Below are positions 1-64,000 of a DNA stretch of 64,000 bases, piece after piece. The first letter of the stretch is position 1. Each line of letters opens with the position of its first letter. The translations under genes were made by a program, and so were the position numbers. The notes beneath the pieces were generated by a model, which saw only the letters and a program-made list of their open reading frames with translations, was not told where the DNA came from and searched no databases. Origin of the DNA: Sulfuricurvum sp. (GTDB lineage: Bacteria > Campylobacterota > Campylobacteria > Campylobacterales > Sulfurimonadaceae); assembly GCF_028710345.1 (NCBI RefSeq), contig NZ_JAQTUH010000004.1, forward strand, positions 33,183-97,182. Direction: 5' to 3'.

Positions 1-3000
1 CAACGCTTCCTGTTCCGGTCAAGATGAGTTCATCCGCCCCTGTCCCTACAGCAATTGTATCGGTTGATGCCAAGTCTGCTTGGCGCATTGTGATTGTATC
101 CGCCCCGGTTCCGGTCGTGATACTCATATCAGCATCTACGGTTGCAGTTGAGAGATTAATTTGTACAGCATTTGCCCCGGCAGCAGATGCATTAACGGTT
201 CGGATATATCCTCCGCTCGCTGTTTTTATCGCTTCATCTCCGAGGGTCAATGTGTGTGCGCCTGTGCTGGTCAACGTTAGTTTTTCCACATTCGTCACAT
301 TAGCGAAATTGGCATCTACCAACGTTGCAACACCACTAATTTTTAACTCATCCGCTGTCCCTACACCACCATCGATAGTATCTGTATTGGCATTGGTAAA
401 ATTCGTATTAGATATGATAATAATATCATCGCCCAATCCAGCATTTACCGTATTCACACCGCTACCGAGAGTAATAGTATCATTTCCGACTGAGGTATTG
501 ACTGTAACACTGCTCGTAATAGCGCTTACATCGATTGTCGATGTTTTCGTACCTGTTGCGGCAGTCGCATTTACTGTTACATCTGTTCCAATTCCATTAG
601 CGACCGTTAATACGTTAGTATTATCACTCAATTTGATCGTATTGATTCCGCTAAGACCTGCTTGTAATGCCGTGTTTGTTAAATTCACGGCATCTGTGAA
701 CTCTAATATATCCGATCCTCCTAGACCCAATGCAATAGAATCAGTAGCACTCAAATCAGCAGAAGACATAACAACGGTTTCATTTCCAGCACCACCGTTG
801 ATTGTTACATCTTTTCCACTTAATCCGCCGATATCAATCGAAATATTATGGGTAGCAACTGATGCCGTAGCGTCTACGATCAAAAGATTATTCGCTTTTG
901 CGTTAGCACCAAGTGCAATCGTTTGGTCGGTTGCACTATCACTCAATTTGATTGTTTCAATCGTTTTTACATTTACAAGCATTGCATCGGTGATTGCAGC
1001 AGTATCGGTGATTTTAAGAACATCTGCAGTTCCTCCATCCCCATTGATATGATCTGCTCCGGTCAAATAACCACTCGCTATTTCAATAGTATCATTTCCG
1101 CTTCCAGCGTTGATCGTATCAATCCCTTGCCCCATTTTAATCGTATCATCACCACTTCCTGCATTGACGGTTACTGCTGTTGTCATGCCAGTGGCATTGA
1201 TTGTTGCACCATTGGTAAGTACAGTAGTATCTACCGTATTGACCCCGGCTAATGATGCATTTGCTGCGATTGTTACCGATTGACCGGTGCCATCCGTCAT
1301 TAATTTCAGTGTTTCAATCCCAAGCGTGCCAGCATTATTAAATTGTGAATCAATAATTGTCGCTGTACCTGAGATTTGTAGGACATCCGCTCCGTCTCCG
1401 GCATTAATAGCGTCTCCACTAGTAAAACTAGCCGCTGTGATTTTGATCGTATCTGCTCCACTACCACTATTTATCGTATTTGCTCCACTTCCCAAAGTAA
1501 GAACATCATTCCCTCCAGCAGTAGTGATCGCTAACGCCCCCGCTTGCAACGTTGCATCAACCGTTACTGCTTGAGCATAGGTGATTGCTGAACCATCAAC
1601 ACTATTAAATTTACCGTCTGCCAATGTCACCGTTTGTATTGCATTAACATTAGCAAGTTTCAACGTTTCAAATCCGGTAAGTCCGCTCATGTCACCCGCT
1701 ACTAATCCTGCAGCAGTTGTGAGTTCTAAGACATCCGTTCCACCACCCACATTGATAAGATCAGCTGACGATATATCTGCTGATTTTATTTTGATTGTAT
1801 CGGCACCGGCACCTGTTGTTACTTTTGTATTAGCATTCGTACTTGCTTGTGAAAGGTCTACTGTCACTTTATTGGTTCCTGTGAGCGCAGCAACTACCTC
1901 TGTAATTCCACTTCCCCCATTGATAGCTTCATCACCGATCACAATGCTTTGGTTGTTAGCATCAGCAAGTATTATTTTCTCTACATTAGTGATATTGGTA
2001 AAATTCGCATCGAGCAAACTAGCTGAACCGCTCAAAATAATAGTATCATTTCCGATACCGCCATCAATCGTATCACCGGAATTAAGTGTTGCGGCACTAA
2101 CATATATCACATCATTACCATCACCAGCACTAATCGTATTATTGGAAGTACCTGCGGTGATCGTATCGACACCACTTCCTCCATTAATAGTAATGGCTCC
2201 GCTATAGCCACCAGCATCGATTGTATTCAAACCTGTAGTTGTAGAAGCATCCACGGTCGTAATACCGTTGGCTTTTGCATGAGTATCTGCAACCGTAACC
2301 GATTTATCACCTGTGCCACTCAATTTGAGCGTTTCAAAACCGGTTATTGCTGTGAGTTTCGCATCTGTGATAGCAGTTGTACCAGTAACCTCAAGAATAT
2401 CGGTTCCGGCACCACCGACCAGTGTATCAGCATTAGCATCCGCCAATGCCGCACTAGTCATAATTACCTTGTCATTACCTCCACCCATATCGATTGTATT
2501 AACACCATTTCCAATCGTAACAATATCGGCACCTGTACCTGTTGTAATATTTAACGCATTGGTAAACGTATGTGCATCAACGGTAACGACACCGGTAATT
2601 GTGGATGCATCTACGGTATTTAATGTTGCACTATTGGCTAGTGTCAATGTTTGTGCATCAGTTTTTGTAGCATCATTGAGACTGATTTTTTCAAAACCGC
2701 TAACTCCCGTAAAGAGACTTGTATCCAAATTAACCTGATCAATAAATTCAATCGTATCGGTTCCATTACCCCCGATATATGTATCGCTAGCTGTCAGCTG
2801 TGCCGCTTTCGTTTTAATCGTATCAGCTCCGGTTCCTCCCGTAAACTTTAGGTCCATATCACTACTCATAGAGGAAAGATCCACTGTTACATTTGTTGCA
2901 GCTGCCCCATTGATCTCTTTAATCCCATCTCCAGCATGACGGGCCAAATTTCCCAATGTCAAAGATTGATCATTCCCCGCACCCAACTTGATAATTTCAA

Positions 3001-6000
3001 CGCTATCAACATTTGTAAATGCGCTATCGACTAATGTCACTGCACCGACAAACTCTATTGTATCATTTCCGAGATTCCCATGAATAGTATCACCACTTGT
3101 GAGTTCCCCCGCAGCTATTTTGAATGTATCATCACCATAACCACTATTAATAGTCATCCCAACATCAGTTGCCATACCGCTCATATCAATGCTTAACGTT
3201 TTTCCTGTACCCATAATAGTCGCATCAATGGTACGGATTCCCGCATTGAGTGCTTTATCTCCAAGTGCCACATCTTGATTAGCATTAACATCTAGTTTTA
3301 ATGTTTCAACATTACGTACCAATGTAAAATCAGCATCCGTAAGTGTCCCGCTTGTAGCAGTAGTGATCTCTATAGTATCACTATTTCCTCCACCATCAAT
3401 ACTATCCGCCGCAGTCAATTCTGCAGCATCGATTTTGATCACATCATCTCCGCCACCAAGATTTAATGTATTCGCTTGTGCATTTGCAGCTAAGGTAATA
3501 GTCTCAATACCTGCTCCACCGTTGATAAGAGCAGCAGCAGTGAGGGCAGAGAGGGTAATATTAGCACCGCCTGTACCAATAACGTCAACATTACTCAACG
3601 ATTGTCCACCAGCGATAGTTCCAAGTGTTAAATTATAGAGACCAGTTCCGCTCAATTGAATCAATTCTATATGTGAAACATTCGTAAATGCCGCATCACT
3701 AATGTTTGTTGAAGAAGAAGTAATCTCCAATGTATCTCGTGTTGTTTGAGATCCTCCATCAATCGTATCTCCACTATTGAGATAATCGCTCGATATTTTA
3801 ATAATATCATCCCCTGCACCAGTATTGATCGTATCATTACCATGTCCGGCAGTAATAATATCTGCTCCTCCCGTTCGATTCACCGTTCCTACAGTCGAGA
3901 TATTGACATTAGTACTCATCGCCGAAGCATCAATGGTAATACTACCATTTGCATTTAATGCACTACCATCAATGATACTAATACCTGCAGCACTGGCATT
4001 AGCCGCCAAAGTGATTGATTGTGCTGTTGATGAGTCTGCTAATTTAATTTTTTCAATACTTTGCAATCCAGCAAGATCAGTATCAACAATCGATGCATTA
4101 TCACTCAATTGAAGAGTATCCGTACCGTTTCCTCCGATATAGGTTAATGTGCTGGTTACAACTCCATGTGACACATTAAGAACATCATCTCCGGCACCAC
4201 CCGTTACTTTTACGGTTGAAGCATCATAACTGCTATCAAGCGTTACGCTCACAGCATGACCTGTACTTAATGCCGATGCATCGATGTTGGCAATCGCTTT
4301 TGCTTTTGCGGCAGACCCTAGCGTTACCGTCTGTCCACCAAAATCTGAAAGTTTGACCGCTTCAAAATTAGACACTTTTGCAAAACTGCTATCTGTTAAA
4401 GCTGCTGCGTCGGTAATTACAAGGGTATCTCCAATCGTATGCGTACCACCATCAATACTGTCCGCTCCAGTCAAGTTTGCCGTAGTTACTTTAACAGTAT
4501 CATCACCGACACCGGTGACAACGTTCGCAACACCGCTTCCTAAAGAAACGGTATCATCTCCCGCGGCCGTTGTAATTCTTAATCCAAGAGCCGCCATTGC
4601 AGAAGCATCGATGGTACTCGCCGTTGCAGCAGCTGCATCGATCTCTAATATCCCCGCACCCAGTGCTTCAGCAGCAAGCGTCAGTTTTTGTCCCGTTCCT
4701 GCATGTAATTTGACAATTTCAACATTCGACACATTCGTAAACGCAGTATCTAAAATATCGGCACTATCGGTAAATTCTAACGTATCACCTCCACTAATGT
4801 TTGCTCCCATATTAATAGTATCACCACTGGTAAGCTGTGCACTGTTCATTTTAATGGTATCAATACCACTTCCCATTGTAATTGTCAAATTCGCATCATT
4901 AACCATACTTGAAACATCGATAGTGGATCCCGTAGTTTGAAGCGTAGGGGTAGCAGGAACCGTAATCGTATCCATCGACGTGTTAATAATTCTAATTCCA
5001 GCTGTTTTGGCAGCATCACCCAATGTAATACTGTGTGCACCATTTTTGGCTATGACAAGGTTCTCAAGATTTGTAGAGAGGGTAAAATCACTGTCCACAA
5101 CCGTAGCAACATCAATAATCTTGAGGACATCACTTCCATTTCCACCCTGAATCGATGTTGTGGCAGTAAGATCAGCAGTTTTCATAATGACTGTATCCGC
5201 TACATCTCCCCCTTTGACCGTAAAGGTTCCGCTTGTCGGTGCCAGCACACTCAAATCAGCGGTCAATGAACCGGTAAGTGCCGATCCGTCAAGCTCAGTA
5301 ATTCCAGCTGCTTTAGTATTTGCCCCAAGGGTAACGCTTTGTGCACCTAACGCATCAAGCTTGATAGTATCGATCGCATTCCCTGTCGCTTTAATTTTGG
5401 ATTCTACCGTATTGGTATCCATAATATTATCAGAGTTGCTATCACTTTCAGCCGTTGCTGTCGTAAACTCCAAAACTACATTACCCGTCCCTGTAACTGT
5501 ATCAGCGATGGTAAAATCAGCATACGCAACTTTGACGGTATCGGCACTGTTGATGAGAGCACCACTTCCCCCAAGACTTACAGCATCTATTCCCGCTCCA
5601 AGATTAACGATATCATCACCACTTCCTGTCGTAATGCTATTGGTTGCTGTTCCTACAGTAATAGTATTATTACCATTTCCAGCATTGATCGCTACACCTG
5701 TGGTGGTCGCGCCCGTCGTAATCGTATCATTGCCACTTGCAGTTGTAATCGTAATTCCACCCGTAACGTCCAATTCTAAATGGGCATCAATCGTAGTATT
5801 GCCTGCACCCGTTGCAGTAACGGCTTTAAAATTATTAGCATCTACAATCGTCACACTTGAATCTCCGGTAGCCGCCGAAAGGAGTAGTGTATCCATATTG
5901 GTCACCGTACCCGCCACCGTTCCCAATGCTCCCGCCGTGGTCACCTCTAAAATATCCGCAGTCGAGGTAGCATTGCCCGTAAGAGTATCATTTCCAACCG

Positions 6001-7396
6001 CGACATTAGTAGCAGTCATCTTGACCGTCGTTCCCCCTGTCCCTGCTAAAACCGTAAAAGCACCATCACTCGTCATCGACGATAGGTCTACCACTGCCGC
6101 ACCTGTCGCCGCTGTGGTTGCCAAATCGATTTTCGTAATACCGGCAGTTTTTGCTTTATCCCCTAATGTAACCGTTGTAGTAGTTGCAATCCCCTCAACT
6201 GTTTCAACAGATGTAATATGGGTAAATGCCACATCACTAATCGTCGCACCGTTGAGGATAATTTTATCGGTTCCTGTTCCTCCAATAATCGTATCATCTG
6301 AATCAAGATTAGTACTTGTTACCGTTAAGGTATTGTTTCCATTTCCTAAATCGATATGATCATTTCCCGCACTTGCTTTGACAACATCATTACCATCCCC
6401 TGCATTGATGTACAAATCATAGGCACCGGAGACTGCTACATTAACAGTACGAGCACTCGCATCAATTGTATCTACCGCACTCCCGCCATTAATAGTATCA
6501 ATACTATCAGTCGCACCTAAAGTTACACTATTAACATTATTTGAGAGAGTCAAAATCTCAACACTGGATAGTTTTGCCAAATCAGTACCGATCAATGTCA
6601 CCCCTGCGGTTGCATTGAGTACGTCGCGTCCTGCTCCACCATTTACACTCACCGTTCCCATATCGGTAGAAGCTGCAATATTGATCGTATCAACGGCTGA
6701 ACCCAACGTAACGGTTTTTACCGTTCCACCGAGAGTAAGATCGATAGCAGAGTTAGCATTAGTAGCATCAAGAACTTCAAATTTTTCTAATGTTGATGCC
6801 GTTTTCATATCGAGCGTCAATGACCCCATACCGGTATCAACTTTTAAAATATCATTCCCACCAAGAGGATCAAATCCATTTGCTGCCGCAGTATAAAGGA
6901 TAGTATCAGCACTTGCACTCCCTACAATACTCAATGCCGAAGCATCCGTTCCCGCCTGGCTCCCTGCAAAAGTAAAACTTAACGCTCTTGTATCAACAAC
7001 AGTTCCTGTCGTAGTATTTGTACTGATAGTCAATGAGCGTAACAACGTTTGAACAATTACATCTGTAACTGTTTGGGTAAACGTAATTTTTGTCGTAGAA
7101 ATATTGATTGGATCAATATTCCCTATCGTTGCCCATGTAGCTCCACTGTCACTACTGTATTGGATACTATTATTACCCGCTACAAACTGAACCCGAGACG
7201 TTGCTGTTCCTGTTGCTATTGCAATCGTATCGTATTGCAATAATCCACTGATTGTGAGGGTATCACCACTAACCAATCCTGCCGATGCTGTGGTACTAAA
7301 CGTTGCACCTGTGCTTAGATTAGCACTACCATCAATATAATCACTTGCTGTACCAAGAGTATGCGCTTTATCTGCTATTACTACTGTTGCTGCCAT
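1..7396 (-). CDS. Giant repeat-rich surface/adhesin-like protein (3' end outside window)
   Basis: An open frame on the minus strand starts at ATG 7396-7394 and stays open to the window edge: 2465 complete codons with no stop in the stretches I translated. The start has a good ribosome site (AAAAGGA, 7403-7409, 6 nt away). It begins MAATVVIADKAHTLG with no Sec signal. From about residue 200 it is built of some 18 modules of about 113 residues (about 339 bp). Each has a phrase like VTLGDKAKTAGITKID, then GxGxDTI beta-roll-like turns, then a phrase like DAxFTNVxxVExLxL. It is rich in Thr, Ala, Gly, Asp and Asn, and I saw no Cys. The composition fits a secreted calcium-binding or adhesive beta-solenoid exported by a type I system, whose signal would lie in the missing C-terminus. 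Function is inferred. Protein family and total length are unknown from this window. Confidence 0.85.
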   Translation of the reverse strand, partial: MAATVVIADKAHTLGTASDYIDGSANLSTGATFSTTASAGLVSGDTLTISGLLQYDTIAIATGTATSRVQFVAGNNSIQYSSDSGATWATIGNIDPINISTTKITFTQTVTDVIVQTLLRSLTISTNTTTGTVVDTRALSFTFAGSQAGTDASALSIVGSASADTILYTAAANGFDPLGGNDILKVDTGMGSLTLDMKTASTLEKFEVLDATNANSAIDLTLGGTVKTVTLGSAVDTINIAASTDMGTVSVNGGAGRDVLNATAGVTLIGTDLAKLSSVEILTLSNNVNSVTLGATDSIDTINGGSAVDTIDASARTVNVAVSGAYDLYINAGDGNDVVKASAGNDHIDLGNGNNTLTVTSTNLDSDDTIIGGTGTDKIILNGATISDVAFTHITSVETVEGIATTTTVTLGDKAKTAGITKIDLATTAATGAAVVDLSSMTSDGAFTVLAGTGGTTVKMTATNVAVGNDTLTGNATSTADILEVTTAGALGTVAGTVTNMDTLLLSAATGDSSVTIVDANNFKAVTATGAGNTTIDAHLELDVTGGITITTASGNDTITTGATTTGVAINAGNGNNTITVGTATNSITTGSGDDIVNLGAGIDAVSLGGSGALINSADTVKVAYADFTIADTVTGTGNVVLEFTTATAESDSNSDNIMDTNTVESKIKATGNAIDTIKLDALGAQSVTLGANTKAAGITELDGSALTGSLTADLSVLAPTSGTFTVKGGDVADTVIMKTADLTATTSIQGGNGSDVLKIIDVATVVDSDFTLSTNLENLVIAKNGAHSITLGDAAKTAGIRIINTSMDTITVPATPTLQTTGSTIDVSSMVNDANLTITMGSGIDTIKMNSAQLTSGDTINMGANISGGDTLEFTDSADILDTAFTNVSNVEIVKLHAGTGQKLTLAAEALGAGILEIDAAAATASTIDASAMAALGLRITTAAGDDTVSLGSGVANVVTGVGDDTVKVTTANLTGADSIDGGTHTIGDTLVITDAAALTDSSFAKVSNFEAVKLSDFGGQTVTLGSAAKAKAIANIDASALSTGHAVSVTLDSSYDASTVKVTGGAGDDVLNVSHGVVTSTLTYIGGNGTDTLQLSDNASIVDTDLAGLQSIEKIKLADSSTAQSITLAANASAAGISIIDGSALNANGSITIDASAMSTNVNISTVGTVNRTGGADIITAGHGNDTINTGAGDDIIKISSDYLNSGDTIDGGSQTTRDTLEITSSSTNISDAAFTNVSHIELIQLSGTGLYNLTLGTIAGGQSLSNVDVIGTGGANITLSALTAAALINGGAGIETITLAANAQANTLNLGGGDDVIKIDAAELTAADSIDGGGNSDTIEITTATSGTLTDADFTLVRNVETLKLDVNANQDVALGDKALNAGIRTIDATIMGTGKTLSIDMSGMATDVGMTINSGYGDDTFKIAAGELTSGDTIHGNLGNDTIEFVGAVTLVDSAFTNVDSVEIIKLGAGNDQSLTLGNLARHAGDGIKEINGAAATNVTVDLSSMSSDMDLKFTGGTGADTIKTKAAQLTASDTYIGGNGTDTIEFIDQVNLDTSLFTGVSGFEKISLNDATKTDAQTLTLANSATLNTVDASTITGVVTVDAHTFTNALNITTGTGADIVTIGNGVNTIDMGGGNDKVIMTSAALADANADTLVGGAGTDILEVTGTTAITDAKLTAITGFETLKLSGTGDKSVTVADTHAKANGITTVDASTTTGLNTIDAGGYSGAITINGGSGVDTITAGTSNNTISAGDGNDVIYVSAATLNSGDTIDGGIGNDTIILSGSASLLDANFTNITNVEKIILADANNQSIVIGDEAINGGSGITEVVAALTGTNKVTVDLSQASTNANTKVTTGAGADTIKIKSADISSADLINVGGGTDVLELTTAAGLVAGDMSGLTGFETLKLANVNAIQTVTLADGKFNSVDGSAITYAQAVTVDATLQAGALAITTAGGNDVLTLGSGANTINSGSGADTIKITAASFTSGDAINAGDGADVLQISGTATIIDSQFNNAGTLGIETLKLMTDGTGQSVTIAANASLAGVNTVDTTVLTNGATINATGMTTAVTVNAGSGDDTIKMGQGIDTINAGSGNDTIEIASGYLTGADHINGDGGTADVLKITDTAAITDAMLVNVKTIETIKLSDSATDQTIALGANAKANNLLIVDATASVATHNISIDIGGLSGKDVTINGGAGNETVVMSSADLSATDSIALGLGGSDILEFTDAVNLTNTALQAGLSGINTIKLSDNTNVLTVANGIGTDVTVNATAATGTKTSTIDVSAITSSVTVNTSVGNDTITLGSGVNTVNAGLGDDIIIISNTNFTNANTDTIDGGVGTADELKISGVATLVDANFANVTNVEKLTLTSTGAHTLTLGDEAIKTASGGYIRTVNASAAGANAVQINLSTATVDADMSITTGTGADTITMRQADLASTDTIAVGTGADELILTGTGSV

Positions 7397-7402
7397 TGTC
7401 AA

Positions 7403-7488
7403 TCCTTTTGGTTCTGCCTTATTGCAGTTTAGGTGGAGTTATCTATCATAAATATCGACGTATTCAAAAAATTCTGTAACCTATTATA
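7403..7488 (-). promoter_or_regulatory. Leader of the giant repeat gene: candidate -10 boxes and ribosome site
   Basis: On the minus strand a TATAAT hexamer lies at 7488-7483, about 87 nt before the ATG. Nearer the gene, GTCGATAT (7459-7452) is preceded by TACA 15 nt upstream, a weak match to the sigma-28 pattern TAAA-N15-GCCGATAA. The ribosome site AAAAGGA is at 7409-7403. The upstream stretch 7490-7620 is very AT-rich with T runs and holds no convincing gene. Confidence 0.35.
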
Positions 7489-7622
7489 ACTCAAATCTAT
7501 AACCGAGTAAGCAAAAAAATTATTACACACTAAAATTAAGAATTTTTTAGTAAAAAGCAAAAGGTGTACCATAGATAAAAAAAGACAAAAAAAAGGAAAT
7601 TGAAGAGAATTTATGAAAGATT

Positions 7623-7802
7623 GCAACCCGAAGGTTGCTATATGAGATTGTTACTATTGTAACAATCTCAATACGTTTTCTAAAGAAATGTGCACCGCTA
7701 CGCGGCAATATCATTTGCTACTATTGTAGCAAACCAAGAACACTTTCGAGGAAATGCCCTCGCAGCTTACGCTGCTTTATTTAGACTACTGAAGTAGTCT
7801 AA
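7623..7802 (-). repeat. Three tandem flagellin-type 3' ends with paired hairpins
   Basis: Reading the minus strand downstream from the flagellin stop, the coding tail NVLRLLQ-stop is followed by two more tails in the same sense: HFLESVLGLLQ-stop (stop near 7726) and HISLENVLRLLQ-stop (stop near 7661). Each LLQ-stop lies inside a perfect hairpin: 7781-7802 (10-bp stem), 7714-7733 (8-bp stem, loop TATT) and 7643-7670 (12-bp stem, loop TATT on the plus strand). Each is followed by a second hairpin: 7762-7775 (GCAGC/GCTGC), 7695-7705 (CCGC/GCGG) and 7623-7638 (GCAACC/GGTTGC). Stem sequences differ between copies while pairing is kept. They may act as serial transcription terminators or 3'-end stabilisers. 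Confidence 0.75.
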
Positions 7803-9207
7803 GAACATTTTGTTGAACAGCATTTGCTTGAGACATAGCATAAGAGCCAGACTGAGCAAGGATGTTGTATTTAGAGAAGTTCGCAGATTCTGCCGCAAAA
7901 TCGACATCACGAATATTCGACTCTGCCGCTTTAACATTTACTTGCGTTACAGAGATATTATTGATCGTTGATACCATTTGATTTTGGACTGAACCAAGAT
8001 CCGAACGGATAGAATCAAGCAATTTTTGTGCTGATTCAGCAATATCCATAACCAACATCGCTCCGCGAAGTGTCTCAACACCCGTACCGAGTGCGCTAGT
8101 TGCACTTGAAAGAACATGTGCTCCGGCTGCACTCGCAACATTGGCATCAAAAGAATTGATAACATCGTTCAAGTTGACAGTTGTATTTGCTGAATTAGCC
8201 ATCCCCGCACTTGTCATTGTGATATCACGTGAATCCAAGCGAGTCAATGTCAATCGTCCGTACGTTGTAACCCCTGAGAAGGTACCTGCTCCGGCAGTTG
8301 CTACAATACCGCGTCCATCAAGGCTTCGCAAATGCAATTGACCTTGTGTATCGGTAAATGCTTCTACTCCGGTTTGCGTTTTAACCGCATTGATCGCATT
8401 CACCAAACGTCCGTCATTATCTCCGGTTTGTACACCGCTGATCGTTCCGATTTTAACACCATTAATAGAAAGACTAACAACATCTCCAGCTGTTAGGGAT
8501 GCTGTCATTGAATGCTCAACATTTGCTGTCGCACGAACACCAAGTTGATCTTGGTTTTTGTTGATAACAGCCGCAAGAGCACCTAATCCGCTCCCTGCAC
8601 TGGTACTGATTTTTACAGACTCTAGTGTTACACCGTTGATCACGGCTGCAAGATTACTTGAAGCTGTTACAGTAGCACCTGTCTCTACGTGTATTGAACC
8701 GATTTTGGTTGCTTGGGTTGACCCGATACTCGCTTTAACGGTTTGGTTTGAGTATGCTCCGATTTGGAACTCTTTATTACTAAATCCACCAGATAGCATT
8801 TGTTGACCGTTGAACGAAGTGGTATTGGCAATAGTGTTCAAACTCTCAATCAAACGTGTAATGTCTTTTTGGAGTGCTTTACGAGAATCGGCTGTTTGAC
8901 CGTCTTGTGCCGCTTGAGTCGCTTTGGTTTTAATTGTATCAAGAATTTTTAGTTGTTCGTCCATTGCTTTATCGGCAACTTGGATCATACCAATTCCGTC
9001 ATTCGCATTCGATATCGCTTGTCCTAATGCACTTGATTGTGATCGTAGTGAATCCGCAATCGCCATTCCTGATGCATCGTCCGCCGCTGTATTGATACGA
9101 AGACCACTTGAAAGTTTAGAGAGAGAACTATCCAAACTACGGTTATTAATCATCGCGTTGTTGTGAGCATTTAATGCCGCTATGTTTGTGTTGATTTTAA
9201 ATCCCAT
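7786..9207 (-). CDS. flaA: Flagellin
   Basis: The 473-residue structural subunit of the flagellar filament is exported by the flagellar type III system. The N-terminal D0/D1 region (starts [15 protein letters not shown], continues [20 protein letters not shown]) and the C-terminal D1/D0 region (ends [14 protein letters not shown]) are typical of the family. The middle, about residues 175-370, is the variable exposed part. The helix around residue 90 is of the epsilonproteobacterial type, which in relatives is not seen by TLR5 (family knowledge). The ribosome site AAAGGA is 6 nt before ATG, and a sigma-28 promoter lies 64 nt upstream. The choice between flaA and flaB is uncertain because only one flagellin is visible. 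Two ghost 3' ends of flagellin type follow the gene. Confidence 0.95.
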
Positions 9208-9270
9208 GATAAATCCTTTATCGTTAGAGCTATGCTCTGAAGTTATTCAGCATCCTTGCTGTTACAGACT

Positions 9271-9297
9271 ATATCGGGAGATAAAAATAAAACTTTA
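9271..9297 (-). promoter_or_regulatory. Sigma-28 (FliA) promoter of flagellin
   Basis: On the minus strand TAAA (9297-9294) and CCCGATAT (9278-9271) are separated by exactly 15 nt, close to the sigma-28 pattern TAAA-N15-GCCGATAA. The 5' leader would be about 60 nt and holds two small hairpins (9249-9262 and 9226-9238) before the ribosome site at 9219-9214. Confidence 0.8.
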
Positions 9298-9350
9298 ACG
9301 GTTTTGCAAAAAAATTTGTTACACTTTCACAAATACATTAATTATAGTAC

Positions 9351-9420
9351 GCCAAAAGAGCTAAGCCCCTTTAGCTACGCTTGCCGCTTAGGCTACTAAA
9401 GCTTGCCTCTTACGAGGCAG
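9351..9420. repeat. REP-like hairpin repeat, copy 1
   Basis: This intergenic element between the flagellin promoter and topA begins GCCAAAAGAG and contains TGCCTC-TTAC-GAGGCA (9404-9419). A block of about 30 bp at 9374-9403 (GCTACGCTTGCCGCTTAGGC and on to CTAAAGCTT) is nearly identical to 29713-29742, with about three differences. Confidence 0.6.
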
Positions 9421-9445
9421 AAAATAAACGTTTAGGATTCATTTT

Positions 9446-11668
9446 TTGAAACTCATCATTGTAGAGTCTCCGGCTAAAGCCAAGACCATAAAAAACTTTC
9501 TCACCAACGACTATGAAGTGATCGCTTCCAAAGGGCATATCCGTGATTTGCCTAAAGCGCGCTTCGGGATCAAAATCGATAACGAAACCATTACCCCTGA
9601 GTACAAAATCAGTGAGGACAGTACCGCAACGGTCAAACAGATTCAAGAGCTCGCTAAAAAATCAGAGACCATTTACCTCGCGACCGATGAGGACCGCGAA
9701 GGAGAAGCTATCGGCTGGCACATCGCCCATGCTATCGGCAAAGACCCCGAGTCGCTACCGCGTATCGTGTTTCATGAGATTACCAAAAATGCAATCATGC
9801 ACGCATTGGAATCTCCACGCACTATCAATATGGATCGTGTAAATGCCCAACAAGCACGCCGTTTATTGGATCGTATCGTGGGGTACAAACTCTCGCCATT
9901 GCTCGCGAGTAAAATCCAAAAAGGGCTCTCTGCCGGACGGGTTCAATCCTCAACGCTTAAAATAGTCGTTGATCGTGAACGGGAAATCCGTGCTTTTATC
10001 CCCGAAGAGTATTGGAGCATTGATACCCTCTTTAAAACCGATATCGATGCAACTCTCATCCAATTTGAGAATGAAAAAATCGAAAAACTGACTATTAAAA
10101 CAGGAGATAACGCCAAAAAAATCGTTGAGACCCTCAAAGCAGAGAGTTTCACCGTAGGAGAGATCGAGACCAAAGAGCGTAAAAGTTCTACCCCTCCGCC
10201 GTTTATGACCTCCACTCTGCAACAAGCGGCAAGTTCCTCGTTGAGCTTTTCTCCGAAGAAAACAATGATGGTAGCCCAAGCGTTGTACGAAGGGGTAAAA
10301 ACTCCCGAGGGTGTCTCCGGTGTTATCACCTATATGCGTACCGATTCATTGAACCTCGCTACCGAAGCGGTCGATGCGGCGCGCGAACTGATTTTAAATC
10401 GCTATGGCAAAGCGTATCTCCCTGAAAATCCAAAAGTCTATACGAAAAAATCCAAAGGGGCGCAAGAGGCGCACGAAGCGATCCGCCCTACGATGCTCAG
10501 CTTTACCCCAGAGGTAGCGGCAACGTACCTAAAACCCGATGAGATTAAACTCTACCGTCTCATCTACAACCGCTTTATCGCGTGTCAGATGAACGATGCC
10601 CGCTTTGAGCAACAAAGCATCACCTTTGAAAGCGAAAAGGCCGAGTTTCGTGCTACCGGACGCAAACTCTTATTTGATGGATTTTACCGTGTAACGGGAA
10701 GTGATGACAAAGACAAACTACTTCCGACCCTCACCACAGGTCAAAAAATCGACATCCAAACCATCTCAACCGAGCAACACTTTACCGAGCCCCCATCACG
10801 CTACTCCGAAGCGAGCTTGATTAAAAAACTCGAATCAGAAGGGATTGGACGTCCATCGACCTACGCACCAACCGTCTCAACCCTCCAAGCACGTAACTAT
10901 ATTGATATTGAAAAACGTGCCATTATCCCGACCGAGATAGCCTTTACCGTCACTGAGATGTTAGAGAAACATTTTAACGAAATCGTCGATGCCAACTTTA
11001 CCGCAACGATGGAAGAGACCCTCGATGAAATCGGCGAAGAGGGGAAATCGTGGCAAAAAATCCTCCTCGATTTCTATCACCCGTTTATGGCAAAAGTAGA
11101 CGCGGGCAAAACCGATATCGTGAGCCTCAAAATGGCGAAACCGTTGGGGAGAAATTGTCCACAATGCGGCAGTGAATTGTTGTTGCGCTCAGGTCGTTTC
11201 GGAGAGTTTATCGCCTGTAGCGGTTTCCCGAAATGCAAATACACCGAACAAACCGAAGAGAACCAAAAAGCGGCACCGACAACAGCGGATGAAGCAAGCG
11301 AAGAGGTGTGCGACAAATGTGGAAGTGCGATGGTGATTAAAAACGGTCGCAACGGACAATTTCTCGCTTGTAGCGGATATCCTACGTGTAAAAATACCAA
11401 AACGCTCAACCAAGAGACCAAGTTTTCCGAAGTTCCTTGTCCTGATTGTGGCGGAAAACTGCAATGGAGACAATCTCGCCGTGGAGCGTTTTGGGGATGT
11501 GAGCACTATCCGAAATGTAAATTTATCTCCAAATTTGAACCGAGTGATAAAAAATGTGAGGTTGTCGGATGTGGTGGTGCACTCGCACCACGTACTTACC
11601 GTAACAAAGAGGTCTACGAGTGTGTCAAATGTAAAGATCGTACACCGCGAGAAGAGAGTGGTGAGTGA
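9446..11668 (+). CDS. topA: DNA topoisomerase I
   Basis: Type IA topoisomerase of 740 residues that relaxes negative supercoils through a 5'-phosphotyrosine link. The Toprim domain starts at residue 1 (LIIVESPAKAKTI; acidic DxDxE-type motif near TDEDREGEAI). The catalytic Tyr is residue 296 in ITYMRTDS. The C-terminus carries three Cys4 zinc ribbons of the topoisomerase type (CPQCG, CDKCG and CPDCG starts) and a fourth, looser one (CEVVGCGG to CVKCKD). The start is TTG at 9446, with AGGA 8 nt upstream; no in-frame ATG fits. The stop overlaps the GTG start of the next gene by 4 bp, so topA, the phosphoesterase and bioB form one translationally coupled unit. Confidence 0.97.
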   Translation: MKLIIVESPAKAKTIKNFLTNDYEVIASKGHIRDLPKARFGIKIDNETITPEYKISEDSTATVKQIQELAKKSETIYLATDEDREGEAIGWHIAHAIGKDPESLPRIVFHEITKNAIMHALESPRTINMDRVNAQQARRLLDRIVGYKLSPLLASKIQKGLSAGRVQSSTLKIVVDREREIRAFIPEEYWSIDTLFKTDIDATLIQFENEKIEKLTIKTGDNAKKIVETLKAESFTVGEIETKERKSSTPPPFMTSTLQQAASSSLSFSPKKTMMVAQALYEGVKTPEGVSGVITYMRTDSLNLATEAVDAARELILNRYGKAYLPENPKVYTKKSKGAQEAHEAIRPTMLSFTPEVAATYLKPDEIKLYRLIYNRFIACQMNDARFEQQSITFESEKAEFRATGRKLLFDGFYRVTGSDDKDKLLPTLTTGQKIDIQTISTEQHFTEPPSRYSEASLIKKLESEGIGRPSTYAPTVSTLQARNYIDIEKRAIIPTEIAFTVTEMLEKHFNEIVDANFTATMEETLDEIGEEGKSWQKILLDFYHPFMAKVDAGKTDIVSLKMAKPLGRNCPQCGSELLLRSGRFGEFIACSGFPKCKYTEQTEENQKAAPTTADEASEEVCDKCGSAMVIKNGRNGQFLACSGYPTCKNTKTLNQETKFSEVPCPDCGGKLQWRQSRRGAFWGCEHYPKCKFISKFEPSDKKCEVVGCGGALAPRTYRNKEVYECVKCKDRTPREESGE

Positions 11669-12186
11669 AAATCGGTATTCTCTCCGACACCCACTCTAAA
11701 GTTGGACGTTCTCAAAAAGCAATCAACCACCTCAAGCAAATGGGGGCAGAGTTTCTAATCCATGCCGGAGATATCGTCAAACCTGAAATCTTAGAACAGC
11801 TGAAACAAAGCGGTTTGAAATACATGGCAGTCTATGGTAACAACGATGCACGATTGGTAGAGTTTCACACCAAATACAATCTTGTCCAAGAGCCTCACTA
11901 TTTTACATTAGCCAACACCAAATGCAAACTGATGCACCTACCGTTTTACATGAATGCCGATGCCGAAGTGATACTGTTTGGACATACCCATGTCTTTGAG
12001 TGTGATTTTAAACACCACACCCTCTTCCTCAATCCGGGAGAGACGTGCGCGCGCGATGAGCCGTTTTCATCGTGTGCGATGTTAGAGATTACCGACATCT
12101 CTTTTGTGGTTACCCAATACTCCAGAGCTATCGGAAGCGAAATCTTTGAAGAGACCCACTATACCTTTGAGAGATCCAAAAAATGA
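11665..12186 (+). CDS. YfcE/MJ0936-type metallophosphoesterase
   Basis: A 173-residue calcineurin-like phosphodiesterase, of usual length for the family. Metal-binding motifs in order are DTH (residues 8-10), AGD (near 36), GNND (near 58) and GHTH (near 110). The His usually found before GHTH may be the one in KLMHLP; the loop between it and GHTH is short compared with many relatives. The start is GTG at 11665 inside the topA stop region (GTGA overlap), and the end overlaps bioB by ATGA. Family members hydrolyse phosphodiesters such as model nucleotide substrates; the physiological substrate is unknown. Position between topA and bioB gives no functional clue. Confidence 0.88.
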   Translation: MKIGILSDTHSKVGRSQKAINHLKQMGAEFLIHAGDIVKPEILEQLKQSGLKYMAVYGNNDARLVEFHTKYNLVQEPHYFTLANTKCKLMHLPFYMNADAEVILFGHTHVFECDFKHHTLFLNPGETCARDEPFSSCAMLEITDISFVVTQYSRAIGSEIFEETHYTFERSKK

Positions 12187-13034
12187 CCAAAAAAATATTT
12201 TTATGCTCTATCTGCAACATCAATAGCGGAACCTGTAACGAAGATTGCAAATTTTGCTCTCAAAGTGTCAAATACAAAGCCGATATCGAACGGTATAAAC
12301 AAAAGCCATTGGATCAAATATTAGAGGAAGCTCGCCGCCTCGAAGCACTTGGAGCCCTCGGATTTTGTCTCGTCACTGCCCAAAAAGGGTTGGATGATAA
12401 AACCCTCGACTTTGTCTGTAACATCGCTTCAACCCTCAGACGTGAAGTGCCGCGACTACGGCTCATCGCCTGCAACGGTACGGCAAGTGTCGATCAGCTC
12501 AAAGAGCTCCAAAAATCGGGTATCCATGCCTATAACCATAATTTGGAGACCAGTCGAGAGTTTTATCCCCAAATCTGTACCACCCACCCGTGGGAAGAGC
12601 GGTATGAAACGTGTGAAAACGTCAACTCGGTAGGGTTAAAGCTAATCAGTGGTGGTATTTTCGGGATGGGAGAAACGGATAATGACCATCTTAGTATGCT
12701 CCATTCACTGAAAGCACTCAATCCCGTCTCTGTACCACTGAACTTTTACCACCATAATCCAGCATTACCGCTAAATCCTAGCCCTCTTAGTATCGATGAT
12801 GCCCTAAATTTAGTCCGTCTATCCCGCACTATTTTAGACTCAACGGATCGGATTATGATTGCAGGAGGACGTGAAATCACATTTAAAGAGCGTCAACATG
12901 AGATTTTTGAAGCAGGGGCAAACAGCATCGTAATCGGAAACTACCTCACCACCGCAGGACGAGAAGCCCATGCTGATTTAGAGATGCTTCAAAAGATGGG
13001 GTTTGAGATTGCGTTAACACCGGACGATAAATAG
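12183..13034 (+). CDS. bioB: Biotin synthase
   Basis: A radical-SAM enzyme of 283 residues that inserts sulfur into dethiobiotin to make biotin. The cluster motif CNEDCKFC (Cys 18, 22 and 25) binds the 4Fe-4S/SAM centre. Further family marks are CNGTAS, the NLETS region, IAGGRE (with the Arg that ligates the second cluster in BioB) and the C-terminal GNYLTT phrase. It is shorter than E. coli BioB, as usual in Campylobacterota. ATG overlaps the upstream stop by 4 bp. The last codons (EIALTPDDK-stop) occur again 495 bp downstream at 13500-13535. No other biotin gene is adjacent. Confidence 0.95.
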   Translation: MTKKIFLCSICNINSGTCNEDCKFCSQSVKYKADIERYKQKPLDQILEEARRLEALGALGFCLVTAQKGLDDKTLDFVCNIASTLRREVPRLRLIACNGTASVDQLKELQKSGIHAYNHNLETSREFYPQICTTHPWEERYETCENVNSVGLKLISGGIFGMGETDNDHLSMLHSLKALNPVSVPLNFYHHNPALPLNPSPLSIDDALNLVRLSRTILDSTDRIMIAGGREITFKERQHEIFEAGANSIVIGNYLTTAGREAHADLEMLQKMGFEIALTPDDK

Positions 13035-13535
13035 GCTATTCCTTTTTCCTCGTCCAATCTCTCCTCGTTGGGAATGCATAACGTCAGATAAAGGGTGCGT
13101 AAAAGTTTAGTAACTAAAGGCTATACACTTCCAAATAGGAGTTTGGGAGAGTTGTATATTACTCAACAATGAATGATGGGAGAACGTTAAAATGAAAAAA
13201 ATAATGCAGTTAGTCTGGAAATTAATTGTTTGGATAAGTATTGCTATTGGGACTCTAATAGCAATAGCAATGATTATGCCTTATATAGTGCATAAAATTT
13301 ATAATTAATAAAATATATAGGAAATAAAATTGAAATTGGGGATAAGATAACAGTTGATTTAGGGGTAAAGTTTTTTCACAAGTTGTAAAAACCAAAAAAA
13401 ATCGCGACAATCTCCCAACAAACTCCCAACGTCCTCGTTGGAATGCAGATAACAAATAATATGTTAAAAGGCTATACCCTCCCAAAGAGGAGTTTGCGAG
13501 AGATTGCATTAACGCCAGACGATAAATAGACTATT
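13005..13535 (+). repeat. bioB 3'-end direct repeat bracketing a 0.5-kb insert
   Basis: Positions 13005-13040 (last codons and stop of bioB plus six bases) recur at 13500-13535 with 32 of 36 bases identical. Three of the four differences are third-codon-position transitions within EIALTPDDK. The intervening DNA also holds diverged direct repeats: CCTCGTTGG(G)AATGCA at 13063 and 13433, and AAAGGCTATAC followed by AGGAGTTTG at 13117-13152 and 13468-13503. These resemble common intergenic hairpin repeats of the GTTGGGAATGCAT type. Between them lies one small membrane ORF (13192-13308). The second copy overlaps the 3' end of the convergent reductase gene. Confidence 0.8.
13192..13308 (+). CDS. 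Small single-span membrane protein (hypothetical, 38 aa)
   Basis: ATG at 13192 is preceded by GGGAGA at 13178-13183, a good ribosome site 8 nt away. The 38-residue product starts MKKIMQLVWK, then has a hydrophobic stretch of about 20 residues (LIVWISIAIGTLIAIAMIM) and ends HKIYN. It looks like a single membrane helix with a basic N-terminus. It sits inside the segment bracketed by the bioB 3'-end repeats. No family is recognised. A short hydrophobic peptide could be a small membrane regulator or a type I toxin-like peptide, but nothing in the sequence decides this. Confidence 0.4.
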   Translation: MKKIMQLVWKLIVWISIAIGTLIAIAMIMPYIVHKIYN

Positions 13536-14478
13536 TATTCATAATATGGTTCGCAATCGCGAAACCGTGATTCAATCCTAACGCGATAGAGCCACCCGAT
13601 TCTTGGGTGATATCTCCTGCGACAAAAAGCCCCTCGACATTGGTCTCATAGTCTTCATTATGGACAGGTTTTCCATCCTCTTCACGGATTCCGCTGCTTT
13701 GCAAAAATCCGCTCGGCGTTGTTCCGCCGATAGCGTAGACCAGTCGATCAAACAGCTCAGATTCACCATCTCCAAAAATAACTTTTACTTGTCCACCCTC
13801 ACTCTCAAGCTCGACGATCTCTGTGTTGAGCATTGCCCGTACTAAGCCATCAGAAACGACACGGTCGATATCGGCTTGGTTCGTAGGATTAGCCCGTCTA
13901 AAAGTCCCTCTGCGATAACAAATCGCAACCTCATTACGATCACACAGCTCTACGGCATACTCGATAGCCGAATCCCCGCCGCCGACAACCATAATTTTTT
14001 CTCCCGATCCACATGCATCAAGAGTATAATGAACTTGATTTTTAATCGATGGAGGAATTTTATAATCGGGTTTATTGGGTTTACCCATCCGTCCGATAGT
14101 AACAACCACGTATTTCGCACGGAGGGAGCTTCCGGCAATAAATACTTCAAATCCCTCATCTGTTTTCACAATTTTTTGTACCTCGGTGTGGGTGCGAAGC
14201 TCCATAACCTCATTATCAAGCAATTGATCGAAAAAATCAAGTGTTGTTTCTTTGGTTCCATCGACGAAATAAATCGTTCCGTCCAACTCAATTTTTTGCC
14301 CTTTCCAATCAACATCGACACGTTTGTTATCTTTATAAAATTTTCGAATCGTCGCATTGTGATTTTCATCTTTTTCCAGTAAAACAATGTCACGCATCCC
14401 TAATGCATAGCTCTCAATTGCCGTAGCTATTCCAGCAGGTCCAGCTCCAATAATCGCTAATTGATACAGATGTTCCAT
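13531..14478 (-). CDS. NAD(P)/FAD-dependent oxidoreductase (thioredoxin-reductase-like, no CxxC)
   Basis: A 315-residue flavoprotein of the thioredoxin reductase fold. The FAD site is at the N-terminus (IIGAGPAGIATA, residues 9-20), the NAD(P)H site in the middle (MVVGGGDSAIEYA), and the C-terminal FAD motif is GLFVAGDITQE with GGSIALGLNHG. The redox Cys pair of true thioredoxin reductases is absent from the NAD(P) domain. The protein is therefore closer to ferredoxin-NADP reductases of this fold or YpdA-like disulfide reductases. Which of these applies cannot be settled here. The start has GGAG 6 nt upstream. It is transcribed toward bioB. Confidence 0.85.
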   Translation of the reverse strand: MEHLYQLAIIGAGPAGIATAIESYALGMRDIVLLEKDENHNATIRKFYKDNKRVDVDWKGQKIELDGTIYFVDGTKETTLDFFDQLLDNEVMELRTHTEVQKIVKTDEGFEVFIAGSSLRAKYVVVTIGRMGKPNKPDYKIPPSIKNQVHYTLDACGSGEKIMVVGGGDSAIEYAVELCDRNEVAICYRRGTFRRANPTNQADIDRVVSDGLVRAMLNTEIVELESEGGQVKVIFGDGESELFDRLVYAIGGTTPSGFLQSSGIREEDGKPVHNEDYETNVEGLFVAGDITQESGGSIALGLNHGFAIANHIMNK

Positions 14479-14642
14479 TTTGACTCCTCGAAAAAATCTC
14501 GTAGATATACTCTATCATAAAGAGAGAGAAAAAAAACGAAAATAAGATAAAAAAATATGGTTAAACGTAAAATAGTAACAATTCAATCACAATCGTATGT
14601 TATTCTTTCACAAATCTAGCAAAGTCTTAAGGAGACTCAAAC

Positions 14643-15776
14643 ATGAAAAAATTCGCTCTCTCAGCGTTGCTCGCCGCTACACTTGTAAGCGCAAGTGACT
14701 ATAATTATGAAATCACTCCAATGGCAGGTTATGTATACCCATCAGGGCAACGTCTCGATAATCACACTGCTTTTGGTGGAGAATTTCAATACAATGATGT
14801 TGATTCACTTTTAAAACCGGAAGTATCTGCAATTTGGAGTAATGCCGATTACGAATATATCAGACCGCATGCAACCGATATTTGGCGTACAGCTATCAAT
14901 GGTGTCTATGATTATAAAACCAGTAATAATATTACACCGTTTGCCAAAGCGGGTCTTGGCTATGAACACATTACTGATCGCGGAAACGGAATTGATAATC
15001 TAAACCATAACGGTGCTTTCGCTGATGTCGGTGCCGGTGTAAAAATGGGCATTACCGATCAAATCGCCCTTAAACTCGAAGCTATCGAAATGTTGAAATT
15101 TAACCATTTTGATTGGGACAACAGTTTACTCATCATGGCTGGGCTTAACTTTGCATTTGACAAAAAAGCTGCTCCTGTTATTCCAGCTCCAGTCGTTGTT
15201 CCAGCTCCTAAACCAGTAGTGGTTGAAGAACCTGTCATCGTTCCAGCTCCAAAACCGGTTGTTGTTCCAGCTCCGGTTGTTGTACCTGCACCAGTAGTTA
15301 TACCAGCTCCAGTGGTTGTACCTGCTCAAAAACCGGTTGTTGTTGCTCCGATTGATAGCGATAAAGACGGCGTTTTAGATCCTAAAGATAAATGTCCTAA
15401 TACTCCAGTCGGTTTTAAAGTAGATGCAGACGGTTGTCCTCTTACAGCGACATTACACCTTAACTATGCTACTAACTCAAATACAGTGGATGCAAAAGGG
15501 ACTGCTGAAGTCAATGCGTTTGCAGAGTTCTTAAAAGCAAGTCCAGCATACAAAACATCTATCGTTGGGCATACCGATGATGTAGGGTCTACCGATTCTA
15601 ATCAAAAACTCTCTGAAAAACGTGCTGCCGGCGTTAAAGATATGCTTGTAAAAGCTGGTGTTGCTTCTGATCGTATTGCAACAGCAGGTAAAGGTGAATC
15701 TCAACCGGTTGCGACAAACAAAACAAAAGAAGGTCGTGCTGACAACCGCCGTATCGAAGTTGAACTTACACGCTAA
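14643..15776 (+). CDS. OmpA-family outer membrane protein
   Basis: A 377-residue outer membrane protein linking membrane and peptidoglycan. A Sec signal (MKKFALSALLAATLVSAS) precedes a beta-barrel-like region (about 20-175). A long Pro/Val linker of PAPVVVPAPK-type repeats follows (about 178-235), then an acidic thrombospondin type-3-like calcium motif (DSDKDGVLDPKDKCP) and the C-terminal OmpA domain. That domain has the peptidoglycan-binding Asp (GHTDDVGS) and Arg (ADNRRIEVE). AAGGAG at 14629-14634 is 8 nt before ATG. The upstream 160 bp are AT-rich and hold its promoter. It is a likely abundant surface protein. Confidence 0.92.
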   Translation: MKKFALSALLAATLVSASDYNYEITPMAGYVYPSGQRLDNHTAFGGEFQYNDVDSLLKPEVSAIWSNADYEYIRPHATDIWRTAINGVYDYKTSNNITPFAKAGLGYEHITDRGNGIDNLNHNGAFADVGAGVKMGITDQIALKLEAIEMLKFNHFDWDNSLLIMAGLNFAFDKKAAPVIPAPVVVPAPKPVVVEEPVIVPAPKPVVVPAPVVVPAPVVIPAPVVVPAQKPVVVAPIDSDKDGVLDPKDKCPNTPVGFKVDADGCPLTATLHLNYATNSNTVDAKGTAEVNAFAEFLKASPAYKTSIVGHTDDVGSTDSNQKLSEKRAAGVKDMLVKAGVASDRIATAGKGESQPVATNKTKEGRADNRRIEVELTR

Positions 15777-15786
15777 TTGATTACGA

Positions 15787-15806
15787 CAAAGGAGTAATGT
15801 CCTTTG
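15787..15806. terminator. Hairpin between convergent ompA-like gene and msrA
   Basis: CAAAGGA (15787-15793), loop GTAATG and TCCTTTG (15800-15806) form a perfect 7-bp stem between two convergent genes. There is no long T run, so efficiency is uncertain. Confidence 0.5.
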
Positions 15807-15807
15807 C

Positions 15808-16347
15808 CTATACTTGCTCTTTTATCTTCTCTCCAAATTTCTTCATAAATTTCTCTAATTTTGGTGCTATCACTGCATAACAATACCCTTGCGTCGGATG
15901 TTCACTATAATAATTTTGATGATACCCTTCTGCCGGATAAAACTCAGGTGCAGGCAAAAGTTCTGTCACAATCGGATCACTCCAATTTTTTTGTTCCTCT
16001 GCTATCGAGATCAATGCATTTTCTTTTTGATCACTATTATAATAATAAATTACGGAACGGTATTGTGTCCCACGATCAGCTCCTTGGGAATTGAGTGTTG
16101 TAGGGTTATGTATAGTCCAAAAAATTTCTAAAATTTCTCCATAGGTTATTACCAAGGGATCATACGTTACTTCAACCACTTCAGCATGACCGCTAACCCC
16201 TGTACACACTTGCTCATACGTAGGGTGAGGACGCATTCCCCCTGCATAACCGCTAATGGCACTCTTTACTCCGATTACACGGCTATATACAGCTTCTATA
16301 CACCAAAAACATCCACCACCTAACAGAGCTTTTTCTACCTGTGCCAT
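15808..16347 (-). CDS. msrA: Peptide methionine sulfoxide reductase MsrA
   Basis: Repairs methionine-S-sulfoxide in proteins after oxidative damage. The active site GCFWC is near the N-terminus, and the family motifs GYAGG, GHAEVVEV, Q-G-x-D-R-G-T-QYRS and YHQNYY follow. The frame extends nine codons further upstream, but ATG 16347 has GGGAGA 5 nt before it and starts MAQVEKALLGGGCFWC, as usual. The resulting 179 residues fit the family. It is cytoplasmic, with no signal peptide. The gene stands alone between convergent ompA-like and a divergent small ORF. Resolving Cys is probably in the C-terminal GYCYAVIAPK. Confidence 0.95.
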   Translation of the reverse strand: MAQVEKALLGGGCFWCIEAVYSRVIGVKSAISGYAGGMRPHPTYEQVCTGVSGHAEVVEVTYDPLVITYGEILEIFWTIHNPTTLNSQGADRGTQYRSVIYYYNSDQKENALISIAEEQKNWSDPIVTELLPAPEFYPAEGYHQNYYSEHPTQGYCYAVIAPKLEKFMKKFGEKIKEQV

Positions 16348-16427
16348 ATCTTCTCCCATCTTTTTCTGTAACAATACAGTAACCGCTCATAACTATACTT
16401 TCAAAAATTTAGCTAAAGGAGAAAATT

Positions 16428-16508
16428 ATGCAACGAATGAGTTCATTAGAAAAAATGCTTCTAAAAAAACTACGTCAATCTCGCCGTGCTTGCTGGATGG
16501 TTAACTAA
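16428..16508 (+). CDS. 26-aa basic peptide ORF (hypothetical)
   Basis: ATG 16428 has a strong ribosome site (AAAGGAG, 16415-16421, 6 nt away), and TATACT at 16394-16399 could be its -10. The product begins MQRMSSLEKMLLKK and ends RRACWMVN: amphipathic, Lys/Arg-rich, with one Cys and one Trp. The last 8 bp overlap the stop of the convergent sensor kinase. The ribosome site and promoter make translation plausible, but no family is recognised and it could be part of an untranslated RNA. Confidence 0.4.
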   Translation: MQRMSSLEKMLLKKLRQSRRACWMVN

Positions 16509-19038
16509 GGATATGATTTATTCGAATCTCAAAACACGCTCCATTAATCGTATTATGGACGCTCAACTTCCCTAAAAAATGCTTTTCGACAATCATCTTC
16601 GCCATATACAACCCGATTCCTGTCCCTTGGGATTCAAATTTTGTTGTGAAATAGGGGTCAAAAATTTTATCAATAATATGAAGCGGTACTCCGCCACCAC
16701 TATCTTCGATAGCAATCGTACAAAATTTTTGGTTATCCTCACAAGAGATGCTAATGGTTCTCTCTTTTTGCTTGCTATGCTCAATCGCTTCCCGTGCATT
16801 ATTGACGATGTTAATAAGTACCTGTTTTAGCTCGTTAGGATAGACTTTTACACTGACTGAAGGGTCAATAGTGCGAACAAGTGTGATCTTTTTTCGTAAT
16901 AACAATGGACCGAGCAATGTCTCAACATCCGCTATGATTTGTGAAATATTCACTTGGCTTTGAACACGATCTTGTTTAAAAAAGTTTCTAAAATCATCAA
17001 TAGTCTGCGACATATATTGAATTTGTTGTTCTACTATTTCGATTGTTTTTTCTATCTCTGCTGAACGACCAAACCCAAATCCCAAACTAAGTTTTGTCAT
17101 GGAAAGACCTAAAATATTGAGAGGTTGACGCCATTGATGGGCGATTGATTCTACCAATGAACCGATTTCGGCCATTTTTGCTTGTTGCATCAATATTTTT
17201 TCTTGTGTCCGATTTTTTTCAACCGCTTTCTCAATCTCTTCTTGCAAGCGCTGATTAAACTCTTCTAGCTCATCGGTACGTCGGCGTACCAGTTCATCCA
17301 ACTGTCGATTTTTATACGTTATCAACAAAAAGATACCTGCAAGAACCAATGCCGACGTCCAAACATAAAAATAGTCGGTTGGCTCTTGATGCTTCATTAC
17401 CAACCATTGTCCATGTATCTCTTTATACTCTTGAGGGGTCATCGTGGAGAGTACTTTATCGGTTATGTTAGCAAGCATCCCCCAATCGTTTCGAAATGCA
17501 AATGCCAAATCGTATTGATAAGGTGTTTCCCCGACTACTTTTAGCCCCTTAAGGTCATGCCGTTCTATCAAGTAACTAACAACATTTAGCCCCTCTAAAC
17601 AGGCGTACGCTTTCCCTTTTTTAACCGCTTGTAATGCTTCCAAAGAGGAGTTCACGACAACCGTCTGAATATCAGGGTAATTTTTTTTGAGAAATTCTTC
17701 CGTTGCATACGATTTGACGACGGCAATCGTTTTACCCCGTAAATCATCGAGATGATACACATATCCGACATCCGAATTAGCCACAATAACAATCGATTGT
17801 TTCATGTATGAACGACTAAATTTCAGCTTACTTTGCCGTTTAGAGGTGATTGCGGCGCACGCGAGCATATCGAGTTTTTTATCTTCTACCGCACTTAATG
17901 AATCACTCCATTTTGGATGGTTAAAATCGATCTCGAATTTGACCCCTAGCCGTTTTTCTAAAAGTTTTAAATACGAAGCACTCACTCCAAAATATTCACC
18001 GTTACTATCTACCGATTCCATAGGGGGCCAATTTTTATCCACCCCGACGCGAATAATCGGATGTTCACTCAACCATTTCATCTCATCAGCATTAAGCTGT
18101 AAATTACTATTTTTAAAAATCAACGGTTTAAATAAGGGGAGATGATCAATCAGTCCCATCAAGCGGTACCCTTGCGCAATCATATCGAGTCGCACCGGAT
18201 CTATCGTCCCAAAAGGGACATTATCTTTAAATGCTAATTTTTTAAGAACTTTTCCCTCGTAAATAAGGGCTTCGAGTGATTTATGCTGTGGGTTATAATC
18301 TCTGTAAATGATAGCAGCCGTCTCTTCGATATGCTCAAACGCCCATAACCATCCCCGTATTGATGCATCATAAAACGCTTGCGCACGTTCAGGGTGGCTA
18401 ATAGTCTCATCTTTGGTGGTAAATAAAAAATCGCTGTAGTAGTCAAACCCATAATCTTTTGGGTAAAGGGCTTGGGTCTCTATCCCTGCTTTTTTGAGGA
18501 CATAGGGTTCATTAGAGAGATAGGCAACCATTGCATCGGTCTCTTTGCGCGCTAACGACATCGGATTATAAGAGTGGGGTTGCAGTTGTAAATCTTTTGT
18601 GTTCAAGCCAACGCTTTTCATCATTGCTTGTATCTCAATACCCTCAATCGTATCATCGGTGAGCATGATACGTTTTCCCCTCAAATCTTTGGCTGTTTTA
18701 ATCCCAGAGTCTGCTCGAACTAAAAGCATCATAGGGGAAGATTGAAAAGGAGCCGCCATAAGGACAAAAGGTTTTCCGCGAGCATAATCGACAATCAGCG
18801 ATGAACGCCCTACCCCATATTGGGCTTTATTACTTAAAACCGCTTCAGGGGCAGTAAGTTTAGTGCGTGCATCTTGAAGTGACACATCCAATCCCGCATC
18901 GGAGTAATATCCTTTTTCTTTCGCGACATAATATCCGGCAAACTGAAACTGGTGGAGCCACGGTAGCTGTAGCGTAATACTCTCTTGAGCCCATAAAAAA
19001 CTGGTAAAAATAATAAATAATAAGAATAATTTTTTCAT
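16501..19038 (-). CDS. Sensor histidine kinase with two periplasmic solute-binding domains
   Basis: An 845-residue membrane kinase. After a Sec signal (MKKLFLLFIIFTSFLWAQ), residues about 20-240 resemble NMT1/THI5-like binding proteins for pyrimidine or sulfonate-type ligands (LPWLHQFQFAGYYVAKEKGYY). Residues about 325-555 form a bacterial solute-binding protein family 3 domain (IRVGVDKNWPPMES). One membrane span lies near 565-583, followed by a coiled coil, a phosphoacceptor region with ESIAHQWRQPLNILG (His near 650) and a GHKL ATPase (NIVNNAREAI, DSGGGVP, GTGIGLYMAK). No response regulator is adjacent. It probably senses two small molecules in the periplasm; ligands are unknown. Confidence 0.88.
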   Translation of the reverse strand: MKKLFLLFIIFTSFLWAQESITLQLPWLHQFQFAGYYVAKEKGYYSDAGLDVSLQDARTKLTAPEAVLSNKAQYGVGRSSLIVDYARGKPFVLMAAPFQSSPMMLLVRADSGIKTAKDLRGKRIMLTDDTIEGIEIQAMMKSVGLNTKDLQLQPHSYNPMSLARKETDAMVAYLSNEPYVLKKAGIETQALYPKDYGFDYYSDFLFTTKDETISHPERAQAFYDASIRGWLWAFEHIEETAAIIYRDYNPQHKSLEALIYEGKVLKKLAFKDNVPFGTIDPVRLDMIAQGYRLMGLIDHLPLFKPLIFKNSNLQLNADEMKWLSEHPIIRVGVDKNWPPMESVDSNGEYFGVSASYLKLLEKRLGVKFEIDFNHPKWSDSLSAVEDKKLDMLACAAITSKRQSKLKFSRSYMKQSIVIVANSDVGYVYHLDDLRGKTIAVVKSYATEEFLKKNYPDIQTVVVNSSLEALQAVKKGKAYACLEGLNVVSYLIERHDLKGLKVVGETPYQYDLAFAFRNDWGMLANITDKVLSTMTPQEYKEIHGQWLVMKHQEPTDYFYVWTSALVLAGIFLLITYKNRQLDELVRRRTDELEEFNQRLQEEIEKAVEKNRTQEKILMQQAKMAEIGSLVESIAHQWRQPLNILGLSMTKLSLGFGFGRSAEIEKTIEIVEQQIQYMSQTIDDFRNFFKQDRVQSQVNISQIIADVETLLGPLLLRKKITLVRTIDPSVSVKVYPNELKQVLINIVNNAREAIEHSKQKERTISISCEDNQKFCTIAIEDSGGGVPLHIIDKIFDPYFTTKFESQGTGIGLYMAKMIVEKHFLGKLSVHNTINGACFEIRINHILS

Positions 19039-19138
19039 GCAGAAGAGTGTAGCAAAAAAATTATATTTTCATACTTAGAGAAGCTTATGCTCCTTTTGGA
19101 TAAAATCGCGACACTATTTATTACACAAGGTCTCTGTA

Positions 19139-22100
19139 ATGTCCCTCAAACAAACACTTCTTGAAACACTCTCCCGCCGACCCCTCATCATCGACGGTGC
19201 GATGGGAACTCAACTTCAAGAACGTGCCGATAAAATCCCCGATAGTGCATGGGAAGGGTTAGAGGGGTGTAACGAACTTCTCAACGTCACTGCGACTTCA
19301 GTGATGAGCGATATTTTTCATGCTTACCTCACGGCGGGCGCGGATCTCATCACCACCAACACCTTCGGCTCTTTTAGCTGGGTACTCGATGAATACGGGA
19401 TCGGACATCGCTCGTATGAGCTCTCTCGTGCGGGAGCTGCCGTTTGTAAGGCAGAGTGCGAAAAGTTTTCCACCCCTGAACACCCCCGTTATGTTCTGGG
19501 CTCCATCGGACCGGGAACCAAACTCCCCTCTCTAGGGCACATCCACTATGATGAAATGTTCACAGGATATTTGGAGTGTTGTTTGGGACTCATCGACGGC
19601 GGATGTGATATTTTCCTCTTAGAGACCTGCCAAGACCCGCTCCAGATCAAAGCGGCCCTTCATGCGTGTGAAGCGGCAAACAAAGAGCGAGGAGCGACTC
19701 TGCCGATTATGGTCTCCGTTACCATCGAGCTCGCAGGCTCTATGCTCATCGGAACCGATGCGGCAACCATCGCGACTATTTTAGAGCCGTTCGACATCCT
19801 CAGTCTCGGTTTTAACTGCGGTACGGGCCCTGAGCAGTACGGCAAACACGTTCGTACCCTCTCCGAAGTGTGGGGAAAACCTATCTCCGTTCACGCCAAT
19901 GCGGGGCTCCCTCAAAATCGCGGCGGTTTTTCATACTACCCAATGGGACCCGATGAGTTTGCCCAGTTGCAATGCGACTTTTTAAACTACGACGGAGTGA
20001 GCTTCCTCGGCGGATGTTGCGGAACCACCCCTCAGCATATCCGCGCCCTCGTGAACAAAGTCTCATCTATTGCCCCTAAAAAGCCAAGCGGAGCAATGAA
20101 GCCCTCTATCGCATCGCTCTTCAACACAGTAGAGCTGATCCAAGAACCCTCGCCGCTCCTCATCGGAGAGCGCTCCAACTCCACAGGATCAAAAGCGTTT
20201 CGTGAGCTCATCATCGCCAGTGATTACGAGGGGACTCTCAGCGTAGGTCAAGCCCAAGTGCGCGACGGGGCCCATTGTCTCGATGTCAACGTCGAGTTTG
20301 CGGGGCGTGATGGTGCCATCGATATGGCACACGTTATGAGACTCTACAACCAAAAAATCCCCCTCCCTCTTATGCCTGATGCGACGCGAGTCAACACGAT
20401 GGAAGAGGCGCTCAAATGTATCGGCGGTAAACCGATCATCAACTCGGTCAACCTCGAAGACGGGGAAGAGCGTTTAGACGCTATTTGTTCTCTCGCCAAA
20501 AAATTCGGAACGGCGCTCGTGTGTCTCGTTATCGACGAAAAAGGGATGGCAAAAACGACGGCGGATAAAATGCGCATCGCGGATCGTATCTATGATTTGT
20601 GTGTCAACCGCCACGGGATTGATCCACGGAACCTGATGTTCGACATGCTCACCTTTACGGTGGGAAGCGGTGATGTGGAGTACCGTGATGCCGCGATCCA
20701 AACCCTTGAAGCGATCCGTCAACTTCATGCCAAATATCCGAACGTCGGCTCGACACTGGGACTCTCCAACATCTCGTTCGGTCTTAGCATGAACGCCCGT
20801 GTCTTTTTGAACAGCGTCTTTTTACACCACTGTATCGAAGCGGGGATGACCTCGGTCATCATCAATGTCAAACACATCGTACCGCTTGCCAAAATGTCAG
20901 AGGAAGATCGATCTATCTGTGAAGAGCTACTGTTCCATCCCGATGATCAGTCCCTCTTTAAATTTATCGGTCATTTCAGTGATAAAACTATTGATAACGG
21001 CAAAAACGACGAAGCCTATGAGGCGATGAGTGATGAGGAAAAAATTGCCCAACTTCTTCTTGATGGGGACAAAGAGCGGATGATTCCGTTGGTAGAAAAA
21101 GCGCGTCACACCATCAATCCTGACCGTATCGTCAATGAGATCCTCATCGATGCGATGAAAGTGGTCGGTGAACTTTTCGGATCGGGAAAAATGCAGTTAC
21201 CGTTTGTATTGCAAAGTGCCGAGACGATGAAAACGACTGTCGATTATCTCAACCCCTACCTCTCGAAACAGGAAAAAGATACCGATACCACCCTCGTGAT
21301 CGGCACCGTCAAAGGGGATGTCCACGACGTAGGGAAAAACCTCGTCGATATTATCCTCTCCAACAACGGGTTCAAGGTGATCAATATCGGGATTAAAACC
21401 GAACTCGAAGAGTATCTCGATGTTATGAAAGAGAATGATATTCACGCCATTGGGATGTCAGGACTCCTCGTCAAATCGACCCAAGTGATGAAAGACAATC
21501 TTGAAATTATGACATCCAAGGGGATTACAACACCTGTTCTACTTGGCGGTGCGGCACTCACCCGAAGTTTCGTCGATGACTTCTGCCGACCGATCTACGG
21601 TGGAGCGATCTTTTACTGCCGCGACGCGTTTGACGGTGTTATCGCGATGAGCCGTATCGAAAAATACAACGCCGACCCGAGTGTGGGACTTGACCCGCGC
21701 TTAGGCGGTGATATGATTGAAAAACCGCTCAAAGAGGTGATCGATATTGTGATCCCGCCATACGCAGAGATAAAAATGCCAAGCGTTGTGAAAATTCCGA
21801 CTCCTCCGTTTTGGGGACGACGAGTTTTGCGTAAAGAGCAACTCGATTTTGAGATGGTGTGCGGATGGATCAATAAACGAAGCCTCTTTAAAATGCACTG
21901 GGGATACAAACGCGCAGGAATGCCGGTAGAAGAGTATAAAAAACTTTTAGAGACCAAAGTCTACCCTGCCTATGAGCGTATTAAATCAGAAATTATCAAG
22001 CGGGGATTGTTTGATCCGACGGTGATTTATGGATACTACCCTGTCCGAAGCAGCGACCACGAACTATTGATTTTCGATGAGAGTTGCGGATGGAATATCG

Positions 22101-22636
22101 ATGCAAATGCTAACCGCCAAAACCTCGAAGAGGTGATCGGGAATGCCAAATATGTGTTTGAATTTCCGCGCCAGCGCAAAGCACCCCACCGTGCACTGAG
22201 TGATTTTTTCACCCATACACGCGATGATGTATTGCCACTTACTTGTGTGAGTGTCGGAGATAAATTCAGCGAGTATGAAAAAGAGCTTTACGCCGCCAAT
22301 GAGTATTTAGAATACAATCTGGTACACGGGTTCGGGGTCGAGCTTGCCGAAGCGCTTGCCGAAGTGGCACACAAACAGATCCGTTTGGATTTGAATATCG
22401 CGAGTGCAGATGAAGGGTTCAGTTTGCGCGATGTCCGCCTAAACCGTTACGCGGGGGCACGATACAGCTTCGGATACCCTGCATGTCCTGATTTGGAACC
22501 GAGTCGGATTATTTTTGATTTGCTCAAACCCGAAGAGTTCGGTATTACCCTCTCTGAGACGTTCCAAATCCATCCCGAACAGAGTACGACGGCATTGGTC
22601 GTGCATCATAAAGAGGCGAGTTATTATAGTATTTAA
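19139..22636 (+). CDS. metH: Cobalamin-dependent methionine synthase
   Basis: Transfers a methyl group from methyltetrahydrofolate via cobalamin to homocysteine. The 1165 residues carry all four modules. The homocysteine domain has its zinc Cys residues in FNCGTGP and GGCCGTTP. The pterin domain is near 340-600 (IGERSNSTGSKAF). The cobalamin domain has His 729 in DVHDVGKNLV, the lower axial ligand. The C-terminal reactivation domain has GYPACPD for SAM. ATG 19139 has AAGG about 8 nt upstream. No cobalamin riboswitch fits in the 100-bp leader. The last 21 codons have a second, diverged copy at 28347-28412, beyond the accessory island. Confidence 0.97.
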   Translation: MSLKQTLLETLSRRPLIIDGAMGTQLQERADKIPDSAWEGLEGCNELLNVTATSVMSDIFHAYLTAGADLITTNTFGSFSWVLDEYGIGHRSYELSRAGAAVCKAECEKFSTPEHPRYVLGSIGPGTKLPSLGHIHYDEMFTGYLECCLGLIDGGCDIFLLETCQDPLQIKAALHACEAANKERGATLPIMVSVTIELAGSMLIGTDAATIATILEPFDILSLGFNCGTGPEQYGKHVRTLSEVWGKPISVHANAGLPQNRGGFSYYPMGPDEFAQLQCDFLNYDGVSFLGGCCGTTPQHIRALVNKVSSIAPKKPSGAMKPSIASLFNTVELIQEPSPLLIGERSNSTGSKAFRELIIASDYEGTLSVGQAQVRDGAHCLDVNVEFAGRDGAIDMAHVMRLYNQKIPLPLMPDATRVNTMEEALKCIGGKPIINSVNLEDGEERLDAICSLAKKFGTALVCLVIDEKGMAKTTADKMRIADRIYDLCVNRHGIDPRNLMFDMLTFTVGSGDVEYRDAAIQTLEAIRQLHAKYPNVGSTLGLSNISFGLSMNARVFLNSVFLHHCIEAGMTSVIINVKHIVPLAKMSEEDRSICEELLFHPDDQSLFKFIGHFSDKTIDNGKNDEAYEAMSDEEKIAQLLLDGDKERMIPLVEKARHTINPDRIVNEILIDAMKVVGELFGSGKMQLPFVLQSAETMKTTVDYLNPYLSKQEKDTDTTLVIGTVKGDVHDVGKNLVDIILSNNGFKVINIGIKTELEEYLDVMKENDIHAIGMSGLLVKSTQVMKDNLEIMTSKGITTPVLLGGAALTRSFVDDFCRPIYGGAIFYCRDAFDGVIAMSRIEKYNADPSVGLDPRLGGDMIEKPLKEVIDIVIPPYAEIKMPSVVKIPTPPFWGRRVLRKEQLDFEMVCGWINKRSLFKMHWGYKRAGMPVEEYKKLLETKVYPAYERIKSEIIKRGLFDPTVIYGYYPVRSSDHELLIFDESCGWNIDANANRQNLEEVIGNAKYVFEFPRQRKAPHRALSDFFTHTRDDVLPLTCVSVGDKFSEYEKELYAANEYLEYNLVHGFGVELAEALAEVAHKQIRLDLNIASADEGFSLRDVRLNRYAGARYSFGYPACPDLEPSRIIFDLLKPEEFGITLSETFQIHPEQSTTALVVHHKEASYYSI

Positions 22637-22777
22637 CGCCGTTCGCCCTGAGCCTGTCGAAGGGTGAATTCATGGTTCGACAAGCTCACCACAAACGGAA
22701 GAAAAGTTCAAATCCACCCCTGCATACCCTATAGGGCACGAGGACCTCTTCGAGGGTCACGGGGTCTCTCTCGTGCG
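22637..22777. repeat. Dispersed repeat and terminator-like hairpins after metH and the RTX gene
   Basis: The stretch begins with the widespread intergenic repeat TTCGCCCTGAGCCTGTCGAA, with GGTTCGACAAGCTCACC following. Next comes a large imperfect hairpin: GCACGAG (22736-22742) pairs with CTCGTGC (22770-22776), with GACC/GGTC pairing inside. It lies between the convergent 3' ends of metH and the RTX gene and probably ends transcription from both sides. Confidence 0.6.
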
Positions 22778-25282
22778 CTACAACACCTGCAAAGCGACAT
22801 AAGTAACGTTGACGTCGCCGTAGATGCCGTAGACACTTCCGTCGCTAGTACTCACAAAGGCGTGCCCGGAGTCACTCGGCGTAGCAGACCAGTAACCGTC
22901 AACCTGCCACCCTGCTGGCGTTCCACTCATTTGGTAACCTGTGTTAGAACTGTCCCATATCTCAGCGAGATCGGTGTAGGTTTGGTTATCGTTTAGGTAG
23001 TACCACCCCTCGTTAGCTAATCCTGTCCCCGTGGTGGGAAGAGTAACATTGACACCGTTTAGTGTAGCAAAGCGGTAATCGTTCGTCGTACCGAAGAGTC
23101 CATCGACATTTGCTACTGTCGTGTTCGTAACTCCATTACTGTCGTGGTTAAAAAGCGAATCAAGAACGTCATGAGAGGCGTAGTCGTACTGATATCCACT
23201 CCCGCTAGCGTTAGCGACACTACCATCATAGTTGTACTGACCGCTAGCATCCCGATGCCAGTCATGAGTGCCGTCTCCGTTCATATCCCAAGCGTAGAAC
23301 CATTTGCCATCTACTTGTACGGGGGCGATGAGTTTGCCGTAGGTGCCCAGATCGATGACACTTTGACCTGCTAGTGATTCGCTCACATTAGTGACATCAA
23401 GAGCGACATTTTGATCGCTAAAGTTACCTGCGGTATCGGTGGCAGTGATAGTGAAATTGTAGGTGTTATCTGTGCCCGTGTCGGTTGGGATCTCGAAGTC
23501 GGGTGAGGTTTTGAATGTCACGGCACCTGTGGTAGCAATGATGTCGAAGAGTGCCGCATCGGTTCCGCTGATGGTGTAGGTAAGTGCCGATGCATCAGTT
23601 GCCGTTGCGGTATAGACCACTGTGGTGGTAGCAACGTTTTCAGCTGTTGTTGCGGTAGTGAGGGATGTGATGGTTGGGGCTGTAGTATCCGCAGAGTCCA
23701 TAGTGTGATTAGCACTTTGAGCAGTTATCCCCTCTTGAACTATTATCTTAGTATGGGTGGATTCATCAGTATAGGTGATGTATCCTGATGGTGCATTGGT
23801 TCGTAACCATGTACCATCGGTGAGGGTTAGTGTGTCTCCGGTGTTACCGTTGATGGTTACTCTATAGTATCCACCCTCTAGGGTACTCATACTTTGAATA
23901 TCGATAGTTGAGAGTTTGAGGCTATTATTTCCGTTACCGGTAATATCGATAGTCTCGATATTTTTGATTCGGCTATTGGCTATTTTTGTTAGGTCAAGTG
24001 CAATACTTCCCCCTTCGAGTTTGAGGGTATCAGCTCCTACTCCTCCGTTAATGATTGAGGTACTCATATCGGAGTTGCGGGTGATGATAAAGGTATCGTT
24101 ACCTTCTCCTGCGTTGAGGGTATCAGCTCCTCCGTTACCTCTTAGGGTATCATCTCCTTTACCTGCATTAAGGATATTATTTCCGCTATTACCGATAAGG
24201 GTATCGTTATAAGCACTTCCTCTTAGGTTTTCGATATTGGTTAGGGTATCTCTCCCTCCCCCTAGGGTATCTTGTGTGGTGGTGATGGTTAGGTCTACAT
24301 GAATTTCTGATGTGATGTTTTCATATCCTACGGTATCATTTCCTATTCCTCCATCGAGGATATCATCGCCAGTTCCTCCGAACAAGAGGTCATTACCTGC
24401 TCCACTGATTAGGGTATCATTTCCTACTCCGCCGTTTAGGGTATTATTTCCACTGTTTCCGGTTAAGGTATCGTTATAAGCACTTCCCGTTAGGTTCTCG
24501 ATATTAGTAAGGGTATCTACTCCTGCTCCTAGGGTGTTTTGTGCGGTGGTGATGGTTAGGTCTACATGTACTCCTGTTGTTGCATTAGTGTAGTTTGCGT
24601 TATCAATCCCCTCTCCTCCATCGAGTATATCATTACCGGCTCCACCAATAAGAGTATCATTCCCTGCGTCACCGTTTAGGGTATCATTTCCTTTCCCACC
24701 GTTTAGGGTATTATTTCCGCTATTTCCGGTTAGGGTATCACTTAGGCTACTTCCGGTTAGGTTTTCGTTTGTGGTACCGGCACTTGCGGTTAAATTTAAA
24801 AGTGTTGAGGTATAGTGTTCAACGCTTAGGGTATTACTCTCAATAGTTCCTGTAGTTGCCTCTAGGTTCCAGTCTCCTTTTAAACCTGTGAGATCGGTAG
24901 ATGCTGCTATATCTGCATTGGTGTAGGTTGAGAGTGTCTGTATGAACTGCTCCCCTTTTTCCCCTTGGGCTACATCACATCCGTACAGTAGAATATCCCC
25001 TTTAGTACTGAGGGATTGTCCGATTGTTTGAAGTTGTTCTTGGTAGCCATCTATATTCGTCTGATTGAGAGTTACATTGCCCAGTGTTATACTTCCGCTC
25101 TCTCCGTGTGAAATGATATGCAAACTCTCTACATCATTGTATCCGCTGAGTATATTGGCTATTTGTTCTAGTCCATTTTTATCGGCTTCTAATACGTAAT
25201 ACTTTGCACCACTCTCTAGGCTTGCGATTATTCGCTCTTTATCGGTTACTTGAGTGTCGATGATGTAAAGGGGGGTTGGCAT
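22778..25282 (-). CDS. DUF4347/RTX repeat secreted protein with cadherin-like domain
   Basis: An 834-residue protein. Residues about 4-165 match DUF4347 ([24 protein letters not shown]), a domain usual at the N-terminus of very large RTX or cadherin adhesins. Residues about 170-400 hold hemolysin-type calcium repeats (GGxGNDTLxG) interrupted by two near-identical linkers ending [19 protein letters not shown] cadherin-like domain is near 545-640, and a C-terminal domain of about 180 residues ([15 protein letters not shown]) ends YVALQVL. There is no Sec signal, so type I export is likely, with no transporter in the window. The start ATG 25282 follows GGAG and a C8 tract. It is divergent from a histidine kinase and lies in the island bracketed by metH 3' ends. 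Confidence 0.88.
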
Positions 25283-25294
25283 GGGGGGGGCTCC
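25283..25294 (-). promoter_or_regulatory. Shine-Dalgarno GGAG plus C8 tract touching the start codon
   Basis: On the minus strand GGAG (25294-25291) is followed by eight C residues (25290-25283) and then ATG 25282. The homopolymer forms the whole spacer between ribosome site and start codon, so slippage would change spacing rather than frame. An in-frame TAA lies a few codons upstream and there is no alternative start between. Confidence 0.75.
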
Positions 25295-25404
25295 GAGTAT
25301 GATTTTAATGATAAAATCTTACACTACGAGTATCGCCAAAGTATCGCCAAAATTTTCAATGGTATAATTCGAATAACCTTATACAAAGCCAAGAAGGGAA
25401 ATGG

Positions 25405-26637
25405 ATGTTTCATTATTTTCATACTTTTGCCACTTTCTTGGATCCGCTTTACCACAAACCCAAACACCTCAAAAGAGAATTCGAAGAGTGGGAAAAAAGT
25501 TCTCGAACCCTTCAAATACGTGCAATATCAACATTGACAGGATTGCTGTATATTATCTACTCTTTGATTGATTGGGAAATATTGTCAGCACAACCTCTTG
25601 TATTCGCAACATTCTTGCACCTTTTTTTTCTTCCCCCTTTCCTTTTTATAATTGCATTGCTGAGTTATTCCAAAAAACTTTACAAAGTGATGATGCTTTC
25701 ACTAGCGATATCCCCTATACTTGCGAGTACAGGAAATATTTATTTAAGTGCTCTATTGCATTTTTCTTTTGCCTCTCAAGAAGAAATATATTTACCTGAA
25801 ATCTATTTAATTATTATTTGGATTTTTACGGTATCAGGAATTCGTTTTAACTATGCGTTAATCAGCGCGTCTGTAACATTCGTGAGCAGTGTAGCCTATC
25901 AAATTTATTTCAAAATACCACAAGAATTTTTGCATCTTCATTTTATATGGATGTTTGCTTCATTTTCGTTCGGCTTGTTAAGCGCATTGATCATCAATAA
26001 GTTTCATAGACAAACATTTCTCCATGCCAAAGAACTTAAAAGTCTCTTATCACAACGTGAACTGTTAATGCAAGAGCTCAACCATCGTGTTAAAAACAAT
26101 CTCCAATTTATCATTACCCTTTTATGGTCAAAACGTTCAGGCTCTTCACCGGAAACAGAACAGACACTTATCTCATTACAGTCACAAATCTCTGCTATCG
26201 CAACGGTTCATGAAACGCTCTGTGCACAACCCGATATATCTGCTTTAGATACTGGAAAATACCTTCATACAATTCTTGATTCCCTTCATGAACTTTACCC
26301 CCATATCACCTTCGATATTAGGTTCGAAGCCGATATTATTCTCTCTATGGAGCGTACCATTACGCTAGGGCTCGTACTCTGCGAGCTCATCTCCAATTCA
26401 GTAAAACACTCTTTCACATTAGAGGAGGGAACTATCGAAATAAACCTAAATATCCATAAAAATCAAGTCACACTAAACTATTCGGACACAATTACCGATT
26501 ATGAAGAAAATAATTTTTCAATGATTTCAAACACTAAAAAAAGTATCGGATGGTCTATGATTTCATCATTAATTTCACAACTTCGAGCAATCTCTACTGC
26601 ACAGGGGAAATATTTAGTGATTACGTTTAACTTATGA
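25405..26637 (+). CDS. Membrane histidine kinase (HisKA_2/HWE-like)
   Basis: A 410-residue sensor kinase. About six hydrophobic segments occupy residues 40-205, with almost no extracytoplasmic domain. The phosphoacceptor motif ELNHRVKNNLQFI follows near residue 225, typical of HisKA_2/HWE kinases, then the ATPase N-box CELISNSVKHSF. The glycine boxes are weak, as often in this class. ATG 25405 has GAAGGGAA upstream. It overlaps the response regulator by ATGA (26634-26637), so the two form a cognate pair. The signal is unknown; the membrane segments suggest sensing within or near the membrane. Likely targets are the flanking RTX and Hint genes (inference). Confidence 0.88.
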   Translation: MFHYFHTFATFLDPLYHKPKHLKREFEEWEKSSRTLQIRAISTLTGLLYIIYSLIDWEILSAQPLVFATFLHLFFLPPFLFIIALLSYSKKLYKVMMLSLAISPILASTGNIYLSALLHFSFASQEEIYLPEIYLIIIWIFTVSGIRFNYALISASVTFVSSVAYQIYFKIPQEFLHLHFIWMFASFSFGLLSALIINKFHRQTFLHAKELKSLLSQRELLMQELNHRVKNNLQFIITLLWSKRSGSSPETEQTLISLQSQISAIATVHETLCAQPDISALDTGKYLHTILDSLHELYPHITFDIRFEADIILSMERTITLGLVLCELISNSVKHSFTLEEGTIEINLNIHKNQVTLNYSDTITDYEENNFSMISNTKKSIGWSMISSLISQLRAISTAQGKYLVITFNL

Positions 26638-27293
26638 AAAAACTACTGATTATAGAAGACAACCTAATGGTGGCAGGGATGATTAGAGAGATTGCTATAG
26701 GTGTAGGTATTGAGGTGATAGGGATTGCCGATAGTTGGTCAGAAGCGGAAAAAATTATCCTCACTATTCACCCCGACTTTGCAATTGTAGATATCAACAT
26801 CAAAGGGAGTATTGATGGAGTACAAGCAGCAACAAAACTAAAACACATCGGGGTAGAATCTCTCTTTTTGACCGCTTACAAAGATCTAGATATTATAAAA
26901 GAAGCGACCGATTTAGCACCTCTCTCGTACATGATAAAACCGATAACACCCGAAAACCTGATGGCTACTTTTATCTTAGCTATCAACAAATTAGATCTAC
27001 TAAAACCTGCCAATCCTTCCCCAACCTATACTGTTGCCACCAATGGTCTCATCTACAAAGGTCAACATCTCGTTTCACTGTCGAAAAGTGAACGGTTGGT
27101 ATTATCACTTTTACTTAAACATTTGGGACAAAATGTAGATTATGAGCTACTTTTTTATACTTTAGGGGAATACAGCGATGCAAGGAGTGAAGCATCATTA
27201 CGTAATATCACTGCTAAAATTCGTAGAAAATGCCCCGATATCACTATCCAAAATATTAAAGGAGTGGGATATTCCGCTAACATTAATAACTGA
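26634..27293 (+). CDS. Response regulator, receiver plus winged-helix DNA-binding domain
   Basis: A 219-residue regulator. The receiver domain (residues 1-120) has the acidic pair IIEDN, the phosphoacceptor Asp 53 in IVDINIKG, the switch Thr in FLTAY and Lys in MIKPITPE. The C-terminal part (about 135-219) looks like an OmpR-type winged helix (LSKSERLVLSLLL, then SLRNITAKIRRK, IKGVGYS). The start overlaps the kinase stop by 4 bp. It is expected to control transcription of the neighbouring Hint gene, whose promoter starts about 50 bp beyond its stop. Confidence 0.9.
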   Translation: MKKLLIIEDNLMVAGMIREIAIGVGIEVIGIADSWSEAEKIILTIHPDFAIVDINIKGSIDGVQAATKLKHIGVESLFLTAYKDLDIIKEATDLAPLSYMIKPITPENLMATFILAINKLDLLKPANPSPTYTVATNGLIYKGQHLVSLSKSERLVLSLLLKHLGQNVDYELLFYTLGEYSDARSEASLRNITAKIRRKCPDITIQNIKGVGYSANINN

Positions 27294-27346
27294 TAGGAGA
27301 TGTACCTTTTGTACGTTAAGTCTCTTTGGTGATACTTTGATTATAC

Positions 27347-27386
27347 TTGAACTGTATACTTCATAATATATAATTTCTTAAAGGAG
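27347..27386 (+). promoter_or_regulatory. Candidate promoter and ribosome site of the Hint gene
   Basis: TTGAAC (27347-27352), a 16-nt spacer and TATAAT (27369-27374) make a good sigma-70 match, but it would start the transcript almost on the ribosome site AAGGAG (27381-27386). TATACT at 27355-27360 is an alternative -10 giving a longer leader. Confidence 0.45.
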
Positions 27387-27391
27387 AAAAA

Positions 27392-28339
27392 ATGGCGATT
27401 TTAGCAACAGGCAGTGCAGGATATGCAGGTGGGACTGATACAGGAAGTGCTATAAATTGGATTTTTGGTGATAATAGTTATACCACTTATGATATGCGTG
27501 ATACTCCTGATGGATCAAACGGTGATGGTGTCTTAAATTTTGGAGATACCGTTTATCTGTATGATAATGGTAGTTATTCAGGTATGACTATGACTTTTAC
27601 CGGTACTGATAGTGTTACAGGAGATTTACTCTTTGATGCCGGCGGTAGCGGCATTTATACTTTTAGCTCCAGTTCTGCAAACCTTGCCCATTATGCAAGC
27701 GGTGCAATCGATTTCTACACCACCACCCCTGTCGCTTACTGCTTCCTCTCAGGCACCCAAATCACTACCCCGAACGGAACAACCAATGTCGAATCACTCT
27801 GTATCGGAGATGAAGTAATCACGACAGAAGGTATTGTCCAAAAAGTGAAATGGGTTGGAGTTCAAAACTGCCATAAATTTACCCTCCCTACCAATAAACT
27901 TCCGGTTATTGTCCGTAAAGAGGCATTGGGAGAAAATATCCCATCAGAAGACCTTTATCTCTCTAGCGATCATGCTTTATATGTTGATGGAGTACTTGCC
28001 CATGCAGGAGCATTAGTCAATGATATCTCTATCGTACGAATAAACAGAGATGAACTAGAGAGCAGTTTTACCTACTATCATGTTGAACTAGAAGATCACT
28101 CTTTAATCCTTGCAAACAATACCCCAGCAGAGACATTTGTCGATAATGCTAGCAGAGAACAGTTTCATAACTATGCAGAATATGTAACCCTTTATGGTTC
28201 AGATGAGAGTTTGAACCAAACAGGAGAACTATCACTTCCTCGTGCTATGTCTCAACGTCAACTTCCAAAAGCGATTAAAGAGCGTTTGGAGATAAGAGCG
28301 TTAGAGCTTTTTGCTTCTGAGGTTAGTGTGAGTGCTTAA
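27392..28339 (+). CDS. Hint-domain protein
   Basis: A 315-residue protein. Residues about 1-110 are Gly/Asp/Ser/Thr-rich and secreted-looking (DGSNGDGVLNFGDTVYLYD), with no signal peptide. From Cys near 117 a Hint domain begins: CFLSGTQITTPNGTTNVESL, then GDEVITTEG and VKWVG, with the later block SSDHALYVDGVLAHAGALVN and EDHSLILANNTPAETFVD. This matches the Hint_2 type attached to RTX-like exported proteins. Hint domains of hedgehog and intein type carry out self-cleavage using the first Cys; no intein-type terminal HN+C is seen, so full splicing is unlikely. It has a strong ribosome site. It closes the island; the metH 3'-end copy starts 8 bp after its stop. Confidence 0.85.
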   Translation: MAILATGSAGYAGGTDTGSAINWIFGDNSYTTYDMRDTPDGSNGDGVLNFGDTVYLYDNGSYSGMTMTFTGTDSVTGDLLFDAGGSGIYTFSSSSANLAHYASGAIDFYTTTPVAYCFLSGTQITTPNGTTNVESLCIGDEVITTEGIVQKVKWVGVQNCHKFTLPTNKLPVIVRKEALGENIPSEDLYLSSDHALYVDGVLAHAGALVNDISIVRINRDELESSFTYYHVELEDHSLILANNTPAETFVDNASREQFHNYAEYVTLYGSDESLNQTGELSLPRAMSQRQLPKAIKERLEIRALELFASEVSVSA

Positions 28340-28346
28340 GGCGCTC

Positions 28347-28412
28347 CAATCGGAACAACATATAATGGCTTTTATCGTCTATCATAAAGAGGCGATGTAT
28401 TACAGCGTATAG
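28347..28412 (+). pseudogene. Ghost copy of the metH 3' end
   Basis: Read in frame, these 21 codons and stop end AFIVYHKEAMYYSV-stop, matching the metH C-terminus ALVVHHKEASYYSI-stop (22571-22636) without gaps. Fifteen bases (ATCATAAAGAGGCGA) are identical; over all 66 bp about 70% match. It is in the same orientation as metH and has no coding context of its own. It marks the right border of the RTX/two-component/Hint island. Confidence 0.8.
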
Positions 28413-28495
28413 TTCGTCACTCGGGCTTGACCCGGGGATCTATCCCCCTTAAAAGCACAAAGCTGGATTCCCGCCTACGCGGGAATGACGGAAAA
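28413..28495. repeat. Dispersed intergenic repeat (GTCATTCCCGC type)
   Basis: It contains CGTCACTCGGGCTTGACCCG at the left and ATTCCCGC-CTAC-GCGGGAAT (28467-28486) at the right. The right part is the same family as 34500-34555 in opposite orientation. Such elements are common between genes in many bacteria. Confidence 0.65.
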
Positions 28496-28498
28496 AAA

Positions 28499-29671
28499 TT
28501 ATTTTTCTCCCCACACCTTCTCTATCCACTCACCCATCTTCGCTTCATAGCCACTGTTTTTAAACTCGACAAATTTGAGAGGTTTTGAGAGGTACTTTTG
28601 CTCTACCCAGCCTCCAAAATCGTGCGGATACAAATATCCTTTGTGCTGTTGGCGCAAATGTTCTGGAATATCGAGAATCACCCCGTTTTTCACGGCATTT
28701 TGCGCCGCATTGATTGCGTTATACGCCGTGTTTGATTTCGGAGATGCGCAGAGATAGATCACCGCTTGAGAAAGGATTATACGCGCTTCGGGATAGCCTA
28801 TTTGTTTGACGCTCATCATCGCCGAAGTGGTTAATGTCAACGCCTGAGGATTCGCATTGCCAACATCTTCACTGGAGAGGATCACGAGACGTCGGGCGAT
28901 AAATTCGGGCGGTTCGCCTCCCTCGATGAGGCGAGCAAGGTAATAAATCGCCGCATCAGGATCGGAACCTCGGATACTTTTAATCAGGGCAGATGCGAGG
29001 TCGTAATGAACTCCCGCTTCGGAGCTTCCCAAACTTTGTGCCGCAGGACGGAGTGATTTTAAGAGTGCTAGAGTTATCGGTTTGTTCAATGCGGTGGAGA
29101 CTTCGAGCAGTTTGAGCATGGCGCGTGCATCACCACCTGAACTGGCAATCAAATACTCTCGCGCATCCTCGTCCATTTCGATGGAAGTACGAACTAACAA
29201 ATCGGCTAACGATTCGGTGTTAATTCCACACAACTCAAACAATAGCGAGCGTGAACGCATCGCCGCAGTAAGGCTAAAATAGGGATTTTCCGTCGATGCA
29301 CCGATTACTAACACACTGTTTTTTTCCATAACTGGGAGTAACACCTCTTGCTGATTCTTTGCCAGACGATGCACCTCATCGATAAAAATCAGAGGCTTAG
29401 TGAGCGAATTTTCGTATTGAGTAAAAATTTTTCGTAAATCTTCGATTTTGAGTGACGTGGCATTAAACTCGTAAAAAGGAAGTTCCATAACAGAGGCAAT
29501 AATCCGAGCCAATGTCGTTTTACCGCAACCGGGAGGACCGTAAAAAAAAGAGTGTGTCAGATTACCGCTCTCGCACAATGAACGAAGCGGTGCATCGGGT
29601 GAGCACAACTGAGGCTGCCCGACTACCTCATCAAAGGTTTTAGGACGAAGTAAATAGGTAAAATCAGCCAT
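28499..29671 (-). CDS. rarA: Replication-associated recombination protein A (RarA/MgsA)
   Basis: An AAA+ ATPase of 390 residues acting at stalled replication forks, related to clamp loaders. It starts MADFTYLLRPKTFDEVVGQ, with Walker A YGPPGCGKTT (near 45), Walker B IFIDEVHR (near 97), sensor 1 region GASTENPYFS and arginine finger region MRSRSLLFEL. The C-terminal tetramerisation part ends with QQHKGYLYPHDFGGWV, a hallmark of RarA. Length is slightly short for the family. It stands apart from rluB downstream by a REP-like repeat. Confidence 0.94.
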   Translation of the reverse strand: MADFTYLLRPKTFDEVVGQPQLCSPDAPLRSLCESGNLTHSFFYGPPGCGKTTLARIIASVMELPFYEFNATSLKIEDLRKIFTQYENSLTKPLIFIDEVHRLAKNQQEVLLPVMEKNSVLVIGASTENPYFSLTAAMRSRSLLFELCGINTESLADLLVRTSIEMDEDAREYLIASSGGDARAMLKLLEVSTALNKPITLALLKSLRPAAQSLGSSEAGVHYDLASALIKSIRGSDPDAAIYYLARLIEGGEPPEFIARRLVILSSEDVGNANPQALTLTTSAMMSVKQIGYPEARIILSQAVIYLCASPKSNTAYNAINAAQNAVKNGVILDIPEHLRQQHKGYLYPHDFGGWVEQKYLSKPLKFVEFKNSGYEAKMGEWIEKVWGEK

Positions 29672-29690
29672 TATTACTCTTTATTTGAAC

Positions 29691-29756
29691 GCCAAAGGAA
29701 TACATCCCTTTGGCTACGCTAGCCACTAAGGCACTAAAGCTTCGCTCATTCGAGCG
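29691..29756. repeat. REP-like hairpin repeat, copy 2
   Basis: GCCAAAGG (29691-29698), loop AATACATC and CCTTTGGC (29707-29714) form a perfect stem. GGCTA-CGC-TAGCC (29712-29724) and CGCTC-ATTC-GAGCG (29743-29756) follow. The loop AATACATC recurs in the element at 61214-61241 with a different stem, and the block from 29713 on recurs at 9374. Confidence 0.65.
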
Positions 29757-29764
29757 AGATATTT

Positions 29765-30745
29765 TTACTTTTTAAATTTACTATCACTTTTCGGTTTATA
29801 CTTATTAGTTCCAAAAACTTCGTTTTGCGGTTTTGGTTTTTTATCTTTGACAAATTCCCGCTTGGTCGGTTTTTTTACCTCTTTTTTAACAGGTTTTGTC
29901 TCTTCTTTTTTCACCGATTTCTTTTCAGATTTACGTTCACTCGGAACCGCTTTTTTAATCTCTTTTTGTTTTTGTTTCGCCGCTTTTTCAGTGGCATCTA
30001 AAAACTCACGCAGATTAGTATATTCAGCACGCTCCAAAAAGCGCACTTTTCCCGTAGGGAGGTTGTTAAGCTCTATCCCCCCGAAGCTAAGACGTTTAAG
30101 ATCGACGATTTCAGCACCGAAATGGGCAAAAAATCGGCGTAACTCACGATTTTGCCCCTCACCGATAGCGACTTTGAGGATGGAATAATCCCCTTGATCT
30201 TTTTGGACTTGATAGGCATAAAAGGGGGCAAAACTCATCGGCCCTTCCTCAGCATATTCATGTGCCCCCGCACTCGCATCTTCGAGTTCTAGCCCCTCAC
30301 CCATCGCCACTTTCATCGCATCGGAAACGGGACCTTTTATCTTGATTTTATAGACACGCTCCATTTTCGAGGTCATGAGTGCCGTCGCCACACGTGATGC
30401 ATCAGTCATCAACAACAACCCCTCCGAAGCGTAATCGAGTCGCCCAATGGGGATAAAATGTTTGTAATTTTTAGAGAGAGTATCGTAAATCGTTCGACGG
30501 TTTTGCGGATCTTTTTTAGTAACTAACTCCCCGCGCGGTTTGTTATAAACGATCACGGTAAATTGATCCGTTGCGGTGATTTTATGACCGCTAATACTCA
30601 CATTTGCGTTGCGCTCATCCACTGATATGGCAGGATTTTTTTCAATCTCGCCATCAATACGAACATATCCGTCCAAAATCGCCTGATCGGCTTCACGCCG
30701 TGAGTAGGTAGAGTAGTGAGCTATAAATTTATTGAGTCGCATCAT
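29765..30745 (-). CDS. rluB: 23S rRNA pseudouridine synthase of the RluB/RsuA family
   Basis: Converts a specific uridine to pseudouridine in rRNA. It begins with an S4 RNA-binding domain (MRLNKFIAHYSTYSRREAD), followed by the catalytic domain with the Asp motif IPIGRLDYASEGLLL. After about residue 240 there is a Lys/Glu-rich, repeat-like tail (KKEETKPVKKEVKKPTKR) that is low complexity and probably disordered. The start is ATGATG overlapping the kpsF stop by 4 bp, so the two are cotranscribed. The exact uridine is not decidable from sequence; RluB-type is the best guess. Confidence 0.9.
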   Translation of the reverse strand: MMRLNKFIAHYSTYSRREADQAILDGYVRIDGEIEKNPAISVDERNANVSISGHKITATDQFTVIVYNKPRGELVTKKDPQNRRTIYDTLSKNYKHFIPIGRLDYASEGLLLMTDASRVATALMTSKMERVYKIKIKGPVSDAMKVAMGEGLELEDASAGAHEYAEEGPMSFAPFYAYQVQKDQGDYSILKVAIGEGQNRELRRFFAHFGAEIVDLKRLSFGGIELNNLPTGKVRFLERAEYTNLREFLDATEKAAKQKQKEIKKAVPSERKSEKKSVKKEETKPVKKEVKKPTKREFVKDKKPKPQNEVFGTNKYKPKSDSKFKK

Positions 30746-31710
30746 GAGATACCTTCTTCCACGAGTGTATGAAGATGCAATGCACCTTGGATAATGCCAT
30801 CACTATCGGTGACAACTAACAATTGTATTTTTTTAGACTCGATCAACACGAGTGCATCGCTTGCCAACATCGAAGCATCGTTGATAACCATAGGATTTTT
30901 TGTCGCATATTCATACGCGCTAGCATCAAGCGAAAAGGAATCACTCAGCAATGCACGCCGAATATCTCCATCACTGAGCAATCCTGAGAGCTTACCATGA
31001 ACATCGGTGAGCATCACCGTCCCCAAACGCCCTTCGCTCAGTACCAAAATCGCCTCTTTCAACGAGGTGTTTTCATCAACGATAGGTAAATTTTTGGCTT
31101 GCATCAAATCGGATACTTTGACAAACAGTTTTTTACCCAATGCACCGCCAGGGTGAAAGGAGGCAAAATCCTCTTTTTTAAATCCGCGTGCTTCCATCAA
31201 ACACACCGCCAACGCATCTCCCATCGCGAGGGTTAGCGTTGTAGAGCTAGTAGGGGCGATATTGAGCGGGCATGCTTCGACCGCAACGCTGATATTAATC
31301 ACCTCATCGCTGTAACGCCCCAATGTTGATGAGCCGTTTCGAGTCATCCCGATTAGAGGGATATCAAATCGCTTGATATGGGGCAAAATAGCACTCAGCT
31401 CAGGGCTCTCCCCGCTGTAGCTGATGGCGATAACCACATCCTCACGACCAATCATCCCCAAATCACCGTGAAGTGCTTCCGTCGGATGGAGAAAAAAGCT
31501 CGGCGTCCCCGTAGAGGCAAAGGTTGCCGCCATCTTAGCCCCGATTAGTCCTGATTTGCCGACACCCGTAATGATGAGTTTTCCACGACATGCGAGGATT
31601 AGTTCCACCGTACGCACTATCTCATCACCGATGGTTTTTGTTGCATCACGTAATGTTTGTGCTTCGATTTCAAGTGTCTTGCAGGCTATTGCGATATAAT
31701 CTTTATTCAT
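30742..31710 (-). CDS. kpsF: Arabinose-5-phosphate isomerase
   Basis: Interconverts ribulose-5-phosphate and arabinose-5-phosphate, the first step to KDO for lipopolysaccharide. The SIS domain (about 30-170) has GVGKSGLIGAKMAATFASTG and SYSGESPEL. Two CBS domains follow (MQAKNLPIVDEN; LSDGDIRRALL). The frame could start from TTG 31749, but ATG 31710 (MNKDYIAIACKTLEIEA) fits the family and gives 322 residues. No ribosome site precedes it, while TATAAT ends 6 nt before the ATG, so the message may be leaderless. kdsD is an equivalent name. It overlaps rluB downstream. Confidence 0.92.
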   Translation of the reverse strand: MNKDYIAIACKTLEIEAQTLRDATKTIGDEIVRTVELILACRGKLIITGVGKSGLIGAKMAATFASTGTPSFFLHPTEALHGDLGMIGREDVVIAISYSGESPELSAILPHIKRFDIPLIGMTRNGSSTLGRYSDEVINISVAVEACPLNIAPTSSTTLTLAMGDALAVCLMEARGFKKEDFASFHPGGALGKKLFVKVSDLMQAKNLPIVDENTSLKEAILVLSEGRLGTVMLTDVHGKLSGLLSDGDIRRALLSDSFSLDASAYEYATKNPMVINDASMLASDALVLIESKKIQLLVVTDSDGIIQGALHLHTLVEEGIS

Positions 31711-31716
31711 AAAAAT

Positions 31717-31722
31717 ATTATA
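31717..31722 (-). promoter_or_regulatory. -10 box of kpsF, positioned for a leaderless transcript
   Basis: TATAAT on the minus strand at 31722-31717 leaves 6 nt to the ATG at 31710, so the expected transcription start is at or next to the A of ATG. No Shine-Dalgarno is present. The -35 region is not recognisable. Confidence 0.5.
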
Positions 31723-31753
31723 GCTAAAATAGGCTTTAAACAGGTGCAAAACG

Positions 31754-33145
31754 ATGCAAAACCTCTACAGCGAAGTGACCTCTTTAGATAAACGGACAGT
31801 TGAGCAGTTTGGGCTTAGTGAAGAAGTTATGATGGAACATGCCGCACTGAGCTGTGCGCACACCATCCGCGAAAAGTTCCCCCCTAACTCATCCGTTTTG
31901 ATCGTTTGCGGAAACGGTAACAACGGTGCAGACGGATTAGCGCTTGCACGTCTGTTGGATGGGATGTATGATGTTATCCTCCATCTCCCCTTTGGCGCGA
32001 CATCACCTCTCGCATCACTTCAGCTCAAACGGTTAGAATCACTGAAGATAAAAAGTGAGCCTCTTCCCAAACATGTCGATGTAATCGTCGATGCCCTCTA
32101 TGGAAGCGGTCTCTCTCGTCCACTTGAACCAAACGCGCGCACCCTCCTCGAAACACTCAATGCAATGGAAGGGTTTAAAATAGCGTGCGATCTCCCCAGC
32201 GGATTACACGCCGATGGAACCTGTGAAAACGAAACCTTTAAGGCGAACCTCACCATCACGATGGGCGCTCTTAAACGCTCCTTGTTCAGCGATGCGGCAA
32301 AAGAGGTGGTGGGAGAGATTATCGTTGCCGATTTAGGGGTACACCATACCCATTATGAAATCCCATCGTACTGGCATTTGATGGAAGAGTCTGATCTTCG
32401 CCTCCCCCATAGAACCAAAAATTCCAACCACAAAGGCTCTTTCGGTCACCTCGCGATTATTTGCGGCGAACATGTAGGGGCATCGGTTTTAGCCGCCTCA
32501 GCGGCGCTCCGTTTTGGATCGGGGTTGGTAAGCATCATTAGCAACGAAAACCTCACAATCCCCTATGAGCTGATGCAATGCCACTCTCTGCGCCCTACCA
32601 CTAACGCCGTTGCACTGGGGATGGGGTTGGGGAGTGAATTTGACGATGATGAACTTCGACGATTATGTGATCATACCCATCCTATGGTGTTGGATGCCGA
32701 TATTTTCATCCATCCCCTCTTTGTAACACTTCTAAAGCGTCCCAATCTCGTCCTCACCCCCCATCCCAAAGAGTTTGTTCAAATCTTAAAAATCTGCAAC
32801 CTTGCCGATATCGATACCCAAACTCTCCAAGAAAATCGTTTTTTCTATGTTGAAACTTTTTGTACCGCCTATCCGCACGTCGTATTGCTCCTCAAAGGCT
32901 CCAACGTCATCATCGGTCGTCACCGCGATTTTTTCATCAACCCGCACGGTACGGTGACCCTCGCAAAAGCAGGCAGTGGCGATGTATTATCAGGACTTAT
33001 CGGTTCACTCTTAGCCCAAGGGTACGATCCGCTCAAATCTACCCTCCAAGGTTCTCTAGCTCACGCACTCGCATCCCAAAAATTTGAGAAAAACAACTAT
33101 TCTCTCACCCCATTTGATCTTATCGAAAGAATTACTACTCTATGA
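31754..33145 (+). CDS. nnr: Bifunctional NAD(P)H-hydrate epimerase/dehydratase
   Basis: Repairs hydrated NAD(P)H. The 463 residues comprise an N-terminal YjeF epimerase domain (about 1-210; VCGNGNNGADGLALARLL, DALYGSGLSRPL) and a C-terminal ADP/ATP-dependent dehydratase domain (about 220-463; NHKGSFGHLAIICG, LTPHPKEF, LLKGSNVIIG, AGSGDVLSGLIGSLLAQG). It starts 43 bp from the divergent kpsF. Its stop overlaps purN by ATGA, and purN is followed closely by thiG, so the three may form one operon. Confidence 0.94.
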   Translation: MQNLYSEVTSLDKRTVEQFGLSEEVMMEHAALSCAHTIREKFPPNSSVLIVCGNGNNGADGLALARLLDGMYDVILHLPFGATSPLASLQLKRLESLKIKSEPLPKHVDVIVDALYGSGLSRPLEPNARTLLETLNAMEGFKIACDLPSGLHADGTCENETFKANLTITMGALKRSLFSDAAKEVVGEIIVADLGVHHTHYEIPSYWHLMEESDLRLPHRTKNSNHKGSFGHLAIICGEHVGASVLAASAALRFGSGLVSIISNENLTIPYELMQCHSLRPTTNAVALGMGLGSEFDDDELRRLCDHTHPMVLDADIFIHPLFVTLLKRPNLVLTPHPKEFVQILKICNLADIDTQTLQENRFFYVETFCTAYPHVVLLLKGSNVIIGRHRDFFINPHGTVTLAKAGSGDVLSGLIGSLLAQGYDPLKSTLQGSLAHALASQKFEKNNYSLTPFDLIERITTL

Positions 33146-33696
33146 AAAAAATCGTCGCCCTTTTTAGCGGCGAGGGGACAAACCTCGCCAACTTAATCGA
33201 AAAAATCCATCTCAAACATGGTGCGATTGTCGGTGCTATTACCAATAATCCCGATGCAGGAGGGATAGCTAAAGCCCGTTCTGCCCATATCCCCGTAGAG
33301 ATTTTAGACCATCGTGATTACGAGAGTCGAGAAGCCTACGATGTCGCTTTAGTAGAACTGATCGGTGAATACAACCCCGATTTAGTCGTATTATGCGGTT
33401 TTATGCGGATTTTAACCCCTATCTTTACCACTCAAACCAAAGCCATCAACCTCCACCCCTCACTGCTCCCCGCGTTTAAAGGTGCTCGCGCGATTGAGCG
33501 GAGTTTCGAGAGTGAAGAAAAAATATGTGGTGTCACCGTCCATTGGGTCAGCGATGAACTCGATGGAGGGGATATAATCTTACAAAAAAGTTTTACTAAA
33601 AACCCCTCTGATACTTTAGAAGAATTTTCGGCTAAAATTCGCGAAATTGAGTATGAGATTCTCCCGCTCAGCGTAATAAAAATTTTAAATGACTAA
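33142..33696 (+). CDS. purN: Phosphoribosylglycinamide formyltransferase (PurN)
   Basis: Transfers formyl from 10-formyltetrahydrofolate to glycinamide ribonucleotide in purine synthesis. The 184 residues start [20 protein letters not shown]. The catalytic Asn/His are in [14 protein letters not shown] and the Asp in [14 protein letters not shown]. The [10 protein letters not shown] phrase is typical. The ATGA overlap with nnr couples translation. Its last codons run into the leader of thiG, whose ribosome site is 5 nt past the purN stop. Confidence 0.95.
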
Positions 33697-33715
33697 CCCA
33701 AAAGGAGAAACACCT

Positions 33716-34492
33716 ATGCACACATTACAAATCGGAAAATATACATTAGGCAGCCGTCTCATCGTCGGAAGCGGTAAATACGACTCATTCGAAACAACCA
33801 AAGCATCTACCCTTGCGAGCGGTTCAGAACTCATCACAGTAGCCGTGCGCCGTCTTAACATTACCAACCCCAACGAACCAAATCTTCGTGATACCTTTGC
33901 GGGGACGAATGTTAAGTTTTTACCTAACTCCGCCGGATGCACCACCGCCGAAGAGGCAATCACCCTCTTTCGCCTCACCCGCGAAGCTACTGGGATTGAT
34001 CTCATCAAGCTCGAAGTGATCGGTGACACCCAAAAAACCCTCTATCCTGATGTACTAGAGACAATCAAAGCGTGTGAAGTGTTAGCGCGTGATGGCTTTA
34101 CCATTATGGCATATACCAGCGATGATCCAATCATGGCACGCCGTCTCGAAGATGCGGGAGCCCACGCCATCATGCCTCTCGCCGCCCCTATCGGAAGTGG
34201 CTTAGGAGTTCAAAACAAATATAACATCGTGTTTGTACGCGAAGCGGTCAAAGTCCCTATTATCGTCGATGCGGGGATTGGGTGTGCCAGTGATGCGGCG
34301 TTAGCGATGGAGTTGGGAGCGGATGGCGTTTTGACAAACACCGCGATTGCGCAAGCACAAAATCCGATGATGATGGCAGAAGCGATGAAAAACGCGGTTA
34401 TTGCAGGACGTTTGAGTTATTTAGCAGGACGGATTCCAAAACGTCCGTATGCGACGGCAAGTTCACCTGTTGATGGGATGATACAGTTTTAA
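33716..34492 (+). CDS. thiG: Thiazole synthase
   Basis: Forms the thiazole phosphate moiety of thiamine from deoxyxylulose phosphate, dehydroglycine and ThiS thiocarboxylate. A (beta/alpha)8 barrel of 258 residues. The Schiff-base Lys is in [10 protein letters not shown], phosphate binding in IGSGLGVQN and [11 protein letters not shown]. The frame opens at 33689, but ATG 33716 has AAAGGAG (33701-33707) 8 nt upstream and gives the usual N-terminus [20 protein letters not shown]. Other thiamine genes are not adjacent. Confidence 0.95.
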
Positions 34493-34499
34493 CCACTTT

Positions 34500-34555
34500 T
34501 CCGTCATTCCCGCGAAGGCGGGCATTGTGCCCCCTGCGGGTAAATCCAGTTTCTA
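34500..34555. repeat. Dispersed intergenic repeat (GTCATTCCCGC type)
   Basis: CCGTCATTCCCGCGAAGGCG opens the element, with hairpin CCCGC-GAAG-GCGGG at 34509-34522, and it closes with AAATCCAGTTTC. It is the reverse-orientation relative of 28465-28491 and lies between the convergent thiG and permease genes. Confidence 0.65.
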
Positions 34556-34560
34556 TACTT

Positions 34561-35949
34561 TTATTTCAAAACCTCTCCATCCAAATCCCCTTTTTCACGT
34601 TTTGCACTGTAAAACGCATAAATCAACATCCCGATAATCGACCATCCGATAAATCGTACCCATGTCTCAAACGGTAATCCCGCCATCATAAAAATAATCA
34701 AAATAAAGTTAAGCGGCATTAAAATCTTAAATGCAGGGACTTTGAATGATGGCTGTATGATATTCTCCCGTCGTAACACGATAATCGCTACGGCAACCAT
34801 CAAATAAGCGAACAACGTCCCGATATTAACCAATTCAGCAAGCGTTTTCAGAGGAATTAACCCCGCCATAATACTCAACATCACTCCGCCGATAAGGGTT
34901 GCTTTGTAAGGGGTATTGAATTTTGGATGAATTTCACTCAAACCTTTTGGAAGCAGTCCGTCGCGTGCGAGGGCAAAAAAGACGCGAGTGAACCCAAGCC
35001 CCATAACAATCATAACGGTCGTGATCGTGATAACCGCACCGAGCGCAATAACATTCGCAGCAAACGGCTCATTTACCTTATACAGAGCAAAAGCAAGTGC
35101 ATCCGGAACATTCAACTCTTGATAGGGGACTATCGCCGTCAATGTAAAACTCACTAAAATAAAGAAAACCACAGAGAGAGCTAACGAGAGGATAAGCCCA
35201 AGAGGGATATTACGTTCCGGATTTTTCGTCTCTTCGGCTACCGTACTGATCGCATCAAATCCAAGATACGCAAAAATAATCAACGATGCACCATGCCAAA
35301 CCCCTTCCCATCCAAACGGTAAAAAATTGGAAAGATTGTGAAAATCAACATGGGGCAATCCCACGACAACAAAAGTGACCAAAACTGCCAATTTAATCAA
35401 TACAATCGCCGTATTCACTTTAGCACTCTCTTTAATCCCAATAGCAAGGAGGACAAAAATTGCCAAGATAATCCCAAACGCACTGATATCGATGTACGTT
35501 CCTGCACTTGGGTTATACGCTCCGCTAAGAGCTTGCGGAATATGAATATTCATACTATTTTCTAAAAAACGCCGTAAATACCCCGACCATCCCGTCGCAA
35601 CAGCCGCAGTAGCAACTCCGTATTCAAGAAGTAAATTCCACCCTACAAACCATGCAAATATTTCTCCAAGCGATGCAAAAGTAAAGCTGTATGCACTCCC
35701 CGCAACTGGATATGCGGAACTAAGCTCCGCATAGATCAATGCGGTAATACCAATCATCACCGCTCCCAGCAAAAACGATAATACAATCGCAGGACCTGCC
35801 ATCGTTGCCGCCGCTTGACCCGTAATGACAAAAATCCCCGCCCCTATCACCGCACCGACTCCGATAAAGGTGACATCCATCAGCCCTAAACTGCGATTGA
35901 ACTCTCCACGAGTACCGGACATATCTTTTTTACGAAAAATATCTTTCAT
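34561..35949 (-). CDS. APC-family amino acid permease
   Basis: A 462-residue secondary transporter with about twelve membrane helices. The family signature lies in the first helix (GVGAVIGAGIFVITGQAAA) with IYAELSSAYPVAGSAYSF next. Loop motifs include FDAISTVAEETKNPERNIP and FALARDGLLPKGLSEIHPKF. It resembles the cationic amino acid transporter/YfnA branch, so a basic or neutral amino acid is a reasonable substrate guess, not proven. It is monocistronic, convergent with thiG, and faces away from the tRNA cluster. Confidence 0.9.
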   Translation of the reverse strand: MKDIFRKKDMSGTRGEFNRSLGLMDVTFIGVGAVIGAGIFVITGQAAATMAGPAIVLSFLLGAVMIGITALIYAELSSAYPVAGSAYSFTFASLGEIFAWFVGWNLLLEYGVATAAVATGWSGYLRRFLENSMNIHIPQALSGAYNPSAGTYIDISAFGIILAIFVLLAIGIKESAKVNTAIVLIKLAVLVTFVVVGLPHVDFHNLSNFLPFGWEGVWHGASLIIFAYLGFDAISTVAEETKNPERNIPLGLILSLALSVVFFILVSFTLTAIVPYQELNVPDALAFALYKVNEPFAANVIALGAVITITTVMIVMGLGFTRVFFALARDGLLPKGLSEIHPKFNTPYKATLIGGVMLSIMAGLIPLKTLAELVNIGTLFAYLMVAVAIIVLRRENIIQPSFKVPAFKILMPLNFILIIFMMAGLPFETWVRFIGWSIIGMLIYAFYSAKREKGDLDGEVLK

Positions 35950-36022
35950 CCCATTTCCCTATGCCAAAATAAGCTTCGATTATACATTATTTTAACTTTC
36001 GTAACTAACTATCTTATACTCC

Positions 36023-36051
36023 TTGACAATTCCATGATTTTAAACTATAAT
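36023..36051 (+). promoter_or_regulatory. Consensus sigma-70 promoter of the tRNA cluster
   Basis: TTGACA (36023-36028), a 17-nt spacer and TATAAT (36046-36051): a perfect match, rare in this AT-rich genome type, and 43 bp before the first tRNA. Confidence 0.9.
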
Positions 36052-36094
36052 TTCGCCTCACTAATTTAGTCCAGCACTTCATTAGCTGATAGGT

Positions 36095-36172
36095 CGGGGC
36101 GTAGCTCAGTATGGTTAGAGTACTTGGTTTGGGACCAAGGGGCCGGAGGTTCGAGTCCTCTCGCCCCGACCA
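36095..36172 (+). tRNA. tRNA-Pro (TGG)
   Basis: Acceptor CGGGGCG pairs with CGCCCCG and the CCA end is encoded. Anticodon loop TTTGGGA carries TGG. T-loop GTTCGAGTC is present. First gene of a five-tRNA cluster. Confidence 0.96.
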
Positions 36173-36211
36173 TGTTTTTTCTTTTAGTATCATTTCAAAC
36201 TTTTTATTTAT

Positions 36212-36289
36212 GGTGGGATTAGCTCAGTCGGTTAGAGCGCTAGGTTGTGGTTCTAGAGGTCACGGGTTCGAGACCCGTATTCCACCCCA
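36212..36289 (+). tRNA. tRNA-His (GTG)
   Basis: Acceptor GTGGGAT pairs with ATTCCAC. The extra 5' G (36212) faces C73, the histidine identity mark. Anticodon GTG is in GGTTGTGGTTC. CCA is encoded. Confidence 0.96.
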
Positions 36290-36342
36290 TTTGTTTCTGG
36301 TTTGAAACTCCTTTGATACATGATGTTTTAGAAGGCGATTGT

Positions 36343-36419
36343 GCGTTCGTAGCTCAACTGGATAGAGTAACGGACTTCGGATCCGTAGGTTATAGGTTCG
36401 AACCCTATCGGGCGCACCA
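36343..36419 (+). tRNA. tRNA-Arg (TCG)
   Basis: Acceptor GCGTTCG pairs with CGGGCGC, using two G-T pairs. The anticodon stem ACGGA/TCCGT encloses loop CTTCGGA with anticodon TCG. CCA is encoded. Confidence 0.95.
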
Positions 36420-36430
36420 TAGTAACTCGT

Positions 36431-36507
<77 letters not shown>

Positions 36508-36524
36508 CCTTAGACTTTTTATGT

Positions 36525-36608
36525 GCGGATGTGGTGAAATGGTAGACACGCCAGACTTAGGATCTGGTGCCGCAAGGTGTGAAAGTTCAAGTCTTTTCAT
36601 CCGCACCA
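36525..36608 (+). tRNA. tRNA-Leu (TAG)
   Basis: Acceptor GCGGATG pairs with CATCCGC. Anticodon stem CCAGA/TCTGG encloses loop CTTAGGA with anticodon TAG. The long variable arm (TGCCGCAAGGTGT) marks a class II tRNA. CCA is encoded. Last gene of the cluster; the following 196 bp hold nothing recognisable before the next CDS. Confidence 0.95.
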
Positions 36609-36804
36609 CCACTTTATAAACGCCTATTTCAGGCACTTCTTCAACCAACTTTTTCCATTGTGTCCAAAACTTTTTACTACGATTCTATTATTAACTTCGC
36701 CTATTCAACAATCAAGCATAACACTGCTATTTTTTTAAGCAAATTTTCCTATAATACCGTTATATCATAACAACTATAATGATATTAACCCCAAAGGAAA
36801 TACC

Positions 36805-37284
36805 ATGAAAATCGCACTCTATCTAGGGCTTTTGTTTATTAGTCTGTTTGCTCAAGAAGCAAATTTACCAACTGAGTTGAATAGTTGGAAAAGTTTATCG
36901 TATGTAGGTTCGGCAAAAAGTGCCGATGAGTTGCCGAATGCTGTGCTAACCCTCAATAAAGCTTCCTATGTCGGACTCATTAATACTCCAAAAATAAAAT
37001 ATGTAGTAAGACCTACCAAAGAGGGTGGTACGGTAAGCTATGGTGGACTTTTTCAACTCGATATCAAAGAGAGTGGTATCTACCGAGTTGTTTTGGGGAA
37101 TGCCTCATGGATTGATGTGATTAAAGAGGGGAAAACGGCTCAATCGATAGCACATAACGGTGGACCTGACAATTCAGGGATACGAAAAATGGTGGATTAC
37201 CCTTTAGAAACAGGGACATATACGTTGCAACTCTCCGCTGGAGGGGATAGCAACTCAGCCGTACTTGTCACAAAAATCAAGTAA
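36805..37284 (+). CDS. Periplasmic hypothetical protein paired with a di-haem peroxidase
   Basis: A 159-residue exported protein: Sec signal MKIALYLGLLFISLFAQ, then a mature domain of about 140 residues with beta-rich composition (YVVRPTKEGGTVSYGGLF, TGTYTLQLSAGGDSNSAVLV). AAAGGAAATACC precedes ATG. The ending looks like a jelly-roll or immunoglobulin-like strand pattern, but no family is recognised and there are no haem motifs. It lies 17 bp before the di-haem peroxidase start, so the two are probably cotranscribed and act together in the periplasm (inference). Confidence 0.75.
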   Translation: MKIALYLGLLFISLFAQEANLPTELNSWKSLSYVGSAKSADELPNAVLTLNKASYVGLINTPKIKYVVRPTKEGGTVSYGGLFQLDIKESGIYRVVLGNASWIDVIKEGKTAQSIAHNGGPDNSGIRKMVDYPLETGTYTLQLSAGGDSNSAVLVTKIK

Positions 37285-37301
37285 CTTAAAAGAGGATGAT
37301 T

Positions 37302-38279
37302 ATGAGACAAAGTATTTACGCTATTGTTGCCATATGTGTTTTTAGTGCAGAGCTTTATTCGCAATCTGCCCCGAGTAACAGCCAAGCAGAGAAAGCCAAA
37401 ATCGAGTTAGGGCGACGGCTGTTTTACGATGCTGACCTCTCTATCAACGGCACGATGTCGTGCGCAACATGTCATGAACAAAGACGCGCTTTTAGTGATG
37501 GCAACAGTCTCCATCCCGGAGCGCTGGATGACCCAGGCAAACGAAATGTTCCGGGATTAGCCAATGTTAGTCTGTATAAAAACTTGACATGGGCACACAA
37601 TCATCTTAGTGGTTTAGCTGAACAATCGTTTGCACCGATTAGAGGTACTGATCCCATAGAGATGGGGATGAATGCTCATGAGGATGAAATAACCAAACGA
37701 TTAGGTCAAAACAGCTGTTATCAAAAACTCTTTTCACTCGCGTTTAGTGAAGAAAAAGGTGCGATTAATTTAGGTGCTGTCTCAAAAGCGTTAGAGAGTT
37801 TTGAAAAAACATTGATTTCCAATGATTCTTTGTATGATCAAAAAATGAAAAGCAAACAGCCTTTACCAACCAAAGATGCCCAAGCGGGGAAAAAGTTGTT
37901 TTTTGGAGCGGCAAAATGCAACAGTTGTCACACTGCACCCCTCTTTAGTGATGATGATTTTCATCAAGTCCAACCACAAAATCAAGTAGCAGTGAATAAA
38001 ATCAAAGACAATGGATTATCCGATGTCACCGGTAACCCAAAAGATAAAAACTTTTTTCGTACCCCAAGTCTGAGAAATGCCGTTTTAACTGCTCCTTATT
38101 GGCATGATGGAAGCGCTAAAACACTCACCGAAGCTATCCAAAAACATGATGTAAAAATCAATCAAGCATTGAGTGAGAAAGAGATTAATAAGATTATTGC
38201 ATTTCTCCAAACACTGAGCGATACGTCATTTATTACCAATCCACAATACGCGAAACCAAGCCAAGAGTGCCCATACTGA
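37302..38279 (+). CDS. Di-haem cytochrome c peroxidase (MauG/CCP family)
   Basis: A periplasmic enzyme of 325 residues that in the family reduces hydrogen peroxide with electrons from c-type cytochromes. It has a Sec signal (MRQSIYAIVAICVFSAELYS) and two CxxCH haem sites: CATCH in the N-terminal half and CNSCH near residue 205. A distal haem ligand region (EMGMNAHEDE) and the C-terminal FFRTPSLRNAVLTAPYWHDG phrase are family features. ATG 37302 is preferred over 37296 because AGAGG then lies 6 nt upstream. It could be a MauG-like oxidase modifying the preceding protein instead of a detoxifying peroxidase. Confidence 0.9.
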   Translation: MRQSIYAIVAICVFSAELYSQSAPSNSQAEKAKIELGRRLFYDADLSINGTMSCATCHEQRRAFSDGNSLHPGALDDPGKRNVPGLANVSLYKNLTWAHNHLSGLAEQSFAPIRGTDPIEMGMNAHEDEITKRLGQNSCYQKLFSLAFSEEKGAINLGAVSKALESFEKTLISNDSLYDQKMKSKQPLPTKDAQAGKKLFFGAAKCNSCHTAPLFSDDDFHQVQPQNQVAVNKIKDNGLSDVTGNPKDKNFFRTPSLRNAVLTAPYWHDGSAKTLTEAIQKHDVKINQALSEKEINKIIAFLQTLSDTSFITNPQYAKPSQECPY

Positions 38280-38314
38280 GTTAGTATGGAGGCTCTAATT
38301 TCGTAAAATTGACG

Positions 38315-38692
38315 TTATTTTGACCCAAAAGAGTCAATTTTTTTTGCAAATCCTATCTCATTTAATCCGCCGATTTTTTGCTCTAACAATTTGCCATCGG
38401 CACTAAAAAAAAGAACATTCGGTGTAGCAAAAACCGAATAGTCGCTTCTCGCCTCTTCGTTAAAATCAAGATTGATATAAAAAAACTGCGCTTTTTCATT
38501 GTATTTTTGGTCCAATTTTTTAACGGATTCCATAGTAATTTTACAAAATGGGCAAGGATCATTACCCAAAACGACAACGGAATATTTCGAAGAATTTTTA
38601 ATTGCCTTTTTTACATTATCGTACGATGTAACTTCAATATTGGCGGCGAATAGTGATACCCCACAAACTAAACCGACAAAATACTTGAACAT
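38315..38692 (-). CDS. Periplasmic thioredoxin-fold protein (CPFC)
   Basis: A 125-residue exported thiol-disulfide protein. Sec signal MFKYFVGLVCGVSLFAAN, then a thioredoxin-like domain with active site DPCPFCKITM and cis-Pro in FATPNVLFF. CPFC is more typical of DsbC/DsbG-like or thioredoxin-like periplasmic proteins than of classic CGPC thioredoxin. The domain is minimal, with no dimerisation region. Convergent with the peroxidase gene. Confidence 0.85.
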   Translation of the reverse strand: MFKYFVGLVCGVSLFAANIEVTSYDNVKKAIKNSSKYSVVVLGNDPCPFCKITMESVKKLDQKYNEKAQFFYINLDFNEEARSDYSVFATPNVLFFSADGKLLEQKIGGLNEIGFAKKIDSFGSK

Positions 38693-38717
38693 TTTTTCTC
38701 CTATAGCTCTTCTTAAT

Positions 38718-39839
38718 TTACTGACCGCATCTTTTCGCTTTCTCTTCGATTAGCATCGTATTTAAAATAGAAAATACCTCTCTACTTGCTGATTCAGCAT
38801 CTTTAAAATAGGTCATTACATTGTGCGATTTTTCGCCACATGTTCCTGATTTTACACAATGTATTGCATCATGAATACGATCATGAACTATTTTATGAGG
38901 GGATTCAAGCTTGTTATAACTAGGGACAGAGCCAAAGACCTCTTTGCCCAAGCCATTATCATACCATTTGCCCAAACGGCATCCGTGATGATCGGCAAAT
39001 TCATCGTCTACACGATTCAAAAATACCGTTTTATACCCTCGGGATTTAAACAATAAATGATCGAGCTTCACCAGTACGATAAAAATTGAATACAAAATAT
39101 CGGTACTGTTACTATCTATCTCTGCTGTTCGATGCTGTTGTTCAAAAAGGGTATTTTGAAAATGTCCCAGCTTATTGCTAGACTCCGTAGAGATAGCCTC
39201 CATAGTACTGGAGCGTTCATCTATTTCCATCGTATTTTGCTTGAGGCTTTGAACGCTTATTTCAACCTCTTGGGTCGCTTTTTGAGTCCTCTCAGCAAGT
39301 TTACGTACCTCATCAGCAACTACCGCAAATCCACGACCATGTTCCCCCGCCCGCGCCGCTTCGATAGCAGCATTCAGCGCTAAGAGATTGGTCTGATCGG
39401 AGATATCTTTAATCAAACCGATAATTGTGCTAATTGATTCGACACTTCCGGTAAGCTGAGCAGCAGAACCGTAGTTACTCGTAATATTTTCGGCAAGAGT
39501 TTGTTGGATAGCAAGCATCTCTTTGATTTCACTATTGATTTCAGTAGATGATGCACGGTTTAGGCGATTCAGTTCCGCAATCTCTTTAAGCTCTTCCACA
39601 TCCCCCATAAGATCTTTTTGAAGCATGGATAGATCGTTTTCGCTCCCATGCACCAACCCCTCGGTTAATTCATGAATAAGGGTAAACATCACCTGAGCGG
39701 TTCGTGCGTCACTGGCCTCTGATTTTAGCTGCTGATTTTCTGATGACAAGTGCTCTTGGGAAGATTCCAATTCACGAATACGCGCATGAAGCGCTTCAAC
39801 TTCTTTGGATTGATCTATATAGCGTTGCTTATAAAACAT
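38718..39839 (-). CDS. Soluble methyl-accepting chemotaxis protein with CZB domain (TlpD-like)
   Basis: A 373-residue receptor with no membrane segment. An N-terminal coiled coil (about 8-45) precedes the MCP signalling hairpin, whose tip ([21 protein letters not shown], shown in part; residues 148-180) contacts CheA/CheW. A C-terminal zinc-binding CZB domain follows, with His261, Cys287 (GCRLGKWY), His315 and His319. In TlpD-type relatives CZB binds zinc and reacts to oxidants such as hypochlorous acid. It lies 72 bp beyond parA and has its own TATAAT, so it is probably separately transcribed but functionally tied to the chemosensory cluster. Confidence 0.92.
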
Positions 39840-39870
39840 ATTTATCCTTGATAGATGTAAATAAGCTAAT

Positions 39871-39876
39871 ATTATA
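39871..39876 (-). promoter_or_regulatory. -10 box of the MCP-CZB gene
   Basis: TATAAT on the minus strand 31 nt before the ATG at 39839, followed by the ribosome site AAGGATAA. No clear -35. It supports separate transcription from the upstream parA. Confidence 0.55.
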
Positions 39877-39911
39877 CGACTATTTTATCAATATGAATAA
39901 TATTTGTATCA

Positions 39912-40652
39912 TTATATTCTTTGAAGCAACTCTTCAACAAATCGATGATAGTCTTTTATCCCGCGTGAACGATCCGCATTATCAATAATGGGATTCCCCC
40001 CCTCAAACTGATTGGAAAGTTTCACATCAATCCCGATAGGAGAAAAAAATTTCTCTTCTCCAAACTGTACTTTGACTTTGGCAATTGCATCACGGTGTTC
40101 AGGGATGTGCAGATTAACCATCACCGGTAAAATACCGACATTTGGGGTAGATTGGTAGTTATTTGAAGCATGCTGATAGATAGCGCGCACCATCTGTCCA
40201 ACCGCTACGACCCCTAAATGGTGAGGGACAAAAGGAATAACCACCGCATCAGCAACCTCTAGAGCATTTTTGAGCAGGGCATCAAACGTCGGTGGGGTAT
40301 CGATTACCACATAATCAAAAAATTCATGAAGCATCTCATTGGCAAAACGATTTTTGAGAGTTCCGCGTAAATCACCGTTTTCATACACATCGAAAAACTC
40401 GGTTGCCGGAGAGAGGGTGAGTTGATCAAACACCGTCGGGACAAAGGTCTCACAAAGGGTTTTGCCAAAAAAGATAGAGTGAACACCGTTATCCAACGAA
40501 CTCGATGATCCTACCCCCATCGAGGCATGTGCTTGGGTATCAAAATCAATCAACAATACCGAACCCCGCTTAGCAAGCTCACACGCCAAATTAACCGCCG
40601 TTGTCGTTTTCGCCGATCCACCTTTGCGATTAGAAACAACAATCGTCTTCAT
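39912..40652 (-). CDS. ParA-family ATPase in the chemosensory cluster
   Basis: A 246-residue ParA/MinD-type ATPase. It has the deviant Walker A RKGGSAKTTTAVNLA (near 9-23), switch I region LLIDFDTQAHAS and Walker B VVIDTPPTFD. It overlaps the upstream CheW-CZB gene by ATGA, so it belongs to the operon. No ParB or parS is nearby, arguing against chromosome partitioning. ParA relatives encoded in chemotaxis operons (PpfA of Rhodobacter, ParC of Vibrio) place chemoreceptor arrays in the cell. With soluble receptors here, a PpfA-like role in spacing a cytoplasmic array is the best inference. Confidence 0.9.
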   Translation of the reverse strand: MKTIVVSNRKGGSAKTTTAVNLACELAKRGSVLLIDFDTQAHASMGVGSSSSLDNGVHSIFFGKTLCETFVPTVFDQLTLSPATEFFDVYENGDLRGTLKNRFANEMLHEFFDYVVIDTPPTFDALLKNALEVADAVVIPFVPHHLGVVAVGQMVRAIYQHASNNYQSTPNVGILPVMVNLHIPEHRDAIAKVKVQFGEEKFFSPIGIDVKLSNQFEGGNPIIDNADRSRGIKDYHRFVEELLQRI

Positions 40653-41422
40653 GCGACCGATTCATTAGGAAGTTTTATTGAGCTAACAACCACTACTAAC
40701 GACTTGTTATACTCTACAACGCCGCGCGTCTCTAAATATTCTCCAACTTTGACCTGATGCCTGTACGGTTTTATCTGCGATTCATCAAAACTGACAATAT
40801 CTTTGATCCCATCTACTTTGATGGCAAACAGTCCATTGGAGGAGCGATATATAAGTAGTTTTTGTGATTGGGCCGAAATATCATTACTCCGTCGTACCAT
40901 CTCACTAAGCATTTTCATCGTCTCAACATACACACCGTTGACAATCTCTGCGTTATAGCGATCCAATTTTTCCTCATTACTTCCAAGCTTTAAAAGTTCT
41001 GCACCGATCTCATGTAACTGCGCATGTACAGGGATAATTGCTCTTATAATCGCAAGCACTTCAGGATCATGGGCACTGAATGTATATATCCATTTTCCCA
41101 AACGACACAGATGAGGATCAAGGGCAAGGGCAAATGGCGTCCCCTCTCGCAACGATAGCTCGAGTGCTTGTACCCAATTTTGGTGATCTTTTATCACCTG
41201 ATTAAAGAGCTGCAATATTTGCTCTTCGTGTGTTTGCGTTTCACTAAGACGACGAAAACTGAGTACTTTTAGGGTGTAATCCTGATAATTCATCACCCCC
41301 TCAATATAAGGGTGTGCGTTAGCAAGAGGGGTAAGACGACCGATTTGATCGATACGCTCTACAGAATCAACCTCTATTGCGTACTGACTATTCCCAACAC
41401 TAAAAACAATAAAATCAGACAT
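40649..41422 (-). CDS. CheW interrupted by a CZB zinc-binding domain (1)
   Basis: A 257-residue coupling protein. Residues 1-60 are the first half of a CheW fold (FIVFSVGNSQYAIEVDSVER, then EGVMNYQDYTLKVLSFRRL). Residues about 68-145 form a CZB four-helix domain with its four ligands His80, Cys106 (CRLGKW), His133 and His137. Residues about 185-250 complete CheW (LLIYRSSNGLFAIKVDGIKD to VVEYNKSLVVVVSS). CheW bridges receptors and CheA, so zinc or an oxidant could modulate coupling directly. ATG 41422 has AAAGGA upstream. It overlaps parA. Confidence 0.88.
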   Translation of the reverse strand: MSDFIVFSVGNSQYAIEVDSVERIDQIGRLTPLANAHPYIEGVMNYQDYTLKVLSFRRLSETQTHEEQILQLFNQVIKDHQNWVQALELSLREGTPFALALDPHLCRLGKWIYTFSAHDPEVLAIIRAIIPVHAQLHEIGAELLKLGSNEEKLDRYNAEIVNGVYVETMKMLSEMVRRSNDISAQSQKLLIYRSSNGLFAIKVDGIKDIVSFDESQIKPYRHQVKVGEYLETRGVVEYNKSLVVVVSSIKLPNESVA

Positions 41423-41431
41423 ACAATTCCT

Positions 41432-41701
41432 TTATCCGCAATGGGTCTCGCTTAGTTCAAACCCCTCACAAACGCGTTGATATAGCTTTGGATAGCTACC
41501 AAATAAGAACTCCGCATTATAGAGTTTTTTGTATGCCAATATTAGTTGTAAAATTCCCAAATGGATATCATCACACTCACTAAAATCAAACAAAACAGAG
41601 GTCGGGGATGAGAGTTGTAAGTAATCACGGAGTGGGACGATCTCATCTTCATAGGTCACACCGCTAAAGGTTACTTGATAATTTTCTATAACCATAGACA
41701 T
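41432..41701 (-). CDS. Small STAS-like protein
   Basis: An 89-residue protein between the two CheW-CZB genes, starting 1 nt after the preceding stop. Strand-helix pattern and the phrase SVLFDFSECDDIHLGILQLI resemble STAS/anti-sigma-factor-antagonist domains, where a Ser or Thr at the start of the second helix is phosphorylated; here that position holds His or Asp, so classic phosphoregulation is doubtful. It may serve as an adaptor in the array. The assignment rests on pattern only. Confidence 0.6.
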   Translation of the reverse strand: MSMVIENYQVTFSGVTYEDEIVPLRDYLQLSSPTSVLFDFSECDDIHLGILQLILAYKKLYNAEFLFGSYPKLYQRVCEGFELSETHCG

Positions 41702-41702
41702 C

Positions 41703-42479
41703 TTACACCGCCTCTTTCATCGGCATAAAGACCGATTTGATAACATTAACGAGCTTATCATCCATATCGATCACACCACTGACCTCTAAAAAATTTCCCA
41801 TACCTTTTGCCGTCTCTACCGGCTTTATCATCGATGATTCGATTTGAACCATATCATCAATCCCATCAACTTTGATGGCAAAAAACTGATTGTCATTTTG
41901 ATAGATTAATAACCTTTGCATATAGCCGGATATAGATGAAGACATATCCCCCATTTTTTTGATTTCCCCGAGGGTTGTTGAATAAATAGCAACGATTTCT
42001 GCTCTGGCAAGCTCTAATGCTGCCTCCGGGTTACTCTCGCGTAATGCCAATATCTCTCGCCCTCTCTCATGTAGTTTTGCATGGGTTGGACGAAGCAGTT
42101 TGAGAATCGCTAAAATATCGGTATCATGTGTCGTATAAGCATCGAGCCATTTACCGAGATTACATGCATGAGGATCGGTAGTGAGGGCAAAAACGGTATT
42201 ATTTTCCATCGCCTCCATAAAAGCAGTTACCCATTTTTCATGGTCGTTTGCTACCCTCTTAAAAAGTGCTGCGATTTCCGTTTCATGCTCATCCATCGCT
42301 GTCATTTTACGAAAATTGACAATTTTTGTCACCCGATTCTCATACGACATCATCCCATCGATAAAAGGGTGAGCATTAGGAATATGGGTTATCGATGGGA
42401 TCTGAATAATTCGTTCAACATTCGCAACTTTCAGTGCATAATAATTGGTTCCTACCGTAAATACAATATAATCTTCCAT
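41703..42479 (-). CDS. CheW interrupted by a CZB zinc-binding domain (2)
   Basis: A 258-residue paralogue of the other CheW-CZB protein with the same layout. First CheW half, residues 1-60 (YIVFTVGTNYYALKVANVER). CZB has ligands His80, Cys106 (CNLGKW), His133 and His137 at identical positions. Second CheW half from about 188 (LLIYQNDNQFFAIKVDGIDD). The frame opens earlier, but ATG 42479 has AAGGGGA 5 nt upstream and a standard CheW start. It sits 10 bp after cheA. The two copies are clearly diverged, so the duplication is not recent. Confidence 0.88.
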   Translation of the reverse strand: MEDYIVFTVGTNYYALKVANVERIIQIPSITHIPNAHPFIDGMMSYENRVTKIVNFRKMTAMDEHETEIAALFKRVANDHEKWVTAFMEAMENNTVFALTTDPHACNLGKWLDAYTTHDTDILAILKLLRPTHAKLHERGREILALRESNPEAALELARAEIVAIYSTTLGEIKKMGDMSSSISGYMQRLLIYQNDNQFFAIKVDGIDDMVQIESSMIKPVETAKGMGNFLEVSGVIDMDDKLVNVIKSVFMPMKEAV

Positions 42480-42489
42480 ATTATCCCCT

Positions 42490-45210
42490 TTAACTTGCAT
42501 TCTGTAGATGTGATTGAAGCAAATGGGAAATTTGCAACATCCCCAATGGATCAATCACCATAATTATTTGACCGTTTCCAAGCAAAGCCGTACCGCTAAG
42601 AATTGGATGATTTTCCATAATTCCCTCCAGAGGTTTTTGAACCACTTCGAGTTGCCCCAATAAATCATTGACCACTACTGCTAACAAATTACCTTTAATA
42701 TTCAATACAACGATTGGAAGTGCTCTCTTTTCGAGCCCTTTCTCATCGAGCATCCCTTTGATAAATAACAACGGAATTACTTCCCCGCGTAAATAGATAA
42801 ACGGCTCATTTTGAAGATATTCGATTGCATTGGATTCGATTTTAACGGTTTCAGAAACACTCTCCATCGGAAACCCGTAATGGACATTATTCATTGATAC
42901 ATGAAGCAAAGAGGTGACCGCAAGCGACATCGGAATAGAGAGATAAATCGTGGTCCCTTGATTCGGTATGGTCTTGATTCGGATAGTTCCATTAAACGCT
43001 TCAATCGATTTTTTCACCACATCCATTCCCACGCCACGCCCGCTATATTCACTAATCACCTCGGCAGTAGAGAGCCCGGGTAGCATGACGAGTTCCGCTT
43101 TTTCACTATCACTCAGTGCATCAATTTGATCTAATGTTAATAGATCTTTTTCCAGCACTTTTTGGACAACACGATCAATATTTATTCCCGCGCCGTCATC
43201 ACGTATCTCTACGATGATTTTATCACTTTGAGAGTAGGCAGTGAGAGTAATCTGACCTTCGGGATTTTTCCCTTTTTGAACACGAATTTCAGGAGATTCT
43301 ATCCCATGATCGAGTGAATTTCGCATGATATGAATCATCGGATCAGCCAGCATCTCAATCATATTTTTATCGAGTTTCGTCTCTCCCCCTTCCATTGTTA
43401 AATTCACTTTTTTCCCAAGATTTTTGGAGATATCGCGCACCAATTTCGGATAACGGTCAAAGACATACGAAATCGGAAGCATCCGCATCGACATTATCAA
43501 ATCTTGAAGTTGTTCGGTAAGGCGGTTAATAAACGTATATTTTTCCATAATAGCCCGTTTTGCCCCATCTCCACTCATCTTATGGACACCATCTGCGAGA
43601 TAAGGGAGGGAATTTTTCGCTACTAGCAGCTCTCCCACGACATTCATCAAATGATCAATCGACTCTTGCTCAATTTTTACCGTTTTCCCGACAACCCCTT
43701 TTTTGGATGTTCCAGCTTTATCTTCTGTTTCAATTTTTTCACTCAAATGCTTTGGCTCAGAAGCAAGCGGTTTTATTATCGGCTCAACAACATCAGGGTG
43801 AGATTCTATCTCGTCAATAACCAACGTCTCAACAAAGATATTTTCTTGAATATTGACTTCTTTTACCGACTCCAACCCGAGTTCTTGTCGTAACCAGTGT
43901 ATAAGTCCTTCGCGAGTTTTAAAAGCATCTGGAGGGGATGAGACATACTCTTCGAGATAATAACTAACCATCGATTGTACACGTTCGAATCCTTCTGGTG
44001 AGTCAAATGCTTCGAGAGCTTGCAGCTGTTGCATTAAAATCTCATGCAAACGCTCTTGTGCTGCTTCATCAAGAATAATATTGCCACTCTGAGGTGACTC
44101 TTTAGGGGCTTCTTCTTCTATCCATAAACCTTTAAGGGTAAAAGCTTCTCCTTTAGGCAAGATATCGAAAAATGGTTTTAACTGTTTCAAATCATCCGCT
44201 TTTATCCACCCTAAAAGATCCAAAAGACGATTTAATTGATAGCTTTGAAGGGTATTAGAACCGATCAAGGGGAGTGAATTCTCTATTTTTTGAGCTATTT
44301 CTGAAACATTTCCACTCTCTAATAGCGTATTGCATTGGGCTCCAAGTTCTTTTAGGACATCGAGGGTGTGTCCTGATTCCCCCTCATCAATCTGTAGTAA
44401 TGTAGAGATATCAAGCGGCAAAAAAGTTAGTTCATCACTAAAGTTAAAGAGGGCATCGGCAATCTCATCATAGGTGGCGTAAACAAACGCACACATTTGT
44501 ATTTTAAGAAGTAATCCATCAGTATCATCAAATCCTGACAAAAGAGCTGTCGCTCCATTTTCACTCATGCACGAATGGACACCGACCACTTTATCCGCAA
44601 TTAACGAGAGGGTATAAACAGGGTCATTGCCATACACCATACACGATTCATCGACATCAAAGACGATTGCATAAAGTTGTGCTCGTGAGCATAAATCTTC
44701 ATCGATTTCATCTAACTTAAAAGGAATTTTTTGGGGGGAACTTCTCAAAAATGGCATTGGAATGTTGATGACATCCCCGATAATCGTAACCATAGCGTAG
44801 GGGCAACTCCACACTACTTCTTCAATCGTTTTACCCATCAACGAGCTCAGCTCCTGCGCTATTTCATCGATACGATTTTCATCAGCATCCACTATCTCAC
44901 CGCTCTCTTCTGCCGCTTCGATCAGATTAACCACCTCATCAAACGCATTATAAAGCGATTCCACCATCGCTTCTTGAAATTCAAGTTTTCCGGAACGCAA
45001 CATATCCAATAAATCTTCTGCGTGGTGTGTTATCCGTTTTACCGATTCAAAGCCAACGATTCCAGAGCCCCCTTTAAGGGTATGGGCAGCCCGAAATACA
45101 GAGTTAAGGAGTTCAGGATCTTCACCGCCGATATTTTCGATATGTTGATCTATAAATGCGAGATTTTCTCTCGCTTCCAGTAAAAATTGTTCAAGCAAAG
45201 GATCCATCAT
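42490..45210 (-). CDS. cheA: Chemotaxis histidine kinase CheA
   Basis: A 906-residue cytoplasmic kinase. The Hpt domain at the N-terminus has the phosphoacceptor His43 in AAHTLKGGSG. A long central part (about 130-500) is poorly conserved and replaces or contains the response-regulator-binding region. The dimerisation helix has HLMNVVGELLVAKN, followed by the ATPase with NSLDHGIESPEIR and GRGVGMDVVK, and the C-terminal CheW-like domain. Unlike the CheAY of Campylobacter and Helicobacter it has no receiver domain at the C-terminus. This suggests a chemosensory system other than the core motility one, with CheY proteins supplied as separate genes. Confidence 0.95.
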   Translation of the reverse strand: MMDPLLEQFLLEARENLAFIDQHIENIGGEDPELLNSVFRAAHTLKGGSGIVGFESVKRITHHAEDLLDMLRSGKLEFQEAMVESLYNAFDEVVNLIEAAEESGEIVDADENRIDEIAQELSSLMGKTIEEVVWSCPYAMVTIIGDVINIPMPFLRSSPQKIPFKLDEIDEDLCSRAQLYAIVFDVDESCMVYGNDPVYTLSLIADKVVGVHSCMSENGATALLSGFDDTDGLLLKIQMCAFVYATYDEIADALFNFSDELTFLPLDISTLLQIDEGESGHTLDVLKELGAQCNTLLESGNVSEIAQKIENSLPLIGSNTLQSYQLNRLLDLLGWIKADDLKQLKPFFDILPKGEAFTLKGLWIEEEAPKESPQSGNIILDEAAQERLHEILMQQLQALEAFDSPEGFERVQSMVSYYLEEYVSSPPDAFKTREGLIHWLRQELGLESVKEVNIQENIFVETLVIDEIESHPDVVEPIIKPLASEPKHLSEKIETEDKAGTSKKGVVGKTVKIEQESIDHLMNVVGELLVAKNSLPYLADGVHKMSGDGAKRAIMEKYTFINRLTEQLQDLIMSMRMLPISYVFDRYPKLVRDISKNLGKKVNLTMEGGETKLDKNMIEMLADPMIHIMRNSLDHGIESPEIRVQKGKNPEGQITLTAYSQSDKIIVEIRDDGAGINIDRVVQKVLEKDLLTLDQIDALSDSEKAELVMLPGLSTAEVISEYSGRGVGMDVVKKSIEAFNGTIRIKTIPNQGTTIYLSIPMSLAVTSLLHVSMNNVHYGFPMESVSETVKIESNAIEYLQNEPFIYLRGEVIPLLFIKGMLDEKGLEKRALPIVVLNIKGNLLAVVVNDLLGQLEVVQKPLEGIMENHPILSGTALLGNGQIIMVIDPLGMLQISHLLQSHLQNAS

Positions 45211-45217
45211 TAACTCC

Positions 45218-45589
45218 TTAAAGTTGCGCTTTTAACAAAAGCTGAAGATACCTTTTGAGCGAATCAGGCTTAATCGGTTTGGTCTCAAAAAGATTTGCCC
45301 CCACCTTAAATGCTTCAAGCTTATCCGTAGTCTCTTCTTGGGTAGTAATCATAATGACCGGGGTAAATTTGCCGCTAGGCTGTTTACGCAATTCACTAAT
45401 AAACGAGTACCCGTCCATAATCGGCATATTAATATCGACAAGATAAAGATCAATCTTATTATCCAATGTCTTCTCCAGTGCTTCCATCCCGTTTTCTGCT
45501 TCAAGTACGTTTATTCCCAAATCATTAAGAATAGTACGATGATAGCTACGTACTGTTTTTGAATCGTCGATTACCATTACTGTTGCCAT
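45218..45589 (-). CDS. cheY: CheY-like single-domain response regulator (1)
   Basis: A 123-residue receiver domain without output domain. Acidic pair VIDDSK, phosphoacceptor Asp52 in YLVDINMP, switch Thr in MITTQE and Lys in FETKPIKP. It lies directly before cheA (7 bp). It may act on the flagellar motor or serve as a phosphate sink for CheA. Two CheY proteins flank the CheZ-like gene. Confidence 0.92.
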   Translation of the reverse strand: MATVMVIDDSKTVRSYHRTILNDLGINVLEAENGMEALEKTLDNKIDLYLVDINMPIMDGYSFISELRKQPSGKFTPVIMITTQEETTDKLEAFKVGANLFETKPIKPDSLKRYLQLLLKAQL

Positions 45590-45599
45590 CTTATTTCTC

Positions 45600-45974
45600 C
45601 TAAAAAAACTCTACGCCGTCATCATGATGCTCAAATTTACCGCTGAATGCAGAGTGCTTCTCTCGTGCTTGTTGAAGAACACTACTTAACTCTTCCTCTA
45701 TTGCCGATAAACACTCCAATCCACTACCTTCATTTTCACGTAATGTTCGTATGAGATTTTGAATATTCTCGATCATCTCAATCGTCGCATGCAGCTGCTG
45801 AGAAACTATATCTTGATACTGCATCGCTTCCAACGTCTCATCATCAAGAGTCAATCCATTTTTTTCAATATAACGGACAATACTCAATTCTGCTATACGA
45901 GTTAACTCAATCGTTTCACTCTCCACCGATTTGATATGCTCCAATGCTTCATCCAGTAGGTCTAAAGATTGCAC
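45600..45974 (-). CDS. Short CheZ-like phosphatase
   Basis: A 124-residue helical protein. The motif MQYQDIVSQQLHATIEMI matches the CheZ active helix, with catalytic-type Asp55 and Gln59 in the DxxxQ spacing. The C-terminus ends DDGVEFF, like the acidic, Phe-ending CheY-binding tail of CheZ, after a flexible stretch. It is far shorter than the 214 residues of E. coli CheZ. The start is GTG 45974 with AAGGG 7 nt upstream. Position between two cheY genes supports CheY-phosphate hydrolysis. Assignment is by motif and context. Confidence 0.72.
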   Translation of the reverse strand: MQSLDLLDEALEHIKSVESETIELTRIAELSIVRYIEKNGLTLDDETLEAMQYQDIVSQQLHATIEMIENIQNLIRTLRENEGSGLECLSAIEEELSSVLQQAREKHSAFSGKFEHHDDGVEFF

Positions 45975-45984
45975 CTAGTGACCC

Positions 45985-46356
45985 TTATGGTAACCGCAAA
46001 ACGCGAGAAATCGCTTGCTTCAACTGTGTCGGATTAAACGGCTTTACCACCCACCCCGTAAGTCCAAGCGCTTTACCTTGTTGTTTCAGTTCATCGCGAG
46101 TCTCTGTTGTCAACATCAATACCGGAGTACGCGCCGTTGGAGCATGCGCCCGAATCCCCTGCAAAAATTCGAATCCATTCATCACCGGCATATTCATATC
46201 GGTAATAATCAAATCAGGTTTTAAACCACCTTGAATCTCACGAAGCGCATCGGTTGCATTTAAATATTGCTTTACACTGATAGGCATCGAGTCGGTTACC
46301 ATCCGAGTAGAGGCGAGTGCTGTCTCTGAATCATCAACAAATATTACTAACGGCAT
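45985..46356 (-). CDS. CheY-like single-domain response regulator (2)
   Basis: A 123-residue receiver domain with VDDSET, phosphoacceptor Asp53 in IITDMNMPVMNG, Thr in MLTTET and Lys in VVKPFNP. It is quite different from the other CheY of the cluster, so the two probably have different roles (motor output versus phosphate sink or other output). Downstream of cheR by 11 bp, same operon. Confidence 0.9.
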   Translation of the reverse strand: MPLVIFVDDSETALASTRMVTDSMPISVKQYLNATDALREIQGGLKPDLIITDMNMPVMNGFEFLQGIRAHAPTARTPVLMLTTETRDELKQQGKALGLTGWVVKPFNPTQLKQAISRVLRLP

Positions 46357-46367
46357 CTTAAACTCCT

Positions 46368-47198
46368 TTATTTTTGATAGATTAATGTGGAATCAATTTT
46401 TTTTGCCGTAAAGACCGAAGTAATACGGCTCATATACTCTGCATGACCAAGTAAAACATACCCGCCGATGTTAAGCATATCATAAAATGTCATTGCGACT
46501 TCTTTACGACTCGCATCATCAAAATAGATGAGCATATTTCGAGAGAAGATAATATCAAATTTTCCCAGTTGACGCATATGATTTTTATCAAATACGTTAG
46601 CAACTTTAAAGTCAACCGTTCCATGCAAATCTTTGATCAGATCATACCCAAATGGATGTTTTTTAAAATATTTTGCCAATATGGATGAGGGGACCGCATG
46701 AACCGAACGCTCCGAATATTTAGCAGCATTTGCTTTAGCAATGACATTGGAATCAATATCAACCCCCACCACCTCGATATCGCGCTCTTCGATCAAACAC
46801 CCCTCTTCAAGCAAATGTAAAATCACCGAATAAGGCTCCTCTCCGGTGGAACACGGTGCACATAATATCCGTATCGAAGATGGTTTTTCTCTACTCTCAT
46901 GCAGTTCCGGCAAAATACGGTTTACCAGTACTTCAAACTGCTCCTTTTCACGATAAAAATAGGTCTCATTGACAGTAACAGCATTCATAAGCGCTTGAAA
47001 CTCATGCCCCTCTTTATCCTCAAAACGGAGTGTGTAAAAATATTTTCGAAAAGAGTCTGCTTTGATAACTTTAGCACGGGTATCGATGTATTTGGCAAGC
47101 TTCTCAAAATGTTTTTCAGCTTCTAAAAATATCCCCGTTTTACGGTAGATATATTCAGACATTTTGGTAAAATCGACACCCGTTAAAAGATAACCCAT
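46368..47198 (-). CDS. cheR: Chemotaxis protein methyltransferase CheR
   Basis: A 276-residue SAM-dependent enzyme that methylates receptor glutamates. The N-terminal helical domain (about 1-80, VNETYFYRE) precedes the SAM fold with CAPCSTGEEPYSV, VVGVDIDSNVIAKA and IIFSRNMLIYFD. It lacks the C-terminal pentapeptide-binding extension of specialised CheR proteins. It is paired with CheB further upstream and separated from it by the HEAT protein gene. Spacing to that gene is 4 bp. Confidence 0.95.
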   Translation of the reverse strand: MGYLLTGVDFTKMSEYIYRKTGIFLEAEKHFEKLAKYIDTRAKVIKADSFRKYFYTLRFEDKEGHEFQALMNAVTVNETYFYREKEQFEVLVNRILPELHESREKPSSIRILCAPCSTGEEPYSVILHLLEEGCLIEERDIEVVGVDIDSNVIAKANAAKYSERSVHAVPSSILAKYFKKHPFGYDLIKDLHGTVDFKVANVFDKNHMRQLGKFDIIFSRNMLIYFDDASRKEVAMTFYDMLNIGGYVLLGHAEYMSRITSVFTAKKIDSTLIYQK

Positions 47199-47202
47199 CT
47201 GA

Positions 47203-47829
47203 CTACCCCCGAATCGCTTTTATCGTGGTATCCACGGCAAAATCAATATAGGGATCATGAAAACGTTCTTTGATACTCTCCAGCAATGGGATATCTCCAA
47301 TCTCTCCAATCTCCGATAAATAGTCAACTGCTGTCGAAGCGACATTGATATCAAGCTCACTTTCTAATAGCTCCACAAGCATCTCACGCGATTCCGCAAA
47401 ATTGACATCGCCCAAAACATTGATCGCAAAAATCCGAAGATCCCGATCATCTCCGATCAAAAACTTAACAATGTAATATCGTATTGCCTCCCCATAGCTT
47501 TGAAGAGTCGTAATTCCAAGATTTCGGATATAGGCATTACGAACGCTCAACAGCCCCATGATTGCCTCAATCGGTGCACGATCAGGTTCCATTGCAGTGA
47601 GAAGCGAGGAGATATAACTCGCCATATCTTTATCGATACGAGGATCATCGCTCATTAAGCTAACGAGCTTTATCCCACCTCCCTCAAAAAGTGCAATATT
47701 ATCGGTAGCATAACGCTGTGCATCCAAATCTCCTGCACTCTCTTGGTAAAACCTAATGGCATCCTCAAGAGATACTAAGTCAGGAAATTTTTGAGCTACC
47801 GGTGCAGTATGTTTTTTTATTAATGCCAT
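47203..47829 (-). CDS. HEAT-repeat protein in chemotaxis operon
   Basis: A 208-residue all-helical protein with about five HEAT-like repeats, for example AYIRNLGITTLQSYGEAI, DLRIFAINVLGDVNFAES and NVASTAVDYLSEIGEIGDI, each a helix pair around an Asp/Arg turn. Such proteins scaffold partners rather than catalyse. It lies between cheB and cheR with 4- and 11-bp gaps, so it is an integral part of the system. Its partner is unknown; CheR, CheB or the receptors are reasonable candidates. Confidence 0.8.
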   Translation of the reverse strand: MALIKKHTAPVAQKFPDLVSLEDAIRFYQESAGDLDAQRYATDNIALFEGGGIKLVSLMSDDPRIDKDMASYISSLLTAMEPDRAPIEAIMGLLSVRNAYIRNLGITTLQSYGEAIRYYIVKFLIGDDRDLRIFAINVLGDVNFAESREMLVELLESELDINVASTAVDYLSEIGEIGDIPLLESIKERFHDPYIDFAVDTTIKAIRG

Positions 47830-47840
47830 TACATCTCCCT

Positions 47841-48899
47841 TTAGCGTAGTATTTGCAAAGAGCGTACTATTTTTGGAAATGGAAGCTGCTGGGACACGCC
47901 ACCACGTTCAAACGCCTCTTTTGGCATACCGTATACGGTTGCCGTCTCTTCGCTCTCACCAATCGTAAATCCACCCGCTTTTTTGATTTTTACCATCCCA
48001 TCAGCTCCATCATCTCCTATACCGGTTAACAATACCGCTGTAATCTGATCACCGGAAAAGACATTGAGGGCACCCTCAAACATCTCATCAACACTGGGCT
48101 GAAAATAGCGGTTATTTTTATTTTTCTCTTCTCGAACAACTATTTTTCCGGTCACTTTTTTGGCAAAATGGAGATGAACCCCTCCTCGTGCTAAAAAGAT
48201 CACCCCATTCGCAAGCTCCAAGTGATCCTTTGTCTCCACAACAGGGAGTGTGCTTACCCGATCAAGACGTGTCGCGAATGCAGCAGTAAACTGCTCCGGC
48301 ATATGCTGAACAACACAAACCGCATAGGGAAATCCGGCAGGAAGTGCCACACAAATTTTCTCAATCAGTCCCGGTCCTCCCGTAGAAGCACCAATAAGCA
48401 ATACTTTCGTGACCTCATCCGAAACAGCATGCGTTCCACGCACTTTTTCCCTAACACTCAGCGGACGTTCTCTTTGAATCGGGCGGCGAGCAACCGATTT
48501 GAGTCTGCGGGGAGGGATACGGCTGAGAGACTTAACTTTAGAGAGTATATCTTCTCTGTTTTCATTTCTTCCGACATTCATCGTCCCCGGTTTTGCAATA
48601 TAGTCAACCGCTCCCGCATCGAGTGCTTCCATTGTAATCCCTGCACTCTCTGTGGTGAGCGAACTAATCATCAAAATGGGTGTTGGACGTTCCTCCATAA
48701 TACGTCGAACCGCTGTAAGTCCATCGGTAACGGGCATATTGATATCCATTGTGATAACATCATACTGCGTCTCTATCGCCATCTTGATCGCCTCTTCACC
48801 GTTACGGGCTGTATGAATTTCAAAATCAAGTTCCGCAATAATCTCACTGAGCTGTTTACGAACCAATGCGGAATCATCCGCGATCAACACTTTTTTCAT
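47841..48899 (-). CDS. cheB: Chemotaxis methylesterase CheB
   Basis: A 352-residue receptor methylesterase/deamidase. Receiver domain 1-120 (IADDSALVRK, Asp52 in ITMDINMP, AKPGT). The C-terminal catalytic domain has Ser in LIGASTGGPGLIE, His in VVQHMPEQFT and Asp in LTGIGDDGADG, the expected triad. It overlaps the triple-CheW gene by 4 bp. CheA phosphorylation of Asp52 is expected to activate it, giving adaptation with CheR. Confidence 0.95.
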   Translation of the reverse strand: MKKVLIADDSALVRKQLSEIIAELDFEIHTARNGEEAIKMAIETQYDVITMDINMPVTDGLTAVRRIMEERPTPILMISSLTTESAGITMEALDAGAVDYIAKPGTMNVGRNENREDILSKVKSLSRIPPRRLKSVARRPIQRERPLSVREKVRGTHAVSDEVTKVLLIGASTGGPGLIEKICVALPAGFPYAVCVVQHMPEQFTAAFATRLDRVSTLPVVETKDHLELANGVIFLARGGVHLHFAKKVTGKIVVREEKNKNNRYFQPSVDEMFEGALNVFSGDQITAVLLTGIGDDGADGMVKIKKAGGFTIGESEETATVYGMPKEAFERGGVSQQLPFPKIVRSLQILR

Positions 48900-50260
48900 C
48901 TCTCAACTCCGATCAGTTTTGAGATCTCTTTATTAAATAATAATATCAACCGCTCTCCATTATTGAGACTTAATACATTCGAAAATATCGATTCACCACT
49001 CTCATCGGGATGTATTTCCGATTCACGGATTCCTAATACATCACTCACGCTGTTAACAAAAAATCCAATATTTCCCTGACATATCATAATTTTTTGATCA
49101 TGATCGATAAATGGATTTATTCCCAGTCGCTTATAAAGTGATCCTATAGTGATGATTTGTCCTCGTATATTAATCACCCCTTCTACTAAATCGGGTCCAT
49201 TAAACACGGGAGTTAAAGGTATCCTATCAATAATCTCCGCTACCTCTTCAATTGGAAAAGCATACTCCTCTTCCCCAAGTGTAAAGATCACTACTTCCAT
49301 AATCTCTTTATTTCTTTCATCATCCACATGACTGCCATTCAGAGGAATAAACTCTTCATTTCGCGCAATTAAGGTATCAACCAATTCAGCTCCTATCAGC
49401 GAAATTATCTCCTCTTTGTATCGGGCAACCCCTGCAATATGATTCTCATCATCATTGCGTAGATCAAGTTCACTATTACTAAACTCACGGATATCGACAA
49501 TCTCATCAACAATGGTCCCTAATGTTTTTCCATTACGTTCCAAGATTATTATTCGATTTTTATCATTTGATTGCGTCTCATACTGAAAATAGCGGCGCAA
49601 ATCAGCCACTAAAATCAACTCTTCACGGAGTGAAATCATCCCCTCTATCTCAAAATTAGCACCGAGAATAGGCGTTATAGGCGTATTAGTATTGAGGATT
49701 TCAGAGAGTTGATCAATCTTAATCGCATACTCTTCATTTCCCATTCTAAATACGACATAGCGTTGATAATCATCCTCTCTCGATGATTGGATTGCATCAA
49801 ATCTTTTTTTATCCCCTACAGAGCGCGGCATAGCTCCCACTTTTTGTATACGGTGCAATGCAGCTTCTATATCCACTACTTGAATCAGCTCATCATTTAC
49901 GTGGACAATTGCCAGTATACAATCGTCGCTATTATCAGCATATTCAACAGATGAGGGTTCAACCGAAACCGAAACACTCACCTCATCTACCAAAAAAGCA
50001 ATACCGTGAAAAGGTCCATTCAAAGTAATAATCCGATTTTTAGCCTCTACACCGCTGCAAGGGGTAAATCCCAAAAGTCTATTCAAATCCAACAGTGTTG
50101 AAATATTACCCCCAACAACACATAATCCACACACCTCTATAGGACTTAATACCAAAGGAGAAATATCAGGCACACGAAGAATTTGCTCAATAAATACCGT
50201 AGAAAGTCCAAAAGGATTTCCTGCGTGCCGTATGATCAATATTTCTTCGATAGGCATCAA
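48896..50260 (-). CDS. Triple CheW-domain coupling protein
   Basis: A 454-residue protein made of three CheW folds in a row: about 5-140 (EILIIRHAGNPFGLST, CVVGGNISTLLDLNRLLG), about 165-310 (YVVFRMGNEEYAIKIDQLSE, MISLREELILVADLRRYF) and about 325-450 (VVIFTLGEEEYAFPIEEVAE, VINIRGQIITIGSLYKRLG). The second and third are close to consensus; the first is more diverged. A protein with three coupling units could cross-link receptor trimers and kinases in a dense cytoplasmic array (inference). It lies 3 bp after the two-tip MCP and overlaps cheB. Confidence 0.9.
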   Translation of the reverse strand: MMPIEEILIIRHAGNPFGLSTVFIEQILRVPDISPLVLSPIEVCGLCVVGGNISTLLDLNRLLGFTPCSGVEAKNRIITLNGPFHGIAFLVDEVSVSVSVEPSSVEYADNSDDCILAIVHVNDELIQVVDIEAALHRIQKVGAMPRSVGDKKRFDAIQSSREDDYQRYVVFRMGNEEYAIKIDQLSEILNTNTPITPILGANFEIEGMISLREELILVADLRRYFQYETQSNDKNRIIILERNGKTLGTIVDEIVDIREFSNSELDLRNDDENHIAGVARYKEEIISLIGAELVDTLIARNEEFIPLNGSHVDDERNKEIMEVVIFTLGEEEYAFPIEEVAEIIDRIPLTPVFNGPDLVEGVINIRGQIITIGSLYKRLGINPFIDHDQKIMICQGNIGFFVNSVSDVLGIRESEIHPDESGESIFSNVLSLNNGERLILLFNKEISKLIGVER

Positions 50261-50263
50261 ACT

Positions 50264-52150
50264 TTATCCTTGTTGAAGCTCGTCTGCCATAACGGCAAGC
50301 TCCTCAACACCCTCAGAGATATGATTCACTGTTTCAATGATAAGTTCACTTGCTTTACGAGATTCTTGCGCATTACGAGCAGATAGCTCTACTGCTTTTT
50401 GAATTTCGCTGATACCGATAAGACCTTGGTTCAACCCTTCAATATTTTGATCGTTTATTGATTTAAGTCCGGTAAAACGATCCAATAAATCAACCAACAT
50501 GGCTGTGATTTTGTCAATTTCAGTAACAAGGGCAGTAATTTGTTCCTTTTCTAGCTCTTGATTAACCAGAAGCTTTAACCATTCTGTGCGAACTGTATCG
50601 ATCTCTGCATTCATCGATTCGATAGTATCGTTAATTTTTTCGGTATTACTCTCAGAATCTTTAGCAAGATTACGGATATCGCTACTTACAACCGCAAACC
50701 CTTTCCCAAAATCCCCTGCTCGTGCGGCTTCAATCGATCCACTAATTGCCAACATATTAAGCTGAACAATACTTTTAGAGATACTGCCGACCGTTTTATC
50801 CACATTTCGGGTCTCTTTAATAATAACATTAAGCTCACTGCTCGCACTTCCACCTTCATTCATTGAGGCGGTAAAATCATCTCCTATCCCTATTATTTGA
50901 CCTTTTACATCGGCAAACGATATTTTAAGCAAATCAAAATTTCGGCGGACGATTTCTATCAGTTTAGCGATATCTTTGGAGGCTGAAACACCGCTTTCAA
51001 ATAACTCTTTATTGGCTATGGCACTATGATTTGTCGCTTGCGATGCCGATTCGATTTGATTGAGTCCCGTCGTTACCTCTTTGAGTGACATTTGAATATC
51101 TTCCATTGAAGAGCTGATCGCATCAGCAGAAGCTGCAATCTCTTCGGCGGATTTCATCGTATCGGTAGAATATTTGAGTTCTTCAGAGAGATTGTTGAGT
51201 TCTTTAATATCCTCTTCGGTTTGTATCAAAGAATTACTCTGCATCTCGATACTGTTTAATGTTTTTTCAACCGATTTAGCAATCTCACCCGATGCATCAG
51301 CAATCTCTTTTGAACCATCATTGATAAAAGTAATCGAATTGCTCAAGCTTTGTGTATACCCGCTCATAGAGCGTGCTGATTCAACCGAATAGGTAGCGAT
51401 TTTGGTCAGCTCTTCCATTTTTTGACTAAGTGCACTTCCGCGACCACCCGTTTGTTCTATAATATTAGTAGTTCTATTAATACTTTTAATGATTCCATCG
51501 ATACTCTCTTGGATTTTGTTAACCAAACGGGAGATAAACTCAGCATTTTTTTCCGATTCTCCCGCGAGTGCACGTGTCTCATCCGCTACGACAGCAAACC
51601 CTTTACCGTGTTCTTTTGCTCGACTCGCTTCAATAGCGGCATTAAGAGCTAACAGATTTGTTTGGTCAGCAATTTTGGCAATAAAACCAACCGCTTCACC
51701 AATATTTTCGGACGACAGCTTTAACTCTTCCGATTTTTTAGAAGAGACTTTCGCAACATGAACTGCTTTTGCCATACGATCAACGGAGGCATTAATCGTG
51801 CCAACTGAACTCACTATATTCTCACCTGCTGCCAGCGTAGAGCTAATAACTGTATCAATACTGCTCGTCATACGGGTTATATTGGAGCTAATAGCTCGAA
51901 CATTTTTAAGAGCTTGTTCACTCGCTCCGCTGTTCTCTTCCGCTGCAGTCGCGATTTGCTCCATGGAGCTTTTGAGCTGTTCAATCGCACTAACGCTCTC
52001 TTGCGCATTGTCCAAAATAGTTGTGGCAATCCCAGCTATACTCTCTGAAATTTGTTGTTGTTTTGCTAACGTCCGCTGCCGTCGTTTTTCGGGTCCTACA
52101 CTTCCATTCATCGATAAAGATGCACTATCTGATCTTCTTACTAATGCCAT
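50264..52150 (-). CDS. Soluble MCP with two signalling tips
   Basis: A 628-residue coiled-coil chemoreceptor with no membrane span and no recognisable ligand domain. The first MCP hairpin tip is canonical ([18 protein letters not shown], then [14 protein letters not shown], near residues 165-195). A second, degenerate tip (IVQLNMLAISGSIEAARA, then KGFAVVSSDIRNLAKDSE) is near 485-515. The N-terminal 30 residues are rich in Arg/Lys (MALVRRSD, EKRRQRTLAKQQQ), which recalls the basic N-termini with which ParB-like partners stimulate ParA ATPases. GGAGGAAATAAC precedes the ATG. Signals are probably passed on by the PAS protein encoded just upstream. Confidence 0.88.
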   Translation of the reverse strand: MALVRRSDSASLSMNGSVGPEKRRQRTLAKQQQISESIAGIATTILDNAQESVSAIEQLKSSMEQIATAAEENSGASEQALKNVRAISSNITRMTSSIDTVISSTLAAGENIVSSVGTINASVDRMAKAVHVAKVSSKKSEELKLSSENIGEAVGFIAKIADQTNLLALNAAIEASRAKEHGKGFAVVADETRALAGESEKNAEFISRLVNKIQESIDGIIKSINRTTNIIEQTGGRGSALSQKMEELTKIATYSVESARSMSGYTQSLSNSITFINDGSKEIADASGEIAKSVEKTLNSIEMQSNSLIQTEEDIKELNNLSEELKYSTDTMKSAEEIAASADAISSSMEDIQMSLKEVTTGLNQIESASQATNHSAIANKELFESGVSASKDIAKLIEIVRRNFDLLKISFADVKGQIIGIGDDFTASMNEGGSASSELNVIIKETRNVDKTVGSISKSIVQLNMLAISGSIEAARAGDFGKGFAVVSSDIRNLAKDSESNTEKINDTIESMNAEIDTVRTEWLKLLVNQELEKEQITALVTEIDKITAMLVDLLDRFTGLKSINDQNIEGLNQGLIGISEIQKAVELSARNAQESRKASELIIETVNHISEGVEELAVMADELQQG

Positions 52151-52177
52151 GTTATTTCCTCCGTTACTTATTCAAAC

Positions 52178-52203
52178 GCCATCGAAAAGCACTTTCGATT
52201 GGC
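52178..52203. repeat. Intergenic hairpin between PAS and MCP genes
   Basis: GCC-ATCGAAA (52178-52187), loop AGCAC and TTTCGAT-T-GGC (52193-52203). It starts AACGCC like the element at 29690 and may be a distant member of the REP-like group. In the operon it could process the message or cause partial termination after the PAS gene. Confidence 0.45.
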
Positions 52204-52229
52204 AACTCGGCTAAAACACTGAATTTACT

Positions 52230-52658
52230 TTATTCCCAATTGGCATATAATGCCTCAGCTTTTTTTATCTCATCGCGCGTAGGCTTAATCCGAATAGAGG
52301 CATATTTAATATTTCCATTTTTATCGATAGAACGCATTACAGTCGCATATACCCAATAAAATCCTCCCCCTTTACGGGCATTTTTAACCATACCGGTCCA
52401 AAACCCTTTTTCTTGGATATCGTGCCACAATGATCTAAACGCAGCTCGTGGCATATCAGGATGACGAATCACGTTATGCGGTTGCCCTACCAAATCATCC
52501 TTACCCCATCCCGCAACGTTGTAGAACGAGTCGTTTGCATAAGTGATGATCCCTTTCTCATCGGTTTCACTCAAAAGATAGAGCTCATCATACATCACCT
52601 CTCCATCATCCATAAACATTAACCTATTGTTCTGAGTTTTTTCCTCGGGTTTAACCAT
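52230..52658 (-). CDS. PAS-domain protein (Aer/CetB-like)
   Basis: A 142-residue single PAS domain, first gene of the chemosensory operon. Motifs TDEKGIITYANDSFYNVAGW, VGQPHNVIRHPDMPRAAF and GFWTGMVKNARKGGGFYW are those of Aer-type PAS domains that bind FAD and sense redox state. In Campylobacter a separate PAS protein (CetB) works with a signalling-domain protein (CetA) in energy taxis; here the partner would be the two-tip MCP downstream. ATG 52658 is chosen over 52673 because GGAGGG lies 7 nt before it. Cofactor is inferred. Confidence 0.88.
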   Translation of the reverse strand: MVKPEEKTQNNRLMFMDDGEVMYDELYLLSETDEKGIITYANDSFYNVAGWGKDDLVGQPHNVIRHPDMPRAAFRSLWHDIQEKGFWTGMVKNARKGGGFYWVYATVMRSIDKNGNIKYASIRIKPTRDEIKKAEALYANWE

Positions 52659-52842
52659 TATTTTTCCCTCCATTAAGAGACTTAGCCATATGTAGCTTAA
52701 CGTTAGATTTCTAAATATACACTGAATAGAACATTATTTATTCTTATTGTCATTTTAAACGCCAACGGGGATAAAGGTCTGATTTGTCATAATGTCAACT
52801 CAAAAATTTGAACCCGTATTCTCTTAACTAAAGTACCCTTGT

Positions 52843-53667
52843 ATGAAACTATTATTCTCTCTTTATCTCTCTATCGCTTCTCTGCTAGCCCTCGAAGTCG
52901 GAAACGGGAAAAGTATCCTTATCCCCACTACTGCCGCCATTGGTTACATACAAGAGGGAAATTCTACCTTTCCACTTCTCCCTCATCCACTCTCTCTTAC
53001 CCAAGGATTTGCTATAGTCCCCATCGATTACTATACCCATCCGACACTTGATACCCTCACATGGGTAACCTCTGATGATAATCTCTCTATCGAACTGAAT
53101 ATCATTAATGCCCCCTATCCTATTGAAGTTCTCACCGTAGATAACTCAAAAGTCTCCCCGCCCACTGAAGTGCTTCAACGAATTGCCGAAGAGAAAGCTG
53201 AAGCCGAAAAAATCTATAACACGATAACATCCGCGCGTTATTGGAATAAACCTTTCATCCGCCCGCTAGATTCGAATACAACGAGCGAATACGGCTCTGC
53301 ACGCACCTATAACGGCACACTAAAAAGCTATCACGGAGGGGTTGATTTTAGGGCACGCACCCCTTTGCCGATTCTTGCAACCAATGCTGGAGTTGTCGTA
53401 TTGGCAAAAGATCGTTACTATGCAGGGGGGACGGTTATCATCGATCATGGAGAGGGGTTATACAGTTGTTATTTTCACATGAGCCGATTTGATGTCAAAG
53501 TGGGAGATAGGATAGAGAGAGCTCAAACAATCGGGCTAACAGGAGCAACAGGACGGATTACCGGTCCCCATTTACATTTTGGCATTATGATTTACGGAGT
53601 TCAAACTGACCCAATCGATTTACTAACACAAATCAATAAATTATTTGATCCAAACAGAGTGTTTTAA
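52843..53667 (+). CDS. M23-family (LytM) peptidoglycan endopeptidase
   Basis: A 274-residue exported metallopeptidase. Sec signal MKLLFSLYLSIASLLALE, an N-terminal beta-rich domain to about 150, then the catalytic M23 domain with zinc ligands His/Asp in HGGVDFRA and His in GPHLHFGI, plus CYFHMSRF. These enzymes cut peptide crosslinks in peptidoglycan and in Helicobacter/Campylobacter set cell helicity (Csd proteins). Both catalytic motifs are intact. It is divergent from the chemosensory operon across 184 bp. Confidence 0.9.
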   Translation: MKLLFSLYLSIASLLALEVGNGKSILIPTTAAIGYIQEGNSTFPLLPHPLSLTQGFAIVPIDYYTHPTLDTLTWVTSDDNLSIELNIINAPYPIEVLTVDNSKVSPPTEVLQRIAEEKAEAEKIYNTITSARYWNKPFIRPLDSNTTSEYGSARTYNGTLKSYHGGVDFRARTPLPILATNAGVVVLAKDRYYAGGTVIIDHGEGLYSCYFHMSRFDVKVGDRIERAQTIGLTGATGRITGPHLHFGIMIYGVQTDPIDLLTQINKLFDPNRVF

Positions 53668-53674
53668 AAAGGGT

Positions 53675-53770
53675 TCAATCCTTTTTCATCACCGCCCACA
53701 CAAATCCGCCGAGACCAACACCCACAACAATCACCAAAAATCCCACTTGAAACCAGTCCATTGCGGTCAT
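53675..53770 (-). CDS. Small membrane protein, CcoS-like (31 aa)
   Basis: ATG 53770 has AAAGGA 6 nt upstream. The 31 residues begin MTAMDWFQVG, span the membrane once (FLVIVVGVGLGG) and end FVWAVMKKD. The GxFxWAxK ending resembles CcoS, the small assembly protein of cbb3 oxidases, although the acidic tail is missing. No oxidase genes are near, so this is tentative. Convergent with the M23 gene (7 bp apart). Confidence 0.5.
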   Translation of the reverse strand: MTAMDWFQVGFLVIVVGVGLGGFVWAVMKKD

Positions 53771-53793
53771 ATTTTTCCTTTAAACATTTTTTC

Positions 53794-53864
53794 TGTCATC
53801 CTGAACTTGATTCAGGATCTTAGATTGCGGATCTACCCTAAAGGGCACGTGAAGTCCGCAATGA
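53794..53864. repeat. Two dispersed repeats, the second reaching into rlmN
   Basis: GTCATCCTGAACTTGATTCA opens a hairpin ATCCTGAA (53798-53805)/TTCAGGAT (53811-53818). A second hairpin is ATTGCGGA (53824-53831)/TCCGCAAT (53855-53862). Both are of common intergenic repeat types. The right arm of the second encodes the last residues of RlmN. Confidence 0.65.
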
Positions 53865-54932
53865 CTCTGCGGTAAGCTCTTTTTCTTTCAACTGCCCACA
53901 TGCGGCACTGATATCCAACCCTTTGGAATCACGGATAGTACACAATACTCCGTGTTTGATCAGATACTCCTGAAATGCCACCATATCGGCACGCGTCGGG
54001 CGTTGATAAGGCGACCCTTCATACGGATTAAAAAAGATTAGATTTACTTTGGACTTAATTCCGTGCAACAGCTTAACCAGTTTTTTTGCCGAAGTCAGAT
54101 CATCATTTTTATTTTTGATAACCAAATACTCAAACATCACCCGTTTACGGGTATCGATAGGAAACCGCTTCACCGCCTCGATAATCGAAGCGATGTTATA
54201 CGCTTTGTTCATCGGTATCAGCTCACTACGGAGTTCATCATCGACCGCATGGAGCGAGATGGCGATATGAACCCCTAAATCCATCTGACCCAGTTTATCG
54301 ATTTTAGTACTTAATCCGCTCGTCGAAACGGTTTGCCGTTTCCCTGAAATAGAGAGTCCCTCTTCATCTTTGAGAATCGTAATCGCTTTCGCGAGATTGT
54401 CCAGATTATCGAGCGGTTCCCCCATCCCCATGTAGACGATATTGAGCCGTCGATGAGCAGCGAGATTATTATCCATCTTCACCGCTAACACTTGCGCCAC
54501 AATCTCTCCCGCACTCAAATCACGAGTAAACCCCCCCTTGGCGGTGAGACAAAATGAACATCCCACCTTGCACCCTACCTGCGTCGAGACACACACCGTA
54601 AAGCGAGCTTCATGTTCGATGTTCCCTTCATCGTCGATGGACTCGTCTTTCATCTTGAGCCACACCGTCTCGATGGTTTTGCCATCACTGAGTTCGAAAA
54701 GATATTTAATCGTCCCATCGGTTGAACACTCTTTACGGGCGATTTTGAGGGGCATAATCTCATACTCAGATTCCAACTCTTCACGCATCGCTTTGGGGAG
54801 ATTTGCCATTGTCTCAAAACTCGTCGCATACTGATGATAAATCCATCCCCAAATCTGTTTGGCGCGAAACGACGGTTTCACTAGATGTGCGAGTTCCGCT
54901 TTGGTGTAATCCAAAATAGATTTTTTAGCCAT
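53838..54932 (-). CDS. rlmN: Dual-specificity RNA methyltransferase RlmN
   Basis: A radical-SAM methyltransferase of 364 residues making 2-methyladenosine in 23S rRNA and tRNAs. N-terminal accessory domain ([16 protein letters not shown]), 4Fe-4S motif [11 protein letters not shown] region GMGEPLDN and the catalytic C-terminal Cys in SAACGQLK. After GQLKEKE the reading frame runs on as [12 protein letters not shown]; the last nine codons lie inside a dispersed repeat arm, so the natural tail seems to have been replaced. It overlaps the nucleosidase-like gene by 8 bp. Confidence 0.95.
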
Positions 54933-55464
54933 GGATTAACCCTTTTTCTTTGAGATGTTCACGAAGCAATACTTTCGCAAACCCGTGATTGGCGATAAAG
55001 TCCCGATGAGCATTGGCATCGCAATAGTTGGTGATACAAAAAACACCCCCAGCAGGGATACCGAAAACCTGAGCCACCCGCATAACACTAAAAAACTCCA
55101 TGTTTTCAATCCCCATCCCCAATGCTCTCATTTGCTCCATCGCCCTCTCACTCGTGGTGATGTAGTTGGAGCAGTTGACGATAACATCTTTGACGTTTTC
55201 AGTTTGCGCAGAAACGACGTTATCGATAGGGGTATAGGCACTTTTGTCCAAAAATCCTAACTCGATGTTAGCCGCTGTTTTAGACTCGATAATGTCGTTG
55301 ATTTTATGTTCACCATAACTCCCCGCACTCCCGACGAAGAGGAGAAATTCGGGTTTGTGAACCAAACAGTGTCGCGTGAGATTGATCGCACTGTCAATCA
55401 GCCCCACCCCTATCGGTATCGCAAAATCAAACGTTTCGTTATTGCCGGCACAGAGAATCATCAC
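54925..55464 (-). CDS. Nucleoside phosphorylase/nucleosidase-superfamily protein
   Basis: A 179-residue protein of the PNP/UDP phosphorylase fold, shorter than the usual 230-280. Signs are [35 protein letters not shown] and the substrate loop [20 protein letters not shown] (the MExF/Y pattern), with [12 protein letters not shown] holding the late Asp. It may be an MTA/SAH-nucleosidase-like or futalosine-hydrolase-like enzyme; menaquinone via futalosine is usual in this phylum, but the sequence does not decide. The start overlaps the mcrC 3' end by 26 bp and the end overlaps rlmN by 8 bp. Confidence 0.7.
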
Positions 55465-56683
55465 ACACCTTATTATTTAGTAAATCGAAGAATACTACTT
55501 TTAGATTTAGACCTTGATTTGATTCACAAGTTGATTGGTTAAAGTAATGGAAATGGTTTCCACTCACTTCTTTGTTTTTTGGATAGATCAGATACATATC
55601 TTTGCATTGCTCGTATTTTGTGCCATAAGCATAAAGCTGATACATATCACTTTGACTCACACCGTTATTGGTTTTTACCTCGTCTAAAATTTTCCATTTT
55701 GTATCGGCGATAATCATCTGTCCATCGTGATAAATAACGATGTCGGGTTTGAGTCTGAATTTCCCCGAACCGTTTTCATATGCCAAATGGTGTGTTTTAT
55801 CCTGAGTAGTGATGTGCTCATACTGTCGGCGCAAATACGCCGCTACATAGCTTTCAAATAGTAAATTCATATCAAATAAAAGTGCGAATGAAAGATCATT
55901 CCCTTTGTAGGGACTAAAGCTATTGTTTTCTAAAAATGTTTTGCACCAAATCAAAACTTGCTCATAATCCCTCATCTGCCGATTGAGTTTTACTTTAGAG
56001 AAATCGGTTTTAAAATCCACTGACGGCGCAATAGAATCGAATACAAACAAAAATTCTCGAATCCGTTGTTGATTACGATTGGATGTGGATCGCTTGTAGA
56101 GGTATTGCAATGAGCTTTTAATTAGCCGATTTTCGACACGATCACTGCTAAACTCTTCATATTCAACAAAAAATCGCTCTTTGTGGATAAAGTTTTGTTT
56201 AATATGCTCTCCCATTTTGAGCTTCCCTTTAAGAAAGGGGAGATTCTCTTCACGGGCTAGATAGTCACTCTTAATCCCACGCTGGATAAGTTTGGCAAGC
56301 TCATCCAAAAACATTGTGATAAATATCTCAAACAGAGGCATTTTAGCACTCTGCAAATGTGCCGAATTAAAACTCCGAAAAGGTGAGTTTCTGAGTGTCC
56401 GAAGCATTTTAAATAAAATCTCTTTTGCTTGTTTAGGGTCATCATTTTGGAAAATTTTAGGGAGAATTTCGATAGTTGTACCGTCTTTGGTTTGGATCAC
56501 TCCGACAAAATTTTGAGCCTGCAAAACTTTTCCAAACCCTTTTTTGGTGGTGAGTTTGAGATATTCGGCGGTTGGCTCGTTTTCGAGTACGAATTTTTCA
56601 ATCGCTTCAAAATTTTGGGGTGTGATATAGTGAGGTTTTAGTTCATCTTTGTATTGTAAGAAGTCATACTCTTTTATTATCAT
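55439..56683 (-). CDS. mcrC: McrC-family restriction subunit
   Basis: The nuclease partner of McrB in a GTP-driven modification-dependent restriction system. The 414 residues start with the McrC DNA-bridging region (QAQNFVGVIQTKDGTTIEIL) and end with a PD-(D/E)xK nuclease core: KFRLKPDIVIYHDGQMIIAD, followed by the Lys in TKWK, then SQSDMYQLYAYG. The start overlaps the mcrB stop by 4 bp. The last codons run 26 bp into the next gene, which suggests the defence block was joined to the resident rlmN/nucleosidase pair here. Confidence 0.9.
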   Translation of the reverse strand: MIIKEYDFLQYKDELKPHYITPQNFEAIEKFVLENEPTAEYLKLTTKKGFGKVLQAQNFVGVIQTKDGTTIEILPKIFQNDDPKQAKEILFKMLRTLRNSPFRSFNSAHLQSAKMPLFEIFITMFLDELAKLIQRGIKSDYLAREENLPFLKGKLKMGEHIKQNFIHKERFFVEYEEFSSDRVENRLIKSSLQYLYKRSTSNRNQQRIREFLFVFDSIAPSVDFKTDFSKVKLNRQMRDYEQVLIWCKTFLENNSFSPYKGNDLSFALLFDMNLLFESYVAAYLRRQYEHITTQDKTHHLAYENGSGKFRLKPDIVIYHDGQMIIADTKWKILDEVKTNNGVSQSDMYQLYAYGTKYEQCKDMYLIYPKNKEVSGNHFHYFNQSTCESNQGLNLKVVFFDLLNNKVCDDSLCRQ

Positions 56684-58680
56684 GATTGAAGTTTTGTGTA
56701 ATCAAAACTCTCTTTAATCGAATAGATGCGTTTTTCATCTTCAAGATATTCATCGGGTTTGTAATCGAAAATATCCGATTTCACTTCGATTTTATCAATA
56801 AATCCATCCCCTAACACCATGCGAATTTTTTCCCAATCGTCGTAAAAATATTCCTGTAAAAGAGGGAAAATCTTGTTACGCATCACATTGTCTAAATCGA
56901 CTTTGCTCTTAACATCAATAAAGTAAGCGTGTCCTATCGTGTGATCCCGATCATAGAGATATTCGACACGTTGATTGATTTTTGAGAGAATTTTTTTCAA
57001 CTCAATCCCCTCGATCATGCTGTCATTTAGCGTTTCCAAGTCGGGCATCATCTCTTCGAAATGAAACCGTCGGCGTAATGCCGTATCCATCAGTGCGATA
57101 CTACGATCAGCCGTATTCATAGTTCCAATGATATAGAGGTTTTGAGGAACACCAAACTCTTCATTACTATAAGGGAGTTGGAGCTTGATCGCTTCATCCG
57201 CACCGATACGCTTACTCGGTTCGATCAGAGTGATAAGTTCTCCGAAGATTTTGGAAATATTCCCGCGATTGATTTCGTCGATGATAAGAATATAGTTTCG
57301 TTTTTCTTGATCTTTCTTAAACAAATTACTTTCATCGCTAATCTCTTTCCAATCGGTATAACCGTTTGATTGTCTTCCAAGAATCACCGAAGATGCTGCA
57401 CTCATACTTTGGAAAATATAATCCTCTTCCATGATATAAAACTCTGCTTCTTCTTTTAATTTAGCATGTTCTAACAGTTTGTTTTTCAGTGCAACGTAGT
57501 TGTAATTTTCAAATGATGCGGCTTGACCTTTACGGATTTTTGAGCCTTTTAATACTCTGTAGGTGCTAGCATCTTCTTCGATCATTTCGGCTTGAATATT
57601 CAATGTTTTAGCATGAAGAGAAAATTTTCGTTTGTTAGCAACAGGATTACTGTGTTTGGTGTAATTTTCCAGTGAATTTTTAGACATTCTTTTAAAAATA
57701 CCGTCTTTAACGGCGTAAATCATCTCTTCGCCGTCTTCATTCCCCTCTTCTCCGACAGGTATGGCTCTGATCCCTTCGACAAACTCTTCATACCCGTAGC
57801 TTTGATGAAAAGTGACAAACTCGATTTGTCCTGATTTTCGATACTCTTCAAATTTGGATTTAGCCTCTTTTCGCTCACTGGGAACATTTCCATCAATAAT
57901 CGCTAACGCTTTGGTGATTGTGTTATAGGTTTTTCCTGTACCGGGAGGACCGTAGAGGATCTGGTTAAGATGTATGATTTTTGATAAAGACTGCTTCTCT
58001 AAAGGAATAGTTAAATCACAATGACTTTGGATATATTGGTGAATCGCTTCAAATAAAGTTATCCTACCATCTTCTCTTCCTAAAGTTTCATTCCCTCTCC
58101 AGCCTTCAAATAAAAACTTGTATAAATTGTCTTTTGTTATAGCCTCATAAGTTTCTTTTTCAGTATTAAAAACAATCTTATAATTGCCGTTTTCTTGTTT
58201 GACTAGATTAATACTTGTCCCTCTTTGTGTTTCAAGAGGTAATCTGTCACTATTTTCTTGTATTGCTCGATCTAAACATGAGCATATCAAATCAAATTTT
58301 TCTTTATTTATCATAGATTGCCCTTCTAAAATATTCAAAACGTATTGATACAATTGTTGATTATTATTCAGAACATAATTAACGGTAGAGCTTTTTAATC
58401 CATGAGCTACAAGGTTTTCAAATTGTAGTAAATTTGCTTTTTCCTCATCAATTTTTGTAATCAAGTCCAGTCTAATCGTTTCATCGTTAATTTCACTGAT
58501 TTGCATAATATACTCAATGCGAAAAACACCCTTTGAGATATATATCAGAACCTTTTGACCTATTTTAGGACTTCCGATACTTTTTCTACTCCAATCATAA
58601 TATCCCTGATGTTCTATTGTCGGTCTAACATCTCCCCATTCACCTTTTGGGTTATGAGTTATGACGGCTATTTCTTCCAT
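56680..58680 (-). CDS. mcrB: McrB-family GTPase with DUF4357-like insertion
   Basis: A 666-residue AAA+ GTPase that translocates DNA for McrC. The N-terminus (about 1-130, HQGYYDWSRKSIGSPKIGQK) looks like a PUA/EVE-type domain, which could read modified bases. Walker A GPPGTGKT is at 244-251, Walker B IIDEINRG with Asp468, and the McrB signature MNTADRS at 521-527. Between Walker A and B lie about 220 residues against about 100 in E. coli McrB. The extra segment (about 350-447; STYRVLKGSKIRKGQAA, then GRQSNGYTDWKE) matches DUF4357, normally seen beside nucleases. It starts 26 bp after hepT on the same strand. Confidence 0.9.
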   Translation of the reverse strand: MEEIAVITHNPKGEWGDVRPTIEHQGYYDWSRKSIGSPKIGQKVLIYISKGVFRIEYIMQISEINDETIRLDLITKIDEEKANLLQFENLVAHGLKSSTVNYVLNNNQQLYQYVLNILEGQSMINKEKFDLICSCLDRAIQENSDRLPLETQRGTSINLVKQENGNYKIVFNTEKETYEAITKDNLYKFLFEGWRGNETLGREDGRITLFEAIHQYIQSHCDLTIPLEKQSLSKIIHLNQILYGPPGTGKTYNTITKALAIIDGNVPSERKEAKSKFEEYRKSGQIEFVTFHQSYGYEEFVEGIRAIPVGEEGNEDGEEMIYAVKDGIFKRMSKNSLENYTKHSNPVANKRKFSLHAKTLNIQAEMIEEDASTYRVLKGSKIRKGQAASFENYNYVALKNKLLEHAKLKEEAEFYIMEEDYIFQSMSAASSVILGRQSNGYTDWKEISDESNLFKKDQEKRNYILIIDEINRGNISKIFGELITLIEPSKRIGADEAIKLQLPYSNEEFGVPQNLYIIGTMNTADRSIALMDTALRRRFHFEEMMPDLETLNDSMIEGIELKKILSKINQRVEYLYDRDHTIGHAYFIDVKSKVDLDNVMRNKIFPLLQEYFYDDWEKIRMVLGDGFIDKIEVKSDIFDYKPDEYLEDEKRIYSIKESFDYTKLQS

Positions 58681-58705
58681 GGATTTTGCCTTTATTAAGA
58701 ATCTT

Positions 58706-59083
58706 TTACTTCACTTCACCCAATATCGTCATCGTAACACTTAACAATCCATCAATCTCATTCGCACAAATTTCATAAATGGTTTCAGCATCGAGATCAA
58801 AATAGTGATGTGACAAAATATCTCTAACCCCTTTGACTTGTTTCCACGGTATTTGGGGATATTTTTCCAATAGCTGAAAATCAGTGAGCTTATCGACGTT
58901 TTTAAAACCCTCCCCGATGGCGATCAAACGCATCGAGATGCTGTCGAGTTTTTCAAGCCCATGTTCATCTTTGAGAAAATCATCCGAACTTTTGATACTT
59001 TGAAATCGTTGTTGGATGAGTTTTAACGAGGTGATAATATCTTCGAGGGTAGAGCGCAGTATCAATAGTCGATCATTGTGCAT
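58706..59083 (-). CDS. hepT: HepT-like toxin (HEPN ribonuclease)
   Basis: A 125-residue all-helical HEPN protein, the toxin of MntA/HepT systems, which cleaves RNA. The catalytic motif is RDILSHHYF (Arg87, His92, Tyr94), matching RX4HxY. It overlaps the mntA 3' end by 11 bp, and is therefore made after its antidote. In characterised pairs MntA adds AMP groups to the Tyr next to this motif to silence the toxin. Confidence 0.88.
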   Translation of the reverse strand: MHNDRLLILRSTLEDIITSLKLIQQRFQSIKSSDDFLKDEHGLEKLDSISMRLIAIGEGFKNVDKLTDFQLLEKYPQIPWKQVKGVRDILSHHYFDLDAETIYEICANEIDGLLSVTMTILGEVK

Positions 59084-59378
59084 AGATCACATCTTTTTTA
59101 ATCATCTCTAAAAAAAGAGGTTTCATGTGTTTGTGTTCACGGACAATGTCCACTTTTTTGTGCAGATCATTTTCAATCTGTTCTTTAATCGCGACCATAT
59201 CGAATAATGAGGGTTTCATTTTAACAAAAATATCGATGTCGCTCTCCTCTTTTGCTTCGTCACGTGCGTAACTTCCAAACAGCCCTATTTGCTCGACATC
59301 GTATTTGGTTTTGAACTCTTGAAAATGTTGAAAAAGGTAGTCTAAAATATCTGACTTTTTAATCGTTGTCATCAACAT
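59073..59378 (-). CDS. mntA: MntA-like minimal nucleotidyltransferase antitoxin
   Basis: A 101-residue minimal nucleotidyltransferase with the motif GSYARDEAKEESDID (Gly35, Ser36, Asp47, Asp49: GSX10DXD) and the third Asp in KKVDIV. It is the antidote to the downstream HepT toxin, acting by AMPylation. ATG 59378 and the ATG two codons later (59372) are both possible; the GGGGG ribosome site suits the later one slightly better. First gene of the defence cluster mntA-hepT-mcrB-mcrC. Confidence 0.88.
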   Translation of the reverse strand: MLMTTIKKSDILDYLFQHFQEFKTKYDVEQIGLFGSYARDEAKEESDIDIFVKMKPSLFDMVAIKEQIENDLHKKVDIVREHKHMKPLFLEMIKKDVIYAQ

Positions 59379-59430
59379 ATCCCCCTTTTTCTCATAACTT
59401 TTATTAGCTCAATTATAACACATTGACAAC

Positions 59431-60192
59431 TTAGAGTCGTACCGGGATCCCGTTGGCACTAAGGTAGCGTTTGAGATCCATAATATCAATCTCTTTGTAG
59501 TGGAAAATACTTGCCGCCAATGCCGCATCGGCACCGTGTTCAAACGCTTCGCGGATATGCTCCATCGTTCCCGCACCACCACTGGCGATAACGGGTACAT
59601 TCACTGCACGGCTGATTTGCGACGTAATGTCCAAATCAAATCCCGCTTTCGTCCCATCCGCGTCCATCGAGGTGAGGAGAATCTCCCCCGCTCCGCGATC
59701 AACCACCTCTTTTGCCCACTCGAATGCATTGATACCCGTATCAACACGACCACCGTTGAGATAAACGTTGTATTGGTTCCCCGTTTTTTTCACATCGATA
59801 GCGACGACAATGCACTGAGAGCCAAACCGTTTCGCCCCCTCGTCGATAAATTCGGGACGTTTGATGGCGGCGGAGTTGATGCTCACTTTATCGCACCCTA
59901 CGTTGAGCAGTTTATAGATATCGTTAAGTTCTCGGATCCCTCCGCCGACGGTGAGGGGGATAAATACCTCCCGCGCTACTTGTTCGACGATATGGACAAT
60001 CGTATCGCGCTCTTCGTGAGATGCGGTAATATCGAGAAACGTGAGTTCATCTGCCCCCTCTTCGTTATACCGCTTGGCGACTTCGACAGGGTCACCCGCA
60101 TCTTTGAGACCGACGAAATTTACCCCTTTGACAACGCGACCGTCTTTGACGTCCAAACACGGGATGATCCGCTTAGCAAAAAAATTATCCAT
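59431..60192 (-). CDS. hisF: Imidazole glycerol phosphate synthase cyclase subunit HisF
   Basis: Makes imidazole glycerol phosphate and AICAR using ammonia from HisH, in histidine synthesis. A (beta/alpha)8 barrel of 253 residues with catalytic Asp residues in [14 protein letters not shown] and [13 protein letters not shown], and phosphate loops VGGGIRE and [10 protein letters not shown]. The frame opens nine codons earlier, but ATG 60192 has AGAGGG 6 nt upstream and the standard start [15 protein letters not shown]. No other his gene is adjacent. Confidence 0.96.
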
Positions 60193-60326
60193 TACAAACC
60201 CTCTACCTTGCCATAGCATTCTTAATTCCCTTATTATAACCCCACTTCTCTTAATAGCCCATTACCAAAAGTAACGATAAGAAAATATTATTTTCACTAT
60301 TTATGAGCAATTAACACTTTATACGG

Positions 60327-60332
60327 TATAAT
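60327..60332 (+). promoter_or_regulatory. -10 box of rsmA, positioned for a leaderless transcript
   Basis: TATAAT at 60327-60332 leaves 7 nt (CCAAAGA) to the ATG at 60340. Transcription would start at or just before the start codon. There is no usable Shine-Dalgarno. Confidence 0.5.
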
Positions 60333-60339
60333 CCAAAGA

Positions 60340-61116
60340 ATGCAAAATCGTGCCACTATCGCCAAAAAGAAATTTGGTCAAAATTTTTTACGTGATCATG
60401 CTGTTTTAGCACAAATCATCCAATCGATGCCCGATACCCCTCACCGTATCGCAGAAATCGGGCCTGGATTAGGTGATTTAACTAACTATTTAGTTAAAGT
60501 CAAAAGTGTTACCGCTTTTGAGGTTGATACCGACTTGTGCAAGCATTTAGAACACCATTTTGCCGATGCTATCGCTACCGAAGCTCTAACCCTCCGTTGC
60601 GGAGATGTCTTAGAACATTGGAAGAGTGAGCTTTTGGATGAACCGTACGATTTAGTGGCGAATTTGCCCTATTATATCGCGACCAACATCATCCTCAAAG
60701 CCCTCGCCGATCCGGCGTGTAAAAACTTGCTTGTCATGATACAGCGTGAAGTGGCGGAGAAATTTTCCGCTGCACCCAATGAGAGAGCTTTTGGAGCACT
60801 CAGCGTCATAGCGCAAAGTGTAGGAGATGTTGAAATCGTCTTACATGTACCGCCAGAGGCGTTCGAGCCGGCTCCCAAAGTCGATTCTGCCGTACTGCTC
60901 ATTTCAAAACGGTCGAATCGAAATGATGAAGGGTTTGAAGATTTTTTACGCGTAGCCTTTACACAGCCACGTAAAACCCTTCACAAAAATCTCACTGCAC
61001 GCTATGATGGAGACGCTCTAATAAACGCATTTTCTGCGTTAGAATTAGAACGCACCATCCGACCTCATCAGCTCTGTACCTCTGACTTTCACCGGTTATA
61101 CGCTATTTTGTCTTAA
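60340..61116 (+). CDS. rsmA: 16S rRNA dimethyladenosine transferase RsmA (KsgA)
   Basis: Dimethylates two adjacent adenosines near the 3' end of 16S rRNA during 30S assembly. The 258 residues have KKKFGQNFLRDHAV at the start, SAM motif I IAEIGPGLGDLT and catalytic motif IV NLPYYIAT, then PPEAFEPAPKVDSAV and FTQPRKTLHKNL. Length is normal. A TATAAT 7 nt before ATG suggests a leaderless message. It is followed after 183 bp by rnj; in many Campylobacterota rsmA and rnj are neighbours. Confidence 0.96.
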   Translation: MQNRATIAKKKFGQNFLRDHAVLAQIIQSMPDTPHRIAEIGPGLGDLTNYLVKVKSVTAFEVDTDLCKHLEHHFADAIATEALTLRCGDVLEHWKSELLDEPYDLVANLPYYIATNIILKALADPACKNLLVMIQREVAEKFSAAPNERAFGALSVIAQSVGDVEIVLHVPPEAFEPAPKVDSAVLLISKRSNRNDEGFEDFLRVAFTQPRKTLHKNLTARYDGDALINAFSALELERTIRPHQLCTSDFHRLYAILS

Positions 61117-61195
61117 TGTTACTCACTTTTTAAAATGAGCAAAACAGCCCTATTCTCTCGAAAAACAACGTTTTTTGTAGCTTTAGGGGATTGCA

Positions 61196-61241
61196 AAGGA
61201 CTTTAGTCCTTGCCACTAAAACGGATGTATTCGTTTTAGTG
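61196..61241. repeat. REP-like hairpin repeat, copy 3 (reverse orientation)
   Basis: AAGGAC-TTTA-GTCCTT (61196-61211) and CACTAAAACG (61214-61223), loop GATGTATT, CGTTTTAGTG (61232-61241). The loop, read on the other strand, is AATACATC, identical to the loop of the element at 29691-29714 although the stems differ. It lies in the leader of rnj. Confidence 0.6.
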
Positions 61242-61299
61242 CGTAACATTAAGCAAGCAAGCACCAATAACAACAATACTATATTTTAAGGATATTTCT

Positions 61300-63408
61300 A
61301 TGGCTGATGAAATTACAGAAACACAACCAAACAATGAAAACCGTGAACGCCGACCCAACAATAACCGTCGACCGTTCCGCCCACGTAACGACACTCGTGT
61401 AGAGGGAGAGAACAACGGTGAACAACGCCCACGGGATGAAAATCGCCCGCCACGTCAAGACAACCGACCTGCACGTACCGATAATCGCCCTCCGCGCACA
61501 GACAACCGTCCACCGCGTACCGATAACCGAGGACCTCGCCCTGACAACCGCCCACCGCGTACCGAGGGTGAAGTGGCAACCAACCTCGCGACAGAGAGTG
61601 AAAATCGCTCATCCTCACGTGATCGCAATCGCGGTGGACGTCGTGGAAGCCCAAGCACCCCAATCGATGCAAACCTACGCGATTTCGTGAACCAAAACCA
61701 AGAGGCGCACAAAAACCGTCTTAACCCCCATTTCAAACTCGATCTCAACAACAACGAAAAAGTGCGTATTACTCCACTGGGCGGATTAGGGGAAATCGGT
61801 GGAAACATCACCGTCATCGAAACCGAACACGAAGCGATCATTATCGATATCGGGATGAGTTTCCCCGATGAAGAGATGCACGGTGTTGATATTCTCGTTC
61901 CTGATTTCACCTATTTGCGTGAAATTCGTAAAAAAATCGTAGCGGTTATCATCACTCACGCCCACGAAGACCATATCGGAGGAGTCCCTTATTTCTTCAA
62001 AGAGATGCAGTTTCCTATTTATGGAACACCATTGCCTCTCGCTATGATCGGTAACAAATTCGACGAACACCATATGCGTGAATATCGCCGTTATTTCAAC
62101 CCTATCGTGAAACGTCAGCCGTACAAAATCGGAAACGATTTTGAGATTGAATGGATGCACATGACCCACTCAATCATCGACTCTTCATCATTGGCAATCA
62201 CGACCAAAGCGGGAACTATCATCCACACAGGTGACTTTAAAATCGACCATACACCAGTTGATGGCTACACAGCCGATTTACACCGTCTCGCTCACTACGG
62301 TGAAAAAGGGGTAATGTGTCTCCTCTCAGATTCAACAAACTCATACAACAAAGAGTGGACGCCAAGTGAGCTTACCGTTGCTCCGGGATTTGATCGTATT
62401 TTTGCTAAAGCTGAGGGGCGTGTCATCATGTCTACCTTTAGTTCGAACATCCACCGCGTCTATCAAGCGATTCTCACAGGGATGAAATACAACCGCAAGG
62501 TGTGTGTCATCGGACGTTCTATGGAGCGTAACCTCGAAGTGTGTATGCAATACGATTACATCAAATTGCCGAAAAATATCTTCATCGATGCCGAAGAGGC
62601 AAACCGTATGAGCGATAAAGATGTTCTCATCGTCACTACAGGAAGCCAAGGAGAACCAAGTTCTGCATTGTTCCGCATGGCGATAGGCGAACACCGACAC
62701 ATCAAAATCAAACCGACCGATTTGATCGTCCTCTCTGCCCGTGCGATTCCAGGGAATGAAGGTTCTATTTCAGGGATGCTCAACTATCTCCAACGTGCCG
62801 GCGCAAAAGTAGCCAATGATCGTGATATTCACGTATCGGGTCACGCCAGTATGGAAGAGCAAAAATTGATGCTCCGCCTTACTAATCCAAAATATTTCCT
62901 TCCAGTGCACGGTGAATACAACCATATCATGAAACACCGTGAAACCGCAATCACTTGTGGTGTTCCTGAGCGTAATATTCTCCTTATGTCCGATGGTGAT
63001 TGTATCGAAGTGGGTACTAAATTTATGCGCAAAGCAAAAACCGTTAAAACCGGTAAAACCTATATCGATAACCAAAACAACCACCAAATCGAAGATGACA
63101 TCGTTATTGATCGTCAAAAAATGGCATCCGAGGGGATGGTGGTTCTCGTCGCACAAGTCAGCTCTGCCGATTCACGATTACTCTCCAAACCTCTTGTTAC
63201 CAGCTTCGGTCTTGTAGCCGATCGCAACGACAAAGCATTTGCTGCTGAGATGGAAGATGTATTAGAACACTTCCTTATCAATCTCAAACACGGTTTGATT
63301 GAAAATCCAAAAGCATTGGAAAATGATTTACGTCAAGTCGTCCGTAAACATATCTACCGAAAAATGAAAAAATATCCTCTTATCGTTCCTCACGTTTTTG
63401 TTATGTAA
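61300..63408 (+). CDS. rnj: Ribonuclease J
   Basis: A 702-residue metallo-beta-lactamase exo/endoribonuclease, the main mRNA-decay enzyme of the phylum. Residues 1-130 form a disordered Arg/Asn/Pro-rich extension with repeats such as DNRPPRT at about 55-90. H. pylori RNase J has a comparable extension, and there the enzyme partners the helicase RhpA. The catalytic core has HAHEDH at 220-225, SHSIIDSSS-like and HTGDFKID zinc motifs, the beta-CASP region and VSGHASMEEQ. A C-terminal domain follows. AAGGATATTTCT precedes the ATG. A terminator directly follows the stop. Confidence 0.96.
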   Translation: MADEITETQPNNENRERRPNNNRRPFRPRNDTRVEGENNGEQRPRDENRPPRQDNRPARTDNRPPRTDNRPPRTDNRGPRPDNRPPRTEGEVATNLATESENRSSSRDRNRGGRRGSPSTPIDANLRDFVNQNQEAHKNRLNPHFKLDLNNNEKVRITPLGGLGEIGGNITVIETEHEAIIIDIGMSFPDEEMHGVDILVPDFTYLREIRKKIVAVIITHAHEDHIGGVPYFFKEMQFPIYGTPLPLAMIGNKFDEHHMREYRRYFNPIVKRQPYKIGNDFEIEWMHMTHSIIDSSSLAITTKAGTIIHTGDFKIDHTPVDGYTADLHRLAHYGEKGVMCLLSDSTNSYNKEWTPSELTVAPGFDRIFAKAEGRVIMSTFSSNIHRVYQAILTGMKYNRKVCVIGRSMERNLEVCMQYDYIKLPKNIFIDAEEANRMSDKDVLIVTTGSQGEPSSALFRMAIGEHRHIKIKPTDLIVLSARAIPGNEGSISGMLNYLQRAGAKVANDRDIHVSGHASMEEQKLMLRLTNPKYFLPVHGEYNHIMKHRETAITCGVPERNILLMSDGDCIEVGTKFMRKAKTVKTGKTYIDNQNNHQIEDDIVIDRQKMASEGMVVLVAQVSSADSRLLSKPLVTSFGLVADRNDKAFAAEMEDVLEHFLINLKHGLIENPKALENDLRQVVRKHIYRKMKKYPLIVPHVFVM

Positions 63409-63429
63409 AAGACGCTTTTAGCGTCTTTT
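63407..63429 (+). terminator. Rho-independent terminator after rnj
   Basis: AAAAGACGC (63407-63415), loop TTTTA and GCGTCTTTT (63421-63429): a 9-bp stem beginning in the rnj stop codon and ending in T residues. Confidence 0.88.
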
Positions 63430-63486
63430 ACACTTCTCTTCGTTATACTTCCTTAGAATTACTACCCTATTGCATAGGAATAATAA

Positions 63487-64000
63487 ATGTCAATTACAAA
63501 AATCAATACTAAAGAAAATATCTTCGGAGACAATATTGCTTTTGTAGAAAAATGGGATTTTTCTACAGCTAATACTTCAGAAGAAACCCGTATTTTAGCA
63601 ATTACCCAAGTTGCTTCCATCTGCTACCAATCTCCAAAAGCGTTAGGAAGTGAAACTCTTTATAATCGTCTAATGGCAGAGTCCATGGGACTTCCTTCCA
63701 GCTCATTTGAGTTTGTCCCCGTACTACTTGACTACAACAACCCACAACACCAAGAACTTCTCCAAAAAGAGTACAGCAATGTCAAAAAATTTGGAGAACT
63801 TATCGAAGAGGGCAAATACTTGCTAACGAACTACCGTGCTATCGTTTATGATTTTGAAAACGATAAAGATGGGTATAGTTTTGATATCAGACAAATTTTT
63901 AATACCCTTGATGAAGCAGCAATCATCCAAAAAAACTTTCATGTGTTTTTATACAAAGTTGACTTACCAACACGATCACAAATGGTACGCCATCGTGTCA
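63487..64000 (+). CDS. thyX: Flavin-dependent thymidylate synthase ThyX (3' end outside window)
   Basis: Makes dTMP from dUMP using methylenetetrahydrofolate and FAD, replacing ThyA. ATG 63487 has AGGAA 6 nt upstream; 171 codons are visible and the frame is open at the window edge. It begins MSITKINTKENIFGDNIAF, with CYQSPKALGSETLYNRL next. The last visible residues, LPTRSQMVRHRV, contain the start of the ThyX signature RHR. The N-terminal part is longer than in compact ThyX proteins, as in other Campylobacterota (family memory, not checked). Confidence 0.88.
   Translation, partial: MSITKINTKENIFGDNIAFVEKWDFSTANTSEETRILAITQVASICYQSPKALGSETLYNRLMAESMGLPSSSFEFVPVLLDYNNPQHQELLQKEYSNVKKFGELIEEGKYLLTNYRAIVYDFENDKDGYSFDIRQIFNTLDEAAIIQKNFHVFLYKVDLPTRSQMVRHRV

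Follow-up and report, generated by a model that had tools for sequence, protein, structure and literature searches.

The question raised by this locus is whether a sensor of zinc or oxidants can be built into the coupling protein of a chemosensory array. In the window, the stretch of 64,000 nucleotides of Sulfuricurvum sp. analyzed here, two genes on the minus strand encode accessory CheW proteins with a nested CZB domain: CheW1-CZB (40649..41422, 257 aa; CheW 1-64, CZB 71-146, CheW 185-257) and CheW2-CZB (41703..42479, 258 aa from its ATG). The two proteins are 42% identical, and CheW2 is the copy conserved across the F9 clusters of Campylobacterota. In both, the CheW match (PF01584) is interrupted after about 63 residues and restarts at about residue 185-187. 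The N-terminal half was located by Pfam at residues 4-67 in CheW1 and 5-68 in CheW2, and the CZB (PF13682, cut-off 29.4 bits) at residues 80-143 (40.9 bits) and 81-145 (43.6 bits), respectively, with a second CheW stretch following the CZB in each; the Pfam residue numbers for CheW2 are counted with one codon before the ATG, the listed open reading frame including an upstream TTG. When the CZB was excised in silico, a single unbroken CheW match was obtained for each protein, with 68.6 bits in CheW1 (profile positions 2-130) and 71.6 bits in CheW2 (profile positions 2-128). The domain scores for CheW and CZB are far above chance. Moreover, the complete 3His/1Cys set of ligands, His80, Cys106, His133, and His137 (HCHH), is present in both proteins. 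Both belong to the CheW-like family PF01584, to the CZB family PF13682 with its predicted zinc site, and to the CheW-CZB subgroup (PMC8262984). The coordinates, residues, and domain limits given in a first-pass annotation of this DNA were found to be right by open reading frames, Pfam, and alignment, and its description of a CheW fold split by a full CZB with four ligands is borne out by the Pfam matches and the excision. Its further statement, that the sensor is placed in the coupling protein itself, also holds, insofar as a predicted zinc-binding domain of the sensor type is nested within the CheW fold.

The nested architecture would have to be abandoned, as that annotation pointed out, if the two CheW halves were predicted not to form one domain. 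The fold was therefore analyzed in an AF2 model of the G017 orthologue of CheW2 (sharing 52% identity with the window protein; pLDDT 88.8, pTM 0.77), built from a nine-sequence alignment including both window proteins; a single-sequence model of the window CheW1, built with no alignment, was unusable (pLDDT 46), and the good model is thus that of the orthologue only. It can be observed that strands 2-56 and 190-251 superpose jointly on the CheW 9a72_B over 135 residues (Z 17.1, rmsd 1.9), with a Z of 16.9 against the CheW of 2ch4. The segment 66-183 aligns structurally with 3t9o, the CZB of DgcZ (Z 13.1, rmsd 2.6), a score to be read with caution, as is usual for helical bundles, for which the CZB sequence match provides independent support. 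According to the model, both CheW halves form one CheW domain into which the four-helix bundle of the CZB is set.

The two genes lie in one co-directional run on the minus strand, from a PAS gene (52673) to a CZB-bearing MCP gene (38718). The run begins with a single PAS-domain protein (52230..52673), followed by a DosM-like receptor (50264..52150), a triple CheW (CheW3, 48896..50260), CheB (47841..48899), a HEAT-repeat protein assigned by Pfam (47203..47829), CheR (46368..47198), a second CheY-like response regulator recognized by its open reading frame and neighborhood comparison (45985..46356), a conserved helical protein of 124 aa (45600..45974), a CheY-like response regulator (45218..45589), and the CheA kinase (42490..45210; Hpt, dimerisation, HATPase, and CheW/P5 domains). 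The PAS protein, CheB, CheR, and the latter CheY were assigned by domain profile matches. CheW2-CZB comes directly after CheA, and then a small conserved protein of 89 aa (41432..41701), CheW1-CZB, a ParA-family ATPase at the conserved end of the cluster (39912..40652, overlapping the CheW1 stop by 4 bases), and a TlpD-like soluble MCP with a C-terminal CZB at residues 261-326 (38718..39839, 51.4 bits). The gaps around the CheW genes are overlaps or about ten bases. The F9 class is defined by two proteins, DosM, which carries a tandem pair of signalling domains, and CheW3, in which the CheW domain occurs three times; F9 receptors belong to the 44H class (PMC9321776). Here, the DosM-like protein (MCPsignal, 174.5 bits) has two signalling tips at residues 173 and 473, 300 residues apart, and its C-terminal arm of 155 residues, or 22 heptads, fits the 44H receptors of F9; the triple CheW displays three CheW stretches (222 bits). 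From these genes, the window system can be identified as a cluster of the F9 cytoplasmic-array class, an identity that the first-pass annotation had missed.

This arrangement of genes recurs in Sulfuricurvum, Sulfurimonas, an Arcobacter MAG, and further families of the order. The 89-aa protein serves as a marker of the cluster and was present in 10 of 397 genomes in an even sample of the Campylobacterota phylum, and the F9 cluster of this type is therefore rare in the phylum. The marker resembles STAS by eye, has Asp45 and His47 invariant, and gave no match in Pfam or NCBIfam. For the 124-aa protein no family match was found; its YQDIVSQQ motif, read by eye as YQDxxxQ, recalls the active site of CheZ, and the protein could be a CheY phosphatase of F9 clusters. 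At one further locus (L146, G040 C129) the marker protein and ParA occur, while the 13 kb examined there revealed neither CheW nor CheA. Elsewhere in the window, at 55439-59083, a McrB/McrC-like restriction pair and a small HEPN-like protein were noticed by eye, which may represent a defence island.

It is in the comparison of relatives that the status of the CZB becomes clearer. Among clusters with a CheW beside CheA, chosen irrespective of the zinc motif, the CZB is intact in 10, the insert is present with broken ligands in 4, and no insert exists in 11, and the array thus works without the CZB. In place of HCHH, the four broken copies display LSHY (L045), YAQI (L046), YCFY (L139), and HCQY (L145), while the insert is full length (110 aligned residues) and the LG-x-W core is kept in all of them. 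Loss of ligands in orthologues had been named as evidence against the proposal, and it is partly observed: four orthologues are broken, but HCHH is intact in ten. Insert losses and decay that recur in this way contradict the notion of a CZB that the protein cannot do without. On a tree of eight other cluster genes, the state of CheW2 changes four times, a count that carries no direction between gain and loss, and the CZB-less clusters L055, L048-L054, and L143/L144 are nested among CZB-bearing ones. A single ancestral clade of CZB-less CheWs was rejected on the eight-gene backbone (AU p 8.5e-7), as was a single clade on the gene tree of the CheW core (AU p 6.5e-5); a grouping of L055 with the L048-L054 clade was also rejected (AU p 1.6e-5). 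The CheW core tree recovers the same groups as the eight-gene tree, with a root that is not to be trusted, the outgroup L121 being attached by very long branches. The CZBs of the F9 CheWs form a single clade with a support of 99, and the junctions differ between the CZB-less groups. The simplest history would be one old gain of the CZB with at least three independent later losses; regain of the CZB by recombination at the same site would be a less simple one.

The paired copies behave in an all-or-none manner. CheW1 appears to be a duplicate that arose within the Sulfuricurvum group. Of the clusters with two CheWs, six have both zinc sites intact (the window, L039, L040, L041, L042, and L064), and in the other six (L045, L049-L052, and L054) no usable site is left; related species do not count as independent cases, and the pattern represents at least two concerted changes, one in L045 and one in the L048-L054 clade. 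Where it is intact, the CZB is well preserved. Between L039 and L041 its dN/dS is 0.042 in CheW2 and 0.072 in CheW1, values quotable for such close pairs only, since dS is near saturation in most pairs. Between the window and L039, the CheW1 proteins share 73% identity in the CZB and 59% in the CheW part. The decayed copies, compared with L042, retain 33-36% identity in the CZB and 61-63% in the CheW core; in L046, at 33% and 63%, respectively, the Pfam CZB match is gone in a profile search. Judged by these substitution patterns, the intact CZBs of F9 CheWs are under purifying selection.

Nearly all of the accessory CheWs also differ from canonical ones in a conserved pair of residues. In canonical CheW, the Glu38-Arg62 salt bridge fixes the geometry between the receptor and kinase sites; in the R62A mutant both partners are still bound and chemotaxis is impaired, and the invariance of the pair was shown for class F7 (PMC3828127). 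The window proteins carry Arg-Glu (CheW2, as Arg23 and Glu47) and Arg-Gln (CheW1) at these positions and do not have the canonical pair. Among F9 accessory CheWs, with or without CZB, Arg-Glu occurs in 38 of 55 rows and Arg-Gln in 12 of 55. Glu-Arg is retained in the P5 domain of CheA and in two of the three triple CheW domains of the same cluster, and the CheW-CZBs outside F9 mostly have Ser-Arg or Glu-Arg. Since the invariance refers to F7, the missing pair lowers the confidence in "canonical", not in "CheW fold". The Glu38/Arg62 pair seems to be preserved in reversed order, and we infer that the reversed pair may mark a separate baseplate slot or partner. More broadly, it can be speculated, in a reading we consider unlikely, that the F9 systems of Campylobacterota possess a charge-reversed class of coupling proteins whose own slot acts as a port for signal input, where a zinc/redox sensor has been plugged in, disabled, or removed. 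If this were true, coupling proteins instead of receptors would be the evolving input layer of the cytoplasmic array.

On this basis, CheW1 and CheW2 are proposed to be accessory coupling proteins of the F9 array of DosM, CheW3, and CheA, to which they would supply a zinc or thiol-redox input; we prefer this proposal to the others and give it an even chance of being right. The array would be double-layered and cytoplasmic, consist of DosM, CheW3, and CheA, and be positioned by ParA. It should be noted that 98% of DosMs have no sensory domain and that such arrays need further receptors or sensory proteins (PMC9321776); with a scaffold of this kind, a signal can enter through the baseplate. Zinc would be bound at the HCHH site, and loss of zinc or oxidation of Cys106 would change the CZB. 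The change would be transmitted by the two short linkers to the CheW domain, which, once incorporated into the F9 baseplate, would alter CheA geometry and, through it, the transfer of phosphoryl groups to both CheYs.

The decayed copies bear on a different explanation, in which the CZB serves chiefly for structure or dimerisation, zinc, if present, only holds the bundle together, and no regulated sensing occurs. The four copies with lost ligands that keep the full insert and the LG-x-W core are what such a module would leave, and the CZB of DgcZ is indeed a homodimer (PMC8262984). However, the decayed CZBs drift faster than the CheW core, as under relaxed constraint, one of them is past recognition by Pfam, and complete excision of the CZB has been tolerated at least three times, so that we regard a mainly structural role as possible but rather doubtful. 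Nor does the array itself have to be the F9 one. Three CheA genes are present in the genome, and one adaptor protein can serve more than one array; CheW1 and CheW2 might therefore serve an F3 or F7-type array, with the CZB providing an input to flagellar chemotaxis and the F9 location being historical. Against this, in several genera CheW2 holds the same place in the F9 cluster, following CheA, its phylogeny agrees with that of eight other F9 genes, and the reversed Glu38/Arg62 pair argues for specialised partners; an assignment to another array is accordingly very improbable.

The first-pass annotation went further than a sensor in the array, and read the two CheWs and the adjacent MCP-CZB as three CZB sensors of one dedicated zinc or hypochlorite/redox response. 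The MCP-CZB gene is indeed encoded in the same run, 72 bases past ParA, which places three CZB genes of the same strand inside 4 kb, and orphan CheW-CZB genes outside any F9 cluster adjoin a TlpD-like MCP gene in L044 (G032 C45) and in L121. The dedicated response is nevertheless not sustained. The genome of the window holds 18 CZB domains, the highest count among 41 genomes of the genus (3-18), with 15 of them lying elsewhere in the genome, and the MCP-CZB is missing beside most related F9 clusters, and thus is not a conserved neighbour. Its tip-to-CZB distance of 102 residues is the same in all CZB receptors examined in the genome, by which an F9-specific receptor recognizable by length was rejected. 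Furthermore, hypochlorite is an oxidant of host defence, and Sulfuricurvum and Sulfurimonas are free-living sulfur oxidisers, for which it would not be expected; zinc or other thiol oxidants would be likelier stimuli. We therefore consider the dedicated three-sensor response improbable. A dependence of the CheW-CZB state on the genomic number of CZBs was set aside, as the counts overlap. Beside the MCP-CZB, at 37296-38692, a di-haem cytochrome c peroxidase-like gene and an exported thioredoxin-like protein (CPFC) were noticed by eye.

For the proposed zinc or thiol-redox input to the F9 array, the present locus offers a favorable case. The F9 arrays of V. cholerae have been visualized with no stimulus assigned to them, and the missing input could, concretely, come from a predicted zinc/redox domain borne by CheW. 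Nature provides ready controls in the form of orthologues whose zinc site is present, absent, or dead, their clusters being otherwise equal. The case also bears on how a scaffold protein of a tightly packed array can gain or lose an internal domain with the array left unharmed.

The CheW-CZB architecture is already known, and its F9 setting is new. CheW-CZB is one of seven CZB subgroups, comprising 1.4% of 10,140 sequences and most abundant in Clostridia (Perkins et al., mBio 2021, PMC8262984), with the same two domains in one protein as in the window CheWs, and is listed among the known CheW fusions (PMC10653840). In the literature search it was named in these two papers, with no other mention found, and in the CheW-CZB literature searched no description was found of the nesting, F9 arrays, paired copies, the series of loss and decay, or the reversed pair. 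A single CZB peptide pattern, which contains the Cys and hence leaves zinc-dead copies outside its reach, was scanned against approximately 85,000 species and gave 204 places, 128 of them encoding relatives, from which the best 80 loci were kept. Most of these best 80 of 128 loci, distributed over Desulfobacterota, Clostridia, Magnetococcales, Planctomycetes, Gammaproteobacteria, and others, have the CheW N-half before the CZB and CheW-type sequence after it; by Pfam, a Desulfobacteraceae protein has CheW on both sides of the CZB and an Acetobacterium protein has it before the CZB. Nesting in so many phyla indicates that the architecture is widespread and not special to the window. In the same best 80 of 128 loci, F9 cluster genes were not seen beside the CheW-CZBs of other phyla, which keep Glu/Ser-Arg, whereas the F9 CheWs have Arg-Glu.

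Among characterized systems, F9 cluster I of V. cholerae (DosM VC1403, triple CheW VC1402, CheA VC1397) shares the two-tip DosM, triple CheW, CheA, CheB, CheR, and CheYs, and its arrays are cytoplasmic and two-layered, with a function that is unknown (PMC7534058). By published description, on which this comparison is based, the V. cholerae baseplate is made of CheA and the triple CheW, whereas the clusters analyzed here also encode single CheWs with a CZB, the 89-aa protein, and ParA. CheWS of Treponema denticola, a CheW-CheR-like SAM sensor, is likewise a coupling protein that brings its own sensor into the CheA/CheW ring, and has been proposed to feed a SAM signal via the baseplate (PMC10653840). 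Its sensor is CheR-like, fused at the C-terminus, and belongs to a membrane array, whereas the CZB of the window proteins is nested inside the CheW fold. DgcZ of E. coli and TlpD of H. pylori have the same CZB fold and 3His/1Cys site; zinc is held very tightly by the DgcZ CZB, whose Cys is reactive toward HOCl, and the output is thereby controlled (PMC8262984). In these two proteins the CZB stands at a terminus, with a diguanylate cyclase or a receptor under its control, whereas in the window CheWs it is nested within the coupling protein.
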